This document shows, in pieces, positions 1 through 64,000 of a stretch of DNA of 64,000 nt. The stretch's first letter is position 1. Each line of letters opens with the position of its first letter. The stretch comes from Calditrichota bacterium (lineage in GTDB: Bacteria > Calditrichota > Calditrichia > RBG-13-44-9 > J042), in NCBI GenBank assembly GCA_013150955.1, contig JAADJD010000002.1:130705-194704 (forward strand), in the 5' to 3' direction. The position numbers and the translations under genes are program-made. The notes below the pieces were generated by a model. That model searched no databases. It worked only from the letters and a program-made list of their open reading frames with translations, and had not been told where the DNA came from.

Positions 1-1
1 G

Positions 2-1531
2 AACTTTATTTTAAAGGCCTGCATTTTTGCGACCGGATTGTCCGGCATTGTGGCAGAGTACGTCATGTCCACATTAGCCAGTTACCTGCTGGGCAATACG
101 GTGCTGCAATGGACGCTGATTGTGTCCTTCATGTTGTTTGCGATGGGCCTGGGCAGTCGATTCAGCCGCTTTATCCCTGACCGTTACCTGCTGGATGCAT
201 TTATCGTTACCGAATTTGTCCTCTCCATTCTGACCGCCGGTAGTGCATCCCTGACTTACCTCCTGTCGGCTTATGTGCAGGATATCTGGATCTTCATTTA
301 CTTCATTGCCATTACCATCGGGGTGCTGATCGGGTTTGAAATTCCCCTGGCCACCCGTTTGAATGATTTTTTTGAGGAACTGCGCATCAACATCAGCACG
401 GTGATGGAAAAAGATTACTACGGTGCCCTGCTGGGGGGATTGTTGTTCGCATTTGTGGCCTTGCCGCATCTGGGATTAACCTACACCCCGATTATTCTGG
501 GCATGATCAATTTCCTGGTGGCTGCGGCGCTTTTCATGCAATTTCGTCAGCATCTGGTGCGCTTGCGGACTCTGACCGCCGGATTGGTGATGGTGCCGTT
601 AATCATCGGGTTTGTTGCCATTGCGGCACAACCGATTGTGCTCTACGGGGAACAGCGGAAGTACATGGACAAAATCATCTACCGGGAACAAACCCCCTAT
701 CAGCGAATTGTGATCACCCAGTGGAAGGACTATTTCTGGCTGTATCTGGATGGGAACGAACAGTTCAGCACGTATGATGAAGAGCGGTACCACGAGCCGC
801 TGGTTCATCCGGCCATGCAGGCGGCCGTGGCCAGGGAGCGGGTGCTGGTTCTGGGAGGGGGAGATGGACTGGCCGTGCGGGAGGTGCTGAAATATCCCGA
901 AGTGAACGAAATTGTCCTGGTGGATATCGATCCCGCCATCACCCGACTGGCGGCCACGCATCCGGTGCTCACCGCCATCAATCAGAATGCCCTGAATCAC
1001 CCCAAAGTTACCGTCATTAACCAGGACGCTTACGTGTACCTGAAAGAAAGCAAAAGCCTGTACGATGTGATCATCATCGATCTTCCGGATCCCAAGTCTG
1101 TTCAGCTGGCCCGACTGTATTCGGTGGAATTTTACCGGTTGTGTCGGCGGCATTTGTCCAACGGGGGTACCCTGGTCACCCAGGCCACCAGCCCTTTCTT
1201 TGCCCGCAAGGCCTTCCTGTCCATTTTGAAGACCATCCGCGCAGCCGGATTTACCGCAGTGCCCTACCGCAATCACATTCCCACTCTGGGGGAATGGGGA
1301 TGGGTTGTGGGCATCAATCGCCCGGACATGGATACCGCCGCCTTCAAACAATATTTGATGACCCGCCGTTTCGACACCGTTCCCACCCGGTTCCTCAATC
1401 AGGAAGCCATGCAACGCATGCTGCTCTTTGGTAAAAACGAACTGGATGGACTGGAAGAGGTGGACATTACCAATCAGATGGGACTGAAAGTTTACCAGTA
1501 TTATTTGAAAGGCGACTGGGATCTGTATTGA
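2..1531 (+). CDS. Spermidine synthase-like protein with N-terminal membrane domain (5'-truncated by window edge)
   Basis: Frame is open from base 2; N-terminal TM segments, then a methyltransferase-fold aminopropyltransferase domain (VLVLGGGDGLAVREVLKYPEVNEIVLVDIDP, DVIIIDLPDP). Confidence 0.85.
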   Translation, partial: NFILKACIFATGLSGIVAEYVMSTLASYLLGNTVLQWTLIVSFMLFAMGLGSRFSRFIPDRYLLDAFIVTEFVLSILTAGSASLTYLLSAYVQDIWIFIYFIAITIGVLIGFEIPLATRLNDFFEELRINISTVMEKDYYGALLGGLLFAFVALPHLGLTYTPIILGMINFLVAAALFMQFRQHLVRLRTLTAGLVMVPLIIGFVAIAAQPIVLYGEQRKYMDKIIYREQTPYQRIVITQWKDYFWLYLDGNEQFSTYDEERYHEPLVHPAMQAAVARERVLVLGGGDGLAVREVLKYPEVNEIVLVDIDPAITRLAATHPVLTAINQNALNHPKVTVINQDAYVYLKESKSLYDVIIIDLPDPKSVQLARLYSVEFYRLCRRHLSNGGTLVTQATSPFFARKAFLSILKTIRAAGFTAVPYRNHIPTLGEWGWVVGINRPDMDTAAFKQYLMTRRFDTVPTRFLNQEAMQRMLLFGKNELDGLEEVDITNQMGLKVYQYYLKGDWDLY

Positions 1532-1780
1532 ACCCAAATAATGCAAGAAACCACGAATCACGCGAATGAGTTCGAATCATATCAACAAAATAACGAATGT
1601 ATCCGGGAAAACGTTTTTATCCAGATAGAATCAAGTGCATTTTAATTCGTTTCATTCGTGGTTCTCATGCATAATCTGGGATTATTTATGTTAATTCGTG
1701 TAATTCGTAGGCTATTGCATAATCTGGGATTATTAGTGTTCATTCGTGCAATTCGTGATCTTCTGCATAACCTGGGTTGA
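1531..1780. repeat. Dispersed near-palindromic intergenic repeat, copy A (one left arm, core, three right-arm-like units)
   Basis: AACCCAAATAATGCAagAAACCACGAATCACGCGAATGA ... three successive ATTCGTG-(n)-GCATAAnCTGGG arms. Confidence 0.8.
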
Positions 1781-2105
1781 AACGCTGACGGGCTGAAAAA
1801 GCAAGTCGTTTATGTGACTGTGCATCCGTCTGACAGGACGTCCGAATTGGGAAACCATTTTCACCAGGAAATTTTTCCATTATATTTTGAAGCATCGTTT
1901 TGGGAACGGAGCAAAATCTGCGGGAATCGGGAACGTCTGGACATTGGGTGAGAAGGAAACGTAAGGGCAGAGGGGCGCGAATGCAGATCGTTCTGGTGCC
2001 GTTCAACAGTTCCCGGTAGTGAAACGGATTCCTTCTTTTTCAGGGTTGGGGCTCTGGCGTAGCTTTTGACCACGGTTCCGTAACGGTTATTGAATGTAAC
2101 GGAAA

Positions 2106-3167
2106 ATGAAGCGCATGGGGCGTAGGATGTTCCGAACACTGGCCAAAATGATTTCGGATTTTGTGTATTTTGCGCGCCACGAAAACCTGGGGCGTCTGTT
2201 CCTTTTGATTCTGCTCCTGATCGTGGTCAGCACCATTGGACTGTACCTGTTTGAACCCGACATTACCATCTTCAATGCCATCTGGTGGAGCATCGTGACT
2301 TTGACCACCGTGGGATACGGCGATATTACCCCCACCACCACGGGAGGGCGCATCATTGGCATTTTCATCATGTTTCTGGGAATTGGTTTGCTGGGGACAT
2401 TCACCGCTACTGTGGCCAGTTTTTTTGTGGAGAAAAAAATGAAGGAAGAAAAAGGGATGAAATCGTTCGATTTTGAAGATCACGTTATCCTGTGTGGCTG
2501 GAATTTCCGCGCCCGAGAAATTCTGGAAGAATTCCGCAACGATCCCCGAATGGCTACCAAACCGGTCATTTTAATTGCAAATATCGATTCCAAACCGGTG
2601 GATGACGACCGGTTGTATTTCATCCAGGGCGAGGTGACCGAAGATACCCTGACGCGAGCCAATTTATCCCACGCCAGTTCTGTGGTTATTCTGGGAGACG
2701 ATACCCTGGACGAAACCTCGCGAGATGCCAAGGTGGTGCTTTCCGTTCTAACCGTGGAAAGCCTGAATCCCAACGTGTATACCGTGGTCGAATTATCCAC
2801 CGAGGAAAATATTAAACATTGCCAGCGCGCCCATGCAGACGAGATCATCGTGGGGAGTGAGTTCAGTGCCCGATTGCTGGCCCGCGCAACCATGGATCAT
2901 GGCATCAGCAAGGTCATCTCGGAATTGTTGAGTGCCCGTCTGGGGAACGATCTGTACAAAATTCCCGCAACAGAGGAGATGATTGGACAGGCCTTTCTGG
3001 AGGTCATGACCCGGTTAAAACGGGAGAAAAACAGCATTGCGCTGGGAATCCATCACGCGGATGGTACTGTGGTTACCAATCCTCCCTCGGATCAGATAAT
3101 TCAGGAGGGAGATGAAATCATCGTCATCACGCTGAAACATGAATCCGGAGGTGCCTCCGGGGCATAA
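2106..3167 (+). CDS. Two-TM potassium channel with C-terminal RCK/TrkA-N domain
   Basis: Selectivity filter TLTTVGYGD; Rossmann-type segment HVILCGWNFRAREILEEF followed by a TrkA-C-like tail. Confidence 0.88.
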   Translation: MKRMGRRMFRTLAKMISDFVYFARHENLGRLFLLILLLIVVSTIGLYLFEPDITIFNAIWWSIVTLTTVGYGDITPTTTGGRIIGIFIMFLGIGLLGTFTATVASFFVEKKMKEEKGMKSFDFEDHVILCGWNFRAREILEEFRNDPRMATKPVILIANIDSKPVDDDRLYFIQGEVTEDTLTRANLSHASSVVILGDDTLDETSRDAKVVLSVLTVESLNPNVYTVVELSTEENIKHCQRAHADEIIVGSEFSARLLARATMDHGISKVISELLSARLGNDLYKIPATEEMIGQAFLEVMTRLKREKNSIALGIHHADGTVVTNPPSDQIIQEGDEIIVITLKHESGGASGA

Positions 3168-3171
3168 TCGC

Positions 3172-4323
3172 ATGAACCAGGAACAGTCCACCAGAAAGCG
3201 AACCATTTTCATCATTGCCGGAGAGGCCTCCGGGGATCGTCACGCTGCCGACCTGGTGCAGGCGTTATTGACGCTTCAACCCGAATGGCGTTTTACCGGC
3301 ATCGGTGGAGATCGGATGCAGCAGGCGGGAGTGGAACTGATATATCACCTGTCCCAGCTGGCATTTCTGGGCATTGCGGAAGTGATTCGTCATTTGCCCA
3401 CCATTTTACGGGTGCAGAAGGGCGTCCGGCGGCGACTGGAAGCCGGGGTAGATGCGGTGATTCTGGTGGACTATCCTGGATTTAATCTGCACATTGCCCG
3501 AATGGCCCATGGGATGGGCATTCCGGTGATCTACTACATCTGTCCGCAGCTCTGGGCCTGGGGACAAAAACGGGTTGAAAAGATCCGTAAATATGTGGAT
3601 TTGCCGCTGGTAATCTTCAAGTTTGAAGAATCCTTTTTTGCCCGCTTTGGGATTCAGGCACACTGGGTGGGACATCCGCTGGTGGATCAGTTGACCCATC
3701 TGTTGCCTGAGGAAGCATTCCGAGAAAAATATGGTCTTGCACCAGATCAACGAATTATTGCCCTGCTACCAGGATCCCGTGAGATGGAGGTGCGGCAGTT
3801 GCTTCCGGTGATGATTGCTGCCGTCCAGGAGCTGGCACGAACCCACCGGATTGTCCCGATTGTTGGAAAACCGGAGCATCTGGAAATGGCGTTTTACCGA
3901 CAGCTGGTACCGGATTCCATTCGGATCATTGATCAGGATGTGCATGCTTTGATGAAACATGCCCACTTTGCGCTGGTTGCCAGTGGCACAGCCACTCTGG
4001 AGCTGGGGTATTTGCAAACGCCCATGGTGGTGATGTATCGGGTGGCGCCGCTCACCTATTATCTGGGACGGTTGTTAATCCAGCTGGATCATATCGCGCT
4101 GGCCAACATTGTTGCCGGGAAGCCTGTGGTACCGGAATTAATCCAACACCATTTAACGGTAGAACGAGTACAACAGTATGCCCGCAAGTATCTGGAAGAT
4201 GAACGTTATTATATCGCGGTCAAATCCGGTCTGGCTTCCATTCCCGAGGTGCTGGGCCCCCCCGGTGCCAGTGAACGGGCCGCCCGCCGAATTGTTGACT
4301 TCTTAAATCGTTCGCTTACCTGA
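3172..4323 (+). CDS. lpxB: Lipid-A-disaccharide synthase
   Basis: IIAGEASGDRHAADLVQAL, ICPQLWAWGQKRV, LLPGSREMEV, SGTATLELGYLQTPMVVMYR; start taken at internal ATG 3172 (ORF opens at 3139). Confidence 0.92.
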   Translation: MNQEQSTRKRTIFIIAGEASGDRHAADLVQALLTLQPEWRFTGIGGDRMQQAGVELIYHLSQLAFLGIAEVIRHLPTILRVQKGVRRRLEAGVDAVILVDYPGFNLHIARMAHGMGIPVIYYICPQLWAWGQKRVEKIRKYVDLPLVIFKFEESFFARFGIQAHWVGHPLVDQLTHLLPEEAFREKYGLAPDQRIIALLPGSREMEVRQLLPVMIAAVQELARTHRIVPIVGKPEHLEMAFYRQLVPDSIRIIDQDVHALMKHAHFALVASGTATLELGYLQTPMVVMYRVAPLTYYLGRLLIQLDHIALANIVAGKPVVPELIQHHLTVERVQQYARKYLEDERYYIAVKSGLASIPEVLGPPGASERAARRIVDFLNRSLT

Positions 4324-4412
4324 ATAATACCCACACGCTAAAATTTTTTAATGTTTTTTCATTTTTCATTTTATTGCGTAATTTTCCTTCTGACACAAGG
4401 AAAGCAAGTTCA

Positions 4413-5036
4413 ATGATTCGGATTGAAGCGCGTGACCTCCAGAAACAATTCAACGACCGCCTCATCTTTTCCCAGATCAATTTTTCCTTACAATCCGGTG
4501 AATCCCTGGCCATTACCGGGCCCAATGGTTCGGGAAAAACCACCCTGGTGCGGATCATTTCCGGATTGATTTCCCCGACCAGCGGACAAATCACCTATCA
4601 CATCAATGGTCGAACCTATGCGCCTCACGAAGTGTATGGGGTGATTGGCTTGGTGGGGCCCTATTTGCAGCTGTATTTGAATCTAACGGCCTGGGAGAAT
4701 CTGGAATTCTTCAGCCGGATTCGCGGGGTACCGGTGGATAAATCGCGGTTAAAGCGACTGATGGCCCATTTTGGGCTGGCCGGACGGGAACTGGACTTGC
4801 TGAAAACCTTTTCGTCGGGCATGTTGCAGCGAATGAAGTACGTGGTGGCTTTGATTCATCAGCCGGAAGTGTTGCTGGTAGATGAGCCCACTTCCAATCT
4901 GGATGAAGAGGGTAGCGAAACGGTTTACCAATTACTGGAAGAACAACAAAAGGATAAAATCTTAATTGTGGCGACCAATGAACCTGAGGAAATCCGCTTT
5001 GGAAGAAAACGTGTGGACGTTACTGGTCAAAAGTAA
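4413..5036 (+). CDS. ccmA: ABC transporter ATP-binding protein, heme exporter CcmA-like
   Basis: Walker A GPNGSGKTT, signature FSSGMLQRMK, Walker B VLLVDEPTSNLD; heads a ccm operon. Confidence 0.85.
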   Translation: MIRIEARDLQKQFNDRLIFSQINFSLQSGESLAITGPNGSGKTTLVRIISGLISPTSGQITYHINGRTYAPHEVYGVIGLVGPYLQLYLNLTAWENLEFFSRIRGVPVDKSRLKRLMAHFGLAGRELDLLKTFSSGMLQRMKYVVALIHQPEVLLVDEPTSNLDEEGSETVYQLLEEQQKDKILIVATNEPEEIRFGRKRVDVTGQK

Positions 5037-5682
5037 TATTATTTTTCAAAAAGATTTTCACCTGGAATTTCGCACGCGATATGCCATTAATGCCATCATT
5101 TTATTTGCGGTAATCAGTTTGACCGCCGTGAGCTTTTCCATTGGCCCCATGCAACTGGATCCCCCCATTCAATCGGCCATGTTGTGGATCATCATTTTTT
5201 TCTCGGCCATGTCCGGGTTGGCCCACATTTTCGTACGCGAGGAAGAGCAGCAAACCTCCGATACCCTGCGGCTGGTCGCACCCCCGACGGCCATCTTTCT
5301 GGGCAAGTGGGTCTTCAATGTGGTTCTTCTTTTTTCGCTGGAAATCATTGTCATTCCCTTATACATTGCTCTCTTAAACGTGGATGTTCAGGGTATGGGA
5401 GCGTTTTTGACCATCATTATACTGGGCAGCGTTGGCCTGGCGTCGATAGGAACAATCATGGCGGCAATTGTGGCCCAGGCCAGTACCCGCGGCGCCTTAT
5501 TTGCGGTGCTCAGCTTTCCGCTTTCCATTCCTGTCCTGCGTTCGGCCATTCAGGGCACCTGGACGGCCATTCAGGGTGGGGGACTGGCGGACTGTCTGGC
5601 AGACATTCAATTGCTGTTTTCGTTTACGGTGGTCATTTTAACCAGCTCCATTATGCTGTTTGAATTTATCTGGAGGAAATAG
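4966..5682 (+). CDS. ccmB: Heme exporter protein CcmB-like permease
   Basis: Multi-TM protein between ccmA and ccmC; FFSAMSGLAHIFVREEEQQTSDTLRLVAPP resembles CcmB; true start probably downstream of 4966. Confidence 0.85.
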   Translation: MWRPMNLRKSALEENVWTLLVKSNIIFQKDFHLEFRTRYAINAIILFAVISLTAVSFSIGPMQLDPPIQSAMLWIIIFFSAMSGLAHIFVREEEQQTSDTLRLVAPPTAIFLGKWVFNVVLLFSLEIIVIPLYIALLNVDVQGMGAFLTIIILGSVGLASIGTIMAAIVAQASTRGALFAVLSFPLSIPVLRSAIQGTWTAIQGGGLADCLADIQLLFSFTVVILTSSIMLFEFIWRK

Positions 5683-5684
5683 TC

Positions 5685-6344
5685 ATGAAACGGGATTGGT
5701 GGAAATGGTTACTGGGCATCTGGATGACGGTCATGATTCTGGGAGCCTTTTTGTACACGCCGGTGGCAAAGGGTCTGGGACAGACCACGCGGGTGCTCTA
5801 TTTTCATGTACCTTCAGCATGGGTGGCAACGCTTTCTTTCTTCATTTCGGCGCTCTACAGCATTCGCTATCTGCAAAAACAAAATATCGTGTACGACATC
5901 TGGGCGGCTTCCTCGGCACAAATTGGGTTCATGTTCACCGTGCTGGCAACGGTTACGGGCTCCATCTGGGCAAAAGAAATCTGGCAGTCCTACTGGAACT
6001 GGGATCCGCGCGAGACCTCAATCTTCGTCCTGCTGCTCATTTACGCGGCTTACTTTGCGCTGCGTTCGGCCATTGAAGAAAAGAATCAGAAGGCGCGGCT
6101 GGCTGCGGTGTATTCCATCCTGGCTTTTGTGACCGTTCCTTTTCTGGTGTTTGTCATCCCCAGAATCTACGATTCCCTGCATCCAGATCCGCTGATCAAT
6201 CCAGAACGAAAGATTAAAATGGATCCGCGCATGTTGCAGGTGTTTCTGGGATCGCTGTTTGGATTTACCGTGCTGTTTTACTGGATCCTGCGGATTAAAA
6301 CGGAGATTGAGTTTCTTAAACTAAAACTAAGCAAACGGATGTAA
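5685..6344 (+). CDS. ccmC: Cytochrome c biogenesis protein CcmC
   Basis: WWD-type motif TGSIWAKEIWQSYWNWDPRETS, six TM segments. Confidence 0.93.
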   Translation: MKRDWWKWLLGIWMTVMILGAFLYTPVAKGLGQTTRVLYFHVPSAWVATLSFFISALYSIRYLQKQNIVYDIWAASSAQIGFMFTVLATVTGSIWAKEIWQSYWNWDPRETSIFVLLLIYAAYFALRSAIEEKNQKARLAAVYSILAFVTVPFLVFVIPRIYDSLHPDPLINPERKIKMDPRMLQVFLGSLFGFTVLFYWILRIKTEIEFLKLKLSKRM

Positions 6345-6356
6345 AAGGAGAACGTT

Positions 6357-6566
6357 ATGTGGCACATCATCGGGATGTACATGCTGAATGTTCTGGGCAT
6401 GTTAATGCAGCCGGAAACCAAACCGGTGGGGCAGAATATTTACGTGGTACTGGCCGTCACTTTGATTGTCTGGCTGGGTGTGTTTTTCTTCTTAATTTAC
6501 CTGGATCGTCAATTGAAACAGGTTAAACAAAAGGTGGAGTGGCAGGAAGGCGAAGAAAAAAAATAA
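6357..6566 (+). CDS. Small single-TM protein, CcmD-like by size and position
   Basis: 69 aa, one TM helix followed by a charged tail (IYLDRQLKQVKQKVEW), between ccmC and ccmE. Confidence 0.6.
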   Translation: MWHIIGMYMLNVLGMLMQPETKPVGQNIYVVLAVTLIVWLGVFFFLIYLDRQLKQVKQKVEWQEGEEKK

Positions 6567-6631
6567 ACCTGGAAATCTGCCCCTGAATGGGCGTTAATAT
6601 TTTAAGAACCAAAATGTAGGAGAAGTCGACC

Positions 6632-7015
6632 ATGCGTCCTAAATATATAGTCGGTATTGGCATCATTCTGGTGTTCATTGCCTTTGCCGGTCTGAAGCTC
6701 AAACAGTCGTTCACGCCCTATGTCTCCCTTCAGGAGGCAAAGCGAACCGGCGGGGTGGTGCAGGTAAAAGGAACTCGCATCCCCGGTTCAGAAAGGTATG
6801 ACTATGAGAAAAAAGTGTTCATTTTCGAAATGAAGGACACCACCGGAGAGGTTTTTAAGGTGGTTTATCATGGTGTGAAACCCTCCAATTTTGAGCAGGC
6901 CATGGAAGTGGTAGCCATTGGGGCCTACCGGAATGGTGTGTTTGAGGCCAACCAGCTGCTAATCAAGTGCCCATCTAAATATCAGGCGGAAGAATCGAAA
7001 GGGGTACAGTCATGA
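6632..7015 (+). CDS. ccmE: Cytochrome c maturation heme chaperone CcmE, CxxxY variant
   Basis: N-terminal TM plus OB-like domain (VYHGVKPSNFEQAMEVVAIGAYRNGVFEANQLLIKCPSKYQ); heme-attachment motif reads CPSKY instead of HxxxY. Confidence 0.9.
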   Translation: MRPKYIVGIGIILVFIAFAGLKLKQSFTPYVSLQEAKRTGGVVQVKGTRIPGSERYDYEKKVFIFEMKDTTGEVFKVVYHGVKPSNFEQAMEVVAIGAYRNGVFEANQLLIKCPSKYQAEESKGVQS

Positions 7016-9234
7016 TTATTGGATTCATGAGTATAACCGTTGCCTTTGTGGCCTCCGTGGTGGCCATCGTGGCCTATTATTTTTATCATCGCGATCGCAC
7101 CCCGGAGATGCTGCAGCTGGCAAACCGCAGTTTTTACCTGATGAGTGCCGGAATCATTTTTGCTTCCGGCTTGTTGATGTACTACATCATGACCCACCGT
7201 TTTGATGTAAATTATGTCTACAGTTACTCCTCCCGCAGCCTGTCCTGGGATTACCTGATGTCCACTTTCTGGGCAGGGCAGGAGGGTACCTTTTTGCTCT
7301 GGCTGTTTTATGGCGTGATTTACGGAATAATCTTAATTCGCCGGGTAGGGAAGGATCAGCCCCTGGTGCTGGTCTTCTTTACGCTGGTGCAGGCCTACAT
7401 TTTGCTCATCCTGCTGAAAAAGAACCCTTTTGCCATGGTGTGGCACGTGCACGAAGAGGCCCCCGTTGGATTTGTTCCCAGGGATGGGGCGGGATTGAAT
7501 CCATTGCTGATTAATCCCTGGATGCGGGTGCATCCGCCTACGCTGTTTCTGGGCTACTCCTCGGCCATGGTGCTGTTTGCCTTTGCCATGGCGGCCATGA
7601 TCAATAAGGATTTCCATGGGTGGATTAAACACGTGCGACCCTGGGCGGTTTTTGTGGCCATGTCCCTGGGGGCCGGAATCATTCTGGGCGGCTATTGGGC
7701 CTACATTACCCTGGGCTGGGGTGGTTACTGGGCCTGGGATCCGGTCGAAAACGCCTCCCTGGTGCCCTGGCTCCTCAGTGCGGTGCTGGTGCATGGGATC
7801 ATCATCCAGAGCCGAATAAAGGGACTGGTGAAAACCAATCTCTTTGTGGCCGGTCTGACCTTCATCACCGTGCTCTGGGGATCTTTCCTCACGCGTTCCG
7901 GTGTTTTAACTGATTTTTCCGTCCATTCATTTGCCGAATCCGGATTGAATATTTATCTGATCCTGATGGTCTTGCTGTTTACCGCCCTGTTCTTGTTTGT
8001 GTTCTTCCGGGAAACCCGCGGTGTGGAAAGTCCCCGATTTACCGATGCCTTCCTGACCCGGGAAACCCTCATCTTTGTGGGAATGATGACCCTGTTCGTG
8101 ACCAGTATTCTGGTTTTGGTCGCGACCTCATCGCCCATCTATACGGGATTGTTTGGGAATCCCGCCAGCGTATCGGCAGAATATTACAACCAGGTAATCA
8201 TTCCCATTGCGGTGTTTATGATTGTTGCGCTGGCACTGGCACCCATGCTGGGATGGAAAGTGGCCCGCATCCGCGATTGGGCCACGATTATTAAAGCCGC
8301 CATCGTTGCCATGGTGACGACCCTTGTGGGGATCGTTCTGGGATTGCGGGACTGGATTTCCATCACCCTGCTGCTGCTGTCCATGTTTGCCTTTGTGACC
8401 AACGGGGTATTCATTTATCGATTCATGCGGAAGAATTTCATGAAATCCGGAGCCTATCTGGCCCATGTGGGACTGGCGTTGATGGTTATCGGAATCGTCA
8501 TTTCCTCCATTTACGATCGCAGCGAACGGGTGAGCCTGCCCAAGGGAGAATTCCAGAAAACCAGTCTGGGAATTGAATTGAAGTTTGAAGGATTCGTGCC
8601 ACAGCCCGATGGCCGCGACATGGTGAAATTAATCGTGCGCACGCCGGAAGGCGAAGAATACGAAGCCTATCCGCTTTTCTATTACAGCGACTACAACCAG
8701 AGCTACATGGCTTCCCCCGACGTGAAAAGCAGCTTGACCAAGGATATTTACATTGAACCGTTTTCCTTTACACCGGGGGAACTGCTAAGCGAGCGGGAAA
8801 TCACGCTGGATCAGAACGAATCGGAAGAAATTGGCGATTTGCGGGTGGAATTTACCCGCTTTGATGTGGCCATGGGTTCCGATAAGCAGGTGGTCAAAGC
8901 CAAGTTGAAAGTTGCCCGCAAGGAAAACAATTACTGGAAGGAATATGAAATTTCACCGGCCATTTACATGCAGCCGGGTGGCGGTATGAAGCGGGAAGAA
9001 GTGGCGCTGCCGGGAACGGATTATCGCTTTTATCTGAAATCAGTGGATGCAACCTCCAAGCGGATCCAGCTGGCCATTAAAATGGGAAATGATGAGGAAC
9101 AGAAGGACACCATGGCGGTAGAAGTCCGCGAAAAACCGATGATGGCAGTGCTGTGGCTGGGCACCATTTTGTTAATCGGTGGTATTTTGATGGTGCTTGT
9201 GGATCAGGTAAAAAGCCGGCGCCGTGCCCGTTAA
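7012..9234 (+). CDS. ccmF: Cytochrome c heme lyase subunit CcmF
   Basis: WWD motif GGYWAYITLGWGGYWAWDPVENASLVPWL; HPPTLFLGYSS; many TM segments. Confidence 0.95.
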   Translation: MIIGFMSITVAFVASVVAIVAYYFYHRDRTPEMLQLANRSFYLMSAGIIFASGLLMYYIMTHRFDVNYVYSYSSRSLSWDYLMSTFWAGQEGTFLLWLFYGVIYGIILIRRVGKDQPLVLVFFTLVQAYILLILLKKNPFAMVWHVHEEAPVGFVPRDGAGLNPLLINPWMRVHPPTLFLGYSSAMVLFAFAMAAMINKDFHGWIKHVRPWAVFVAMSLGAGIILGGYWAYITLGWGGYWAWDPVENASLVPWLLSAVLVHGIIIQSRIKGLVKTNLFVAGLTFITVLWGSFLTRSGVLTDFSVHSFAESGLNIYLILMVLLFTALFLFVFFRETRGVESPRFTDAFLTRETLIFVGMMTLFVTSILVLVATSSPIYTGLFGNPASVSAEYYNQVIIPIAVFMIVALALAPMLGWKVARIRDWATIIKAAIVAMVTTLVGIVLGLRDWISITLLLLSMFAFVTNGVFIYRFMRKNFMKSGAYLAHVGLALMVIGIVISSIYDRSERVSLPKGEFQKTSLGIELKFEGFVPQPDGRDMVKLIVRTPEGEEYEAYPLFYYSDYNQSYMASPDVKSSLTKDIYIEPFSFTPGELLSEREITLDQNESEEIGDLRVEFTRFDVAMGSDKQVVKAKLKVARKENNYWKEYEISPAIYMQPGGGMKREEVALPGTDYRFYLKSVDATSKRIQLAIKMGNDEEQKDTMAVEVREKPMMAVLWLGTILLIGGILMVLVDQVKSRRRAR

Positions 9235-9322
9235 CCGTTTGGCAACAGGGAGATTGTGCCAGATAGCAAATGGGTGGACAGGTTTGCTAATAACGGCTGG
9301 ATCGCGAAAAGGACTTTACCAC

Positions 9323-9354
9323 AAGAAAGGGGATGGGCTGCCATCCCCTTTCTT
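9323..9354 (+). terminator. Candidate terminator after ccm operon
   Basis: Perfect 14-bp stem AAGAAAGGGGATGG-GCTG-CCATCCCCTTTCTT. Confidence 0.7.
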
Positions 9355-9420
9355 AATTTGTTGCGATTCATGAATTTTGAAGAAACCCACCGCATCTTGC
9401 TTTCAACCAAAAAATGCATG

Positions 9421-9589
9421 AAACCCAAATCATGCAATCAACCACGAATCACGTGAATGAATCCTAAAAATATCAATAAAATAGCGATTAAATCCCGGAT
9501 CACATTTTTCACCCGGATATAATCAAACGGATTTTATTGTTTTTGTTCGCGTTAATTCGTGTAATTCGTGGTTTCATGCAGAATCCGGA
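9421..9589. repeat. Dispersed near-palindromic intergenic repeat, copy B
   Basis: AAACCCAAATCATGCAATCAACCACGAATCACGTGAATGAA ... GTTAATTCGTGTAATTCGTGGTTTCATGCAGAATCCGG. Confidence 0.8.
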
Positions 9590-9590
9590 T

Positions 9591-11984
9591 TTATCGCACC
9601 AGCAGCATTTTGCCTACCCGACGTTGATCCTCCCACTGCAGGGTGTAAAAATACATGCCCGAAGGTTGATTCCTGGCCTGCCAGCGAACCCGATGTGTCC
9701 CGGCCTCCATCATCCCATCAACCAGGGTGGCAATCTCCTGTCCACGGGCATTGTAAATGGTCAGTTTCACCCGTCCGGTTTCCGGTAATTGAAATTCGAT
9801 GGTGGTTTCCGGATTAAAGGGATTCGGGTAATTACGAATCACCTGGAATTGAGTGATCAGCTGCGGTTGTGATTCATTCTCCCCGGCAAGCTCCACGTTT
9901 GTTCCTGGAGTGTAGGGGACGTATTCACTTTTTTCCACCCAGATGGAATAGCCCCGCGGGGGTGCCCAGACGTACACCCGTCCGTCGGCATAAACCTGGG
10001 TCTCCTCCAGTGCATTTTTGGTCGCATTCACCAGCACTTTCCCGGCCCAGTTGGTGTATCCGGGAGCAGGTGCATTATCCACCCACAATCCTTTCACATC
10101 GGTTTCGTGATCGTTAATGACCAGGATGGCCCCGGATTTGACACCATTCCCCTGGCGTCGGGCCACATACACATCGCTGGTGTTGGCACCGGGCCAGGGA
10201 TTGCCGATCTCACTCAAAACAATCATGCTGCCATTCAGATAGGTTTTTCGGATGAAAATTAGACGATTGATTTCGTCTTTGAGGCTGGCCGGTGGGGTCA
10301 CCCGATCTTCGGAACAGGCGTGTTTGGAAACCTGAGTGATGCCATAGTAATGAGGATAGAAGATGCAGGGACGGCCTTCGGCAAACAAGATGTAGGCATA
10401 CGCCATGTCCCAATCGCGCCATAGCCATTTGTCCGATTCCTTGCCGGTATCGTGATTGTCCACAAAGGTTACCACCTGAACGCCAGAGAGATTATTCCCG
10501 GAATTATCCCGGATCAACCCGGCGTGATTCAGCCAGCTCATATCGAAATCGGCGCCGTTCCAGTTGGCCATATCCGTCAGCGTGAATTTCAGCGGAAAGT
10601 CGAAGGCGTCCACATCGGCACCGTAGCTTTCCACGGTGGTCACCCAGTATTTGATGGCCGGTTTGTCTCCCCAGTATTCTCCCACGGCAAATCGCTGAGA
10701 TCCATCCGGCCGTTTGGGCATGCTGTTTAACCACTGCGCGATGAATTCGGGTTGCACTCCGCGAACAAAATCCAGTCGGTAGCCATCATATCCCACGGTA
10801 TTGGTGAGCCACTGGCCCCATTCGATCAATCGGTTTTGTACCACCGGATCGTAGGTGTTCAAATCGTTTCCAAAAAATTTTGTATTGGGAATGATTTCGT
10901 CGGTACCGGGATACCCCAGATAGTCCCGATCGTCCACTGGATGGAAATGGCTGTAATTCCATGTCCACTGGGGTTCCCCGGTTCCTGTGTGAGTGACGTA
11001 CGATATTCCGGTGTTTGTATGCGCTTCCAGCACCGTGGCAGCCAGATTTTGCCCGTTGTACCAGATTTCAAAGGGATAGTACCCATTGGTCTGGCTGGCG
11101 TAGCCGAACGTCCAGTTGCCGTTGCAATCGGTGGTTTCCCGACGCGCTTCCAGTCGGATCACAATGTCATGGGCTGCATTGAGGGTGATTTTGTACTCGT
11201 CGATATCCCCATATTGATTAATATGGGCCCAGATGTGTTTCCCCGAACCCGGGAACACGTTGTACTGACCATTTCCGTTATTCGGCTCGTATTCCCAGTT
11301 TGCCGATGTCGGTGTGTTGGGTTGATCGGGAGAACCATCCCAGTTGATGTACAGATCGTATCCTCGTTCCGTGTAACTGGCATTCCAGTCCAGGTGATAT
11401 CCTTTAATCTTGATGTAATAATCCCCGGGAGAGGCATTGGGGATGATCCAGACAATCTCATTTGTTGGGTAGGGACTGTACTGATCATACACGCCGTCCC
11501 CGTCGGGATCCCGGATGGCTTCATCAAAAACATACTGTTTAACAGCGGGGTTGTTTTCCCGTTCGCTATCCCCGGCGTAGATGTGGTTCAAAATAATGTC
11601 GGCATAAACTTCAATACCGTAGCTGTGCATGGTGTTAACCATGTTGATTAACTCGGTGCGGCTGCCAAATCGCGTTTCCACAGTTCCTTTTTGATTGTAA
11701 TTTCCCAGGTCAAAATGATCGAAAATGCCGTAACCCATGTCGTAAATCCCGAAGTTGCCCTTGGAGGGAGCGGGTGTCCAGATGCCGGTAATGCCAGCGC
11801 TGGCCAACTCCGGAGCCTTAACGCGCAACGTGTCCCACCAGGAACCGTTCTTGTTGACCGCATCCACCGGCACATCCCAGTAAAAGGCCTGCATCATTAC
11901 ATCATTCTGGGCATTTCCGGTGTAAAGCGCAAAAAGTAGAAACATGCCCACAATGGCAATGAACCGAAAAGTGGATCGAAACAT
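9591..11984 (-). CDS. Secreted alpha-amylase (GH13) with C-terminal sorting domain
   Basis: Signal peptide; GH13 motifs DIILNH, GYRLDFVRG, GEYW, FVDNHDTG; C-term NYPNPFNPETTIEFQLPETGRVKLTIYNARGQEIATLVDG. Confidence 0.93.
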   Translation of the reverse strand: MFRSTFRFIAIVGMFLLFALYTGNAQNDVMMQAFYWDVPVDAVNKNGSWWDTLRVKAPELASAGITGIWTPAPSKGNFGIYDMGYGIFDHFDLGNYNQKGTVETRFGSRTELINMVNTMHSYGIEVYADIILNHIYAGDSERENNPAVKQYVFDEAIRDPDGDGVYDQYSPYPTNEIVWIIPNASPGDYYIKIKGYHLDWNASYTERGYDLYINWDGSPDQPNTPTSANWEYEPNNGNGQYNVFPGSGKHIWAHINQYGDIDEYKITLNAAHDIVIRLEARRETTDCNGNWTFGYASQTNGYYPFEIWYNGQNLAATVLEAHTNTGISYVTHTGTGEPQWTWNYSHFHPVDDRDYLGYPGTDEIIPNTKFFGNDLNTYDPVVQNRLIEWGQWLTNTVGYDGYRLDFVRGVQPEFIAQWLNSMPKRPDGSQRFAVGEYWGDKPAIKYWVTTVESYGADVDAFDFPLKFTLTDMANWNGADFDMSWLNHAGLIRDNSGNNLSGVQVVTFVDNHDTGKESDKWLWRDWDMAYAYILFAEGRPCIFYPHYYGITQVSKHACSEDRVTPPASLKDEINRLIFIRKTYLNGSMIVLSEIGNPWPGANTSDVYVARRQGNGVKSGAILVINDHETDVKGLWVDNAPAPGYTNWAGKVLVNATKNALEETQVYADGRVYVWAPPRGYSIWVEKSEYVPYTPGTNVELAGENESQPQLITQFQVIRNYPNPFNPETTIEFQLPETGRVKLTIYNARGQEIATLVDGMMEAGTHRVRWQARNQPSGMYFYTLQWEDQRRVGKMLLVR

Positions 11985-12241
11985 TGTGAAACCTCCTACG
12001 CTTTGATGAGGCTGTTGAACAATCCCTTATTGATTCATTCCCTTTGAGTCTGTCAAAGAAACAGCAGGGGAGAACCGGAACGTGGTTGCCAGTTTGGTCT
12101 TAAAGCAGTGCTGGTTGGAATCGTTCCCATCGGGTGGCTGGCGATGGGAAGAGATTCTCTTCTTTTTGCTTGATAATAATTGAAGGAGACCCGTATATTA
12201 GTCACTCAGAAACTGATTACGAATCGAGTCATAATATAATC

Positions 12242-13492
12242 GTGTGGAAGAAAATTTGTCAAATCTTTTTTCTCCTGATTTTCATCGGGTCTGCCTGTGC
12301 TCCCTTTAATCCCCAGAAAAAACAAATCGTTATCTGGACAACCCTGCGACCGGTTGAACGGGAATTGTTGCAGCAGAAGCTGGATCAGTTTGCCCGGCGC
12401 TATCCCGATTACACGTTCCAGCAGTTGTATTATCAACCGGAAGAATTGCGGCCCAATTTTATCATTTCATCACTGGCAGGGAAGGGGCCGGAGCTGGTTC
12501 ACGTGCCCAGCGACTTTATCGGGCCCTTTGTGGAATTGGAGGTGGTGCAACCTCTGGAGCCGTTCTTTTCACAGGCGTTTCTGGATAGTTTTATTACTGA
12601 GCCCTTTCCCGCCAATACCTGGTTTAAAGGCCATTTGTATCAGATTGCCGATCGGGTGGGAAACCACCTGTGTCTGGTGTATAATAAAGATATTGTTCCC
12701 GAGCCCCCCAAAACCATCTCCGAACTGATTGAAATGGGTAAACAGATTGCCCGTGACGAGGACGGGGATGGCATTCCCGATCGGTATGCCCTGGCCTGGA
12801 ATTACATCGAGCCGTATTTTGTGATTCCCTTCATCGGGGGGTATGGGGGATGGATTCTGGATGAGAACAACCGTCCCACGTTGAACACACCAGCGGTCAT
12901 CAAGGCGGCACGGCTCATCCAGGATTTGCGCAATAAGTATCGAATCATTCCCAAGGAAAGCGATTACGAGACGGCCAATGCTCTGTTCCGGGACGGGCGA
13001 ACGGCCATGATTATCAACGGCCCCTGGTCATGGGGAACCTATTTGAAGGATGGCATTCGCCTGGGAATTGCCCGAATCCCCAAAATTGATGAAACCGGCT
13101 TGTGGCCGACTCCGCTGGTTTCGCCCATGGGGTATATGCTGAACGCCAATGCCACGGGGAAAAAACGCCGGATTGCCATTGAACTCATCCGCTATTTAAC
13201 TTCCACCGAGGTTGAACTGGAGTTTGCCCGGCGATTCTTGCTGGTGCCATCGCGGAAGGATGCGCTGGAAAAAGCCCTGAAGGATCCCGAACTGGGGCAG
13301 AATGAGCTTTACCTGGCGTCAATTGATCAGATGAAGGTGGGACGTCTGATGCCCGTGGTCACAGAAATGCGCTGGATCTGGGATGCCATGCGACCGGCCT
13401 ATCAGGGAATTTTCACCGGGAAATATTCGCCGGAGGAAGCGGCACGCGAGATGCAACGCCTGGCCGAAAAGCTAATCGAAGAAAGTCGATAA
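12242..13492 (+). CDS. Sugar ABC transporter substrate-binding lipoprotein (maltodextrin-binding type)
   Basis: Lipobox-like FIGSACAPF; extracellular solute-binding pattern; followed by MalF/MalG-like permeases. ORF opens at 12134; start assigned to in-frame GTG 12242. Confidence 0.85.
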   Translation: MWKKICQIFFLLIFIGSACAPFNPQKKQIVIWTTLRPVERELLQQKLDQFARRYPDYTFQQLYYQPEELRPNFIISSLAGKGPELVHVPSDFIGPFVELEVVQPLEPFFSQAFLDSFITEPFPANTWFKGHLYQIADRVGNHLCLVYNKDIVPEPPKTISELIEMGKQIARDEDGDGIPDRYALAWNYIEPYFVIPFIGGYGGWILDENNRPTLNTPAVIKAARLIQDLRNKYRIIPKESDYETANALFRDGRTAMIINGPWSWGTYLKDGIRLGIARIPKIDETGLWPTPLVSPMGYMLNANATGKKRRIAIELIRYLTSTEVELEFARRFLLVPSRKDALEKALKDPELGQNELYLASIDQMKVGRLMPVVTEMRWIWDAMRPAYQGIFTGKYSPEEAAREMQRLAEKLIEESR

Positions 13493-13505
13493 ATCGGGTG
13501 CGCTT

Positions 13506-14405
13506 ATGGCAGGAACGGTAACACGACTGGGTTCAGCAAATCGACTGGCTTACTTTTATGTGCTCCCGGCCCTGCTGGTCATGGGGTTTGTCGTTCTCTA
13601 CCCATTCCTGTACAACATTGTCATTGCCTTTTCGAACATGAACCTGACCCACTTCCGGGACTGGCGCATTATTGGGTTTCGGAATTTTGTGGAAGTGATC
13701 AGCGATCGGTTATTCTGGTACTTTCTGTTTAAAACCGTGTTGTGGACGGTGTTGAACCTGATTTTCCACGTGGGCATCGGGGTGTTGCTGGCGCTCATTC
13801 TGAATAAGGACATCAAAGGTCGATCGGTATTTCGCACCCTGTTAATCCTGCCCTGGGCAGTGCCCCAGTACATTACCGCGCTGACCTGGAGGGGCATGTT
13901 CAATTCCGAGTACGGGGCAGTAAATCTTTTCCTGCAAAAAATGGCCGGTATTCAGATTCCCTGGCTTTCCAGCGAGTGGGGGGCATTCACCGCCTGCTTG
14001 ATTACCAATATCTGGCTGGGATTTCCCTTCATGATGATTGTGGCCCTGGGCGGCCTGCAGAGCATTCCCGATGAATTTTACGAGGCGGCTGAAATGGACG
14101 GAGCAAATCCCTGGCAGAAGTTTTGGCACATCACCGTCCCTTTGCTGCGGCCGGTGATGATTCCAGCAATTACCCTCGGTGTCATCTGGACGTTCAACAA
14201 TTTTAACGTGGTCTGGCTGGTGAGTAACGGGGGAGAACCATCGGATACCACTCACATTCTGGTAAGCTGGGTGTACAAGGCGGCATTCACGTACTTCCGC
14301 ATGGGGTATGCCGCGGCGTTTTCGATGATTATCTTCGCGATTCTGTTCATTTTCAGCTGGCGATTTATTAAACAGACCCGGGTGCTGGAAAATGTGTACC
14401 AATAA
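13506..14405 (+). CDS. Sugar ABC transporter permease, MalF-like
   Basis: EAA loop YEAAEMDGANPWQKFWHITVPLLRP; six TM segments. Confidence 0.9.
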   Translation: MAGTVTRLGSANRLAYFYVLPALLVMGFVVLYPFLYNIVIAFSNMNLTHFRDWRIIGFRNFVEVISDRLFWYFLFKTVLWTVLNLIFHVGIGVLLALILNKDIKGRSVFRTLLILPWAVPQYITALTWRGMFNSEYGAVNLFLQKMAGIQIPWLSSEWGAFTACLITNIWLGFPFMMIVALGGLQSIPDEFYEAAEMDGANPWQKFWHITVPLLRPVMIPAITLGVIWTFNNFNVVWLVSNGGEPSDTTHILVSWVYKAAFTYFRMGYAAAFSMIIFAILFIFSWRFIKQTRVLENVYQ

Positions 14406-14420
14406 CAAAAGGGCCTGAAG

Positions 14421-15263
14421 ATGGCAAATCCCAGGGCGTTATCCACACGCGGAAAAATTGCGGCTTACGGTGTTTTGTTGTTATTTACCCTGTTTGCCAT
14501 TTATCCCGTTTTGCGGGTCATATCCATTTCGCTGCGTCCGGGAAATCGCCTGTTAACCCGGTCGCTGGCGTTGATTCCCGAAGGGGCTACCCTGGAGGCC
14601 TACCGCCGCCTGTTTACGGACGAGCCGTTCCTGCAATGGCTGGCCAATTCTATTTTTGTATCCTCCTGGGTCACCGTGGTTGGCGTCACCCTGGCTGCAA
14701 CCGCGGGATATGCCTTCTCCCGGTATCGATTTCGCGGGCGCAATGCCGCCATGCTGGGCATCATTACCACGCAGATGTTTCCGGTGACCATGCTGCTTTT
14801 GCCCCTGTTTATTATGTTAATTAAACTACGCCTGTACGACTCCTATCTGGGATTGATTATTGCCTACTCTGCCACCGCACTGCCGTTTACCATCTGGCAG
14901 ATGAAAGGCTATTACGATACCATACCCTACAGTCTGGAAGAGGCGGCGATGATAGACGGCGCCTCCCCGGGGTACACGTTTTATAAGATTGTGTTGCCAC
15001 TGGCCCTGCCAGCGCTGGCCATTTCGGCACTCTTTTCCTTCATGACGGCTTGGTCGGAGTACCTGGTGGCCGCCGTGCTGATTCAAAATCCCCAGTTGTT
15101 TACCCTGCCGCTGGGATTGAAATCGTTCCAATCCAACATGGAAGTGGCCTGGGGATTGTATTCAGCCAGCGCCGTGCTGGTGAGCCTGCCGGTGGTGGTG
15201 CTGTTTATGTTTCTCAGCCGATGGTTAATTTCGGGGTTGACCCTGGGGAGCGTAAAAGGGTGA
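14421..15263 (+). CDS. Sugar ABC transporter permease, MalG-like
   Basis: EAA loop LEEAAMIDGASPGYTFYKIVLPLALPAL; six TM segments. Confidence 0.9.
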   Translation: MANPRALSTRGKIAAYGVLLLFTLFAIYPVLRVISISLRPGNRLLTRSLALIPEGATLEAYRRLFTDEPFLQWLANSIFVSSWVTVVGVTLAATAGYAFSRYRFRGRNAAMLGIITTQMFPVTMLLLPLFIMLIKLRLYDSYLGLIIAYSATALPFTIWQMKGYYDTIPYSLEEAAMIDGASPGYTFYKIVLPLALPALAISALFSFMTAWSEYLVAAVLIQNPQLFTLPLGLKSFQSNMEVAWGLYSASAVLVSLPVVVLFMFLSRWLISGLTLGSVKG

Positions 15264-15448
15264 AGAAAGCGGGTAAAATTCAATTAAAACAAGCGTTCAA
15301 AAAATGCAGTTTGCGGCAAAATTTTCTTGACTATTATTATTTTCTTTTTAATTTATCGTTAGTAACTATGATATGAGTTGCGCATGACCATTGACGATCG
15401 AAAAATAGGTAAGCCGTTCTTTGTAAACCTTCACTAAAGCGAGCCAAA

Positions 15449-17134
15449 ATGAACATCCGCTACGGATTACACATTTTTCTCTTCCTTTTCCTTTCCGGGC
15501 TTGTCTGGATCTCCTGCCAGCGCCAGCCTTCCAGCGAAGATGTTCTGGCTCGCATCGACCGCAGTTCCATCACCACAGACGATTTCCGGAAGCGCTTTCA
15601 GGAGCTGAAGGTGCGCATGGGACTTCCGGATAATGGCCAGACCCGCCGGGAGTTGTTGAAGAACATGGTCAACGAGAAGCTGCTGATCATCGAGGCCAAA
15701 CATCGCGGCTACGATCGAGATGCACAGGGACAGTTTGAGTGGGAGCGCATTCAAATACAGGGTTTGTTGAATCAGTTTTATGAACGGGAAATTGCCAGCA
15801 AGGTTCGGATCAGCGAAAGGGAACTCCGGGAATTGTTTGTGCGCTTTAATACCCGAATCAAAGCCCGGCACCTTTATGCGCCTACCCGCAAAAAGGCCGA
15901 TTCGCTTTACGCCCTGTTACAGAAAGGCGCTTCCTTTGAAGAGCTGGCAAAGAAGGTGTTCAAAGATCCCAGGCTCCGGGAAAGTGGCGGTTTAATTGGA
16001 TATTTCACAGTGGATGAAATGCACCCCAATTTTGAGGATGCAGCTTTCCGCCTGAAGGTGGGAGAAATCTCGCCGCCAGTGAAAATTGCCAGCGGATACA
16101 GCATCATCAAGGTGGAGGATCGCATTCAAAATCCCCTGATTACCGAAATTCAATTTGCCCAGAAGAAAGACCGGCTGGAGCAATTTCTCCGCTACCGTAA
16201 GACCATTAAAAAGGCAGCCGCATTTGTGGATTCCATGCGCAGGGTGCTGGAGGTGGAGTTCGATCCCGACGTCATTCGCGAGGTTTACCAGCATATTCAG
16301 GGGCAACCGGAGGGCTATTTGATACTCGAAGAAAGAGGGGATGGCTTCGCGCCCGAACTGGATGATCGGATCATCGTACGCTCCCGCTTGGGCGAATGGA
16401 CAGTGCGCACCTTCCGGGAAAAAGCCCGGTTTACATCGGACAAGGAAAAGCGCTGGATCCGCAATGAGGAAAATTTAGAGGAGTTTATTGCAGGGCTGGT
16501 CGTTCGCGATTACATGCTGCAGCAAGCCCGGCGGAAAAAATATGATCGCTTGCCCGAATATCGGGAATACGTCCAGGAACAGTGGGAAATGTATTTGCTG
16601 GAGCGATTGGAGCAGGCCCTGTGGGAAGAAATTGTCGTCCCGGAAGACAGTCTGCGCCATTATTACCAGCGCAATCGCGATCGCTTTACCCAGGCGCCCC
16701 AGATCGGGTTGCGAGAGATTGCGGTTAACGATCGCCAGGTGGCTCAGGTCATTAAGCGATTGTTACGTCAGGGCGCCTCTTTCGAGGAACTGGCACAAAA
16801 GTATTCCATCCGCAACCAGGGGCCAACCCGGGCCAACGATGTGGCCTATTTTACCCGCCGACAGCTGGGGAAGTGGGCGGATGAAATATTCCCGCTGCAG
16901 CCGGGTGAATGGCGGGGCCCGTTCACTTCGCCGGATTCCCTCTACCTGTTTGTCAAATGCGTGGACAGGCTCCCGCAACGGGTCATTCCCTATGAAGAAG
17001 CCCGCGAAGAAATTGTCAAGATTTACAAATACATGTGGATGGCAAAAAAACGGGAAGAAATCATCCGTCGGGTGGAACGAACGGTTCCGGTTGCCCGATT
17101 CCCGGAAAAATTAAAAACGGTTCGACTCAATTAA
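15449..17134 (+). CDS. Periplasmic peptidyl-prolyl isomerase lipoprotein, PpiC/parvulin type with two parvulin-like repeats
   Basis: Lipobox-like VWISCQR; KADSLYALLQKGASFEELAKKVFKDPRLRESGGLIGYFTVDEM and a second copy RLLRQGASFEELAQKYSIRNQGPTRANDVAYFTRRQL. Confidence 0.85.
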   Translation: MNIRYGLHIFLFLFLSGLVWISCQRQPSSEDVLARIDRSSITTDDFRKRFQELKVRMGLPDNGQTRRELLKNMVNEKLLIIEAKHRGYDRDAQGQFEWERIQIQGLLNQFYEREIASKVRISERELRELFVRFNTRIKARHLYAPTRKKADSLYALLQKGASFEELAKKVFKDPRLRESGGLIGYFTVDEMHPNFEDAAFRLKVGEISPPVKIASGYSIIKVEDRIQNPLITEIQFAQKKDRLEQFLRYRKTIKKAAAFVDSMRRVLEVEFDPDVIREVYQHIQGQPEGYLILEERGDGFAPELDDRIIVRSRLGEWTVRTFREKARFTSDKEKRWIRNEENLEEFIAGLVVRDYMLQQARRKKYDRLPEYREYVQEQWEMYLLERLEQALWEEIVVPEDSLRHYYQRNRDRFTQAPQIGLREIAVNDRQVAQVIKRLLRQGASFEELAQKYSIRNQGPTRANDVAYFTRRQLGKWADEIFPLQPGEWRGPFTSPDSLYLFVKCVDRLPQRVIPYEEAREEIVKIYKYMWMAKKREEIIRRVERTVPVARFPEKLKTVRLN

Positions 17135-17161
17135 CTCAATTAAAAGAGGCGTTTGTTCAAT

Positions 17162-19927
17162 ATGAAACGATGGATACCGAGTCTTCTTTTTCTGCTGCTG
17201 TGCGGGGCCCTCTGGCCGGATAATGGGATTGCCCAATCCTATGGTAAAATCACTGGGATCGTTACCGATGCCGAAACCGGTGAACCCTTACCCGGTGCCA
17301 ATGTGCTGATCGAGGGAACCAATCTGGGAGCTTCCACCGATCTGGATGGCACCTACCTGATCCTGCGCGTGCCGCCAGGTACCTACACGTTAACCGTGGA
17401 ATACATCGGTTATCAGAAAATGAGTATCACCAACGTGCAGGTAATGACCGATTTGACCACCAAAATCAACTTTCAGTTGCGGCCCGAAGCCATTGCCGGG
17501 GAAGAGGTGGTTGTGGTGGCAGAGACCCCCATCATCCGAAAAGACCTGACATCAGTGGAAGCGCGCGTGCATGCCGAGACCATTGAGCGGATGCCGGTTC
17601 AGGACGTGGGGGACATCTTGAATCTGCAGGCGGGTGTGACCCGGGATGCGGCCGGTGGCATTCACATTCGCGGGGGACGTTCCACGGAAATTTCCTACAT
17701 GATCAACGGCATCAGCATCACCGATGATTTTACCCGCTCACAGTCGCTGCAAATCGAAAATGAATCCATTCAGGAATTGCAGGTTATCAGTGGAACCTTC
17801 AATGCGGAATACGGCAACGCCATGAGTGGCGTAATTAATATCGTAACCAAAACCGGATCGAATGTTTTCAAGGGGAACCTGACGGCCTGGTCGGGCGATT
17901 ATTACAGCCGCGATACCGACATTTTCTGGAATCTGGACCAGATTAACCCGACTTCCATTTACAATTTGCAGGGATATTTGAGTGGCCCGATCATTAAGGA
18001 TCGGGTTACTTTTTTTGCAACGGCCCGGCGCTGGTACGATGACGGCTGGATTTACGGGCCGTATGTGTACAGTCCCCAGGGACGCATCCAGATTGTGGAT
18101 GGCGATACGCTGGAGGTACGCGGGGACAGCAGCGCCGTTCCCATGAATTTCCGTTCCCGTTTTAGTGGCCAGTTCTCGCTGGAATGGCAGGTGGCCATGC
18201 CGGTAAAATATCGCATCGATATTCTGGGGAGCTGGGAAAAGCGGCGCAATTACGATCACTTCTTTCGTTTGAATCCTTACGGTGATCGCGGGGATGTGGA
18301 AAAGGGCATTACCGTCATCAACAACCTGGTGCATCAGCTGAATCCAAAAATGTTTTACGAGGTCACCGTTGCCTATAAGTTCAACACCATCATTTCCCGC
18401 CTGTACGAGGATCCATTCGATCCCCGGTATGTGCATCCGGATTCGCTGAACGTGGGGGCCTTTCAATTTTCCCGCGCCGGAACGGATCTGACCCGATTTG
18501 AACGCTATACCCGCTCCTGGATCGGCAAGTTTGATGTCACCGCTCAGGTCACCCGGCGCCATCAGGTGAAATTTGGCGTGGAATACCAGCAGGACGAGGT
18601 GTTTTATGAAAACTTAACGCTGGTTCCGGCGGAAACGCCAACCGGGGAACAGATCCAGCCGTTTAAGCCGGCCATCCGTCCACCATCCTCGCCGGTGCAC
18701 GATCGCTTCACCCGTAGACCGGTCAAGTTCTCGGCATACATTCAGGACAAAATTGAATATGAAGAGATGATCATTAACGTGGGGTTGCGCTTTGACCTGT
18801 TTGATGCCAACGGGAAAATCCCCCGCGATTTGTCGGATCCCAATATTTACAATCCGTTTAAATTGACCAATATTTACCGGGATTTGAATGGGGACGGGGT
18901 CATCGACCTGAGCGAACAACGGGAAGACAACAAGTATACCCTGGAGGAGCGACAACAATTCTGGTGGCGAGAAACCAGCATCAAAACCCAGTTGAGTCCC
19001 CGTCTGGGTGTGGCCTACCCCATTTCCGAGGGTGGGGTGATTCATTTTTCGTACGGGATTTTTCAGCAAATCCCCGACTACAGCCAGTTGTATGTTGGGG
19101 ATGAGCTGAAGGTGACCACCGCCACCGGCACGCAGGGGCCCTTCGGGAATCCGGACTTAAATCCCCAGCGCACCACCATGTACGAAATTGGTCTGAAGCA
19201 GAAGCTGGGCGATGTGATGGCCATTGATGTGACCGGCTTTTATCGGGACATTCGCGATTGGGTTTCCACAAGTCAGCCCATTCCCACGGTGCTGGGTGGG
19301 GTGTCCTACGTGCGGAAAATTAATCGCGATTTTGCCAACGTGCGCGGCATTACGGTTACCCTTCAAAAGCAGTACCGTGATGGGTATGCCTTTTCCATCG
19401 ATTACACCTTTCAAATTGCGGAGGGGACCAACTCCTATCCGGAACAGGAATTCTTCTCCCAGCTGGGAGGTGCGGAACCCACCAAAGTGTTGACGCCCCT
19501 GGATTGGGATCAGCGGCACACGTTTAACGGCTATTTCTTTTATGGCGGGGATGATTGGGGCATCAGTTTCATCTCCCGCTTTGAATCCGGACAGCCGTAC
19601 ACCCCGGCGATTGTGACGGGCGTACGGGTGGGACGCAACATCGTGTCCGGTTTGCAGCGCAACAGCCGGAATAAGCCCAATAAGTTTACGGTGGATCTGA
19701 ACGCCTACAAACGGATTCAAATTCTCAATCAGGAAGTGGAATTCTTCCTGCAGGTGTACAATTTGTTCGACGCCCGCAACCCGGTAAACGTATATGGCGA
19801 TACGGGACAACCCGACCTGACGCTGTTTCAGATGCAGGCGGTTCAGGCCGATCCGGGCTGGTTTGTTCGACCCGATTTTTATTCTCCACCGCGGCGCATT
19901 CAGGTCGGTTTCAAATTTAAACTATAA
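17162..19927 (+). CDS. TonB-dependent outer membrane receptor with N-terminal carboxypeptidase-regulatory-like domain
   Basis: GIVTDAETGEPLPGANVLIEGTNLGASTDLDGTYLI; plug domain IHIRGGRSTEISYMINGISITDDF, MSGVINIVTKTGSN; terminal beta-strand QVGFKFKL. Confidence 0.9.
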   Translation: MKRWIPSLLFLLLCGALWPDNGIAQSYGKITGIVTDAETGEPLPGANVLIEGTNLGASTDLDGTYLILRVPPGTYTLTVEYIGYQKMSITNVQVMTDLTTKINFQLRPEAIAGEEVVVVAETPIIRKDLTSVEARVHAETIERMPVQDVGDILNLQAGVTRDAAGGIHIRGGRSTEISYMINGISITDDFTRSQSLQIENESIQELQVISGTFNAEYGNAMSGVINIVTKTGSNVFKGNLTAWSGDYYSRDTDIFWNLDQINPTSIYNLQGYLSGPIIKDRVTFFATARRWYDDGWIYGPYVYSPQGRIQIVDGDTLEVRGDSSAVPMNFRSRFSGQFSLEWQVAMPVKYRIDILGSWEKRRNYDHFFRLNPYGDRGDVEKGITVINNLVHQLNPKMFYEVTVAYKFNTIISRLYEDPFDPRYVHPDSLNVGAFQFSRAGTDLTRFERYTRSWIGKFDVTAQVTRRHQVKFGVEYQQDEVFYENLTLVPAETPTGEQIQPFKPAIRPPSSPVHDRFTRRPVKFSAYIQDKIEYEEMIINVGLRFDLFDANGKIPRDLSDPNIYNPFKLTNIYRDLNGDGVIDLSEQREDNKYTLEERQQFWWRETSIKTQLSPRLGVAYPISEGGVIHFSYGIFQQIPDYSQLYVGDELKVTTATGTQGPFGNPDLNPQRTTMYEIGLKQKLGDVMAIDVTGFYRDIRDWVSTSQPIPTVLGGVSYVRKINRDFANVRGITVTLQKQYRDGYAFSIDYTFQIAEGTNSYPEQEFFSQLGGAEPTKVLTPLDWDQRHTFNGYFFYGGDDWGISFISRFESGQPYTPAIVTGVRVGRNIVSGLQRNSRNKPNKFTVDLNAYKRIQILNQEVEFFLQVYNLFDARNPVNVYGDTGQPDLTLFQMQAVQADPGWFVRPDFYSPPRRIQVGFKFKL

Positions 19928-19956
19928 GTGATGGCTAATGGGAAGGTGAAAGACGT

Positions 19957-22900
19957 ATGCATAAACGAATGACAGGGTTAATGAATGGTGAGCGGCCCAT
20001 GAAAGCTGGAAAAATCGCACTGATCGTATTCCTGAGTTTTCTGATTGGCCTGCAAACACTGACGGCACAGATCAACGAGCACATTCCTTCGGATCAACGG
20101 GGTGATCCTAAACTGCGGCGGAAATCGCACATCGATGGCAATAATATCCGGGCAACGATTTTCAATTTTGGGATGAGCGGACGAACCGCTGCACGTCCCG
20201 ATGAAATTCCCTACGAGTGGCCCAAAAACACCCAGCGAATTTACATTGCCCTGGTGGGCATCTGGCTGGCCGGCGAGGTGAAGAATCAGGCCGGGGAGAC
20301 CATTCACATTGTGGATTTTCCCGCCTACCGCCAAAGTCCCGACGGGGGTTCCTGGAATCTGGAGCCGGTTCCGGGATTTTTAAATCCCGAATCCGGGGAA
20401 ATTGCCCGCAGCGACAATCCCGACACCTGGCCCACCGCAGCCCAGGGGGGATGGCGGGATAAACGGGACGATCCGGTGGATCCCGGCTGGATTGGCTCCT
20501 GGAATGGGTTTTTCGGTAAAAACGTGTTTAACGCAGATCAGGAGATGTACTACCGGGCATCGGATGACCTCTACACCCGGCATAATTACATCCCGGATGA
20601 AACCGATCCCACCCGGGGTGGAATGGCCCTGCTGGTGGATGTGCGGGCTTTTGCCTGGTCGCAAATCCTGATTAACGACGTGTTGTTTTTCATTCACGAT
20701 ATTTTGAATGATGGAACCAAACGGATACCCAAAACCGCCTTCCTGATCTGGCTGGCTGACATCGTGGGGGGCGATCCGGCTGATGACCAGCCGTTTGTGG
20801 ATTTGCAGACCAGCATTGCCTTCCTGACCGATGCCGACCGCGTGGGGGACTCCGCATTTGGTACGGACAAGGTTGGAGTAGCATCGGTGAAGTATATCGA
20901 AACGCCCGGAAACGCGGTGGATGGAATTGATAACGATGGCGATTCCGATTTTTACCCGGATCTTCTGGCCCGCATCGATGGCAACCCGGATGAAGTCATT
21001 CCTCATTTTACTGATGCCGATTTTATTCCCCGGGAGTTGAAGCCCGGAGACAAGATTGTTCTAATTGATTCCTTAACCTTTGCCCGCATCATTACCACCT
21101 ATCCCGAGGGAGGTGGAACGGTGGTGACTCTGGGGCGGGAGATTTACCTGCCCCCGGAAGGAATAACTGTCGAAGAAGACACGGTTGCCAATTCGTTTGA
21201 CGAAGATTTTGACGGGTTAATTGATGAGCGCATCACCCTGCACCTGGAGCGCTTCGACGAGATTACCGGAACGGTCCGGCCAGTTCGCTATATCAACTAC
21301 CTGGCCTTTGAACCGGGCGACACGCTGAAACGGGGTTTCATCGTTCCGGGATGGGATGTGCAACCGTCCTATGCCACCGTGGCACCCATGATTGATGAAT
21401 CCCGGGATGATAAGTTTGACAACGACAACGATTGGGATGTGATGCAGGATGACACCGGGCTGGATGGCGTGGAAGATACGGGGGATCCCGGTGAAGGGGA
21501 TGGGATGCCAACCAGTGGTTCCGGAACCGATTTTCCGGGGGAACCCAATATCGACAAAACCGATGTATCCGAAACCGATTTGATCGGTTTAACCACTGCC
21601 ATTCAGGATCCGGCATTTGGAATTAATTTTAACACCGTATCAGATGATTTCATCTGGCGGAAGTTCATGATCCCCGGTCAGTTTTACCTTCCGCGAAAGA
21701 CCGGTGATTACGACCTGTTTGTGTCCTCTGGATTTTTCCCGCTGGATCCGGGTGAACGGCAGCGCATGGCCATCTCGGTGGCGCTGGCGGGGGGCGGAAC
21801 CACCAAACAGGCGGACATCGAAAGTGCCATTCAGAAGCAGAAACAGGCCCGGGTGGCATTTGAGGCGGACTATCAGTTTGCCCAGGCGCCCCTGCAGGTG
21901 ACCCTGCGTGCCGTACCGGGCGATGGTAAAGTTACTCTCTATTGGGATGATGTGGCTGAGTCATCGGTCGATCGCTTTATCAAGCGCATTGGTGGTCCGG
22001 CCAACGATTTTGAAGGGTATCGCATCTATCGCGCCACTGATGCAGCTTTCCTGGATGCCAAAGTCATTACCGATGCCCAGGGCGTGCCCACCTTCCTGCG
22101 ACCCATCGCCCAGTTCGATAAAATCGATGGGATTACCGGATATCATCCCGTGGATATCAACGGTGTAAAGTTTTACCTGGGCAATGACAACGGTATTGTC
22201 CACACGTATGTGGATTCCAATGTGGTGAACGGTCAGCGCTATTTTTATGCCGTTACTGCTTACGATTTTGGCTATGCGGAGGCTGATATTCCACCGACGG
22301 AAACCAACATTAAAGTGGTGGTGGATCCTGAAGGGAACATCATTACCGGGCCCAACGTGGTGGTGGTGCGGCCGCGTGCGCCGGTGGCTGGATATTTGCC
22401 CGCCGATGTAGAAAAACTGGAGCACATCAGTGGAAGCGCCACCGGAGAGATCGGTTTTAAGATCATCGATCCCCGGCTGGTAAAGGATGGGCACGTGTAC
22501 GAAATTACCTTTGAGGATACGTTGATCAAAGGCGACAAGCCCGGCGCCGATACCCTGACCACCAAAAACTTCACCGTAACCGATATTACCGATGGCGTGG
22601 TGAAGCTGGAGAAGAGCACCCTGTTTAATGAAGGGGATGAGGTGCCGTTAATCGACGGCATTCAACTCTATTTTGTAAACGAGAAACAGGTGGAGCTGAA
22701 CACGGCCACTTCTGGCTGGAATGATCCCGACGTGTATATATTTGAATTCAAACCGGTGTTTTTAATTTCCACCATTGGGGAACAACGGCCCAGCGACTAC
22801 CGGATTGTCTTCGGCGACGTGGGATTCGGAACCTCCAGGGACACCACAATCAGTGAAGGATTCATTTCCGTACCGCTGCCCTCCAAACCGGTGAATTTCC

Positions 22901-23523
22901 GGGTGTTTAACCTTTCGGAAGATAAAGAGATTGAATTTGCCTTTGCTGAACTGGATGGAGACGACGGGCGTTTTACGATCGATTCGACCAATGCGAACAA
23001 TACGGACATCATTTTCTTCCTGGAGGAGAATAACGAAGGGAAACTGGTGTACACCTGGCAGGTCACTTTGAACCTGAAAGAGAATGGGCGCAATCCCCAA
23101 CCGGGTGACACGCTGAACATCTATTTACGCAAGCCGTTTCTGTCCACCGACGTGTATCGATTTACCGTCCGCGGAGAACGGATGGATCCGGAGCTGGCCA
23201 AACAACAGCTGGATCGCATACGGGTGGTGCCCAATCCCTATATTGCGGCCGAGCGCTGGGAACCGCGAAATCCCTATACCACCGGTCGGGGCCCGCGGGA
23301 GTTGCATTTTATCAACTTACCGAAAAAATGCACCATCCGAATCTACGATGTCAATGGCGTGCTGGTGGATAAGATTGAGCACAACTCCACTCTGGACAAC
23401 GGAACGGCCATCTGGGATATGCTGAGTATGGATAATCTGGAAATTTCTTACGGCATCTACATTTATCATATCGATGCCCCGGGAATTGGACAGAAGACCG
23501 GGACATTTGCGGTGATCAAATAA
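19957..23523 (+). CDS. Large secreted protein of unknown function with sorting-domain-like C-terminus
   Basis: Signal peptide; Asp-rich calcium-binding-like segments (DGIDNDGDSDFYPD); fibronectin-like region; C-term CTIRIYDVNGVLVDKIEH...GIYIYHIDAPGIGQKTGTFAVIK. Confidence 0.7.
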   Translation: MHKRMTGLMNGERPMKAGKIALIVFLSFLIGLQTLTAQINEHIPSDQRGDPKLRRKSHIDGNNIRATIFNFGMSGRTAARPDEIPYEWPKNTQRIYIALVGIWLAGEVKNQAGETIHIVDFPAYRQSPDGGSWNLEPVPGFLNPESGEIARSDNPDTWPTAAQGGWRDKRDDPVDPGWIGSWNGFFGKNVFNADQEMYYRASDDLYTRHNYIPDETDPTRGGMALLVDVRAFAWSQILINDVLFFIHDILNDGTKRIPKTAFLIWLADIVGGDPADDQPFVDLQTSIAFLTDADRVGDSAFGTDKVGVASVKYIETPGNAVDGIDNDGDSDFYPDLLARIDGNPDEVIPHFTDADFIPRELKPGDKIVLIDSLTFARIITTYPEGGGTVVTLGREIYLPPEGITVEEDTVANSFDEDFDGLIDERITLHLERFDEITGTVRPVRYINYLAFEPGDTLKRGFIVPGWDVQPSYATVAPMIDESRDDKFDNDNDWDVMQDDTGLDGVEDTGDPGEGDGMPTSGSGTDFPGEPNIDKTDVSETDLIGLTTAIQDPAFGINFNTVSDDFIWRKFMIPGQFYLPRKTGDYDLFVSSGFFPLDPGERQRMAISVALAGGGTTKQADIESAIQKQKQARVAFEADYQFAQAPLQVTLRAVPGDGKVTLYWDDVAESSVDRFIKRIGGPANDFEGYRIYRATDAAFLDAKVITDAQGVPTFLRPIAQFDKIDGITGYHPVDINGVKFYLGNDNGIVHTYVDSNVVNGQRYFYAVTAYDFGYAEADIPPTETNIKVVVDPEGNIITGPNVVVVRPRAPVAGYLPADVEKLEHISGSATGEIGFKIIDPRLVKDGHVYEITFEDTLIKGDKPGADTLTTKNFTVTDITDGVVKLEKSTLFNEGDEVPLIDGIQLYFVNEKQVELNTATSGWNDPDVYIFEFKPVFLISTIGEQRPSDYRIVFGDVGFGTSRDTTISEGFISVPLPSKPVNFRVFNLSEDKEIEFAFAELDGDDGRFTIDSTNANNTDIIFFLEENNEGKLVYTWQVTLNLKENGRNPQPGDTLNIYLRKPFLSTDVYRFTVRGERMDPELAKQQLDRIRVVPNPYIAAERWEPRNPYTTGRGPRELHFINLPKKCTIRIYDVNGVLVDKIEHNSTLDNGTAIWDMLSMDNLEISYGIYIYHIDAPGIGQKTGTFAVIK

Positions 23524-23548
23524 CCAAAAACAGGCAATAGGGAATAGA

Positions 23549-24598
23549 ATGGATCGAAAAATGAAATCGGCGAAAATTATTTCCATCATCATTCTGATAC
23601 TGGTGCAATTTGGGATAAGCGTGCAGCCACTGGATGCGCAACGGGTGCGGAAAGTGGGAACCTCGGCAGCTGCATTTTTACGGATTTTTGTGGGCTCCAG
23701 AGGCAGTGCCATGGGGGGTGCCTTCGTTTCCGTGGCCAACGATCCGTCTGCCATGTACTGGAATCCCGGTGGACTGGCTCAGCTGAAGCAATCTTCGGTT
23801 TATGTAGATCATTCCCCGTACCTGCCGGGATTGGATTTTAACTTTCTGGGACTGGTGCTGGCTTCCCGCAATCTGGGTACGGTTGGCGTGAGTGTCACCG
23901 CATTAACTACCGAGCGCATGCTGGTGACCACCCCGGATCATCCCATGGGTACCGGTGAAACGTTTACTGCAGCCAGCATTGCCGTGGGCATTACTTATTC
24001 CCGGTTTTTAACCGATCGATTTTCCATTGGTGGAACCTTCAAGTACGTGAATGAACGCATTTATAATTCCAGTGCCGCGGGCATTGCCTTCGATATTGGA
24101 ACCATCTTTGTGACGCCGTTTTACGGGATTCGCCTGGGCGTGAGCATTTCCAATTTTGGTAATAAAATGCAGATGCTTGGAGAAGACCTGAACGTTCGGG
24201 TGGACATCGCCCCTGACATTCAGGGGAACAACCAGAGTGTGGTGGGACAATTGAAGACCGATCGTTTTGAAATGCCATTGATCATGCGCGTGGGATTGTC
24301 CTGGGATGTCATTCAAACCGGTTCCAGCCGATTCACCGTTGCAGTGGATGGCGTCAATCCCAACGATAACGCCCAGAGCATTAATCTGGGCGCGGAATAT
24401 GCCCTGTTTAATGAAACTTTGCAGTTACGTGCCGGCTACAACGACATGTTTTTGCCGGATCGGGAAAAAGGTTTGACCCTGGGAGTGGGGCTGAACATTC
24501 AGCAAATTCAACGATTGAACATCCAGGTGGGATACGCCTATCAGGAGTTTCGATATTTAGGCGGTGTGAATCGATTTTCATTTGCAATCAGCTTTTAG
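23549..24598 (+). CDS. PorV/PorQ (UPF0164)-like outer membrane protein
   Basis: AFLRIFVGSRGSAMGGAFVSVANDPSAMYWNPGGLAQL; beta-barrel-like C-terminus. Confidence 0.8.
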   Translation: MDRKMKSAKIISIIILILVQFGISVQPLDAQRVRKVGTSAAAFLRIFVGSRGSAMGGAFVSVANDPSAMYWNPGGLAQLKQSSVYVDHSPYLPGLDFNFLGLVLASRNLGTVGVSVTALTTERMLVTTPDHPMGTGETFTAASIAVGITYSRFLTDRFSIGGTFKYVNERIYNSSAAGIAFDIGTIFVTPFYGIRLGVSISNFGNKMQMLGEDLNVRVDIAPDIQGNNQSVVGQLKTDRFEMPLIMRVGLSWDVIQTGSSRFTVAVDGVNPNDNAQSINLGAEYALFNETLQLRAGYNDMFLPDREKGLTLGVGLNIQQIQRLNIQVGYAYQEFRYLGGVNRFSFAISF

Positions 24599-24681
24599 AA
24601 GAAAGGGGGTGATCGGTCCCGTATAACGCGCAAAGATTGGAAATTGGTCCAAACCCTTAAATTAAAAGTGGAGGAGTTTCT

Positions 24682-26769
24682 ATGAGAAGTGTGAGTAGAA
24701 TTATCCTAATCACCGCGTTGGTGGTGGCCTTTGTGGGAGCCTGGAGCCTTCCTGCACTGGCCCAGATCAACGTCACATTCCGGGTCAACACCGCCACGGT
24801 GCCGGACACATTGAAGCCAAACCACGTGGTGCAGATTCGCGGTGCAGTGAACGGACAGACCGGGGCCATTTTACCAGATGGCAAGACCATCGACTGGGGC
24901 TCTTCTTCGGAACTGATCATGCAGAACGTGGGTGGTGATTACTGGGAAATTACGTTTCAAATGTACCCGGATGATACCCTGCGCTACAAATTCTGGGCAG
25001 GATTTACCACCACGGACGGGGTGAACTTTAACACCGGATGGGAATCCAACATTAATGATGCCGATGGATTGGGTGGCCAGGACCGCTCGTTCATCTCCGG
25101 GCAGAACGATACGGTGGTCGCCTTGCAATTCTTCAATGGCACCGGGCAGACTCAGGATCAGTTCTGGCGACCATACGAAGTGAAGCCCGATAGCGTGGCC
25201 ATTTTCTTCCGTGTCAACATGGCCGGTGTGATTGAAAGCGGTCGCTTCAATCCCGACACCGAAGGTCCCATTGGGGTGCGTGGAGATCCCGGCGCCTCCG
25301 GTGGTGCACTGGATTGGGGAGCCACCACGCTGATCAGCAACGAGGCGATGAATACCGATTTCTGGTCTGGTGTGATTTATTTTCCAGCCGATTCGCTTAC
25401 CGCAGGAAATCAGCAAAAGTACAAATTCTTTATTGAGCAGGATGATCAAGGTGGCTGGGAAGACAACATTGCCGACCGAATTTTCGTTTACTCAAGCAAT
25501 TTAATTAATGTTACCCGGGACACCACCCTGCACTGGGTCTATTTCAATGATCAGGCACCAACGGGTAAAACCCCGGTCACCAGCGATCTGGTCTTTCGGG
25601 TGAACGTGCAGGCACTGGAAGGCATCGGCGTGTTTGATCGCGGTGTTGGTGATGCCGTCGGTGTGATTGGTGTGAATGGCTGGTCCGTGCCTTCCAATTT
25701 GATCTACATGAATTTCAATCCATTGCTTCAGGAATGGAGTGCCACCGAACCGGTGACTCGCATTCCCGGAGAGACGATTTATTACAAGTATTTTATCCTC
25801 TGGGATTCGTCCAGGGTGGATCCGACCAGCGATAATTTCATTCCCGGTTTGGGATCCCTGAGCAACGGCTGGGAAGAGCCGGGACTGTTCGGTGGATCCA
25901 ACCGTACCATCGTGTTTGAAGGGGTTGATCAGCAGTCCCCGGAAGGCGACTACGGCCAGGACATTCAGTTCTTCAATGGCGTGCCACCTCAGGGCGTGAT
26001 CACCGAGCCCATCGAAGTGACCTGGGTGGTGGATATGCGCCCGGCGACCGATCCCACCGTGAATCTGGACGTGCTGTTCGATCCCTCAACGGACACGGTC
26101 TACATCGAGTTTGACGGATCTCTGTTTGCATTAACCCAGGGCCTGGAATACGGTGGAGAAGGTGCGCGGGTTCAGCTGGAAGATGCCGATGGGGACACCA
26201 TTTACACCCTGACCATGACCCTGCAAACGCCCACCTGGTACATGAACGGGTTCCGCATCACCTATATCCATCAGGGTGTGGCGTATACCAATGGTGGTGG
26301 CGTGGATCCGGGTCGGCGGTATTATCGCTACATCTATCCACTGTCCGTGGACGAACAGGGGAATGTGACCTGGCCAAGCCAGTTCACGTTTGCGCCGGTA
26401 GAATGGAAACCGGGTGCAACGCTGGATTATGAGGAACCACCCAACCTGTTCCAGCCGGTGAGCATCGACGACGAGCCGGGCGTTGCGGTGGAGAAATTCG
26501 AGCTCTTCCAGAATTATCCCAATCCGTTCAACCCGGCAACTACCATTCGGTATCAGGTGGCCCGAACGGCCAAAGTGGAGCTGAAGATTTACAACGTCCG
26601 CGGTCAGCTGGTGAAGACGCTGGTGAATGCCAAGCAGAACGCCGGCCGCTACAAACTGGTCTGGAACGGCACCAACGATGCCGGTGTGCCGGTATCCTCG
26701 GGCATTTACTTCCTGACCATGAAGGCGGGCGATTTCCGTAAGGTGCAGAAAATGACCTTGCTGAAGTAA
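24682..26769 (+). CDS. Secreted multi-module protein with repeated FRVN-type beta-sandwich modules and C-terminal sorting domain
   Basis: Repeats start VTFRVNTATVPDT, IFFRVNMAGVIES, LVFRVNVQALEGI, VTWVVDMRPATDP; C-term NYPNPFNPATTIRYQVARTAKVELKIYNVRGQLVKTLVNAKQNAG. Confidence 0.75.
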   Translation: MRSVSRIILITALVVAFVGAWSLPALAQINVTFRVNTATVPDTLKPNHVVQIRGAVNGQTGAILPDGKTIDWGSSSELIMQNVGGDYWEITFQMYPDDTLRYKFWAGFTTTDGVNFNTGWESNINDADGLGGQDRSFISGQNDTVVALQFFNGTGQTQDQFWRPYEVKPDSVAIFFRVNMAGVIESGRFNPDTEGPIGVRGDPGASGGALDWGATTLISNEAMNTDFWSGVIYFPADSLTAGNQQKYKFFIEQDDQGGWEDNIADRIFVYSSNLINVTRDTTLHWVYFNDQAPTGKTPVTSDLVFRVNVQALEGIGVFDRGVGDAVGVIGVNGWSVPSNLIYMNFNPLLQEWSATEPVTRIPGETIYYKYFILWDSSRVDPTSDNFIPGLGSLSNGWEEPGLFGGSNRTIVFEGVDQQSPEGDYGQDIQFFNGVPPQGVITEPIEVTWVVDMRPATDPTVNLDVLFDPSTDTVYIEFDGSLFALTQGLEYGGEGARVQLEDADGDTIYTLTMTLQTPTWYMNGFRITYIHQGVAYTNGGGVDPGRRYYRYIYPLSVDEQGNVTWPSQFTFAPVEWKPGATLDYEEPPNLFQPVSIDDEPGVAVEKFELFQNYPNPFNPATTIRYQVARTAKVELKIYNVRGQLVKTLVNAKQNAGRYKLVWNGTNDAGVPVSSGIYFLTMKAGDFRKVQKMTLLK

Positions 26770-26817
26770 TTCACGGGAGAATTGGAATTGGTTGTGGTTG
26801 CCAGTTAGCAAAAATGG

Positions 26818-26860
26818 AACAAAGGGGCATGGGCCAGCGGGCTCGTGCCCTTTTGTTTCA
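26818..26860 (+). terminator. Candidate terminator
   Basis: AACAAAGGGGCATGGGCC-AGC-GGGCTCGTGCCCTTTTGTTT imperfect hairpin after the 26769 stop. Confidence 0.6.
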
Positions 26861-26902
26861 AAAGATCAAAGATTGAAAATCAAAAATCGAAAATCCAGGA
26901 TC

Positions 26903-26942
26903 GAAGATCAAAAATCTGAAGAGAAGATCAAAAATCTGAAGA
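26903..26942. repeat. Perfect tandem duplication of a 20-mer
   Basis: GAAGATCAAAAATCTGAAGA occurs twice head-to-tail, within a wider degenerate GATCAAAAATC-rich stretch 26863-26950. Confidence 0.9.
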
Positions 26943-27015
26943 TCTGAAATTGGAGTGGGATAGGGATCGCGGATGGACCAAGCCGGATTGAATCGGTAAG
27001 CAGAAACAACCATTC

Positions 27016-28962
27016 ATGAAAAAGCAATCAAAGAAACATTCCAGCAAATCGGATAAGGCGGGTGCGGAGCGGCCGCTGGGGAAACGGAAGCGGCACATTT
27101 TTGCCATTGGCGTGGCACTCATTCCCCTGCTTTTCTTTTTATTGCTGGAGCTGGGATTACAGGCCATCCAGTACGGCGGAAACCTGAAATTATTCATTTC
27201 GCTGACCGGCCCGTATTCTGATTACCTGGCCGTGAATCCCTCCGTTGGCAAACGCTTCTTTTTCACTCAGGTCACAGTGCCCACGCCTTCTAACGATGTG
27301 TTTTTAAAGAAGAAGCCGGAAAACGGGTATCGGATTTTTGTGCTGGGGGGATCCACCACCATCGGGTATCCCTATGGCCCCAATCTGATGTTTTCTCGCT
27401 TGCTCCACCTCATGCTGAACGAAATCTTTCCCGATCGCCACATCGAAGTGGTCAATGTGGCAATGACCGCGGTGAATTCCTACGCCTACCTGGATTATCT
27501 GGATGAAATACTGGCCCAGGATCCGGATGCCATCCTGATCTACGGGGGGCACAACGAATTCTACGGGGCGCTGGGGGTGGCCTCTGCTGAATCCCTGGGA
27601 AAATTCCGCTGGGTAGTGAAGGCTTATTTAAAATTGAAAAAATACCGCACTTTTCTGTTGCTCCGGGATGGAATTGCCCGATTGCGAATCGGGTTGCAGA
27701 AGTGGTTTGGAGGGGATTCGGTGGAAGATCCGTCGGCAACGCTGATGGAGCGCATGGTGGCCGAGCAACAGATTGCCTATGGTAGTCCGCTGTATCGCAT
27801 GGGATTGTTCCAGTTTGAGGCGAATATCCGGGAATTGTTGCAGCGCTGTCAGCAGAACGGCGTGCAGGTGGTGTTGAGTGAGCTGGTCAGCAATATTCGG
27901 GATCTACCGCCTTTTGAGTCCATTCCAGCGGATACCCTCCCGCCGGCAGATGAGGTGTACCAGCAAGCCCGCCAACTGGACCGGCAGGGACAATTTCGTG
28001 CGGCGCGGGAAAAGTATTATCGGGCCAAAGACCTGGATGCCCTGCGCTTTCGGGCCAGCGAGGACCTGAACGCCATCATCCATCGCCTGGCGCAGGAATA
28101 TCAGATACCGGTGGTGCCGATGAAGGCCTTCTTCGAAAAGGCGGCACGGGATGGCCTGATTGGCAACGATTTGATGACCGATCACCTGCACCCGAACATC
28201 AAAGGGTATTTTATCATGGCGGACGCTTTTTTGCGAACGCTTAAACAAAATGGCCTGATTGCCTCCAGCTGGCGCCAGGTTCCCCTGAAGCGGGTGGAAC
28301 AGCGCATTCAATCCCGCTGTTACACGGCGCTGGATAGCATCTATGGGGAAATCCGTATTCGCATTCTGAAAGGAGGGTGGCCGTTTAAAAAGGAAAGGGG
28401 GCCGAATCAGGAATTGCTGAATTTTAAACCCCGGAACATGCTGGAACGATTGGCCTTTCGGGCGTGGGTGGCCAAGGATTATTCTCTGGAAAAGGCCCAT
28501 GTGGATCTGGCATCCCTGGCCGAGCAGCAACGGGACTATGCAACGGCCATCCGGGAATATCAGGCGTTGATTTGCTTAACGCCGTATAATGCATCACCGT
28601 ATCTGAAATTGGCCAATGTTTACATCGTGCTGGGGAAGTTGAACGAAGCGCTGCCGTATCTCTACCGCTCGCTGGAGCTGGAACCCACCGCCTTTGCTTA
28701 CAAATGGGTGGGACAGATTTTACTGGAGCGCGGTCGGGCAAAGGAAGCGTTGCCGTACCTGGAAAAGGCCCGAAAACGAGCACCGGACGATCCCCAGTTA
28801 CTCTACAATCTCAGCGGCGCGTACGCACTCAACCAGCGGTTTTCCGAGGCCATGAAGACCATTCTGGAAGCCGAGAAAATCGATCCCGATTTTCCCGATT
28901 TACAGGCATTCAAACAACAGTTAAAAGAAATTCTGGAAAAACAACAGGCCCGCGTTCAATAG
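27016..28962 (+). CDS. SGNH/GDSL-like hydrolase with C-terminal TPR repeats
   Basis: FVLGGSTTIGYP (GDS-like block), YGGHNEFYG, DHLHPNIKGYFIMADA; TPR-like helices at C-terminus. Confidence 0.8.
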   Translation: MKKQSKKHSSKSDKAGAERPLGKRKRHIFAIGVALIPLLFFLLLELGLQAIQYGGNLKLFISLTGPYSDYLAVNPSVGKRFFFTQVTVPTPSNDVFLKKKPENGYRIFVLGGSTTIGYPYGPNLMFSRLLHLMLNEIFPDRHIEVVNVAMTAVNSYAYLDYLDEILAQDPDAILIYGGHNEFYGALGVASAESLGKFRWVVKAYLKLKKYRTFLLLRDGIARLRIGLQKWFGGDSVEDPSATLMERMVAEQQIAYGSPLYRMGLFQFEANIRELLQRCQQNGVQVVLSELVSNIRDLPPFESIPADTLPPADEVYQQARQLDRQGQFRAAREKYYRAKDLDALRFRASEDLNAIIHRLAQEYQIPVVPMKAFFEKAARDGLIGNDLMTDHLHPNIKGYFIMADAFLRTLKQNGLIASSWRQVPLKRVEQRIQSRCYTALDSIYGEIRIRILKGGWPFKKERGPNQELLNFKPRNMLERLAFRAWVAKDYSLEKAHVDLASLAEQQRDYATAIREYQALICLTPYNASPYLKLANVYIVLGKLNEALPYLYRSLELEPTAFAYKWVGQILLERGRAKEALPYLEKARKRAPDDPQLLYNLSGAYALNQRFSEAMKTILEAEKIDPDFPDLQAFKQQLKEILEKQQARVQ

Positions 28963-29083
28963 GGCGGGAGAAGGGGATGATTTCCATGGGGGATAGGTCA
29001 TCTTTACCGCATGTGGGGGGTATCTGGAGGTCCATCGGTGGCCAGTTGATTGGATCAGGTTCCATAGTCAGTGGGGTAGGGAA

Positions 29084-29953
29084 ATGAATTTAGAAAAAAT
29101 TTCCAGGAAAATGATGGAACTGGGTTTTACCAGTTACGAGGCCAGAGCCTACGTGGCCCTGTTGCAACAGAATCCAGCAACCCGTTACGAATTGAGCAAA
29201 CGCAGTGGGGTTCCCCGATCGGCCATTTACGACATCATTCAACGGCTGGAGCGCCAGGGGCTGGTCAATGCGCTGGCAACCAAGCCGGAAAAATATGTGC
29301 CCCTGCCACCCGATCGCATGCTGGAATTGCTGGAACGCCGCTACAAAGAACGCATCGAGGAGTTGAAAAAATCGCTTACGGAACTCCGCAGCGAATTTGA
29401 GCTGGAGCAGCTCTGGAACATTACCGGCTATCAGAATCTCATCATCAAAGCAAAGGAAATGATCAACAAGGCCCGAAGTTCCATCTATCTGTCGGCCTGG
29501 AAGCGGGAGGTGCTGAAGCTGCAGGCGGAACTGGAGGAAGCGGTGGATCGGGGGGTGAAGGTGGTCATTTTTTCGTTTACCGAAGTGCCGCAAATCGGTC
29601 AGGTGTTTAGCTACGAACTGAACGAAAAGGAGCTGGAGAAGGTCTGGGATCACAAAATTATTCTGGTGCGGGACATGGAAGAGTTGCTGATGGGTGAGGC
29701 CAACCAGAGCTACCCCCGAAAAGTGGCCTGGACACATAACAAGGCCATCGTGGGGATTGCAGCCAATCATATTGTCCTGGACATCACGCTGTACGGGTTG
29801 CGGGCCGGCGTGGACGTTAGCGATGCGGTCATCGAGGCGCATCCCGGCGAACTGGAACTGCTGGGCCGGCTGTTACGGGAAAAATTCCCCGACAATCCCT
29901 GGCTCAGCCTGGATTTCTCGAAAAACAATAATAGTAGCGCCCCATCTCAATAA
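29084..29953 (+). CDS. TrmB-family transcriptional regulator
   Basis: N-terminal wHTH LGFTSYEARAYVALLQQNPATRYELSKRSGVPRSAIYDIIQRLERQGLV, then a TrmB sensor-like domain. Confidence 0.85.
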   Translation: MNLEKISRKMMELGFTSYEARAYVALLQQNPATRYELSKRSGVPRSAIYDIIQRLERQGLVNALATKPEKYVPLPPDRMLELLERRYKERIEELKKSLTELRSEFELEQLWNITGYQNLIIKAKEMINKARSSIYLSAWKREVLKLQAELEEAVDRGVKVVIFSFTEVPQIGQVFSYELNEKELEKVWDHKIILVRDMEELLMGEANQSYPRKVAWTHNKAIVGIAANHIVLDITLYGLRAGVDVSDAVIEAHPGELELLGRLLREKFPDNPWLSLDFSKNNNSSAPSQ

Positions 29954-30048
29954 ACGCAGGGGAGAGGACAAACCAGCTGTCTCCCGTTTGCCGGGAGTCA
30001 TCCCGCATGGAAAATCGAAATTCACGTTTGGAAAAATTGGAGAATGGT

Positions 30049-31461
30049 ATGAAGTTAGGGCAACGAATCGGGACAATTTGGGTGTTACTGGCGATGTTAT
30101 TTTTGGTGTTGTATTGTGAGAAGAAGCACGGGAAGGGAGAGCCACTTCCGGATTATTCCAGCTATTCGGCGCCGCTGGCACCGGAGTGGGCTCGCAATGG
30201 CGTGCTTTACGAGATTTACATCCGTGCCTTTACGCCGGAAGGAACATTTCGGGCGGCCATTCAGCGGCTGGATGCCCTGCAGGAGCTGGGTGTGAACATC
30301 CTCTGGTTGATGCCCATTTACCCCATCGGGGAAAAAGGGCGTAAGGGAACGCTGGGTTCCCCCTATTCTGTGAAAGACTTCCGCAAGGTTAACCCAGAAT
30401 TTGGAACCGAAGCCGATTTTCGGGCTTTTGTGCAGGCCGCCCACCAGCGAGGGATGAAGGTGATTCTGGATATGGTGCCCAATCACGGAGCCAATGACAA
30501 TGTTTTGATGGCCGACCATCCGGACTGGTTCATGTGGGATGAGGCCGGCAATTTCACCCGCGAGGTGGCCGACTGGAGCGACATTACCGATTTCAATTAC
30601 GATAACCCTGACATGCGCCGTTACATGCAGGAAACCATGCAATACTGGATCCGGGAATTTGACATCGATGGCTACCGCTGTGATGTGGCGGGCATGGTGC
30701 CCCTGGACTTCTGGGAAGAAACGCTGCCCCGACTACGGGAAATAAAACCCGATATTTATTTACTGGCTGAATGGGAAGATCCCAAACTGCTCATCGCAGG
30801 GTTTCACTCCGATTACGATTGGACATTATATCACCTGCTGAAAGATGTACGGAAACAGAAAAAGCGTACTGCAGAGGCCATTCAGCTGATTTATGAAAAG
30901 GATTCCCGCTATCCACAGAATGCGCTTCCCATGCGCTTTCTGGAAAACCACGATGAGCCCCGCAGCCTGGAAATGTTTGGCCCCGCAGCCATCGAAGCCT
31001 ACGCCACCTTCATTTTTACCGTGCCGGGACTGCCCCTGATTTACGCCGGCCAGGAGATCGGAGAAACTGTGCGCCCGTCGTTGTTCGAGAAATTCACCAT
31101 TCGCTGGCAGGAGGGGGATACGGCCCTGTTTCGCATGTACCAGCGGCTGATCCGGTGGCGCAAGCAATACCCGGTGCTGCGGCACGGGGAATTCATTCCC
31201 CTGGGGGTAGCCACGTTTAAGGGATCGGTCGGTGCCTTTTTACGACGGGGTGATCAGGGATTGGCCCTGGTGGCCACCAACCTCTGGCCCGATTTTGCCG
31301 AAAAAGTGGTAGTAACGTTACCAGAACATCTCAGAGAGACGCTGGGTACACAGGAACTTTACCGGATCGATCAGCCGGAGGAACGACTGTCACTATCGGA
31401 AATGGTCTTTGATGAATTCCCGCCGTTTACCACGCGGGTTTACGTGGGAACGCACCCTTAA
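30049..31461 (+). CDS. Alpha-amylase family GH13 protein, membrane-anchored or secreted
   Basis: GVNILWLMPIYPIGEKGRKGTLGSPYSVKDF, VILDMVPNH, GYRCDVAGMVP, LLAEW, FLENHDEPR; ORF opens at 30007. Confidence 0.9.
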   Translation: MKLGQRIGTIWVLLAMLFLVLYCEKKHGKGEPLPDYSSYSAPLAPEWARNGVLYEIYIRAFTPEGTFRAAIQRLDALQELGVNILWLMPIYPIGEKGRKGTLGSPYSVKDFRKVNPEFGTEADFRAFVQAAHQRGMKVILDMVPNHGANDNVLMADHPDWFMWDEAGNFTREVADWSDITDFNYDNPDMRRYMQETMQYWIREFDIDGYRCDVAGMVPLDFWEETLPRLREIKPDIYLLAEWEDPKLLIAGFHSDYDWTLYHLLKDVRKQKKRTAEAIQLIYEKDSRYPQNALPMRFLENHDEPRSLEMFGPAAIEAYATFIFTVPGLPLIYAGQEIGETVRPSLFEKFTIRWQEGDTALFRMYQRLIRWRKQYPVLRHGEFIPLGVATFKGSVGAFLRRGDQGLALVATNLWPDFAEKVVVTLPEHLRETLGTQELYRIDQPEERLSLSEMVFDEFPPFTTRVYVGTHP

Positions 31462-31484
31462 TCGAAAATGCAAAGGAATAGTTC

Positions 31485-34400
31485 ATGAAATTACGGCATA
31501 TCTTCTGGAATTTGATGCTTGGAATGGTTACTCTGGGCAGCCTGCTGGCTGCCGACAGCGTGGATGTAACCTTTTACTACCGTCCTGAGGGAAATCCCAA
31601 TATTGTGTATCTGGCCGGGGAGTTTAACAACTGGGCCAATAACAGCAATGGGCGCATTACCGATCCTCGCTTTGCCATGACCTATGACCCGGAAACCGGG
31701 TTCTGGTATAAAACCGAACGGTTGCGCATCGGTGGCCCGGCACAGAATCCCCTGAAACCCGGCGCATACGAATATAAATTTAACGAGAACGGTTCCTCTT
31801 CCGGATGGTTATCCGATCCACGAAATCCCCGACAGGATCCCGCTAACTACTACAATTCCATTCTTTACGTCAAGGATCCAACCATCCACTATCTGTTGCC
31901 CAACGAAACGTCTGACATTATTCGCACCCGCTTTCCGGAAATTTCCGCCTATTTATTCCCAAAGGTCGGGGCCACCATTGATACTCAATCCATTACCGTG
32001 CAGATCAATCAAACGGTGTATCGCCAGCTGGGACGATTTTTCGATCCGGAAACCCGGCAATTGCGCTTCACGGTGCCAGATCCCCTTCCCGATGGCGAAC
32101 ATCGGGTGCTGCTCTCGGTGATGAGTTCCAGCGGGAGCTGGAATCAGGATTCGGCGCGCTTTACCGTTCGGGCCGATCTGGTGCAAATCCTTACCCGACC
32201 TGCCGAGACCTGGAAGTCTGCCTGGCGAATTCAGGGCGCTATTTTTAAACCCGATGGGGGATACGACAGCAGCATCACCCAGGCCGTGCTGGTTCGGGAG
32301 GCGGAACAGTGGCCGATTCGGGTGATCAATGGACGGGTGGACACCACGATTGGCCTGCTGGAGGGGGAAAACCGCTTTCAGTTGCAGGCCACGCTGAATG
32401 GGCAGGTAGAGGTGTCTCAACCGGTCCGCATCGTCCGTAAAGTGGATCATGCTCCCTATGCGGTGGTGACCTTTCAGGCAACGGAATCCAATATTACCCT
32501 GATGGCCACGGAAAGTACCGATCCAGATGGCCAGTCGCTAACCTTTTTGTGGAAGGAAGTTCCGGGGAATCCCGAAACCATTGGCGGTATTACCGGAACC
32601 ACCGGCCCCATCCTCAATTTCGATTTGCCGACCACGCCGGGGGAGTATTTTATTCAACTGATCGCGACCGATCCCGACGGGAATCAGGATTCCACCCGCG
32701 TGTTTGTCCGCCGCAACCGCGATGGCAGCATCACGTTTTCCGATTACGAAATCAATCCCGAATGGGTGCAGCAGAGCCGCATCTATTTGCTGTTTTTCAA
32801 GGCATTCACGCCGGAAGGAACCATCCGTGCCGCCATTCCCAATCTGGATTACATCAAGTCGCTGGGCTTCAACGTCATCTGGGTGCTGCCGGTAATGGAT
32901 ACCGAGGGCATTATTGACAATCAGATTAACATCGGATACAACATCATCGATTTTTACCGGGTGGCCCCGGAATACGGCACTGCACAGGATTTCAAGGATT
33001 TTGTTGCTCGCGCCCACGAGCTGGGCATGAAGGTCATTCTGGACGTTACTCCCAATCACACCGGTCGTCAGCACCCCTTTGCGCAGGACGTCCGGGAATG
33101 GGGAGAGTACTCGCCGTACTGGTATTATTATCAAACGGAATACATTTCCCACAACGACAATGGTCTGGGCATCTGCAGAACACCCGAAGGCATTTATTAT
33201 TACTGTGCCTTTAGCGACGCCCTGTTGAATTACAACTGGAGCGACCTGGATGCGCGCCGCTACATGATCGATGTGTACACTTACTGGATTCGCGAGTTTG
33301 ATATCGATGGCTTTCGCTTTGATGTGTACTGGGGGCCGCATCGCCGGTATGGATCCAGTCAGTTTGATCGGCCATTGAGAAAGGCACTGAAACATGTGAA
33401 ACCGGACATCCTGTTGCTGGCCGAGGATTCGGGCACCGGTGTGGGCACGGAATGGATTTATGCCGATAAGGGGGGTGGCGCCGATGTGGCCTATGATTTT
33501 AAACTGTATCACAATCAGATCAAGAATTTTTCCTTCACCCCTAATGGCATTAGTGGACTGCACAACGAATTGTACAACGGAGGCTATTTCCCTGGAGAGA
33601 ATGCCTATTACTTGCGCTTCATGGAGACCCAGGATGAAGATCGCATCGCCTATTTTTACAATTCATTCGAGAAGACCATGCCCATGGCCAGTGTGATTTT
33701 TACCGCACCGGGCATTCCACTGCTTTACAACGGGCAGGAAGTGGGATTCGGCAAGGGGATGAGTGCGCAGGGGTTCGATTACCGGCGGCGAGCCGTGATT
33801 GACTGGGAATTTCCCGGTCGCGAGTTGCTCACGCCTCATTATCAGCGACTGGCGCATATTCGAGCGCAGTTCCCGGCCTTTTCCCAGCACAAAAAGGATA
33901 CCAACGGGGATGGGAACGTCGATGCCAACGATGCGTCGGACTTCATCCGGGTCAGTTCCAGCAATGGATATGTGTACGCCTTTCTGCGTCCCTATCCCGA
34001 TGAAAACGGTTTGACAGTGGTGAATTTCAGTGGTACGGCTCAGACGGCCGTGCTGGACATCAGCGGGGCGGGCCTGCAGTTCAGCGGAGGATTTTCGGCA
34101 ACCGAAACTTACTGGGTGAATGATCTGTACGCAGACACCAGCATCAGTGTGTCTGGCGCACAATTAAGCAATTATCAGGTAACGTTGCCACCGTATGGCA
34201 GCGCAATCTACGTAATTGCCACCGAAGAAAAGCAGGTGGTGATTCCTCCATTGTCTCCCATCGTTAAAATTGAAACCGAAGAACCGATCAAACCGCAGAA
34301 TTTTGCCCTGAAACAGAATTTCCCCAATCCGTTCAATCCCTACACCACCATTGTTTTCGAAGTCCCTCGTACCAGCCGGGTATCGCTGGAAATTTACAAC

Positions 34401-34574
34401 ATTCTGGGACAACGCGTGAAGCGTTTGATTCAGGGCGTGTTTGCACCCGGCCAGCACCGGGTTCAATGGGATGGAAGAAACGATCGGGGCGAAAACCTGC
34501 CCTCCGGAATCTACATCCTGCAAATGCGAGCGGATGCCTTTATTGCGCATAAGCGATTGTTACTTTTAAAATGA
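31485..34574 (+). CDS. Secreted GH13 amylolytic enzyme with N-terminal CBM48/E-set-like domain and C-terminal sorting domain
   Basis: VTFYYRPEGNPNIVYLAGEFNNW; ILDVTPNH, GFRFDVYWG, LLAEDSG; C-term NFPNPFNPYTTIVFEVPRTSRVSLEIYNILGQRVKRLIQG. Confidence 0.9.
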   Translation: MKLRHIFWNLMLGMVTLGSLLAADSVDVTFYYRPEGNPNIVYLAGEFNNWANNSNGRITDPRFAMTYDPETGFWYKTERLRIGGPAQNPLKPGAYEYKFNENGSSSGWLSDPRNPRQDPANYYNSILYVKDPTIHYLLPNETSDIIRTRFPEISAYLFPKVGATIDTQSITVQINQTVYRQLGRFFDPETRQLRFTVPDPLPDGEHRVLLSVMSSSGSWNQDSARFTVRADLVQILTRPAETWKSAWRIQGAIFKPDGGYDSSITQAVLVREAEQWPIRVINGRVDTTIGLLEGENRFQLQATLNGQVEVSQPVRIVRKVDHAPYAVVTFQATESNITLMATESTDPDGQSLTFLWKEVPGNPETIGGITGTTGPILNFDLPTTPGEYFIQLIATDPDGNQDSTRVFVRRNRDGSITFSDYEINPEWVQQSRIYLLFFKAFTPEGTIRAAIPNLDYIKSLGFNVIWVLPVMDTEGIIDNQINIGYNIIDFYRVAPEYGTAQDFKDFVARAHELGMKVILDVTPNHTGRQHPFAQDVREWGEYSPYWYYYQTEYISHNDNGLGICRTPEGIYYYCAFSDALLNYNWSDLDARRYMIDVYTYWIREFDIDGFRFDVYWGPHRRYGSSQFDRPLRKALKHVKPDILLLAEDSGTGVGTEWIYADKGGGADVAYDFKLYHNQIKNFSFTPNGISGLHNELYNGGYFPGENAYYLRFMETQDEDRIAYFYNSFEKTMPMASVIFTAPGIPLLYNGQEVGFGKGMSAQGFDYRRRAVIDWEFPGRELLTPHYQRLAHIRAQFPAFSQHKKDTNGDGNVDANDASDFIRVSSSNGYVYAFLRPYPDENGLTVVNFSGTAQTAVLDISGAGLQFSGGFSATETYWVNDLYADTSISVSGAQLSNYQVTLPPYGSAIYVIATEEKQVVIPPLSPIVKIETEEPIKPQNFALKQNFPNPFNPYTTIVFEVPRTSRVSLEIYNILGQRVKRLIQGVFAPGQHRVQWDGRNDRGENLPSGIYILQMRADAFIAHKRLLLLK

Positions 34575-34625
34575 CAGGCCATTTTTCTATTTGACGCGCG
34601 AGGAAAAAAACCAGAAGAGGCGATC

Positions 34626-37600
34626 GTGTTCACCATTGGGTGTGGGAAAAGGTTCTGGAAGCGGTTTTACAGTTGGGGTGTGGTTTCCGGGCTGACGCTG
34701 GCCTTCAACTTATCATCGCAACCCATTCAGCAGCCACAGGTAAGCACGATCCTGGACTCCCTGCGAATTCAGGTTCCTTTGAAGGTCAATCATCGGTTTA
34801 CATTCACCAACCAGATTGCCGCGTTCTGGTACGGAGAAACCCGCCGACAGAATCAGCGCCCATTCCAGGGCTACACCATTCTGGAGCAGCTGTATCTGAA
34901 AGATTATCAATTGTGGCGGGATGACCGGCCACTGGAACGCCACCAGGCACAGGAAATTGCCCTGTTCCCCGATCGGCTGGTGCGTTCCTATCCGCAGCTC
35001 ATCGAGACCCACTGGTTTGTCGACTCCCTGAATACCGTTGTGGTGGAAGCCCGCTTAATGCGAGAACAGTCCGTTATGTTTGAACCTTTGTGGAATGCGG
35101 CCCTGGGTTCTATTGAATGGCGGGTTCCAGAGGATGAGCCGATTGTTCTGGGAAAGTTGGAAAAACCAATTCCCGGTAGGCCGGATCACTTTTTAATTGC
35201 CGCCTGGGTGGAAACGGGGGAGCGGTTGCCGCCCCAACTGGACACACAGCATCCCCGAGTGGGATTTCGGGGGAAAGGAACGGGCTTTCTGGTCGTGCTG
35301 TTCGATACGTCCCGCACGCGCCTGCTGGAAACCTACCGGGAGTTACGGGATCGCCCGGAGGTGCATTTAAAACGCCGGTCGCGGCGATTGCAACAATGGA
35401 TCGATCGAAACCGGTTGAACACGCCCGATCCGCAGATCAATCGGGCCTTTCACTGGGCACTGATTTCGCTGGCCGATCTGGTCACCCATCAGCGGGGGCC
35501 AGGAATCTGGGCCGGTCTCCCCTGGTTCAATAATTACTGGGGGCGCGATAGTTTCATCAGCTTCACCGGTGCATTGCTGTGTACGGGAGATTTCTCCCTG
35601 GCGCGGGAAATTCTGCTATCCTTTTCCCGATTTCAGGACACCCGGCCCGCATCCCCTTACTTTGGACGCATCCCCAATCGCGTGCGTTTAAACGAAATTA
35701 TCTACAATACGGCGGATGGAACACCCTGGTTTGTGTGGGCCGCCGAAAAATATGTGCATTACAGCGGAGATACCCTGTTCATCGAAGAAATTTTTCCCGT
35801 GTTAAAACGGGCGATGGAAGGAGCACTGGCCAATTATGTAGATGAGTACGGTTTCCTGACCCACGGAGATGCCGAGACCTGGATGGATGCGGTGGGGCCG
35901 GATGGCCCCTGGAGTCCTCGCGGGAATCGTGCGGTGGAAATTCAGGTGCTCTGGATGGAGCAGCTGCGCATCTCCAGTGAATGGGCCCGGTATCTGGGAT
36001 ATCCGCGGTGGGCCAGCGAATGGAAGCGACTGGAGGAACGTGTGCGGCGACAATTCTTGCGAGAGTTCTGGGACGCCACCCATCAACGCCTGTATGACCA
36101 CCTGAATGCAGATCATTTCCCCGATACCCGCATCCGGCCCAATGCCATTTTTGCCCTGACGTTACCTCAAAAGCCGTTGCTTTCTGGCGAGCAGCAACGG
36201 GCTGTTCTGAAAGAAATTGTGGAAAAATTAACCTATCCCTGGGGCGTTGCCTCCCTGTCGCAAACAGACCCGAATTTTCATCCCTTCCACCATTACGCAC
36301 CGTTTTACGTACCCGATGCGGCCTACCACAACGGGCTGGTATGGACCTGGCTGGCGGGACCGGTGATCTCCGCATTGTTTCGCTGGAATAGTCCGCTGGG
36401 ATTTCAATTGCTGGAGGATATTTCCCGACAAATTCTCCAGCGGGATGGTCTGGGAAGCCAGTCGGAGTTGCTGGAAGCCTGGCCCCGACCGGGGAGCCAC
36501 TATCCGCTGGTTTCCGGGACCGTTTCGCAGGCCTGGAATCTGGCGGAATACATTCGCAACTGGCGCGAGGATGTGCTGGGCATCCGCCCCGAATTGGATC
36601 GGGACCGACTGCAGGTACGTCCCACACTTCCCGTAAATTGGGATCGGGTGGATTTTCGCTTCCGATTGGGTACCACGCAGGTGATGGCCCATTATCGGCA
36701 AAGCCAGCATGCCTTTACCGTAAGGTTGCGTTCGGATCGCCTGGATTCACCTCTGCAGGTGGAATTCCAATTACCCATTGGCAACGAACGGGTTGCCGTT
36801 TCGGTAATCTGGGAAAATTCGGCCCCTCTGGAAATCCGGGTACAGAAAGAAGCCAGAAAAATGATTGCAACCGTGAATGACCAACCGGTGCGGGCCATTC
36901 GTCGGCTGGCTTTGCCACGCCCATTGCAAATGGCCTTTTGCCAGCCCGATACGACGCTGGACGTTCCCGCTTTAAAGGGGCCAGCTTATCCCCTTCTCTC
37001 CGGCCCTGAAGTGACCCGAAGACCCGGCCGATTTGCGGAGGTGTTGTTTGATGTGCGGGATCCGGCAGGCGATGATCGAGGGCCTGAAGGGACATATGTG
37101 TATCCCACCAATCCCCATTTTCGGCCCGGCATATTTGATGCCCGTCGGGTAAAAATCCGAAAGGACAGGCAATATTATTACTTTGACATCCAGTTGCAAA
37201 ATCTGGTGAACCCCGGCTGGCATCCCGAAAGTGGGTTTCAATTAACCTTTTTAGCCATTGCGTTAAATTTCGGCGATCGGGCCGGTGTGCGCACCACCCG
37301 CGTGGGGATGAATGCCCGTTATCGATTGCCGGTGGAATACGCTTACAATTTCATCATTTATGTTGGAAACGGACTGCAGGTGCAGGATGCCCGCGGACGC
37401 ATTCGGTGCGCCTATTATCCCACGGATACCCGCCATCCGATTGGTTTCGTCGACCAGAAGCGCATTCGTTTTGCCATTCCGGTTCAATTCCTAAGTGACG
37501 CACCCCTGCGTTCTGTGGTGGTACTGGTTGGGGGACAGGATGACCACGGCGGCGGGGGCATGGGCGAGTTCCGCCACGTGGGGAAAACCGCCGGGGAATG

Positions 37601-37667
37601 GCAGGGTGGAGGCGCCGATTCCGAGCAGGCACCCACAGTGTATGATGTGGTGCGGACGCGGCGGTAA
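34626..37667 (+). CDS. Amylo-alpha-1,6-glucosidase/debranching-type glycoside hydrolase with C-terminal glucodextranase-like domain
   Basis: GPGIWAGLPWFNNYWGRDSFISFTGALLCTGDF, DAETWMDAVGPDGPWSPRGNRAVEIQVLWMEQL; C-term DVRDPAGDDRGPEGTYVYPTNPHFRPGIFDARRVKI; apparent GTG start. Confidence 0.82.
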   Translation: MFTIGCGKRFWKRFYSWGVVSGLTLAFNLSSQPIQQPQVSTILDSLRIQVPLKVNHRFTFTNQIAAFWYGETRRQNQRPFQGYTILEQLYLKDYQLWRDDRPLERHQAQEIALFPDRLVRSYPQLIETHWFVDSLNTVVVEARLMREQSVMFEPLWNAALGSIEWRVPEDEPIVLGKLEKPIPGRPDHFLIAAWVETGERLPPQLDTQHPRVGFRGKGTGFLVVLFDTSRTRLLETYRELRDRPEVHLKRRSRRLQQWIDRNRLNTPDPQINRAFHWALISLADLVTHQRGPGIWAGLPWFNNYWGRDSFISFTGALLCTGDFSLAREILLSFSRFQDTRPASPYFGRIPNRVRLNEIIYNTADGTPWFVWAAEKYVHYSGDTLFIEEIFPVLKRAMEGALANYVDEYGFLTHGDAETWMDAVGPDGPWSPRGNRAVEIQVLWMEQLRISSEWARYLGYPRWASEWKRLEERVRRQFLREFWDATHQRLYDHLNADHFPDTRIRPNAIFALTLPQKPLLSGEQQRAVLKEIVEKLTYPWGVASLSQTDPNFHPFHHYAPFYVPDAAYHNGLVWTWLAGPVISALFRWNSPLGFQLLEDISRQILQRDGLGSQSELLEAWPRPGSHYPLVSGTVSQAWNLAEYIRNWREDVLGIRPELDRDRLQVRPTLPVNWDRVDFRFRLGTTQVMAHYRQSQHAFTVRLRSDRLDSPLQVEFQLPIGNERVAVSVIWENSAPLEIRVQKEARKMIATVNDQPVRAIRRLALPRPLQMAFCQPDTTLDVPALKGPAYPLLSGPEVTRRPGRFAEVLFDVRDPAGDDRGPEGTYVYPTNPHFRPGIFDARRVKIRKDRQYYYFDIQLQNLVNPGWHPESGFQLTFLAIALNFGDRAGVRTTRVGMNARYRLPVEYAYNFIIYVGNGLQVQDARGRIRCAYYPTDTRHPIGFVDQKRIRFAIPVQFLSDAPLRSVVVLVGGQDDHGGGGMGEFRHVGKTAGEWQGGGADSEQAPTVYDVVRTRR

Positions 37668-37730
37668 TCATCAAATCCAGCAGAAAGCACTCTACGGAAA
37701 AGGGACGAAAAGCGTTGGCACTTCTTTTTT

Positions 37731-37950
37731 TACCCAGAAAATGCATTAAACCACAAATTGCACGAATTAACACAAATAAACCCAGATGATTATGCATTAG
37801 AACCACGAATTACACGAATTAACACAAATAAAATTGATAAAATACATTCGATTAAATCTGGATAAAGATTTGTTTTGGGGTTTATTCGCGATTTTGTAGA
37901 TATTTCTGGGTTTCATTCGCGTGTTTCGCGGTTTCATGCATCATTTGGGT
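37731..37950. repeat. Dispersed near-palindromic intergenic repeat, copy C (extra left arm)
   Basis: Two left-arm units (AATGCATTAAACCACAAATTGCACGAATTAA and TATGCATTAGAACCACGAATTACACGAATTAA), then core and right arm TTTCATTCGCGTGTTTCGCGGTTTCATGCATCATTTGGG. Confidence 0.8.
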
Positions 37951-38112
37951 GTAAAAAATTGACAGAAGAGCTGAGCATCGAATTTTTCAAACTGTAAGCA
38001 ATTTTAAAATCCCGAAAATAAGTATTGGATTTTCTGCCAAATTTCTTTAAAATTTGCGCTATAAATGGGGGAGTAAATAAACGAAGTAAAAATTTTAACA
38101 AGGGTCTATTGA

Positions 38113-39933
38113 ATGAAGGATTATTATCATTTGTTTCACATTCCCGTGATGGGAACGGGTTTTTCGGTGGACACGCCGATTCGGGTTGCACCTCTGGGAA
38201 TCACCTCGGTTATTTCCATAGTGGACGACCTGTTACTGGAAAAAATTCGCAAATATTACTGTGAGAAGTTCAATTTGCCGTATACCAGCATTCCCCGGAC
38301 GGCAGAGGATGGTCGGGCGCGCCGGATAACGGCCTATCTGGAGACCGTCAAACAGATTGTGCAGATGAAGATGGAGGAAATTAAAAAGCAGCCTTTCTTT
38401 GTCAGCAACGAAAAAAGCAAATATTTTGAACTCCTGCCGGACGGACATTTTTTAAAGAAAGCCTACCAGAAGTTACTCAGCCTGACCGATCGGGAAAAAA
38501 TTGAGAAACTGGCCAGAGAGCTCACCGAGAAGATGAAGCCCGGCTCCATCGACGTGAACATCATGGTGAAAGTGGATCGGCTGAATTACAACAGCGTGGG
38601 GGCGATCCTGTCCGAAGAATTCAGCGATGCCAAGGCCGCGCTTCGGGGATATGCCAATAGCAGTTTACAATCGGCCGTGGTGCTTTCCGCCGGGATTAAT
38701 CAGAGCCTGTACAATTACATGGCCCGTTTCCGCGATTTTTATCGCGACGTGAACGGGGAAATCAAAAAGAAAATCATCATCAAGGTCAGCAATTTCCGCT
38801 CGGCGCTGATCCAGGGCAAGTACCTGGCGCGCAAGGGACTGGAAGTGCATGAATTCCGAATCGAATCCGGTTTGAATTGTGGGGGACATGCGTTTGCGTC
38901 CAATGGGCAACTATTGCCTTCCATTTTGCGGGAATTCCGGGAAAAACGCGATCAGCTGGTCAAGCAACTGCAGCCGTTAATCCTGAAATTTTACCAGAAG
39001 ATGGGATGGAAGTATCCGGAGTCGGCACTTTCTCACCGTCCTTTGATTACCGTACAGGGAGGCATTGGAACGCATGGCGAAATGCGGCGCTTGCTGGAAG
39101 ATTTTGGGGTGGATTTAACCGGATGGGCCAGTCCATTTTTGCTGGTGCCAGAGGTAACCTGCGTGGACGACATGACCCGAGACCTGCTGGCCCGTGCCGA
39201 TGAAGACGATCTGTACTTGAGCGACGTGTCGCCGCTGGGCGTCCCGTTTAATAACGTGAGAGGAACGCCATCCGAAATCATCACCCGGCAGCGTGCGGAG
39301 AGCGGAAAGCCGGGTTCACCCTGTCCCAAGGGCTTTCTGGTGTCGAACACCGAATTTACCGAACGACCCATTTGTCTGGCATCCACTGAATATCAGGTTA
39401 AAAAAATCCAGCAAATTCGACAACGCAATTTACCCGAATACGAAAAAGAAGCTGAAATTCAAAAAGTTACCGAGAAGGTTTGCCTGTGCATGCATCTGGG
39501 GAACAGTGCCCTGATTGCATTGGGGATCGCCAAGCCCCATCGGGCACCTCAGGCCGTTTGTCCCGGCCCCAATATTGCCTATTTTAAACGCACCTACACC
39601 CTGAAGGAGATGGTCGATCATATTTATGGACGAGGGCCATCTCTGGTGCCAGAAGACCGGCCCCATATGTTTGCCAAGGAAATTGTCCTGTATGTGGATT
39701 ATTTCCAGCGCCTGGTGGATCGCTGCGAATACACGCCCAATGAATTCAAGACACTGAGGGAATTCAAGGAAAATCTGGAACGGGACATGGATTTGTGCCT
39801 GGAAATTGCCCATTCCAAACCCTATCCTGGGGAAAATTTACAGTCAATCATTGATACCGTTCGAGTACAACGCGAACGGCTGCAGGCCATTTATCAGACA
39901 TTTGAGGAAAAAGCTCTGGCGGTGATGGTTTAA
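38113..39933 (+). CDS. Conserved-looking protein of unknown function, possibly TIM-barrel/nitronate-monooxygenase-like
   Basis: 606 aa; IESGLNCGGHAFASNGQLLP and ITVQGGIGTHGEMRRLLEDFGVDLTGWASPFLLVPEVT; several conserved-looking Cys (GSPCPKGF, CLCMHLGNSAL, AVCPGPNIAYF). Confidence 0.5.
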   Translation: MKDYYHLFHIPVMGTGFSVDTPIRVAPLGITSVISIVDDLLLEKIRKYYCEKFNLPYTSIPRTAEDGRARRITAYLETVKQIVQMKMEEIKKQPFFVSNEKSKYFELLPDGHFLKKAYQKLLSLTDREKIEKLARELTEKMKPGSIDVNIMVKVDRLNYNSVGAILSEEFSDAKAALRGYANSSLQSAVVLSAGINQSLYNYMARFRDFYRDVNGEIKKKIIIKVSNFRSALIQGKYLARKGLEVHEFRIESGLNCGGHAFASNGQLLPSILREFREKRDQLVKQLQPLILKFYQKMGWKYPESALSHRPLITVQGGIGTHGEMRRLLEDFGVDLTGWASPFLLVPEVTCVDDMTRDLLARADEDDLYLSDVSPLGVPFNNVRGTPSEIITRQRAESGKPGSPCPKGFLVSNTEFTERPICLASTEYQVKKIQQIRQRNLPEYEKEAEIQKVTEKVCLCMHLGNSALIALGIAKPHRAPQAVCPGPNIAYFKRTYTLKEMVDHIYGRGPSLVPEDRPHMFAKEIVLYVDYFQRLVDRCEYTPNEFKTLREFKENLERDMDLCLEIAHSKPYPGENLQSIIDTVRVQRERLQAIYQTFEEKALAVMV

Positions 39934-40144
39934 GACATTCCGGGGAATGGAAAATCCGTTCCGGGGGGATGGGGACTTTTGTTCGACCTGTCTTTTATCC
40001 GTTTCCGGAAGGCCATCGGGAAAAACGGTAGCCGGTGAGGCGTGGAAGGGCCGTCATCGGCGGCATCGGCAGAACGGCAACCGGAGCGGTGAAAAAAATC
40101 GCCTGCCATCACCCTGAAAGCGTGAGTCATCCGGGTAAAGGAGA

Positions 40145-40308
40145 GCCCAGATTATGCAATAGCCTACGAATGACACGAATTAAAACGAATAAAATAACAA
40201 AATCCATTGGATGATATCTGGATGAAAATGTCGGTGATTATTCGCAATTTTACAGATATGTTTTGGTTTCATTCGCGTGATTCGCGGTTTAATGCATTTT
40301 TTGGGTTT
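40145..40308. repeat. Dispersed near-palindromic intergenic repeat, copy D
   Basis: GCCCAGATTATGCAATAGCCTACGAATGACACGAATTAAAACGAA ... TTTCATTCGCGTGATTCGCGGTTTAATGCATTTTTTGGG. Confidence 0.8.
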
Positions 40309-40374
40309 ATCCGAAAAACCTTTGCACCTTTCTGGAATGTTATGCAGGTATTGTTTAAACCCACGGGGCGGTAC

Positions 40375-40404
40375 TTGACAGTTTGGCCCGAATAGCTGTA
40401 TATT
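40375..40404 (+). promoter_or_regulatory. Candidate sigma70-type promoter for the acyl-CoA synthetase gene
   Basis: TTGACA-N18-TATATT, 30 bp upstream of the start codon. Confidence 0.5.
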
Positions 40405-40434
40405 CTAACATTCAAATAAATCAAGGAGGCCTGT

Positions 40435-42249
40435 ATGCGCTATAAAAATCTGTCCGAAATGTTTCACAGTACTTGCAAACAGTATCCCGACAAGGTTGGT
40501 ATGATGTACAAAGAGGGGGGTGAATACAAATCCATTCTTTTCAAGGACATTCAGAAAAATGTGGATTCGATTGCGGCGGGATTGGCGACGCTGGGCGTGA
40601 AGAAGGGCGATAAGGTGGTGCTGCTTTCCGAAAACCGTTACGAATGGGCCTTTTGCGATTTTGCGATTTTAACCAACGGGGGAGTAACGGTTCCCATTTA
40701 TCCCACGCTGCTGGCACCGCATATCAAATTCATCACTAACAACTCCGACGCCAAGGTGGTCATCGTTTCCAATGCCCACCAATTCAGCAAAATTAAAGAG
40801 ATTGAAAACGAACTGCCTCAGGTGGAGAAATTCGTGATCATCGATCCGGAGAATGTGGAGCACGAAAAGCTCATCACCCTGAGCGATTTGCAGAGGCAGG
40901 GAGAAGAATTTCTGCAGAAGAATCCCGATTTTATTGAAAAAAGCATCCAGCAGATCGAACCCGGCGATCTGGCCACCATCATTTACACTTCCGGTACCAC
41001 CGGGGAACCCAAAGGGGTGATGTTGACCCACTCCAACTTCCTTTCCAATATTGAAGGATCCCTGCGGGCGATTCCCATCGAGGCGTCCGACACGTTCCTT
41101 TCTTTCCTGCCGCTGTCTCACGTTTTCGAGCGGATGGTGGGCCACTTCCTGGCCAATTATGTGGGCGCAACGGTGGCGTATGCGGAATCCATCGAAACCG
41201 TTCCCGAAAACCTGCTGGAGGTGCGTCCCACCCTGATGGCCAGTGTGCCGCGTTTCTTCGAGAAAGTCTATGCGCGGGTGATGGAATCCCTGGAAGCCGG
41301 TTCTGCCCTGAAGAAGAAACTGTTCCTGTGGGCCGTGGGCGTGGGCAAGGAAGCTTTGAAATACAAGATGAAAGGGCAACCCATCCCCGGTGGTATGTTC
41401 CGCTTCAAATATCGGTTGGCAGACAAGCTGGTGTTTTCCAAGCTGAAAGAACGTGTGGGTGGCCGGATTAAGTTTTTCGTGTCCGGTGGAGCACCCCTGT
41501 CCAAGGAAATCGGGGAGTTCTTCTCCTCTGCCGATTTGTTGATCCTGGAAGGATACGGCCTGACCGAAACCTCGCCGGTCATCACAGTCAATCGACTGAA
41601 CAAATTCAAATTTGGCACGGTTGGGCTGCCGCTGGATAATGTGGAGGTAAAAATTGCGGAAGATGGCGAAATCTTAACCCGTGGCCCGCACGTCATGCAG
41701 GGATATTACAAAAACGAAGCGGCCACCAAGGAAGCGATCGACGAAGACGGCTGGTTCCATACCGGAGATATTGGCATCATCGATGAGGATGGATTCCTGG
41801 CCATTACCGATCGCAAGAAGAACATTATCGTGACGGCGGGTGGTAAGAACGTGGCCCCGCAGCCCATCGAAAATCTGCTGATTACTTCTCAGTACATCGA
41901 ACAGGCGGTGGTGATTGGCGATAAGCGAAAATTCTGCTCGGCACTCATCGTGCCCAACATGGATGCCCTGAAGAAGTTTGCTCAGGAGCGGGGCATTCAA
42001 TATCAGTCGACCCAGGAATTGTTCCAGCACCCCGATGTGCAGAAGCTCTATCAGCAGGAAATTGATGCCGTTTCCAAGGATCTGGCCCGCTACGAGCGCA
42101 TCAAGAAATTTGCTTTAATCGAAGAACCGTTCACGATCGAGAGTGGGGAGCTGACACCCACGTTAAAGGTGAAACGCCGGATTGTGGAAGAGCGCTACAA
42201 GGACATCATCGACAAGATGTACGAAGAAGCCGAAGAGGTGAGTGCCTGA
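40435..42249 (+). CDS. Long-chain acyl-CoA synthetase (AMP-forming)
   Basis: IIYTSGTTGEPKGVMLTHSN, EGYGLTETSPV, GWFHTGDIGIIDEDGFLAITDRKKNIIVTAGGKNVAP. Confidence 0.95.
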   Translation: MRYKNLSEMFHSTCKQYPDKVGMMYKEGGEYKSILFKDIQKNVDSIAAGLATLGVKKGDKVVLLSENRYEWAFCDFAILTNGGVTVPIYPTLLAPHIKFITNNSDAKVVIVSNAHQFSKIKEIENELPQVEKFVIIDPENVEHEKLITLSDLQRQGEEFLQKNPDFIEKSIQQIEPGDLATIIYTSGTTGEPKGVMLTHSNFLSNIEGSLRAIPIEASDTFLSFLPLSHVFERMVGHFLANYVGATVAYAESIETVPENLLEVRPTLMASVPRFFEKVYARVMESLEAGSALKKKLFLWAVGVGKEALKYKMKGQPIPGGMFRFKYRLADKLVFSKLKERVGGRIKFFVSGGAPLSKEIGEFFSSADLLILEGYGLTETSPVITVNRLNKFKFGTVGLPLDNVEVKIAEDGEILTRGPHVMQGYYKNEAATKEAIDEDGWFHTGDIGIIDEDGFLAITDRKKNIIVTAGGKNVAPQPIENLLITSQYIEQAVVIGDKRKFCSALIVPNMDALKKFAQERGIQYQSTQELFQHPDVQKLYQQEIDAVSKDLARYERIKKFALIEEPFTIESGELTPTLKVKRRIVEERYKDIIDKMYEEAEEVSA

Positions 42250-42254
42250 TTTAA

Positions 42255-42803
42255 ATGGGAACAATCAAGGCGCATCCGCCAGTTAAATTGATTTGCGCGA
42301 TCACGGTATCGAATGTGGAATTGTGGTCGGCGGTTCAACAGCAGCTGGAAGACGTGTTTTCGGAAATGGATTGCATGGGCGAGTGGTATGATTTTACCCA
42401 TACCCGGTATTATGAACCGGAGATGGGATCCGGCTTGAAAAAACGGATGGTAGCGTTTCGGCAATTGATCCTGGCCGAGGTGCTACCGGATATCAAATGG
42501 ACAACCAACGTCATTGAGGATCGATTTCGCCAGGAAGGCCACCGTCGGGTAAATCTGGATCCGGGTTACATTGCCACCGCAAAGCTTGTGCTGGCCACCA
42601 CCAAGGACTATGATCACCGGGTATACCTGGGACGTGGCATCTTTGGGGATCTTCACCTGCGGTTCCGCCAGAAGCATTTCCACCCACTGGAATGGACTTA
42701 TCCCGATTACCGTGAACCTTTTGTGATTGAGTTTTTTGAGCGGGTGCGTGAGCAATATTTAACGCAACTGGCATTGTTTTATGAAGAGCGGTTGGAGAGG
42801 TGA
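42255..42803 (+). CDS. DUF4416-family protein
   Basis: PVKLICAITVSN, YDFTHTRYYEPEMGSGLKKR, NLDPGYIATAKLVLATTKDYDHRVYLGRGIFGDLHLRF. Confidence 0.8.
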   Translation: MGTIKAHPPVKLICAITVSNVELWSAVQQQLEDVFSEMDCMGEWYDFTHTRYYEPEMGSGLKKRMVAFRQLILAEVLPDIKWTTNVIEDRFRQEGHRRVNLDPGYIATAKLVLATTKDYDHRVYLGRGIFGDLHLRFRQKHFHPLEWTYPDYREPFVIEFFERVREQYLTQLALFYEERLER

Positions 42804-43816
42804 TGGAAAAGCGAATGACCTATCGTCAGGCCGGTGTGGACATTGAAAAAGCGGAACAGGCACTGGAACGGTTGAAGCGTCGCATTGCCCGCACATATAC
42901 GCCGGAGGTCATCTCCGGGGTGGGACTGTTTGGTGGTTTTTACCGGTTTCCGGCAGGCGATTATCGTTCGCCAGTGCTGGTTTCTTCCACTGATGGGGTG
43001 GGCACCAAAATTAAAGTGGCCATTCTGGCGGGGAAACACGACACCATCGGACAGGATCTGGTCAACCACTGCATTAATGATATTGCCGTTTGCGGGGCCC
43101 GGCCCCTATTTTTTTTGGATTATTTTGCCAGCGGTCAACTGGATGCCAGCGTTTACGAAGCCGTGGTGGGTGGGATTGCCCGGGCATGCGAATATGCGAA
43201 TATCCCGCTCATCGGTGGCGAAACCGCCGAAATGCCCGACTTCTACCAGCCAGGTGAATACGACATCTCCGGAACCATCGTCGGCGCGGTGGAGGAAGCA
43301 AACCTCATCGATGGATCCACCATTCAGCCAGGGGATCTGTTAATCGGGGCCGCGGCCAGTGGATTACACACCAACGGATACACCCTGGCCCGGAAGGTAC
43401 TGCTTAAACACTTTTCCGTTGACACCTATGTGGCCGAACTGGGATGCACCCTGGCAGAAGAATTGTTGAAAATCCATCGCAATTACTATCCGCTGATTCA
43501 GCAGGTTGTCTCCCGGTATACCATTAAAGGAATGGCCCACATTACCGGCGGTGGGCTGGTGAAAAATACCCGGCGCTTGCTTCGGGAAACGATGGATGTG
43601 GAAATCCACTGGGATACACTGCCGCGTTATCCGGTTTTTGAGCTGATCAAGAAACTGGGAAATGTTCCAGATGAGGACATGCGACAGACGTTCAATATGG
43701 GCATTGGATTGGTGCTCATTACTTCCGTTGAAGAAGGAGAGCGCCTGCTGGCCAGTGAAGGACTGGTCAGGGAATACGGATTAAGACGGATTGGGCGAAT
43801 TGTTTCCCGCTCCTGA
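42800..43816 (+). CDS. purM: Phosphoribosylformylglycinamidine cyclo-ligase
   Basis: STDGVGTKIKVAILAGKHDTIGQDLVNHCINDIAVCGARPLFFLDYFASG, GGETAEMPDFYQPGEYD, AHITGGGLVKNTRR. Confidence 0.95.
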   Translation: MMEKRMTYRQAGVDIEKAEQALERLKRRIARTYTPEVISGVGLFGGFYRFPAGDYRSPVLVSSTDGVGTKIKVAILAGKHDTIGQDLVNHCINDIAVCGARPLFFLDYFASGQLDASVYEAVVGGIARACEYANIPLIGGETAEMPDFYQPGEYDISGTIVGAVEEANLIDGSTIQPGDLLIGAAASGLHTNGYTLARKVLLKHFSVDTYVAELGCTLAEELLKIHRNYYPLIQQVVSRYTIKGMAHITGGGLVKNTRRLLRETMDVEIHWDTLPRYPVFELIKKLGNVPDEDMRQTFNMGIGLVLITSVEEGERLLASEGLVREYGLRRIGRIVSRS

Positions 43817-43877
43817 TCGTCTGTCGGTTGTCTAAAGGGAGCCGGGATAGCGAAGCAAAAACATTGGAGATGAGGAA

Positions 43878-44513
43878 ATGGGTTATGTGGGATTGATGGT
43901 GCTGATAAGCTATTTAATTGGCTCGATTCCCACCAGCATCATTACCGGAAAAGTATTAAAGGGAATCGATATTCGGGAGCATGGCAGTGGTAACGCCGGC
44001 GCCACAAATGTTTTTCGCGTCCTGGGCTGGAAGGCCGGTGTGTTTGTGCTGGTGGTAGACATGTTAAAAGGCCTGATCCCAACAATCTGGGTGTACCAGC
44101 TGGCTTTGAAAGGTGTGTCCTGGCCGGTCATCGACCTGCAGATTCTTGCCGGGTTGAGCGCGGTTTTTGGCCACATCTGGACGGTGTTTGCCGGTTTTCG
44201 GGGCGGTAAGGGAGTCGGAACGGGCGCCGGTGTGGTGATCGGTCTGGCCCCCATCGCCGTGCTGGTCGGAGTGATCGTGTTTATAGTTACGGTTGCCGCC
44301 ACGCGGTATGTTTCCCTGGGATCGATCCTGGCATCGTTGACTGTTCCCATCACGTTGATCATTCAACGCGTGGCATTTCAGCATGCCGTACCGCTGGAAT
44401 TGATGATATTTAGCCTTTTTATTCCGGTGTTAATCATTTTTACTCATCGGAGTAACATTCAACGTTTGTTAAAGGGACAGGAAAATCGGATTCAATTTTC
44501 AAAGTCAGCATAA
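43878..44513 (+). CDS. plsY: Glycerol-3-phosphate acyltransferase PlsY
   Basis: [56 protein letters not shown]. Confidence 0.95.
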
Positions 44514-44526
44514 ATCAGGAGGATCG

Positions 44527-45438
44527 ATGAAGCTGGAAGTTGTTGCTCAGACCAATATTCCGGGTGCACAGCTTCGCAATCGGGGAAAGGTGCGTGATAT
44601 TTACGTGGTGGATGATCAGCACCTGCTCATTGTGGCCACAGATCGGATCTCCGCCTTTGATGTGGTAATGAATGAGCCCATTCCCGGTAAGGGGATTGTG
44701 TTAACCCAGATCTCGCGCTTCTGGTTTGAACGAACCCGCGATATTGTCGCCAACCATTTCATTACCGATGCCGTCGACCGGTTTCCAGAACCGTTTTGTC
44801 ATCAGACCCCGCTGTTGACCGGACGTGCCATGCTGGTGAAAAAGACCCGGCCGTTACCGGTAGAATGCATTGTGCGGGGATATCTGGCTGGCTCGGGATG
44901 GAAAGAATATAAGAAGCAGGGAACGGTACATGGGATTCCATTGCCGGCGGGATTAAGGGAGGCCGATCGATTGCCGGAGCCGCTGTTTACCCCTTCGACC
45001 AAAGCCGAGACCGGCCATGATGAGAACATTTCGTTTGACCAGATGGTGAACATCATCGGCAAAGAACTGGCCGAAAGAGTCCGGGAAATTAGTCTGAACA
45101 TTTATCGGCGCGCGGTGGAAATTGCCGAACCCAAGGGGATCATCATTGCCGATACCAAATTTGAGTTCGGTACCACCGAAACCGGCGAACTGATCCTCAT
45201 TGATGAGCTGTTGACTCCCGATTCGTCTCGATTCTGGCCCAGAGATACCTATGAGCCCGGAAAATCGCAGCCAAGTCTGGATAAGCAATACGTTCGGGAT
45301 TACCTGGAATCGCTGGATTGGGACAAAACGCCTCCAACACCGCCGTTACCGGAGGAAATTGTGGAAAATACCAGCAAGAAATATCAGGAGATTTTGCACA
45401 TATTGACCGGACAAACACTGGAAGATTTGCTGAAATAA
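44527..45438 (+). CDS. purC: SAICAR synthase
   Basis: [75 protein letters not shown]. Confidence 0.95.
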
Positions 45439-45545
45439 TTTGGTGGCTCTTTACTCAAATTGGCGCAACTCACCCGGAAACCGGTTGGGCTCCGGGGAGC
45501 CGATAGAGGGAGCCGGAAAAACGATCGGGAAGAAAGGACAGGGAC

Positions 45546-46547
45546 ATGGAACAGGTTTCGGTGATTGGTGCCGGGAGCTGGGGAACCACGCTGGCCATTT
45601 TGCTGGCCGAAAAAGGGTATTCGGTGCAATTGTGGGTACGGGATGCCCGGCAGTATCAGCGGATGTGTGAGGAACGGGTCAATGCCCGGTACCTGCCGGG
45701 AGTTCCCTTTCCAGAAGGCTTGCAATTAACCGACGATTTGCAACAGGCAATTGATTTTGGCCAATTTGTGGTACTGGCCGTGCCCACCCACGCCATGCGT
45801 GCGGTGTGTGGACAGTTTCAACTCACAGAACCGCACAAAATTTTCATCAGCGTCTCGAAAGGAATCGAAAACGATACCCTGATGCGCATGTCCGAGGTCA
45901 TTGCCGAAACCACCGGCGCGCCCTTGTCGGCAATTGCCACCCTGTCCGGCCCCAGTCACGCGGAGGAGGTGAGTCGCAAAATTGCCACCGCAGTGGTCTC
46001 CGCTTCCAGCGATTTGAACACCGCGCGTCGGGTGCGAGAGTTGTTTCGGACGGAATACTTTCGGGTGTACTCCAGCGACGACATCGTAGGGGTAGAACTG
46101 GGGGGAGCCCTGAAGAACGTCATTGCCATTGCGGCAGGCATTGCCGATGGTGCCGGCTTTGGGGACAACACCAAAGCCGCGTTGTTAACCCGTGGACTGG
46201 TGGAAATGACCCGCCTGGGGGTTATGCTGGGAGCGCGTCGAGAAACCTTTGCGGGACTGTCCGGTATGGGTGACTTGATCGTCACCTGCATGAGCCAGCA
46301 CAGCCGCAACCGATTTGTGGGGGAGCAAATCGGCCGGGGACGGCACCTTGATGAAGTCCTGCAGGAAATGGTGATGGTCGCAGAAGGCGTAAAAACCACT
46401 CGATCCGTCCATCAATTGTGTGAAAAAACCGGGGTGGAAATGCCCATTTCGGAACAGGTGTTTCAGGTGCTGTTCAACAAGAAATCTCCCCTGAAAGCGG
46501 TACACGATTTGATGACCCGCGATCCCAAAGAAGAGCGATTTGAATAA
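45546..46547 (+). CDS. gpsA: NAD(P)H-dependent glycerol-3-phosphate dehydrogenase
   Basis: VIGAGSWGTTLAILLAEKGY, LSGPSHAEEVSRK, VGVELGGALKNVIAIAAGIADGAGFGDNTKAALLTRGL, GLSGMGDLIVTC. Confidence 0.95.
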   Translation: MEQVSVIGAGSWGTTLAILLAEKGYSVQLWVRDARQYQRMCEERVNARYLPGVPFPEGLQLTDDLQQAIDFGQFVVLAVPTHAMRAVCGQFQLTEPHKIFISVSKGIENDTLMRMSEVIAETTGAPLSAIATLSGPSHAEEVSRKIATAVVSASSDLNTARRVRELFRTEYFRVYSSDDIVGVELGGALKNVIAIAAGIADGAGFGDNTKAALLTRGLVEMTRLGVMLGARRETFAGLSGMGDLIVTCMSQHSRNRFVGEQIGRGRHLDEVLQEMVMVAEGVKTTRSVHQLCEKTGVEMPISEQVFQVLFNKKSPLKAVHDLMTRDPKEERFE

Positions 46548-46564
46548 AACGCGACAGATCGATC

Positions 46565-46620
46565 ATTTGTTTTCTTTGTGATTATTCGCGTCATTCGCGG
46601 TCGAATGCATTATTTGGGAT
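46565..46620. repeat. Right-half remnant of the dispersed palindromic repeat, copy E
   Basis: GATTATTCGCGTCATTCGCGGTCGAATGCATTATTTGGG. Confidence 0.65.
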
Positions 46621-46773
46621 AAACATTACAGGAAATTCCGGATATCGCAGGGCAGGCACTTCATTGGCGAATTCGAAATATTCCGGGCGAAGGAACAGCG
46701 TCTGGCAATCCTTCTGATGGTTTAAGATAAACCATTTGGGAACCGGTGCAACCGGCTCCGGAGGGAAAAGGAT

Positions 46774-48861
46774 ATGTGCAGTGAAAAGTGTCCATTTTCC
46801 CAGAGTCATGAATGGCCCATCCGGGCGATAGTTGTTGGATTTTTATTGCTTTTTCCAGTGCTTACGCCTGCCCAGATTGTGAAAAACGTACAGATCGTGG
46901 GATTTCTGGATTTAACGCATTTGAGTCCCGGCAATACCATTGGTAATGTGTGGGGGTTTTGTCGCAATGGAAGGGAATACGCGGTGGTGGCCATTACCGA
47001 TGCCGGCGTGGCCATTGTTGACGTCACCGATCCCGCCAATCCCGTAGAAGCCAGCTTTGTTCCCAAACCGCCCAATACCGATCGCCTTTACTATGCGCAG
47101 CCCTACAGCAAAGGCTACGTTTATGCAACCATGCGTCCCGGCCCACTACAAATCATTGATGTGCGTGACCCTTACAATGCAAAGGAAGTGGGGCTTTATT
47201 CTCAAAATTTTACCGAAGCGTACAAACCCTGGGTGGACGAGCTCCGGGAACGACTGTATTTGATCGATACCCAGGGAGGGCCGGCGGGGGTCAGTACCAT
47301 TGTGCTGGACATTTCCAATCCCACCCAACCGGTCGAAGTGGGCACCTATGGGGTGGGCTACCATCACATCTACGTGCGTAACGATACCGCTTACGGTTTT
47401 CATTTTAACAAAGGGGTGGATGTACTGGACGTGAGCGATCCCGCTAACATTCAACTCATCATGAATTTTGATCCGCTTTTGCCCAAGACCCACAGTGGCT
47501 GGTTGCACGATAATGGAAAATATTTGACCGTGGATCACGAATACGCACCGGGTGAAGGCCCCGACAGTCTTGGCGGACATTTGCAAATCTGGGATGTTTC
47601 CGCCATGCCAGCGTCCCCAACGTTGCTGGGGCGATATTACACCAGCACCAATCACACGGGACAGGCCTCCCTGCATCATTCGTACTGGTATTTTGATCTC
47701 ATCTACATGTCGTACTGGACGGAAGGGGTACGGATTGTGGATGCTTCGGATCCTCGCAACCCGGTTGAAGTGGGAGTGTACGATTGGGAAGATCCCAATG
47801 TCAGCGGAATTTATCGCGGCATCTGGGGGGTATTTCCCTATCTGCCATCCCGTTACATCCTGGCCTCGTTTCGCACGGCTGGCCTTTACGTACTCGATTA
47901 TAATGGAGATGGGCCGGGGATTCAGCACACGCCGATCGACACGGCAAAAACCGCAACTTCGGCATTAACCGGAGAGTTTACCTGGATCAACGGAGCGCCC
48001 ATCGATGCCTCTGCCAGTTTTGTTTACTGGCGATCGCAGTCCGGGAATAGCTGGAACCAAACCGCCGTTCAGCAAAAAAGCGATTCCACCTACTCCTTTT
48101 CAATCCCCATTGCCCCTGGAATTTCCCGGATTGAATATTACATCGACGTGGCCGATACACTGGGACGCCGGACACGGGCACCCGGCTTAGCGCCGTATCT
48201 GGATTGGTATGAGACCTTCATTAGCAGCGATGCGGCACTACCAGTGGTGATGGTGACTTACACCGCCACCGTCACCGCGGAGGGAATCCAACTTGTCTGG
48301 GAAACAGCCGCCGAGGTGAATCACGCGGGATTCGACATCCTCCGCAAATTGTCCGGTGAAGCGGTGTTTACGGTATTGAGCAGTTACCTGGATAATCCCA
48401 ATTTGCGGGGACGGGGAAATGCTACCCGTGGAAGGCGCTACGCGTTTCTAGATCAGACGGTGGAGAGAGGACAGACCGTTTTCTACCTCATCCGGGCGAT
48501 TGGACTGGATGGATCGATACAGGATTTCGGTCCCTTGCAGGTAAAGTATCCTCTGGAGCCAATTCCAGATAAATTTCAGCTGTTACCGAACTATCCCAAT
48601 CCCTTCAATTCGGGAACTCGATTCCGTTTTCAGCTACCGGTACGTGCGGACGGGAAACATCATGCCATTCAGTTAATCGTTTATGATATAAACGGACGAC
48701 CCGTTGCTACGGTTTTTCAGGGCGAATTGCCACCGGGTGAGCATGTCATCTACTGGGATGGGCGTTCCAATGAAAACGGGTCGATCGCCTCGGGGATTTA
48801 TTTTGCCGTGTTGCGCGCCGCTGGCACCGTACACATCCAGAAAATTACCTGCATTCGATAA
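46774..48861 (+). CDS. Secreted LVIVD-repeat protein with C-terminal sorting domain
   Basis: Repeated VDVTDPANPVEA / LDISNPTQPVEVG / LDVSDPANIQL / VDASDPRNPVEVG units; C-term NYPNPFNSGTRFRFQLP. Confidence 0.85.
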   Translation: MCSEKCPFSQSHEWPIRAIVVGFLLLFPVLTPAQIVKNVQIVGFLDLTHLSPGNTIGNVWGFCRNGREYAVVAITDAGVAIVDVTDPANPVEASFVPKPPNTDRLYYAQPYSKGYVYATMRPGPLQIIDVRDPYNAKEVGLYSQNFTEAYKPWVDELRERLYLIDTQGGPAGVSTIVLDISNPTQPVEVGTYGVGYHHIYVRNDTAYGFHFNKGVDVLDVSDPANIQLIMNFDPLLPKTHSGWLHDNGKYLTVDHEYAPGEGPDSLGGHLQIWDVSAMPASPTLLGRYYTSTNHTGQASLHHSYWYFDLIYMSYWTEGVRIVDASDPRNPVEVGVYDWEDPNVSGIYRGIWGVFPYLPSRYILASFRTAGLYVLDYNGDGPGIQHTPIDTAKTATSALTGEFTWINGAPIDASASFVYWRSQSGNSWNQTAVQQKSDSTYSFSIPIAPGISRIEYYIDVADTLGRRTRAPGLAPYLDWYETFISSDAALPVVMVTYTATVTAEGIQLVWETAAEVNHAGFDILRKLSGEAVFTVLSSYLDNPNLRGRGNATRGRRYAFLDQTVERGQTVFYLIRAIGLDGSIQDFGPLQVKYPLEPIPDKFQLLPNYPNPFNSGTRFRFQLPVRADGKHHAIQLIVYDINGRPVATVFQGELPPGEHVIYWDGRSNENGSIASGIYFAVLRAAGTVHIQKITCIR

Positions 48862-48935
48862 TGAGAAAATCATGAATTGTCTTGTTTAGTCTGACGAATC
48901 CATTAAATTAGCCTTCAAAAACGGATGGTGGAGCG

Positions 48936-50141
48936 GTGACGGGTTACTCGACACGCATATCTGTAGCCCCGGATGGCTCCCGAACCTCGCTGAGCGAGCG
49001 GAAGAAAATTGGGCGATTGGGGGGCTGGATTAGCATCGGGGTGAATGTTCTCCTGTTCGGGATAAAAGTGGTGGTGGCGATCATTTCGGGTAGCCTGGCC
49101 CTGCTGGCGGACGCGATTCACACCCTTTCTGATGTCACTACCTCGATCATTCTGTTAATTTCCATGCGCATTTCCACCAAACCAGGGGATTACAAACATC
49201 CTTTCGGACATGGACGGGCGGAGTATGTTGCTGCTATCATTATTGCCACATTACTGGCCGTTGCCGGATTCGAAATCGCCAAGTACAGTGTGGAGCGGAT
49301 TCTGCAGCCAGTGACGGTGCAGGCCTCCTGGTGGATTATTGGCGTGGTGATTTTAACGATCGGGGTCAAGGAAGCACTGGCTCAATTTTCGCTGCGATTG
49401 GCCCGACGGGCCGGCCTGCCCGTCCTTGAAGCCGATGCCTGGCATCACCGAACGGATGCCATCTCTTCTGCGCTGGTGGTAATCTCCATGATTTTTGCCC
49501 GATTCAACTATCCCCATCTGGATGGCTGGATTGGCCTGTTCATCTCCCTGTTCATTTTTCTGACGGCCTATCGCATTTCTAAAGAATCGATTGATGATTT
49601 AATTGGAACCAAAGCCGATAATGAACTCATCACCCAGGTGGAGAATATTGCTCTCGGCATCAAGGGCGTTCAGGGGGTTCATGATGTGGTGGTGCATAGT
49701 TATGGTCACCAGAAGATCATTTCCCTGCATATCGAAGTGGACGAAGACCTGTCGCTGTGGGAAGCCCATCGGATTTCCGAGAAAGTGGATCGAACCCTTA
49801 AAGATCGGCTGGGCGTCTATTCCACCGTTCATGTGGATCCCGTGATGAAGCGAACGCCGGAATATCAAAAAGTTGAGCAGGTCATTCAGCAATTTTGTGA
49901 ACAACATCCGGGTTGTGAAGGGTACCACGATTTGCGAATCATTAAAGAAAATAATTTCACGAATTTGTATCTGGATCTGGTGCTTGCCAGTACTCCGAAC
50001 AATCACAACGAGGAATCGCTGCTTCTGGAGTGCGAGGAACAGATCCGGGCGCATTTGCCTGAAGTGCATCGCGTGTACATCAAACTGGAGCCCCGATTTA
50101 CCGTATCCCGCCGATCGCGACACAATGACGTGCGGGGGTAA
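48936..50141 (+). CDS. Cation diffusion facilitator family transporter
   Basis: SGSLALLADAIHTLSDVTTSIILL, HPFGHGRAEYVAAI, EADAWHHRTDAISSALVVI; C-terminal cytoplasmic domain. Confidence 0.92.
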   Translation: MTGYSTRISVAPDGSRTSLSERKKIGRLGGWISIGVNVLLFGIKVVVAIISGSLALLADAIHTLSDVTTSIILLISMRISTKPGDYKHPFGHGRAEYVAAIIIATLLAVAGFEIAKYSVERILQPVTVQASWWIIGVVILTIGVKEALAQFSLRLARRAGLPVLEADAWHHRTDAISSALVVISMIFARFNYPHLDGWIGLFISLFIFLTAYRISKESIDDLIGTKADNELITQVENIALGIKGVQGVHDVVVHSYGHQKIISLHIEVDEDLSLWEAHRISEKVDRTLKDRLGVYSTVHVDPVMKRTPEYQKVEQVIQQFCEQHPGCEGYHDLRIIKENNFTNLYLDLVLASTPNNHNEESLLLECEEQIRAHLPEVHRVYIKLEPRFTVSRRSRHNDVRG

Positions 50142-50215
50142 GCCTGTCGCGATGCCTTCCTCTGGAAGGTTTGGGGGTATGGAGTGGAGGATGCAGAAAC
50201 AACAGGCTTACCCCC
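50134..50215 (+). other. Long inverted repeat/structured RNA candidate at the end of the CDF gene
   Basis: GGGGGTAAGCCTGT (50134-50147) pairs perfectly with ACAGGCTTACCCCC (50202-50215); inner hairpin CCTTCC-TCT-GGAAGG; followed by TCTTTAATTTTT. Confidence 0.55.
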
Positions 50216-50266
50216 TCTTTAATTTTTAGTCCCTCCGGAACGATTCTGCAGATCGAAACTCGTTTA

Positions 50267-50570
50267 AACCCAGACTATACATTCGCCTACGAACTACACG
50301 AATGAACACCAATAAAACCAATAAAATACATTGGATTGTTTCTGGATGAAAATGTGTTCCAGTATTTATCCCAAATTATGCTTTAGACCACGAATTGCAC
50401 GAATTAACGCAAATAAAAACAATAAAATCCATTGATTTAGATCTGTATGAAAATTCGCCTCGAGGTTTATTCGTGATTTTATTGATATTTTTTGTGTTCA
50501 TTCGCGTGATTCGCGGTTTAATGCATTATTTGGGTTAATTCGTGGGATTCGTGGTCTGTTACATAATCTG
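50267..50570. repeat. Dispersed near-palindromic intergenic repeat, copy F (composite: left half, complete copy, extra right arm)
   Basis: 50267-50367 left half with core; 50369-50535 complete copy; 50536-50570 additional TTAATTCGTGGGATTCGTGG arm. Confidence 0.8.
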
Positions 50571-50830
50571 ATTTTAAAGTAGAACAGGAATGGAAAAATT
50601 ATCCAGTAATATTAATTATTATTTTTTCTTGAAAACGTCCTTTTGGTCTTTAAATTCTAAAGAAGAAACAAAGAGAAGGTGGATTTTAACCAATTTCATT
50701 GTAGGCATCATCGGGCTATGAATTAACGGAAAAGGTGGGCTGTGTGGAAGCATTGAGTATTGTTGGTTATTCAAACAATCAGTAGAATCTGAAGAATGGG
50801 TCTGAATAAGGTTTTATCAATTTTATCTTA

Positions 50831-50997
50831 AACTCAAATAATGCATTAAGCCACGAATCACACGAATGAACCCAAAAATAGCCACAAAATCGCGAAAAAA
50901 ACCCTAAACACATTTTCATCCGGATCTCATCCAATGGATTTTATTATTTTTGTTCGTGTTCATTCGTGTCATTCGTAGGCTATTGCATAACCTGGGT
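50831..50997. repeat. Dispersed near-palindromic intergenic repeat, copy G
   Basis: AACTCAAATAATGCATTAAGCCACGAATCACACGAATGAA ... TTCATTCGTGTCATTCGTAGGCTATTGCATAACCTGGG. Confidence 0.8.
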
Positions 50998-51096
50998 CAA
51001 ATTTGGAGTTCACTGGAAAATTCAATAGATCCACACCCAGGATCGCGATGAAATTTTTAATGATAGCGGAAAAGAATCATTAAACAGGAGGTATGG

Positions 51097-52299
51097 ATGA
51101 TGAGGCGGCATGTTTATTTTGGGATATTTATTTTGGTGATGACTGGAATTTTCATTCAGTCCGTACAGGCCATTCCCGCATTCGCTCGAAAATACAGTGT
51201 GAGTTGCGTGGCTTGCCATTCCCCCTTTCCAAAATTGACGTCCTTTGGAGAGGATTTTGCAGCAAACGGGTTCACCATGCCAGGCCCGGAACCGACACAC
51301 ACCGTGGTAAATACCGGTGATGAAACGTTGCTATTGCAGCGAACGTTGCCATTGGCTCTGCGTCTGGATGGATTTATTCACTTTTCAGACAGGGGGGATT
51401 CTACCCGAAGGGGAAAGGATTTGCAAACCCCTTACATTCTAAAAGTTTTCTCCGGTGGGCCGGTTAGCAAACATGTGTCCTATTATTTCTATTTCTTTTT
51501 CTCCGAAAGGGGAGAAGTTGCCGGGATTGAAGATGCCTACTTGCATTTTAACAATCTTTTTGGACAGCCACTGGATATTCTGGTTGGTCAATTTCAGGTA
51601 TCAGATCCCATGTACAAACGGGAGCTGCGATTGACTTTTGAAGATTACATGATTTACAAGAAGCGGGTTGGAGCGGTTCCCACCAATCTCACTTACGATC
51701 GGGGATTGCTGATTAATTACACTGCGCCATGGGGAAGTGATTTTTTCCTGGAAATTGTGAATGGAAATGGGAAAGAACCGGCGGATGAATACCGTCAATT
51801 CGATAATGATGATTACAAAAATTATGCCCTGCGCTGGACCCATGAATTCGACTGGCTGCGATTGGGGGCGTTTGGATTCTGGGGGTTAACAGAAGATGTC
51901 AGGGCAAAACGCACCAACTGGATGGAGATGTTTGGTCCCGATGCGACCCTGAATGTGGGGCCCCTGGAAATCAATATGCAGTATTTGATTCGCCGGGACG
52001 ACAATCCCTTTTACAGCCCGCGCAAACCCGCTGAAAAGATTGAGACCCGTGGAGGCTTGGTGGAAGTGATTTATTCCCCGAAGGCCAGCCAGAGCAAATG
52101 GTATGTGATTGGCCTGTATAACAAAATCACTTCGAATATTCAGGATGTTTATCCGGAGGCCAAAAGCCTGGAATACGAAACAGCGTGTGTCAACTGCACC
52201 TATCTGCTGGCTCGCAATCTCCGCTTAACCGTCGAATATCGGCACGATCTGATCCACAATGAAAATCGATTGACCCTGGGGGTGGTTAGCGCATTTTAA
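51097..52299 (+). CDS. Outer-membrane-like protein with N-terminal CxxCH heme c-binding motif
   Basis: Signal peptide; FARKYSVSCVACHSPFPKL near N-terminus; rest has beta-barrel-like alternating pattern ending TLGVVSAF. Confidence 0.7.
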   Translation: MMRRHVYFGIFILVMTGIFIQSVQAIPAFARKYSVSCVACHSPFPKLTSFGEDFAANGFTMPGPEPTHTVVNTGDETLLLQRTLPLALRLDGFIHFSDRGDSTRRGKDLQTPYILKVFSGGPVSKHVSYYFYFFFSERGEVAGIEDAYLHFNNLFGQPLDILVGQFQVSDPMYKRELRLTFEDYMIYKKRVGAVPTNLTYDRGLLINYTAPWGSDFFLEIVNGNGKEPADEYRQFDNDDYKNYALRWTHEFDWLRLGAFGFWGLTEDVRAKRTNWMEMFGPDATLNVGPLEINMQYLIRRDDNPFYSPRKPAEKIETRGGLVEVIYSPKASQSKWYVIGLYNKITSNIQDVYPEAKSLEYETACVNCTYLLARNLRLTVEYRHDLIHNENRLTLGVVSAF

Positions 52300-52327
52300 A
52301 CGCCGGGGAAAAAGGATGAATTTTAGA

Positions 52328-52362
52328 GGGGGACGGATATGTAACATCCGCCCCCCTTTTTT
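52328..52362 (+). terminator. Candidate rho-independent terminator
   Basis: GGGGGACGGAT-ATGTAAC-ATCCGCCCCCC followed by TTTTTT. Confidence 0.75.
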
Positions 52363-52404
52363 ACCTGCTGGAACGCTAATTTCAAATTGGGGCTAATCAT
52401 TTTA

Positions 52405-52573
52405 ATCCCAAATAATGCATTAAACCGCGAATCTCGCGAATGAATCCGAAAAATATACACAAAATCGTTAATATCTCCCGGAACACATTTTCATCCAGAT
52501 AGAGTCAAACGTATTTTATGATTTCTTTTGTGATTATTCGTGTAATTCGTAGGTTAACACATAATCTGGGTTT
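52405..52573. repeat. Dispersed near-palindromic intergenic repeat, copy H
   Basis: AATCCCAAATAATGCATTAAACCGCGAATCTCGCGAATGAATC ... GGAACACATTTTCATCCAGAT ... ATTATTCGTGTAATTCGTAGGTTAACACATAATCTGGG. Confidence 0.8.
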
Positions 52574-52840
52574 AAAGAACATTTCAACACCCGCTGTTAT
52601 GCTTCCATAAAGCTTTAGCCAATGTGTTCCTTCCCCAGTCGATAAGACAAATTGTGGCCGTTCCTGGAGTCACTTGGTGTTGTTGTGACGAGGACCGTTG
52701 GGGATATTTTGGAATCATCTTGCTAAACATGTAAAATCCCAATAATTTGTTTTACAAAACGTTCCTGGATGAATTCGAATTCGTTTAAACTTTTGGGGTG
52801 TTTGGGCGTAAAGCAATTAAACGAATGAAGGAGGAGGAAA

Positions 52841-53236
52841 ATGGACAGTAAATTTGAGCAGGTGAAACAGTATTTGTTAGATATGGACGTCCGAATTGTG
52901 GAAGAAAATCCTGCAGAGGAACTGGTGGTGGTAGAGGATGAAGACCGGGGCATAAAGAATCTGGTGATCGATTGTGAGGCACCGATTTTAATTCTGGAAC
53001 AGTTTATTATGGAAGTGCCATCGGAGCCGGGCGATTTGTTTAAAAAACTGCTGCAGTGGAATCGCCAGCTGGTCCACGGTGCTTTTGTGATGGATGAGGA
53101 AGGGAAATACATCTTTTTCCGGGACACCCTTCAACTGGAACATCTGGATTTCAACGAGCTGGAAGCCTCCATTGAAGCCTTATCCCTTGCCATGGCCGAA
53201 TTTGGCTCCCAATTACTGGAATTCATGAAAAAATAA
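52841..53236 (+). CDS. YbjN/CesT (type III secretion chaperone-like) fold small protein
   Basis: 131 aa acidic protein, LLQWNRQLVHGAFVMDEEGKYIFFRDTLQLEHLDFNELEASIEAL; directly upstream of a pspA-like gene. Confidence 0.55.
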   Translation: MDSKFEQVKQYLLDMDVRIVEENPAEELVVVEDEDRGIKNLVIDCEAPILILEQFIMEVPSEPGDLFKKLLQWNRQLVHGAFVMDEEGKYIFFRDTLQLEHLDFNELEASIEALSLAMAEFGSQLLEFMKK

Positions 53237-53257
53237 GAAAAAGCGAGGAGGTTTGTA

Positions 53258-53962
53258 ATGGGATTGTTTCAGCGGATATTTAAAATTGTTCAGGCAGAAA
53301 GCCATTCCGTAGTGGAGAAATTAGAAGACCCGATAAAGATGACCGAACAGGGCATTCGGGATTTAAAGAAGAGTCTGTCAGAGTCCATGAGAAGCCTGGC
53401 CGAGGTGAAAGCGATTGCCATCCGGCTTAAGAAAGATGCGGAAGATCAGAAAAAAATGGCTGCCGATTACGAGCGAAAGGCCATGCTGCTGTTGCAGAAG
53501 ATGAAAAATGGTGAACTGGATGCGGCCGAAGCGGAGCGACTGGCTACCGAGGCACTGGCCAAAAAAGAGGAGGCACTGGAACGCGCCAATACCTTGATGG
53601 CCGAACATCGCCAGCAGAAAAAATTGGCCGATCAACTGCAGGTGAAAGTTGAGAAACTCAAACAAATGATTGCGAAATACGAAAATGAGTTGATTACCCT
53701 GAAAGCCAGAGCGCGAACGGCCCAGTCCATGCGGAAGATCAATCAACAGATGTCCAAACTGGACACTTCCAGCACCATTGCCATGCTGGAAAAAATGAAG
53801 ACAAAAGTTATTGAAGAAGAGTCCCTGGCAGAAGCCTATGGAGAAATTGCCGAAACGAGCACGTCGGTGGATGAAGAGATCGACGAAGTGCTGTCCACTC
53901 CATCCAAGGCCAAAGCGTCGGAATCGCTGGAAGAATTGAAGAAAAAGATGGGCATTCAATAA
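53258..53962 (+). CDS. PspA/IM30 family protein
   Basis: MGLFQRIFKIVQAESHSVVEKLEDPIKMTEQGIRDLKKSL followed by a long coiled coil. Confidence 0.9.
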   Translation: MGLFQRIFKIVQAESHSVVEKLEDPIKMTEQGIRDLKKSLSESMRSLAEVKAIAIRLKKDAEDQKKMAADYERKAMLLLQKMKNGELDAAEAERLATEALAKKEEALERANTLMAEHRQQKKLADQLQVKVEKLKQMIAKYENELITLKARARTAQSMRKINQQMSKLDTSSTIAMLEKMKTKVIEEESLAEAYGEIAETSTSVDEEIDEVLSTPSKAKASESLEELKKKMGIQ

Positions 53963-54049
53963 AACACTCATTAGAATACCCAGGCCCTGGAGCCATCTCC
54001 AGGGCAAATGCATTTTAAAGGATCAAACCCTATCCGTACCGGCTGTTTA

Positions 54050-54212
54050 ATCTAAATCATACTTTAAACCGCGAATCACGCGAAAGAATCCGAAAAATAT
54101 CAACAAACCGGAACACATTTTCATCCAGATATAGTCATGAATATTTTTTTGTGATCATTCGTGTAATTCGTGTGTCATTCGTGTCATTCGTGGTTTTTGG
54201 CTTAATTTAGAA
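54050..54212. repeat. Dispersed near-palindromic intergenic repeat, copy I
   Basis: AATCATACTTTAAACCGCGAATCACGCGAAAGAATC ... GGAACACATTTTCATCCAGATATAGTCA ... TTCGTGTCATTCGTGGTTTTTGGCTTAATTTAG. Confidence 0.75.
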
Positions 54213-54362
54213 CAAAATTTGATCCCCGGGAGAAAAAAGTCTTGATTATTTAATCGAAAATTTTAAATTAAGAACAGCATTTCTTTCAGGGACTCGCATC
54301 AGATGATCGGGCAGGCGGGAAGCGTGTACCAATAAATATGCAATAAAACATGGACGTATGGT

Positions 54363-55265
54363 ATGCACGTAGCCAAGTTTGAGTTTGTTCTTCAAACATT
54401 GAGCTCATTTGCCCTGCCAGAATTCAAAGGGTCGACTTTCCGGGGCAAATTTGGACATGTTCTAAAGAAAACCATCTGTGTATTTTCCCACAAATCATGC
54501 GATGCTTGCGAGCTTCAATCGCGGTGTCCCTACATCTATCTCTTCCAATCAAAAAATCAAAAAAATGAGGAAACCGTACGTCCCTTTGTGCTGGAACCCC
54601 CATTGACAAAAAAGCCTTATTTCCTTCGTAATGAGAAGATGTATCTGAATTTAATACTGATCGGCAAGGCTATCGATTATCTTCCCTATTTTGTGTATTG
54701 TTTTCAGCGGATGGGGAAGGAGGGAATTGGTCGCGATGCCGGAAAATTCTCGCTGGAAGAGGTACGAGCGGTATCCGCAGATGGAAAAAAGCAACGGGTA
54801 TTTCATATCGGTGACCAGGTGCTGGTGCATCATGTTCCCCGAATTGAACTGGATGCGTTTCGAGCCCAGCTCCTTCCTCAGGCCACCTTACAATTTCTAA
54901 CCCCGACGTGTATTAAGCAAAATGGAAAAGTTGTGGAGCAATTAACATTTTCCGTCTTACTGAAGGCCATATTACGGCGGTACCACCGGTTACGCTTTAA
55001 CCATGATGATGGGCAGCGGGAAGATTTTAGTATAGATTGGGAAGCCGCAGAAAGGATTGCGGTCGTCCACCAGGAAATTGAATTTCAACGTTTTCGCCGA
55101 TATTCCAACCGCCAGGGCCGACCGGTACCCATGGAGGGATTTGTAGGTAAAGTAATTTTCCGGGGAAATCTAACCCCATTTTACCCCTGGCTAAAAATTG
55201 GGGAGTACCTGCACATTGGCAAAGGCGCCACCTTTGGGATGGGGTGGTACCGGGTGGTGGGGTAG
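54363..55265 (+). CDS. cas6: CRISPR pre-crRNA processing endoribonuclease, Cas6 family
   Basis: FALPEFKGSTFRGKFGHVLKKTICVF, CxxCxxxxxCPY segment, C-terminal RAMP glycine-rich HIGKGATFGMGWYRVVG; heads a cmr operon. Confidence 0.85.
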   Translation: MHVAKFEFVLQTLSSFALPEFKGSTFRGKFGHVLKKTICVFSHKSCDACELQSRCPYIYLFQSKNQKNEETVRPFVLEPPLTKKPYFLRNEKMYLNLILIGKAIDYLPYFVYCFQRMGKEGIGRDAGKFSLEEVRAVSADGKKQRVFHIGDQVLVHHVPRIELDAFRAQLLPQATLQFLTPTCIKQNGKVVEQLTFSVLLKAILRRYHRLRFNHDDGQREDFSIDWEAAERIAVVHQEIEFQRFRRYSNRQGRPVPMEGFVGKVIFRGNLTPFYPWLKIGEYLHIGKGATFGMGWYRVVG

Positions 55266-55337
55266 GGGATTATAAGGTTTAAAGATTGGAAGATTTGGGA
55301 GTTAAATATTTGAAAACATAGTAGAGGAACCGGTAAA

Positions 55338-56702
55338 ATGATCCACAAAATCACTTTCGAATGCGAAACCATTACCCCGATGTTTTTAGCGGGGGCAGAT
55401 GGGAGGACGCCGGAATTGCGGGCACCATCTATAAAAGGTGCACTGCGTTTCTGGTGGCGGGCTATGAATGGGCATTTGCCTCTGGAAGAATTGAGAAAAA
55501 AAGAGGCAAGTATTTTTGGTGGAGTAGGGGATAAAGAAGGCAAGAGTGAAATTTCAATTATTGTTTCATCAAAGGAAGATCGGAACTCTTTTGGGTCTAA
55601 TTTAAGATCAGATTTGCGTTTAAATTGGAGATTTGCCGGGGGGAAATTACAAGGGCCTCATGCGGGAATAGGTTACCTGCTTTATTCAACAATTCTTTCT
55701 AATAGAGAACGACCCTATTTCAAACCACCTCAAAATTCCAGGCCTGGATTTCAATTTATTTTACAATTTTGTGCTTTAGAAAAAAAGTTTTTAATTCAAA
55801 CAATATCTGCCTTTTGGGTACTTACATTTCTTGGCGGATTGGGTACCCGCTCCCGAAGAGGAGGGGGGAATTTTATTATTAAAAATGTTAATGATGGGAA
55901 CCATCTAATTTCAGAACTGGGAATTGATTTCATCCCCGATCAAATGGATGCTAGTGCTTTTGTACAATGGTTCTTAAAAAATTTTCAAAAAGTAAAGAAT
56001 ATAATTAATGAGAAAAAACCAACGGATTTTGTTAGCGAATATTCCAATTTAAGTATTAGCCGTTTTATTTTATCGAAAGACCGCTTTCCAGACTGGATTG
56101 CGGCGTTAAATGATATCGGTGAAAAATATCAGGAGTTTCGGTTCAAACACCGGAGTGATATTTTTGATACTGGAGTTTTTGGGTTACCTATAGTGCATCG
56201 AAGAGGTCGATTAAAAGTGCAAGGGAAATACAACAGAGAGCAAATTAAAAGACGATCTTCCCCCTTAATTTTTAAAATTGTTCGATTGGAAGAAAATCTT
56301 TATTATTGGATGGTACTTCGTTTAGCCGGTGAATTTTTACCGCCAGGTGGGGTCATTCAGGCCAATGGTACTCGAAAGCCGGATTACCGGCTAATTGATC
56401 AATTCTGGAATGAATTAAAGAGTGTGGGCACTGAATATCTTCTGAATATTCCTGACATTTTTAAGAAAAAATTGGAAATAATTAAAGAAAATTTGGCACC
56501 ATCAGAAATAATCTTATTTGGTTCAAGAGCGCGAGGAGATTTTCACAGGACTTCGGATATTGATATTGCCGTAAGGACAAAAGAAAATATTGAGGGTATT
56601 GATCTGAATGGTGCGTTAGATGTGGTCGATCTTTCCACTGCCAGTGATTCCCTTTTAAAAATTATAATACGCGAAGGAGTCAGATTATATGAATCCCCGT
56701 GA
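55338..56702 (+). CDS. cmr1: Type III-B RAMP protein Cmr1 fused at the C-terminus to an MNT (MntA-like) nucleotidyltransferase domain
   Basis: Cmr1 part: FECETITPMFLAGADGRTPELRAPSIKGALRFWWRAMNGHL, RSSPLIFKIVRLEENLYYWMVLRLAGEFLPPGG; MNT part: EIILFGSRARGDFHRTSDIDIAV (GSx10DxD, 56520-56564); one uninterrupted ORF. Confidence 0.9.
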   Translation: MIHKITFECETITPMFLAGADGRTPELRAPSIKGALRFWWRAMNGHLPLEELRKKEASIFGGVGDKEGKSEISIIVSSKEDRNSFGSNLRSDLRLNWRFAGGKLQGPHAGIGYLLYSTILSNRERPYFKPPQNSRPGFQFILQFCALEKKFLIQTISAFWVLTFLGGLGTRSRRGGGNFIIKNVNDGNHLISELGIDFIPDQMDASAFVQWFLKNFQKVKNIINEKKPTDFVSEYSNLSISRFILSKDRFPDWIAALNDIGEKYQEFRFKHRSDIFDTGVFGLPIVHRRGRLKVQGKYNREQIKRRSSPLIFKIVRLEENLYYWMVLRLAGEFLPPGGVIQANGTRKPDYRLIDQFWNELKSVGTEYLLNIPDIFKKKLEIIKENLAPSEIILFGSRARGDFHRTSDIDIAVRTKENIEGIDLNGALDVVDLSTASDSLLKIIIREGVRLYESP

Positions 56703-57087
56703 AAGGGTTTTCCGCTATTATCAGGATTATAAAAGGGCCGTTGAAAATTTGGGAATTGCAGTTCGAACAGCAAAGGATGATCTGGGCATTGATGGGACAA
56801 TTAAACGATTCGAATTGTGTTATGAATTGGCCTGGAAGTTAATTAAAGAAGTGTTGGCTGACCGTGGGATTATTTGTAAAAATCCTCGTGATTGTTTTAA
56901 AGAAGCATTTAATAATAAACTTATCGATGATCAGGAGCGCTGGCTGGATATGATTAAAGACAGGAATTTGTTAGTGCATACTTATGACGCTTCGATTTCC
57001 AGAGAAGTTTTCCAACATATTGAGGAAAAATATTTACCAGCTTTTTTGTATCTAAACAATCAAGTGAAAAAAGAATTGAATGAGTAA
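56689..57087 (+). CDS. HEPN-domain protein, HepT/HI0074 family (toxin / nucleotidyltransferase substrate-binding protein)
   Basis: ELCYELAWKLIKEVLADRG...CFKEAFNNKLIDDQERWLDMIKDRNLLVHTYD; Rx4HxY motif RNLLVHTY at 56962-56985; start overlaps the cmr1-MNT stop by 14 nt. Confidence 0.88.
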   Translation: MNPRERVFRYYQDYKRAVENLGIAVRTAKDDLGIDGTIKRFELCYELAWKLIKEVLADRGIICKNPRDCFKEAFNNKLIDDQERWLDMIKDRNLLVHTYDASISREVFQHIEEKYLPAFLYLNNQVKKELNE

Positions 57088-57123
57088 AATGCATAATTAT
57101 TTACGTTATTGAGGGTTATTGCA

Positions 57124-60100
57124 ATGAAAGATGCGATTATTCAGCAAAAAATCAAAGCATATCTTCACGACCCGATTCACAAAGCACTGATATTGATGCA
57201 AATGGATAAAACACATGAAGAAGTGGCTCAGGAACTGGCCAGTATTGTAGGAATCTCTCTATCAGAAGTTCACGATGTCGATCTGGCTGATCAACTGGCT
57301 TCAGCTGCCGACCGGTTTATTTTTCCCGGGGACCGCGAATTTATGGCCAAATTTCTGGAACAGCCTATTTTAACGCATCCATTTTCTGGAGTCCAAAAAG
57401 ATTTTACGGAGCAATTAAAGACGTATTCAGCAAATGAGCTTATTTCCGAAACGGAAAAGGCCATTCGAAGAACGTTGGAGACCTATCAAAATTATTTAAA
57501 CGAACTATCATCTAACAAAGAAAAAAATGCTTTACTCTACTGGCTACTCTGGCGTCGATACAATGAAGATGTGCAAAAACAATTAACTACCCCTTCTTTA
57601 AAAGCAATCTGGCCCTTTTTACCTGCGGATACCCGAATACCCGACCATAGCCTCTGGAATCATCTAAAAGTAACGGCCGCATTGTCCGCCTGTGTTGCAG
57701 AAAGAGGAAATGTGAATAAGCAGGATTGGATTGATGCAGCATTTTTATTGTTTTCTATCGGACCAGTACAAAGTTTTATCAGTACAGCCAGAAAGACTAT
57801 TGATCACTGGATGGGATCGTTTTTGCTTTCGTATTTAACCTTTACTGCTATGCAAGCGGTGTTCGAAGAAATCGGCGCGGATGCGATTATTTTCCCCGAA
57901 CTTTATGGGCAGCCGTTTATGGATGCATATCTGTTTAACCGTTATCCAGAAATTTTTGAAGAATACCAACCAAACAGAGAACAATTGTTAACTCCCAGTC
58001 TGCCCAACCGATTTCTGGCAATCGTACCTACTGGACTGGCAGAGGAACTGGCAAGAAACGCTGAAAAAGCGGTGAAAAAAGAATGGGGAAATATTTGGAA
58101 TGCGGGAAAGCATTATTTTGAAGAAAGGATTGGTATACAACAAACGAAATATTGGAATCACCTCTGGGAACGCCAATGCACCGATTATTTTGAAATCTAC
58201 TGGCTGGTACTGCCCTGGAAAAAGTCGTTTCAGGAACAGAGTGAATTTTATCGACGTTTTATATCATCAGAATCTCCCGTTGAACTTAAAGAGCCAAAAA
58301 TATGGGAAAAGGTTCAGAAATTTTATAATCTCAAATTATATGAACATCCCTCTAATCTTGCGCTGGCCTATCCGTTGATTTATGAACTGGCTGAGCATCT
58401 ATTTGGTGCCCGTAAAAATCTGCGGTATTATCAGCCGTCATTGAATCGAGGCGAACCTTCTTTTAAATGCCACCTTTGCGGTGAACGGGAAGTATTGCAT
58501 GTGGAGGAACCTAAAATACCCGGATATTTCCAGCAGTTTGATGGCATAATTACCCATCAAAAGGATGGAGAAAAGTTTTATCGCGGAAAAGATGGCTGGC
58601 AACATATACAAACCTTCTGGAAAGAGCTGATTCTGGGGAAAATCGACGAGAAACCTCAAGCAAAAATTCGCAAATTTTTTAAAGAAAATGAGCGCCTGTG
58701 TGCGGTGTGCGCCAGCAAGCGGGTGGCCGAATTTTACCTGCAGAAGCAATTCCAATCCATGAACATCTCCGTGCCAGAAGTGGCATTTAACTATCCCTCC
58801 ACCGCCGAAATAGCAGGACTACCCTTCAAGGAGCAGATTTTACATCAGGCCGAGGATGCGCCGGGTGTTTTGGATGATTTTCTGGAAAAATTGAAAGGTC
58901 TGCAGGAAAATGCCGCTGAAGAAAAATTCTATTTTCAAACCTTCGCAGTGCCGGCGTTAATGAAGCGGACAGCAAATAAGCCTTCCCTGCAGGACTTTGC
59001 GAAAATTGACAGCAGTTTCCTGTTGAATTTGCTGAATCAGGAAACCGGTGACGAGGTTCAGGACGATTTGGATAAAGGCACCAATGTATTAACAGAGATT
59101 CGAGAATCGTTCCGGAAACTTACGGAGGTGCTTCAGGTTTCTCCTTCCCGCCTCTCCCGCTATTATTGTTATCTGGCCATGGATGGCGATAAGATGGGGG
59201 AGTGGGTGGCGGGAAAACGCCTGCCGCAGTTTCAGGAAGTGATTCATCCTAAAATTGTAGAGCAGATAAAAAATGCTACAGAGGAGCGTACAAAAAAAAT
59301 AGCCCATATATTAACAGAGAGACGCCGGATTACTCCTTCCATTCACAGCATGATCAGTTCCGTACAAAATCAATTTGCTGTGACTGTTGCGCGGCAGGTG
59401 GTGGAGGAACAGCACCGGGGTAAGCTGGTTTATGCCGGTGGGGATGATGTGTTAGCCATGGTGCCGGTAGCGGATGCTCTCAGTTTGGCGCATCATCTGC
59501 GGCTGGCTTTTTCGGGATATACTGAACAGATTGAGAAGGCGGCTGGTTGGGTGGCAGAAAAAGATGGCTGGCAAATGCGCTTTGGTCATACTGCTACGGC
59601 TTCCCTGGGGTTAGTCATTGCCCATCACACCACGCCCATGCGGCAGGTGATTGCCCAGGCTCAGAAAATGGAGAAAAAAGCCAAAGCATTTGGTCGGAAT
59701 GCACTGGGAATCGCTTTGTTGAAACGCAGCGGTGAAATTGTACAAACAATTGTTCCTTTTCATCCGGAAAAAGAAACAACTCCAGATTTTGTGAACGATG
59801 TTTTGATACCCATGTATAACTGGATTGTGAACGATGTGGTCAGTCGAGATTGGGTATACGTTCTGAAGGCAGAGCAATTGGGTTTTTCGGATGATCAATG
59901 GGAGATGTTTGCTATCGAAATTCGGCGCGTTTTTGAAAGAAAAATTAAAAAGAAAGATAAAAAGAAGGATTTGTTAAAGGAGCTGGACGTTTGGTTGAAT
60001 GTCTTGCAGCAATTATCTAATGAATTGCGGGATCGTTTAGCCAAGCTGGAAACAAAGGAACAGTCTGCACAAAACTCTCACAATCGAATTATCCGTGAAA

Positions 60101-60147
60101 TTTTGAATATGTTTGCCATCGTTGAATTTATGGCAAGGGAGAGTTAG
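57124..60147 (+). CDS. cmr2: Type III-B CRISPR effector large subunit Cmr2 (Cas10)
   Basis: KIKAYLHDPIHKALIL and DQLASAADRF N-terminal blocks; CHLCGERE...CAVCASKR zinc-binding pairs; palm motif KLVYAGGDDVLAMV (GGDD at 59437-59448). Confidence 0.95.
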   Translation: MKDAIIQQKIKAYLHDPIHKALILMQMDKTHEEVAQELASIVGISLSEVHDVDLADQLASAADRFIFPGDREFMAKFLEQPILTHPFSGVQKDFTEQLKTYSANELISETEKAIRRTLETYQNYLNELSSNKEKNALLYWLLWRRYNEDVQKQLTTPSLKAIWPFLPADTRIPDHSLWNHLKVTAALSACVAERGNVNKQDWIDAAFLLFSIGPVQSFISTARKTIDHWMGSFLLSYLTFTAMQAVFEEIGADAIIFPELYGQPFMDAYLFNRYPEIFEEYQPNREQLLTPSLPNRFLAIVPTGLAEELARNAEKAVKKEWGNIWNAGKHYFEERIGIQQTKYWNHLWERQCTDYFEIYWLVLPWKKSFQEQSEFYRRFISSESPVELKEPKIWEKVQKFYNLKLYEHPSNLALAYPLIYELAEHLFGARKNLRYYQPSLNRGEPSFKCHLCGEREVLHVEEPKIPGYFQQFDGIITHQKDGEKFYRGKDGWQHIQTFWKELILGKIDEKPQAKIRKFFKENERLCAVCASKRVAEFYLQKQFQSMNISVPEVAFNYPSTAEIAGLPFKEQILHQAEDAPGVLDDFLEKLKGLQENAAEEKFYFQTFAVPALMKRTANKPSLQDFAKIDSSFLLNLLNQETGDEVQDDLDKGTNVLTEIRESFRKLTEVLQVSPSRLSRYYCYLAMDGDKMGEWVAGKRLPQFQEVIHPKIVEQIKNATEERTKKIAHILTERRRITPSIHSMISSVQNQFAVTVARQVVEEQHRGKLVYAGGDDVLAMVPVADALSLAHHLRLAFSGYTEQIEKAAGWVAEKDGWQMRFGHTATASLGLVIAHHTTPMRQVIAQAQKMEKKAKAFGRNALGIALLKRSGEIVQTIVPFHPEKETTPDFVNDVLIPMYNWIVNDVVSRDWVYVLKAEQLGFSDDQWEMFAIEIRRVFERKIKKKDKKKDLLKELDVWLNVLQQLSNELRDRLAKLETKEQSAQNSHNRIIREILNMFAIVEFMARES

Positions 60148-60151
60148 ACCC

Positions 60152-61309
60152 ATGAAACCGTTTTTTATTGAAGCTATCGATACGTTATTTTTTCGAGATG
60201 GGCGTCCCTTCGAAGTAGGAGGAGAAGCCAATTTGCAAGTCCCCCCAGCACCCTCCACTTTTTATGGAGCGATTCGTTCTGCGTTAATTGCCGCAGGTCG
60301 AGGAGGTCTTGCTGCTTTTAAGAATGGAGGCGAGCACGAATTCAAAGAATGGGTAGGGGAAGACAAAGATTCCGAAGGGTTCACAGCAAGATTAACCATT
60401 AAAGGCCCCTTGTTTGCGCGAAAGATGGGAGCATATATTACCCGTTTCTTCCCGTTACCCCGCGATTTATTAATTTATGAGGAAAAGGAAAAGGTTTTTC
60501 TGGTTCCAACGAAATTAAAACCACTTCCAGAAGACATTGTAACCAATCACAAAATTAAAATGCTATTAATCAATCCTTATTCTCAATCCGCTGAATATCG
60601 AATGTTGTTTCTTTCCGAGAAATTATTTCAAAAATATTTATCTGGAGGAATACAAGAACCCTATGAATTGCATTACGGGGAAGACTTATTAAAAATTGAA
60701 GATGTTTACAAATCCGATTTCCGTGAAGGAGTGTCGTTGAAGACCCGGCAAAAAAATGCTGAAACAGGTCGGTTGTTCACTATGCAGCACATGGCTTTAA
60801 AAAGTGAATCTAACATGCAAATGGGATTTTACGTGGAATGCGAAATACCAGAAGTATTTCAATCCAATACTTTATTACGTCTGGGGGGTGATGGGAAAGT
60901 CGCCCAATTTCAGCCTATTTCTGTCTCTGAAATCGATATGCAAGAAGTGACCACCCAAATAGAAAAGACGAAATTTTTTAAAATATATCTGGCTACTCCG
61001 GCTATATTCGAACTGGGAGATATTTCTCAAGCTATGTTTAATAAATCGTTTGATGACAGCCCTGGCCTTGAGTTTGAATTAATTACTGCAGCATTGGGTC
61101 GGGGAGGAATGTATGGGGGATATGATGTGGCAGTAAATGTACCGAAAGTATCTTTCCCGGCAGTGCCGGCAGGTTCGGTTTTTTATTTCAGGTTAATTAA
61201 AGGAAGCGCAGAGCAGGTGCTTCAGGCATTTCATGAGCAATGCATTTCTGATCGTCGAAAAAATCAAGGGTTTGGATATTCATTTGTAGGAGGAATAAAC
61301 CATGTATAA
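60152..61309 (+). CDS. cmr3: Type III-B RAMP protein Cmr3
   Basis: MKPFFIEAIDTLFFRDGRPFEVGGEANLQVPPAPSTFYGAIRSALIA; ORF opens at 60113, start assigned to ATG 60152. Confidence 0.92.
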   Translation: MKPFFIEAIDTLFFRDGRPFEVGGEANLQVPPAPSTFYGAIRSALIAAGRGGLAAFKNGGEHEFKEWVGEDKDSEGFTARLTIKGPLFARKMGAYITRFFPLPRDLLIYEEKEKVFLVPTKLKPLPEDIVTNHKIKMLLINPYSQSAEYRMLFLSEKLFQKYLSGGIQEPYELHYGEDLLKIEDVYKSDFREGVSLKTRQKNAETGRLFTMQHMALKSESNMQMGFYVECEIPEVFQSNTLLRLGGDGKVAQFQPISVSEIDMQEVTTQIEKTKFFKIYLATPAIFELGDISQAMFNKSFDDSPGLEFELITAALGRGGMYGGYDVAVNVPKVSFPAVPAGSVFYFRLIKGSAEQVLQAFHEQCISDRRKNQGFGYSFVGGINHV

Positions 61310-62312
61310 AAAAGCAATGGCCATGTTTATGTTATGTGAGACCAGCGTACACGCTGGTTCGGGATCAGAGCTGGGGATTGTGGATTTGCCCATTCAACGG
61401 GAACGGCATACGGATTACCCGGTGTTTCATTCCAGCAGCATAAAAGGAGCTCTTCGGTTTAATGTAGATCGGGCAACTGCTTTCTGGGAGGCTTTTAAAA
61501 AACAACTAAAGAACGACGAGAACATCTTGCTTTCGAAGGTTTTGGATTCTTCCAGTTTTGTAAACATTTTTGAAGCAGTTTTTGGAGAAAAGCAAGTGAG
61601 TAATGAAAAAGAAAGCTTTGCCGCGGCTATTGCCATTACAGATGGGAGAATCCTGCTCTTCCCAGTAAAATCCTTGAAAGGAACTTTTGCCTACATTACC
61701 TGTTCCTTTGTAATTAATCGCTTAAAACGAGATTTGACTAAAGCTGGTATTGATCTTAATAACATTCCAGAAAAATTGGATGTTAAAGAGGGCAACGCCT
61801 TTGTTTGCAAAGGGTCAAGTGTTGTGGTAAATAATGCGCTTACACTGGAGGAATTTACTTTTCACGCGGAAGAAAAAGAAGAGGTTACTCTACTGGCAGA
61901 AGAACTCGCAATGTCATTGTTACCCAACGATAGTGTATATGATTACCTGAAAAACAAAATTAAAAACTCGCTGGTGGTGCTTAGCGATGACGATTTTAAA
62001 GAGTTTGTTTCCCAGTCCACTGAAGTAGTGGCCCGAATTAAAATTGATGAAAAAACGGGGACGGTAAGTTCAGAAGGGGGAAATCTCTGGTATGAAGAAA
62101 ATTTACCCGCAGAGACAATTTTATATTCACTGATTTTTGCCCAGGATTTAAATGAAGGCGGAAAGAAAAAGGCCAATCTTGAAAATAACTCGGTTTCTGC
62201 CGAAACAGTGTTAACATTTATTAGGCAGGTTATTCCAGAACGGATCCAATTGGGAGGAAATGAAACCATAGGACGGGGAATTTTAGCATTAAAATTTTAT
62301 AATGGAAATTAG
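61302..62312 (+). CDS. cmr4: Type III-B RAMP protein Cmr4
   Basis: ETSVHAGSGSELGIVDLPIQRERHTDYPVFHSSSIKGALRF; C-term IQLGGNETIGRGIL. Confidence 0.94.
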   Translation: MYKKAMAMFMLCETSVHAGSGSELGIVDLPIQRERHTDYPVFHSSSIKGALRFNVDRATAFWEAFKKQLKNDENILLSKVLDSSSFVNIFEAVFGEKQVSNEKESFAAAIAITDGRILLFPVKSLKGTFAYITCSFVINRLKRDLTKAGIDLNNIPEKLDVKEGNAFVCKGSSVVVNNALTLEEFTFHAEEKEEVTLLAEELAMSLLPNDSVYDYLKNKIKNSLVVLSDDDFKEFVSQSTEVVARIKIDEKTGTVSSEGGNLWYEENLPAETILYSLIFAQDLNEGGKKKANLENNSVSAETVLTFIRQVIPERIQLGGNETIGRGILALKFYNGN

Positions 62313-62321
62313 GAGGCAGTC

Positions 62322-62678
62322 ATGGCAGAAAATATTCGTACACTGGAGAATAATAGGGCAAAATTCGCTTTCGAAATGGTACGTGCAGTCAAAGAAAAGA
62401 AAGACGAATACAAAAGCTGGTCAAAGAAAATACCAGTGCTGATTAAGAGTAACGGTTTAGGACAAACATTAGCATTTATGAAGTCCCGGAACAAACCAGA
62501 AACGAATTTAATGCTGGAGCAAATTAAGAATTGGTTAATTCGGAAAAACGAAATTCAACCAAACGAAGATGTGATAAAAAAAATCACTGAAATTGATAGT
62601 TCCATTTATCGGCGCTGGTCACGGGAGACTATTGCTTTATTCAACTGGGTGCGTCGCTTTGCGGATGGATACTTGTAA
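62322..62678 (+). CDS. cmr5: Type III-B small subunit Cmr5
   Basis: 118 aa helical protein between cmr4 and cmr6; NGLGQTLAFMKSR. Confidence 0.88.
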   Translation: MAENIRTLENNRAKFAFEMVRAVKEKKDEYKSWSKKIPVLIKSNGLGQTLAFMKSRNKPETNLMLEQIKNWLIRKNEIQPNEDVIKKITEIDSSIYRRWSRETIALFNWVRRFADGYL

Positions 62679-62719
62679 TTAATTTATACTGCAGTAAAAT
62701 AAAAGGGAAGGTTAGCAAT

Positions 62720-63799
62720 ATGTTAATTATTGTTCCAAAAAATACTTTTAAAGCTCATGAAGGAAAATTAAATCGAGCAGGTTATTATGAAAATTTTTCT
62801 CTCTTATTTCGCCAATATGTACCCTGGCGAAAACCGAATTATAAATTCGATGAACAAAAGTGGCAATATTTTGAACAATTCCATTTTGATGAGAACTTAA
62901 TAAATCAACTTCAGAAAAGAGGAAGCGGTGTTATAAAGACATTTAAAAAATTGGGACTGCCAACCTATCAATTCTCCATGCACACCACCTGGCGGCTCAT
63001 CACCGGTATTGGTGCCAGTAGCTCCCTGGAAGTGGGAATGATTCTGCATCATGTTTATGGCATTCCGTACATTCCCGCCAGTTCGATTAAGGGTTTGCTG
63101 CGGTATTACCTTACCAAAATTGAGCCTGATCCGGAATTGGTGGCTTTATTGGGTAAAGGGGGAGATGAGGAAGGCGAAAAAGGAAAAATCGTTTTCCTGG
63201 ATGCCTTCCCCCAGCCGGAATTTGATATTAGCGTAGATATTATGAATAACCATTATCAGGACTACTACATGGACGATAAACCACCTGCTGATTGGATGGA
63301 TCCCAACCCTATAAAATTTTTAACCGTGAAAAATGCCACGTTTGTATTCCGACTGTTTTCCAATAGCAGAGAGGTTGGAGTAGAAAAATTAGAAGATGTA
63401 GCGCGACAGCTTTCCCAAGCGTTGATCAACCTGGGCATCGGGGCTAAAACTGCAGTCGGGTATGGGCGTATGGAGGGATTTCAACCAATTGCAATAGTTA
63501 ACGATTCCGAGAAACCGGTTCAAGATAAGGAAGAATTTTCTGCACCAACAGCTGAACCCAATATCAATTTTTATGACAATCCGGATGGTACCAGGGAGTA
63601 TTATTTAACTCGCCTGAACATGGCAGAACCTTATTCAGAAAAAGTACAGTGGCTGTTCCAGAAATGGGAACGTGATGAGCAGTGGAAAAACGACCCAGAG
63701 ATTGCAAAAGCATTTTTACCGAAAATAAAAAAGCAAAAAAAGAGCGGTAAGGAAACGCATTTTTACATAGTAATCAAAAGCATATTAAATAAAATATGA
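62720..63799 (+). CDS. cmr6: Type III-B RAMP protein Cmr6
   Basis: TTWRLITGIGASSSLEVGMILHHVYGIPYIPASSIKGLLRYYL; GIGAKTAVGYGRM. Confidence 0.93.
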   Translation: MLIIVPKNTFKAHEGKLNRAGYYENFSLLFRQYVPWRKPNYKFDEQKWQYFEQFHFDENLINQLQKRGSGVIKTFKKLGLPTYQFSMHTTWRLITGIGASSSLEVGMILHHVYGIPYIPASSIKGLLRYYLTKIEPDPELVALLGKGGDEEGEKGKIVFLDAFPQPEFDISVDIMNNHYQDYYMDDKPPADWMDPNPIKFLTVKNATFVFRLFSNSREVGVEKLEDVARQLSQALINLGIGAKTAVGYGRMEGFQPIAIVNDSEKPVQDKEEFSAPTAEPNINFYDNPDGTREYYLTRLNMAEPYSEKVQWLFQKWERDEQWKNDPEIAKAFLPKIKKQKKSGKETHFYIVIKSILNKI

Positions 63800-64000
63800 C
63801 GACATATTTCATTGCGATTGCAACTGGACAAAATGTAGCCAATATCCCCCCAATAATTAATCTTGGGCAGAAGGGTGATAAAATTTTATGGATCATTTCA
63901 GAAACAGCTAATGAAAGAGGCTGGGTAGATGGAAGTAATCGAGTTCTTCAAGAGCGAGGATTTGTTATTATTGATCCGCTTATTGTTGGTGACGACCTTA
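63796..64000 (+). CDS. CARF/DUF1887-like N-terminus, truncated at window edge
   Basis: ATG overlaps the cmr6 TGA (ATGA); hand translation MTTYFIAIATGQNVANIPPIINLGQKGDKILWIISETANERGWVDGSNRVLQERGFVIIDPLIVGDDL, a Rossmann-like N-terminus with a Q-N-xx-N-xxP pattern. Confidence 0.45.
   Translation, partial: MTTYFIAIATGQNVANIPPIINLGQKGDKILWIISETANERGWVDGSNRVLQERGFVIIDPLIVGDDL

Follow-up and report, generated by a model that had tools for sequence, protein, structure and literature searches.

A predicted HEPN/MNT toxin-antitoxin pair with its antitoxin domain fused to Cmr1 in a type III-B CRISPR operon

Within a stretch of 64,000 nucleotides of bacterial DNA (called the window here), the cmr1 gene of a type III-B CRISPR operon runs into an antitoxin-type nucleotidyltransferase (MNT) and is directly followed by a gene for a toxin-type HEPN protein. 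This raises the question whether a toxin-antitoxin pair has been coupled to a CRISPR effector complex and what such a coupling might do. If the proposal made below is true, two defence layers would be joined in a single polypeptide, RNA-guided type III immunity and an AMPylation-controlled toxin-antitoxin system, and the locus would offer a clean setting for asking whether CRISPR complexes control toxins directly.

The fusion gene, its HEPN neighbour and the surrounding operon

The pair sits inside an operon on the plus strand with the gene order cas6, cmr1-mnt, hepn, cas10/cmr2, cmr3, cmr4, cmr5 and cmr6. HMM matches for each gene confirmed the type III-B setting that had been proposed in the preliminary description, and the Cmr gene set is complete at the locus (Cas10/Cmr2, Cmr3, Cmr4, Cmr5, Cmr6 and Cmr1). 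The operon starts with cas6 (54363..55265), coding for the crRNA-processing endoribonuclease (PF10040 1.9e-20; PADLOC Cas6 1.2e-91). Behind the pair lies cas10/cmr2 (57109..60147, with an ATG at 57124 as likely alternative start; TIGR02577 5.7e-83), the product of which has 1012 aa, an HD motif at residue 20 and the GGDD of the palm at residue 777. It is followed by cmr3 (60113..61309; PF09700 1.6e-47), cmr4 (61302..62312; TIGR02580 1.3e-67), cmr5 (62322..62678; PF09701 3.4e-33) and cmr6 (62720..63799; TIGR01898 2.4e-45). A further ORF starting with MTTYFIAIATGQNVANIPPIINLGQKG... (63796..64000, plus strand) overlaps the cmr6 stop by 4 nt and is cut by the contig end; it appears CARF-like by eye only, and its 68-aa fragment had no family match in Pfam or PADLOC. 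The repeats listed for 44-64 kb include no CRISPR array, and the contig ends just past cmr6. Imperfect intergenic repeat families of about 30-90 nt with CACGAAT/ATTCGTG-type elements, which are not a CRISPR array, occur at 46565-54222 of the window.

The fusion gene (55338..56702) encodes 454 aa and has full-length homologues at five other loci (L032, L022, L078, L118 and L148) and in chain I of PDB entry 9z7q. The Cmr1 part comprises residues 1 to about 370 (55338..56447), a boundary taken from the fold model and the unfused homologue L021, and the MNT part residues of about 371-454 (56448..56699). Family matches agree with this division: RAMPs PF03787 at 8-179, TIGR01894 Cmr1 at 9-183 and PADLOC Cmr1 at 6-327, then PF01909 at 376-417 and Polbeta PF18765 at 380-452. 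In the MNT part, which was aligned to S. oneidensis MntA (5yep), the sequence GSRARGDFHRTSDID (residues 395-409; 56520..56564) reads GS, ten residues, DxD and thus holds an intact GSx10DxD motif. D428 (56619..56621) is the third predicted metal-binding Asp and aligns to D71 of S. oneidensis MntA, a residue with a role known from PMC7641770. Coordinates, frame and motif of the in-frame fusion were exact as first described. An AF2 model of the fusion (pLDDT 83.1, pTM 0.87; the AF2 predictions of fusion and HEPN are of monomers only) matched Cmr1 structures first and the MntA structure 7bxo lower down. A free MNT made from an internal start was considered and rejected; candidate starts are a GTG at residue 363 and TTGs at 379 and 386, with no convincing ribosome site.

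The hepn gene (56689..57087, plus strand) overlaps the fusion gene by 14 nt and fills the slot between cmr1 and cmr2, as had been noticed before. Its 132-aa product belongs to the HI0074 branch, with 114.1 bits on PF08780 (cut-off 31.8) and 103.8 bits on TIGR01987 (cut-off 55.8), and contains an exact Rx4HxY motif, RNLLVHTY, at residues 92-99 (56962..56985), of which Y99 is the predicted AMPylation site (PMC7641770, PMC11586414). No CARF family matched this protein. Its AF2 model (pLDDT 93.7) matches the AMPylated HEPN toxin 8xdj with a TM of 0.89 and an rmsd of 1.1. In the window's open frames of at least 100 aa (38,310 residues), GSx10DxD occurs once, in the fusion, and Rx4HxY three times, one of them in the HEPN protein; together with the family-level HMM support, we regard the adjacency of both motifs as not due to chance.

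How closely does this pair resemble known ones? In S. oneidensis and L. pneumophila, the MNT AMPylates the Tyr of Rx4HxY and thereby neutralises the HEPN protein (PMC7641770, PMC11586414). The definition of HEPN/MNT Class I (PMC7641770), a HEPN-clan protein with Rx4HxY and an adjoining nucleotidyltransferase with GSx10DxD, describes both genes of the locus. An MNT of under 150 aa, which is typical and lies outside the search definition in that paper, is not found here, as the MNT makes up the C-terminal domain of the 454-aa fusion protein with Cmr1. The type VII toxin-antitoxin system MntA/HepT of S. oneidensis (SO_3165/SO_3166, PMC7641770) likewise consists of neighbouring genes with GSx10DxD and Rx4HxY and has the third Asp in the aligned position; however, its HepT belongs to PF01934 and its MntA is standalone, whereas the window proteins stay below the curated 60-bit cut-offs of the NCBIfam equivalogs (48.1 bits for the fused MNT on MntA NF047752, 33.9 bits for the HEPN on HepT NF047751). 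Strict HepT/MntA membership was therefore rejected. Of the earlier proposal, the HEPN/MNT toxin-antitoxin pair with a Cmr1-fused antitoxin is well supported by motifs, fold, cassette conservation and the joint decay of HEPN and MNT, but the label 'HepT' was loose for a HEPN of the HI0074-type branch; the suggested coupling of toxin control to effector assembly or target engagement is a hypothesis. The closest solved HEPN by sequence and fold is that of the L. pneumophila HEPN-MNT system (8xdj, 8xeh; PMC11586414), which carries AMP on the Rx4HxY Tyr but has a standalone MNT and no CRISPR link. In that system, RNase activity did not require the Arg and His of Rx4HxY but depended on Gln44 and Glu47 (PMC11586414). 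By our own reading of the alignment, Gln44 (a metal-site residue) and Glu47 correspond to Lys39 and Glu42 in the window HEPN, and its RNase activity is therefore not assured.

The suspicion that a Cmr1-MNT fusion was undescribed falls, because a sequence search of solved structures identified three PDB entries (9z7q, 9z7v and 9z7x) with a protein named 'Cmr1-MntA' by the depositors (chain I of 9z7q, 438 aa). This chain aligns over residues 5-452 of the window fusion (E 1.8e-112), with an intact GSx10DxD and the same full-length architecture. The entries, known here from sequences and names alone, also contain Cas10, Cmr3 and Cmr4 chains, common to 9arw, and thus the fused protein evidently assembles into Cmr. 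Their Cas10 is a shorter chain of 612 aa, whereas that of the window is of 1012 aa with an HD motif. A HEPN profile search found no HEPN-like chain in the three entries, and a literature search found no paper behind 9z7q, 9arw or 'Cmr1-MntA'. The three entries were probably released after 2026-04-08, as they are absent from a fold library with this cut-off date, an argument from absence only. With a homologous complex already solved, work is feasible at once, and the novelty is lower. New in the present analysis are the single clade of CRISPR-linked HEPNs, the joint decay in Brocadia WS118 and the cassette swap between near-matched operons.

Distribution, decay and exchange of the cassette

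The suggested search for Cmr1 homologues with a C-terminal MNT and an adjacent HEPN was carried out by a scan of genome contigs and by fusion-profile searches, in genome samples that represent a fraction of the known species and with several of the loci coming from MAGs. In-frame fusions recur in other phyla, and a fusion unique to the window genome was rejected on this basis. The cmr1-mnt/hepn cassette was found in four bacterial phyla: the window's own (1 of 41 genomes, the window genome only), Caldisericota (L032), Brocadia-type planctomycetes (L022 from Brocadia WS118 and L023 from Brocadia carolinensis, in which cmr1 and cas10 are frameshifted) and the phylum of a Desulfatirhabdium MAG (L118 and L148, from two genomes in the same class). 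A further genome that has it (L078/L119) belongs to the same class as WS118. Neither 398 genomes sampled from the phylum of an Ignavibacterium MAG nor 286 sampled from that of an Omnitrophica MAG contained a full-length fusion. Likewise, searching viral contigs with the HEPN and phage records with the fusion gave no homologue, and plasmids matched the N-terminal Cmr1 region only.

The junction between Cmr1 and MNT is near-constant across fused homologues. GSx10DxD and the third Asp of the MNT as well as Rx4HxY of the HEPN are kept at all six loci with an intact HEPN (window, L032, L023, L078, L118 and L148). The hepn gene lies directly between cmr1-mnt and cas10 in L118, L119, L120 and L148, and the order cas6, cmr1-mnt, hepn, cas10 is repeated in L119; L023 has a second cmr1-like gene between hepn and cas10. 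The cassette accompanies an HD-containing Cas10 in the window, L118 and L119, and the HD motif is also found in L148; in L120, Cas10 starts without an HD domain. This last cassette, from Caldisericota, comes immediately after type I-like cas genes (cas6, cas8-like, cas7 and cas5, named by eye; L120 3392-7494).

Three genes of L023 appear frameshifted (2557-4076, 5995-7370 and 8615-10401), namely cmr1, cas10 and one that by eye resembles a transglycosylase gene and is unrelated to the module; the MNT and HEPN frames are intact. These frameshifts are probably assembly errors, and a decay of the CRISPR genes with a kept toxin-antitoxin pair was set aside because of other apparent frameshifts in the same MAG.

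A natural knock-out was found in Brocadia WS118 (L022). The roughly 130 nt after the cmr1-mnt stop read MRKRVKLFFDDF and, in another frame, DDLGIDDNIKRFDF, and then a stop, which we read as a frameshifted and truncated pseudogene remnant of hepn; the HEPN profile had no other match in this genome. The fused MNT reads GPRARGDFHQTSAID and NIVNL: GS has become GP, the first Asp of DxD has changed to A, and N stands at the position of the third Asp, the one aligned to D71 of S. oneidensis MntA. In the latter enzyme, D71 binds Mg together with D39 and D41 (PMC7641770), and changes of GS and DxD abolish AMPylation in two studied systems (PMC7641770, PMC11586414). This joint decay, seen in one lineage, and the six intact loci tie MNT catalysis to the HEPN partner. 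The decay would also fit an MNT enzyme that lost its HEPN as substrate-binding partner.

Comparison of related operons pointed to movement of the cassette. L119, which carries the module, and L123, which does not, show 80-86% identity in blastn at the beginning of cmr1 and again across the cas10 to cmr6 genes, with no nucleotide match in the approximately 1.6 kb between, which make up the rest of cmr1, the MNT and the HEPN. From this unmatched block flanked by similar operons it follows that the module was exchanged as a unit. L118 and L124 show a similar swap outline at lower identity. In the HEPN tree (made without L148, a later find), the five CRISPR-linked HEPNs included group in a single clade (98/98), apart from 18 standalone PF08780 proteins. 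Many standalone relatives have the MNT first and overlapping genes, in the order of the window. In the tree of the Cmr1 parts, six fused proteins fall into one clade of eight, with the unfused L021 and L092 inside, so that at least two changes between the fused and unfused state are needed; one gain of the fusion with later loss would be compatible with this tree, which is not a proof of it. Cmr1-MNT/HEPN is thus a real, conserved and horizontally moving module. Its natural variants include a locus with HEPN and MNT both dead and near-matched operons that have or lack the cassette, so that toxin control by CRISPR complexes can be tested by comparison and at the bench.

Proposed mechanism and alternative explanations

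We propose a HEPN/MNT toxin-antitoxin pair in which Cmr1 has acquired the antitoxin as a C-terminal extension. The fused MNT would most likely attach AMP to Tyr99 of the HEPN and hold the predicted RNase off. With the antitoxin covalently attached to Cmr1 and the overlapping hepn lying downstream, the safety of the cell would depend on continued production of a Cmr1-MNT that is free to act. If this protein were lost, sabotaged or occupied, newly made HEPN would escape modification, cut RNA and halt the cell. In our view, release of the HEPN would in this way depend on what state the complex is in at its Cmr1 end, where pairing with the target RNA begins. That HEPN and MNT form an AMPylating pair seems quite probable to us, and that such a pair is tethered to the Cmr complex, apart from either trigger, still probable. 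Given an AMPylating pair, we lean towards a Cmr-linked trigger of some kind, about evenly split between target engagement and loss of Cmr1.

With target engagement as the trigger, target RNA bound at the Cmr1/Cmr6 end would block the MNT or shut it off, and unmodified new HEPN would arrest the infected cell, as a second arm of the response without cyclic oligoadenylates. We put this forward tentatively. Cmr1 and Cmr6 cap the 3' end of the crRNA, where target pairing starts (PMC8376896), and the MNT is carried by a subunit at just this place; the HEPN has no CARF domain and therefore needs another switch, and wherever the fusion is intact, the locus is a type III-B effector operon. The Csm6/Csx1 CARF-HEPN effectors are likewise HEPN RNases linked to a type III complex, but are controlled by cyclic oligoadenylates through CARF. 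CARF effectors are also encoded at several cassette loci, however, which may make a second arm unneeded, and an already AMPylated HEPN would need turnover or fresh synthesis. The pair might instead guard the locus, as, with the antitoxin fused to Cmr1, a cell that lost or inactivated its Cmr operon would be poisoned, which would protect the operon from deletion or sabotage. A comparable idea, a CRISPR effector that silences a toxin, is known from CreTA, the guard of type I-B Cascade (PMC12737573), in which toxin and antitoxin are both RNA and the CRISPR type is another one. The antitoxin lies physically within a Cmr subunit with the overlapping hepn directly downstream, the cassette is spread over four phyla yet found in a single sampled genome of the window's phylum, and WS118 has lost both the toxin gene and the active site of the antitoxin. 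All of this is consistent with a guard, but the lack of the cassette in L123, otherwise so similar to L119, argues that it can be exchanged, and a standalone pair would serve addiction equally; a guard, too, is put forward only tentatively.

Alternatively, the pair may be an ordinary toxin-antitoxin passenger, with an MNT that acts as if alone and a fusion that has no regulatory meaning. Ordinary MNT and HEPN motifs and the commonness of standalone PF08780 pairs speak for such a passenger, which we nevertheless consider rather unlikely, as persistence of the fusion with its near-constant junction in four phyla and the position of the fused Cmr1s in one small clade suggest that the tether was selected. 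In a domesticated enzyme, the HEPN would be only the substrate-binding subunit of the MNT, and the pair would modify another target near Cmr1, for example the 3' end of crRNA or target RNA. Nucleotidyltransferase substrate binding gave the PF08780 family its name, and both the location of Cmr1 at the crRNA 3' end and the joint decay in WS118 fit; domesticated HEPNs fused to MNTs, however, typically lose the RNase residues (PMC3710099), whereas Rx4HxY is kept at six of six loci here, and domestication appears improbable. An assembly chimera or frameshift artefact, brought to mind by the apparent frameshifts that split cmr1 and cas10 in the relative L023, is hardly conceivable, since the fusion is in frame in independently assembled genomes from different phyla and also in the PDB, and was rejected for the family as a whole.

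Other MNT and HEPN genes at related loci

Further nucleotidyltransferase and HEPN genes were observed at some of the loci. In L119, a standalone MNT gene (5109-5447) lies 3' of cmr6 with no obvious HEPN partner beside it, and a Csm6-type CARF-HEPN gene, cas1 and cas2 follow further down. A different MNT-HEPN pair occurs at a second cmr locus of Brocadia carolinensis (L089 486-1414): its MNT is encoded separately, its HEPN belongs to PF05168, and both genes immediately precede a truncated cmr1 and an HD-containing Cas10. At L128 (1453-3365), a PF08780 HEPN gene is followed by a 496-aa ORF with the MNT motif near its start.
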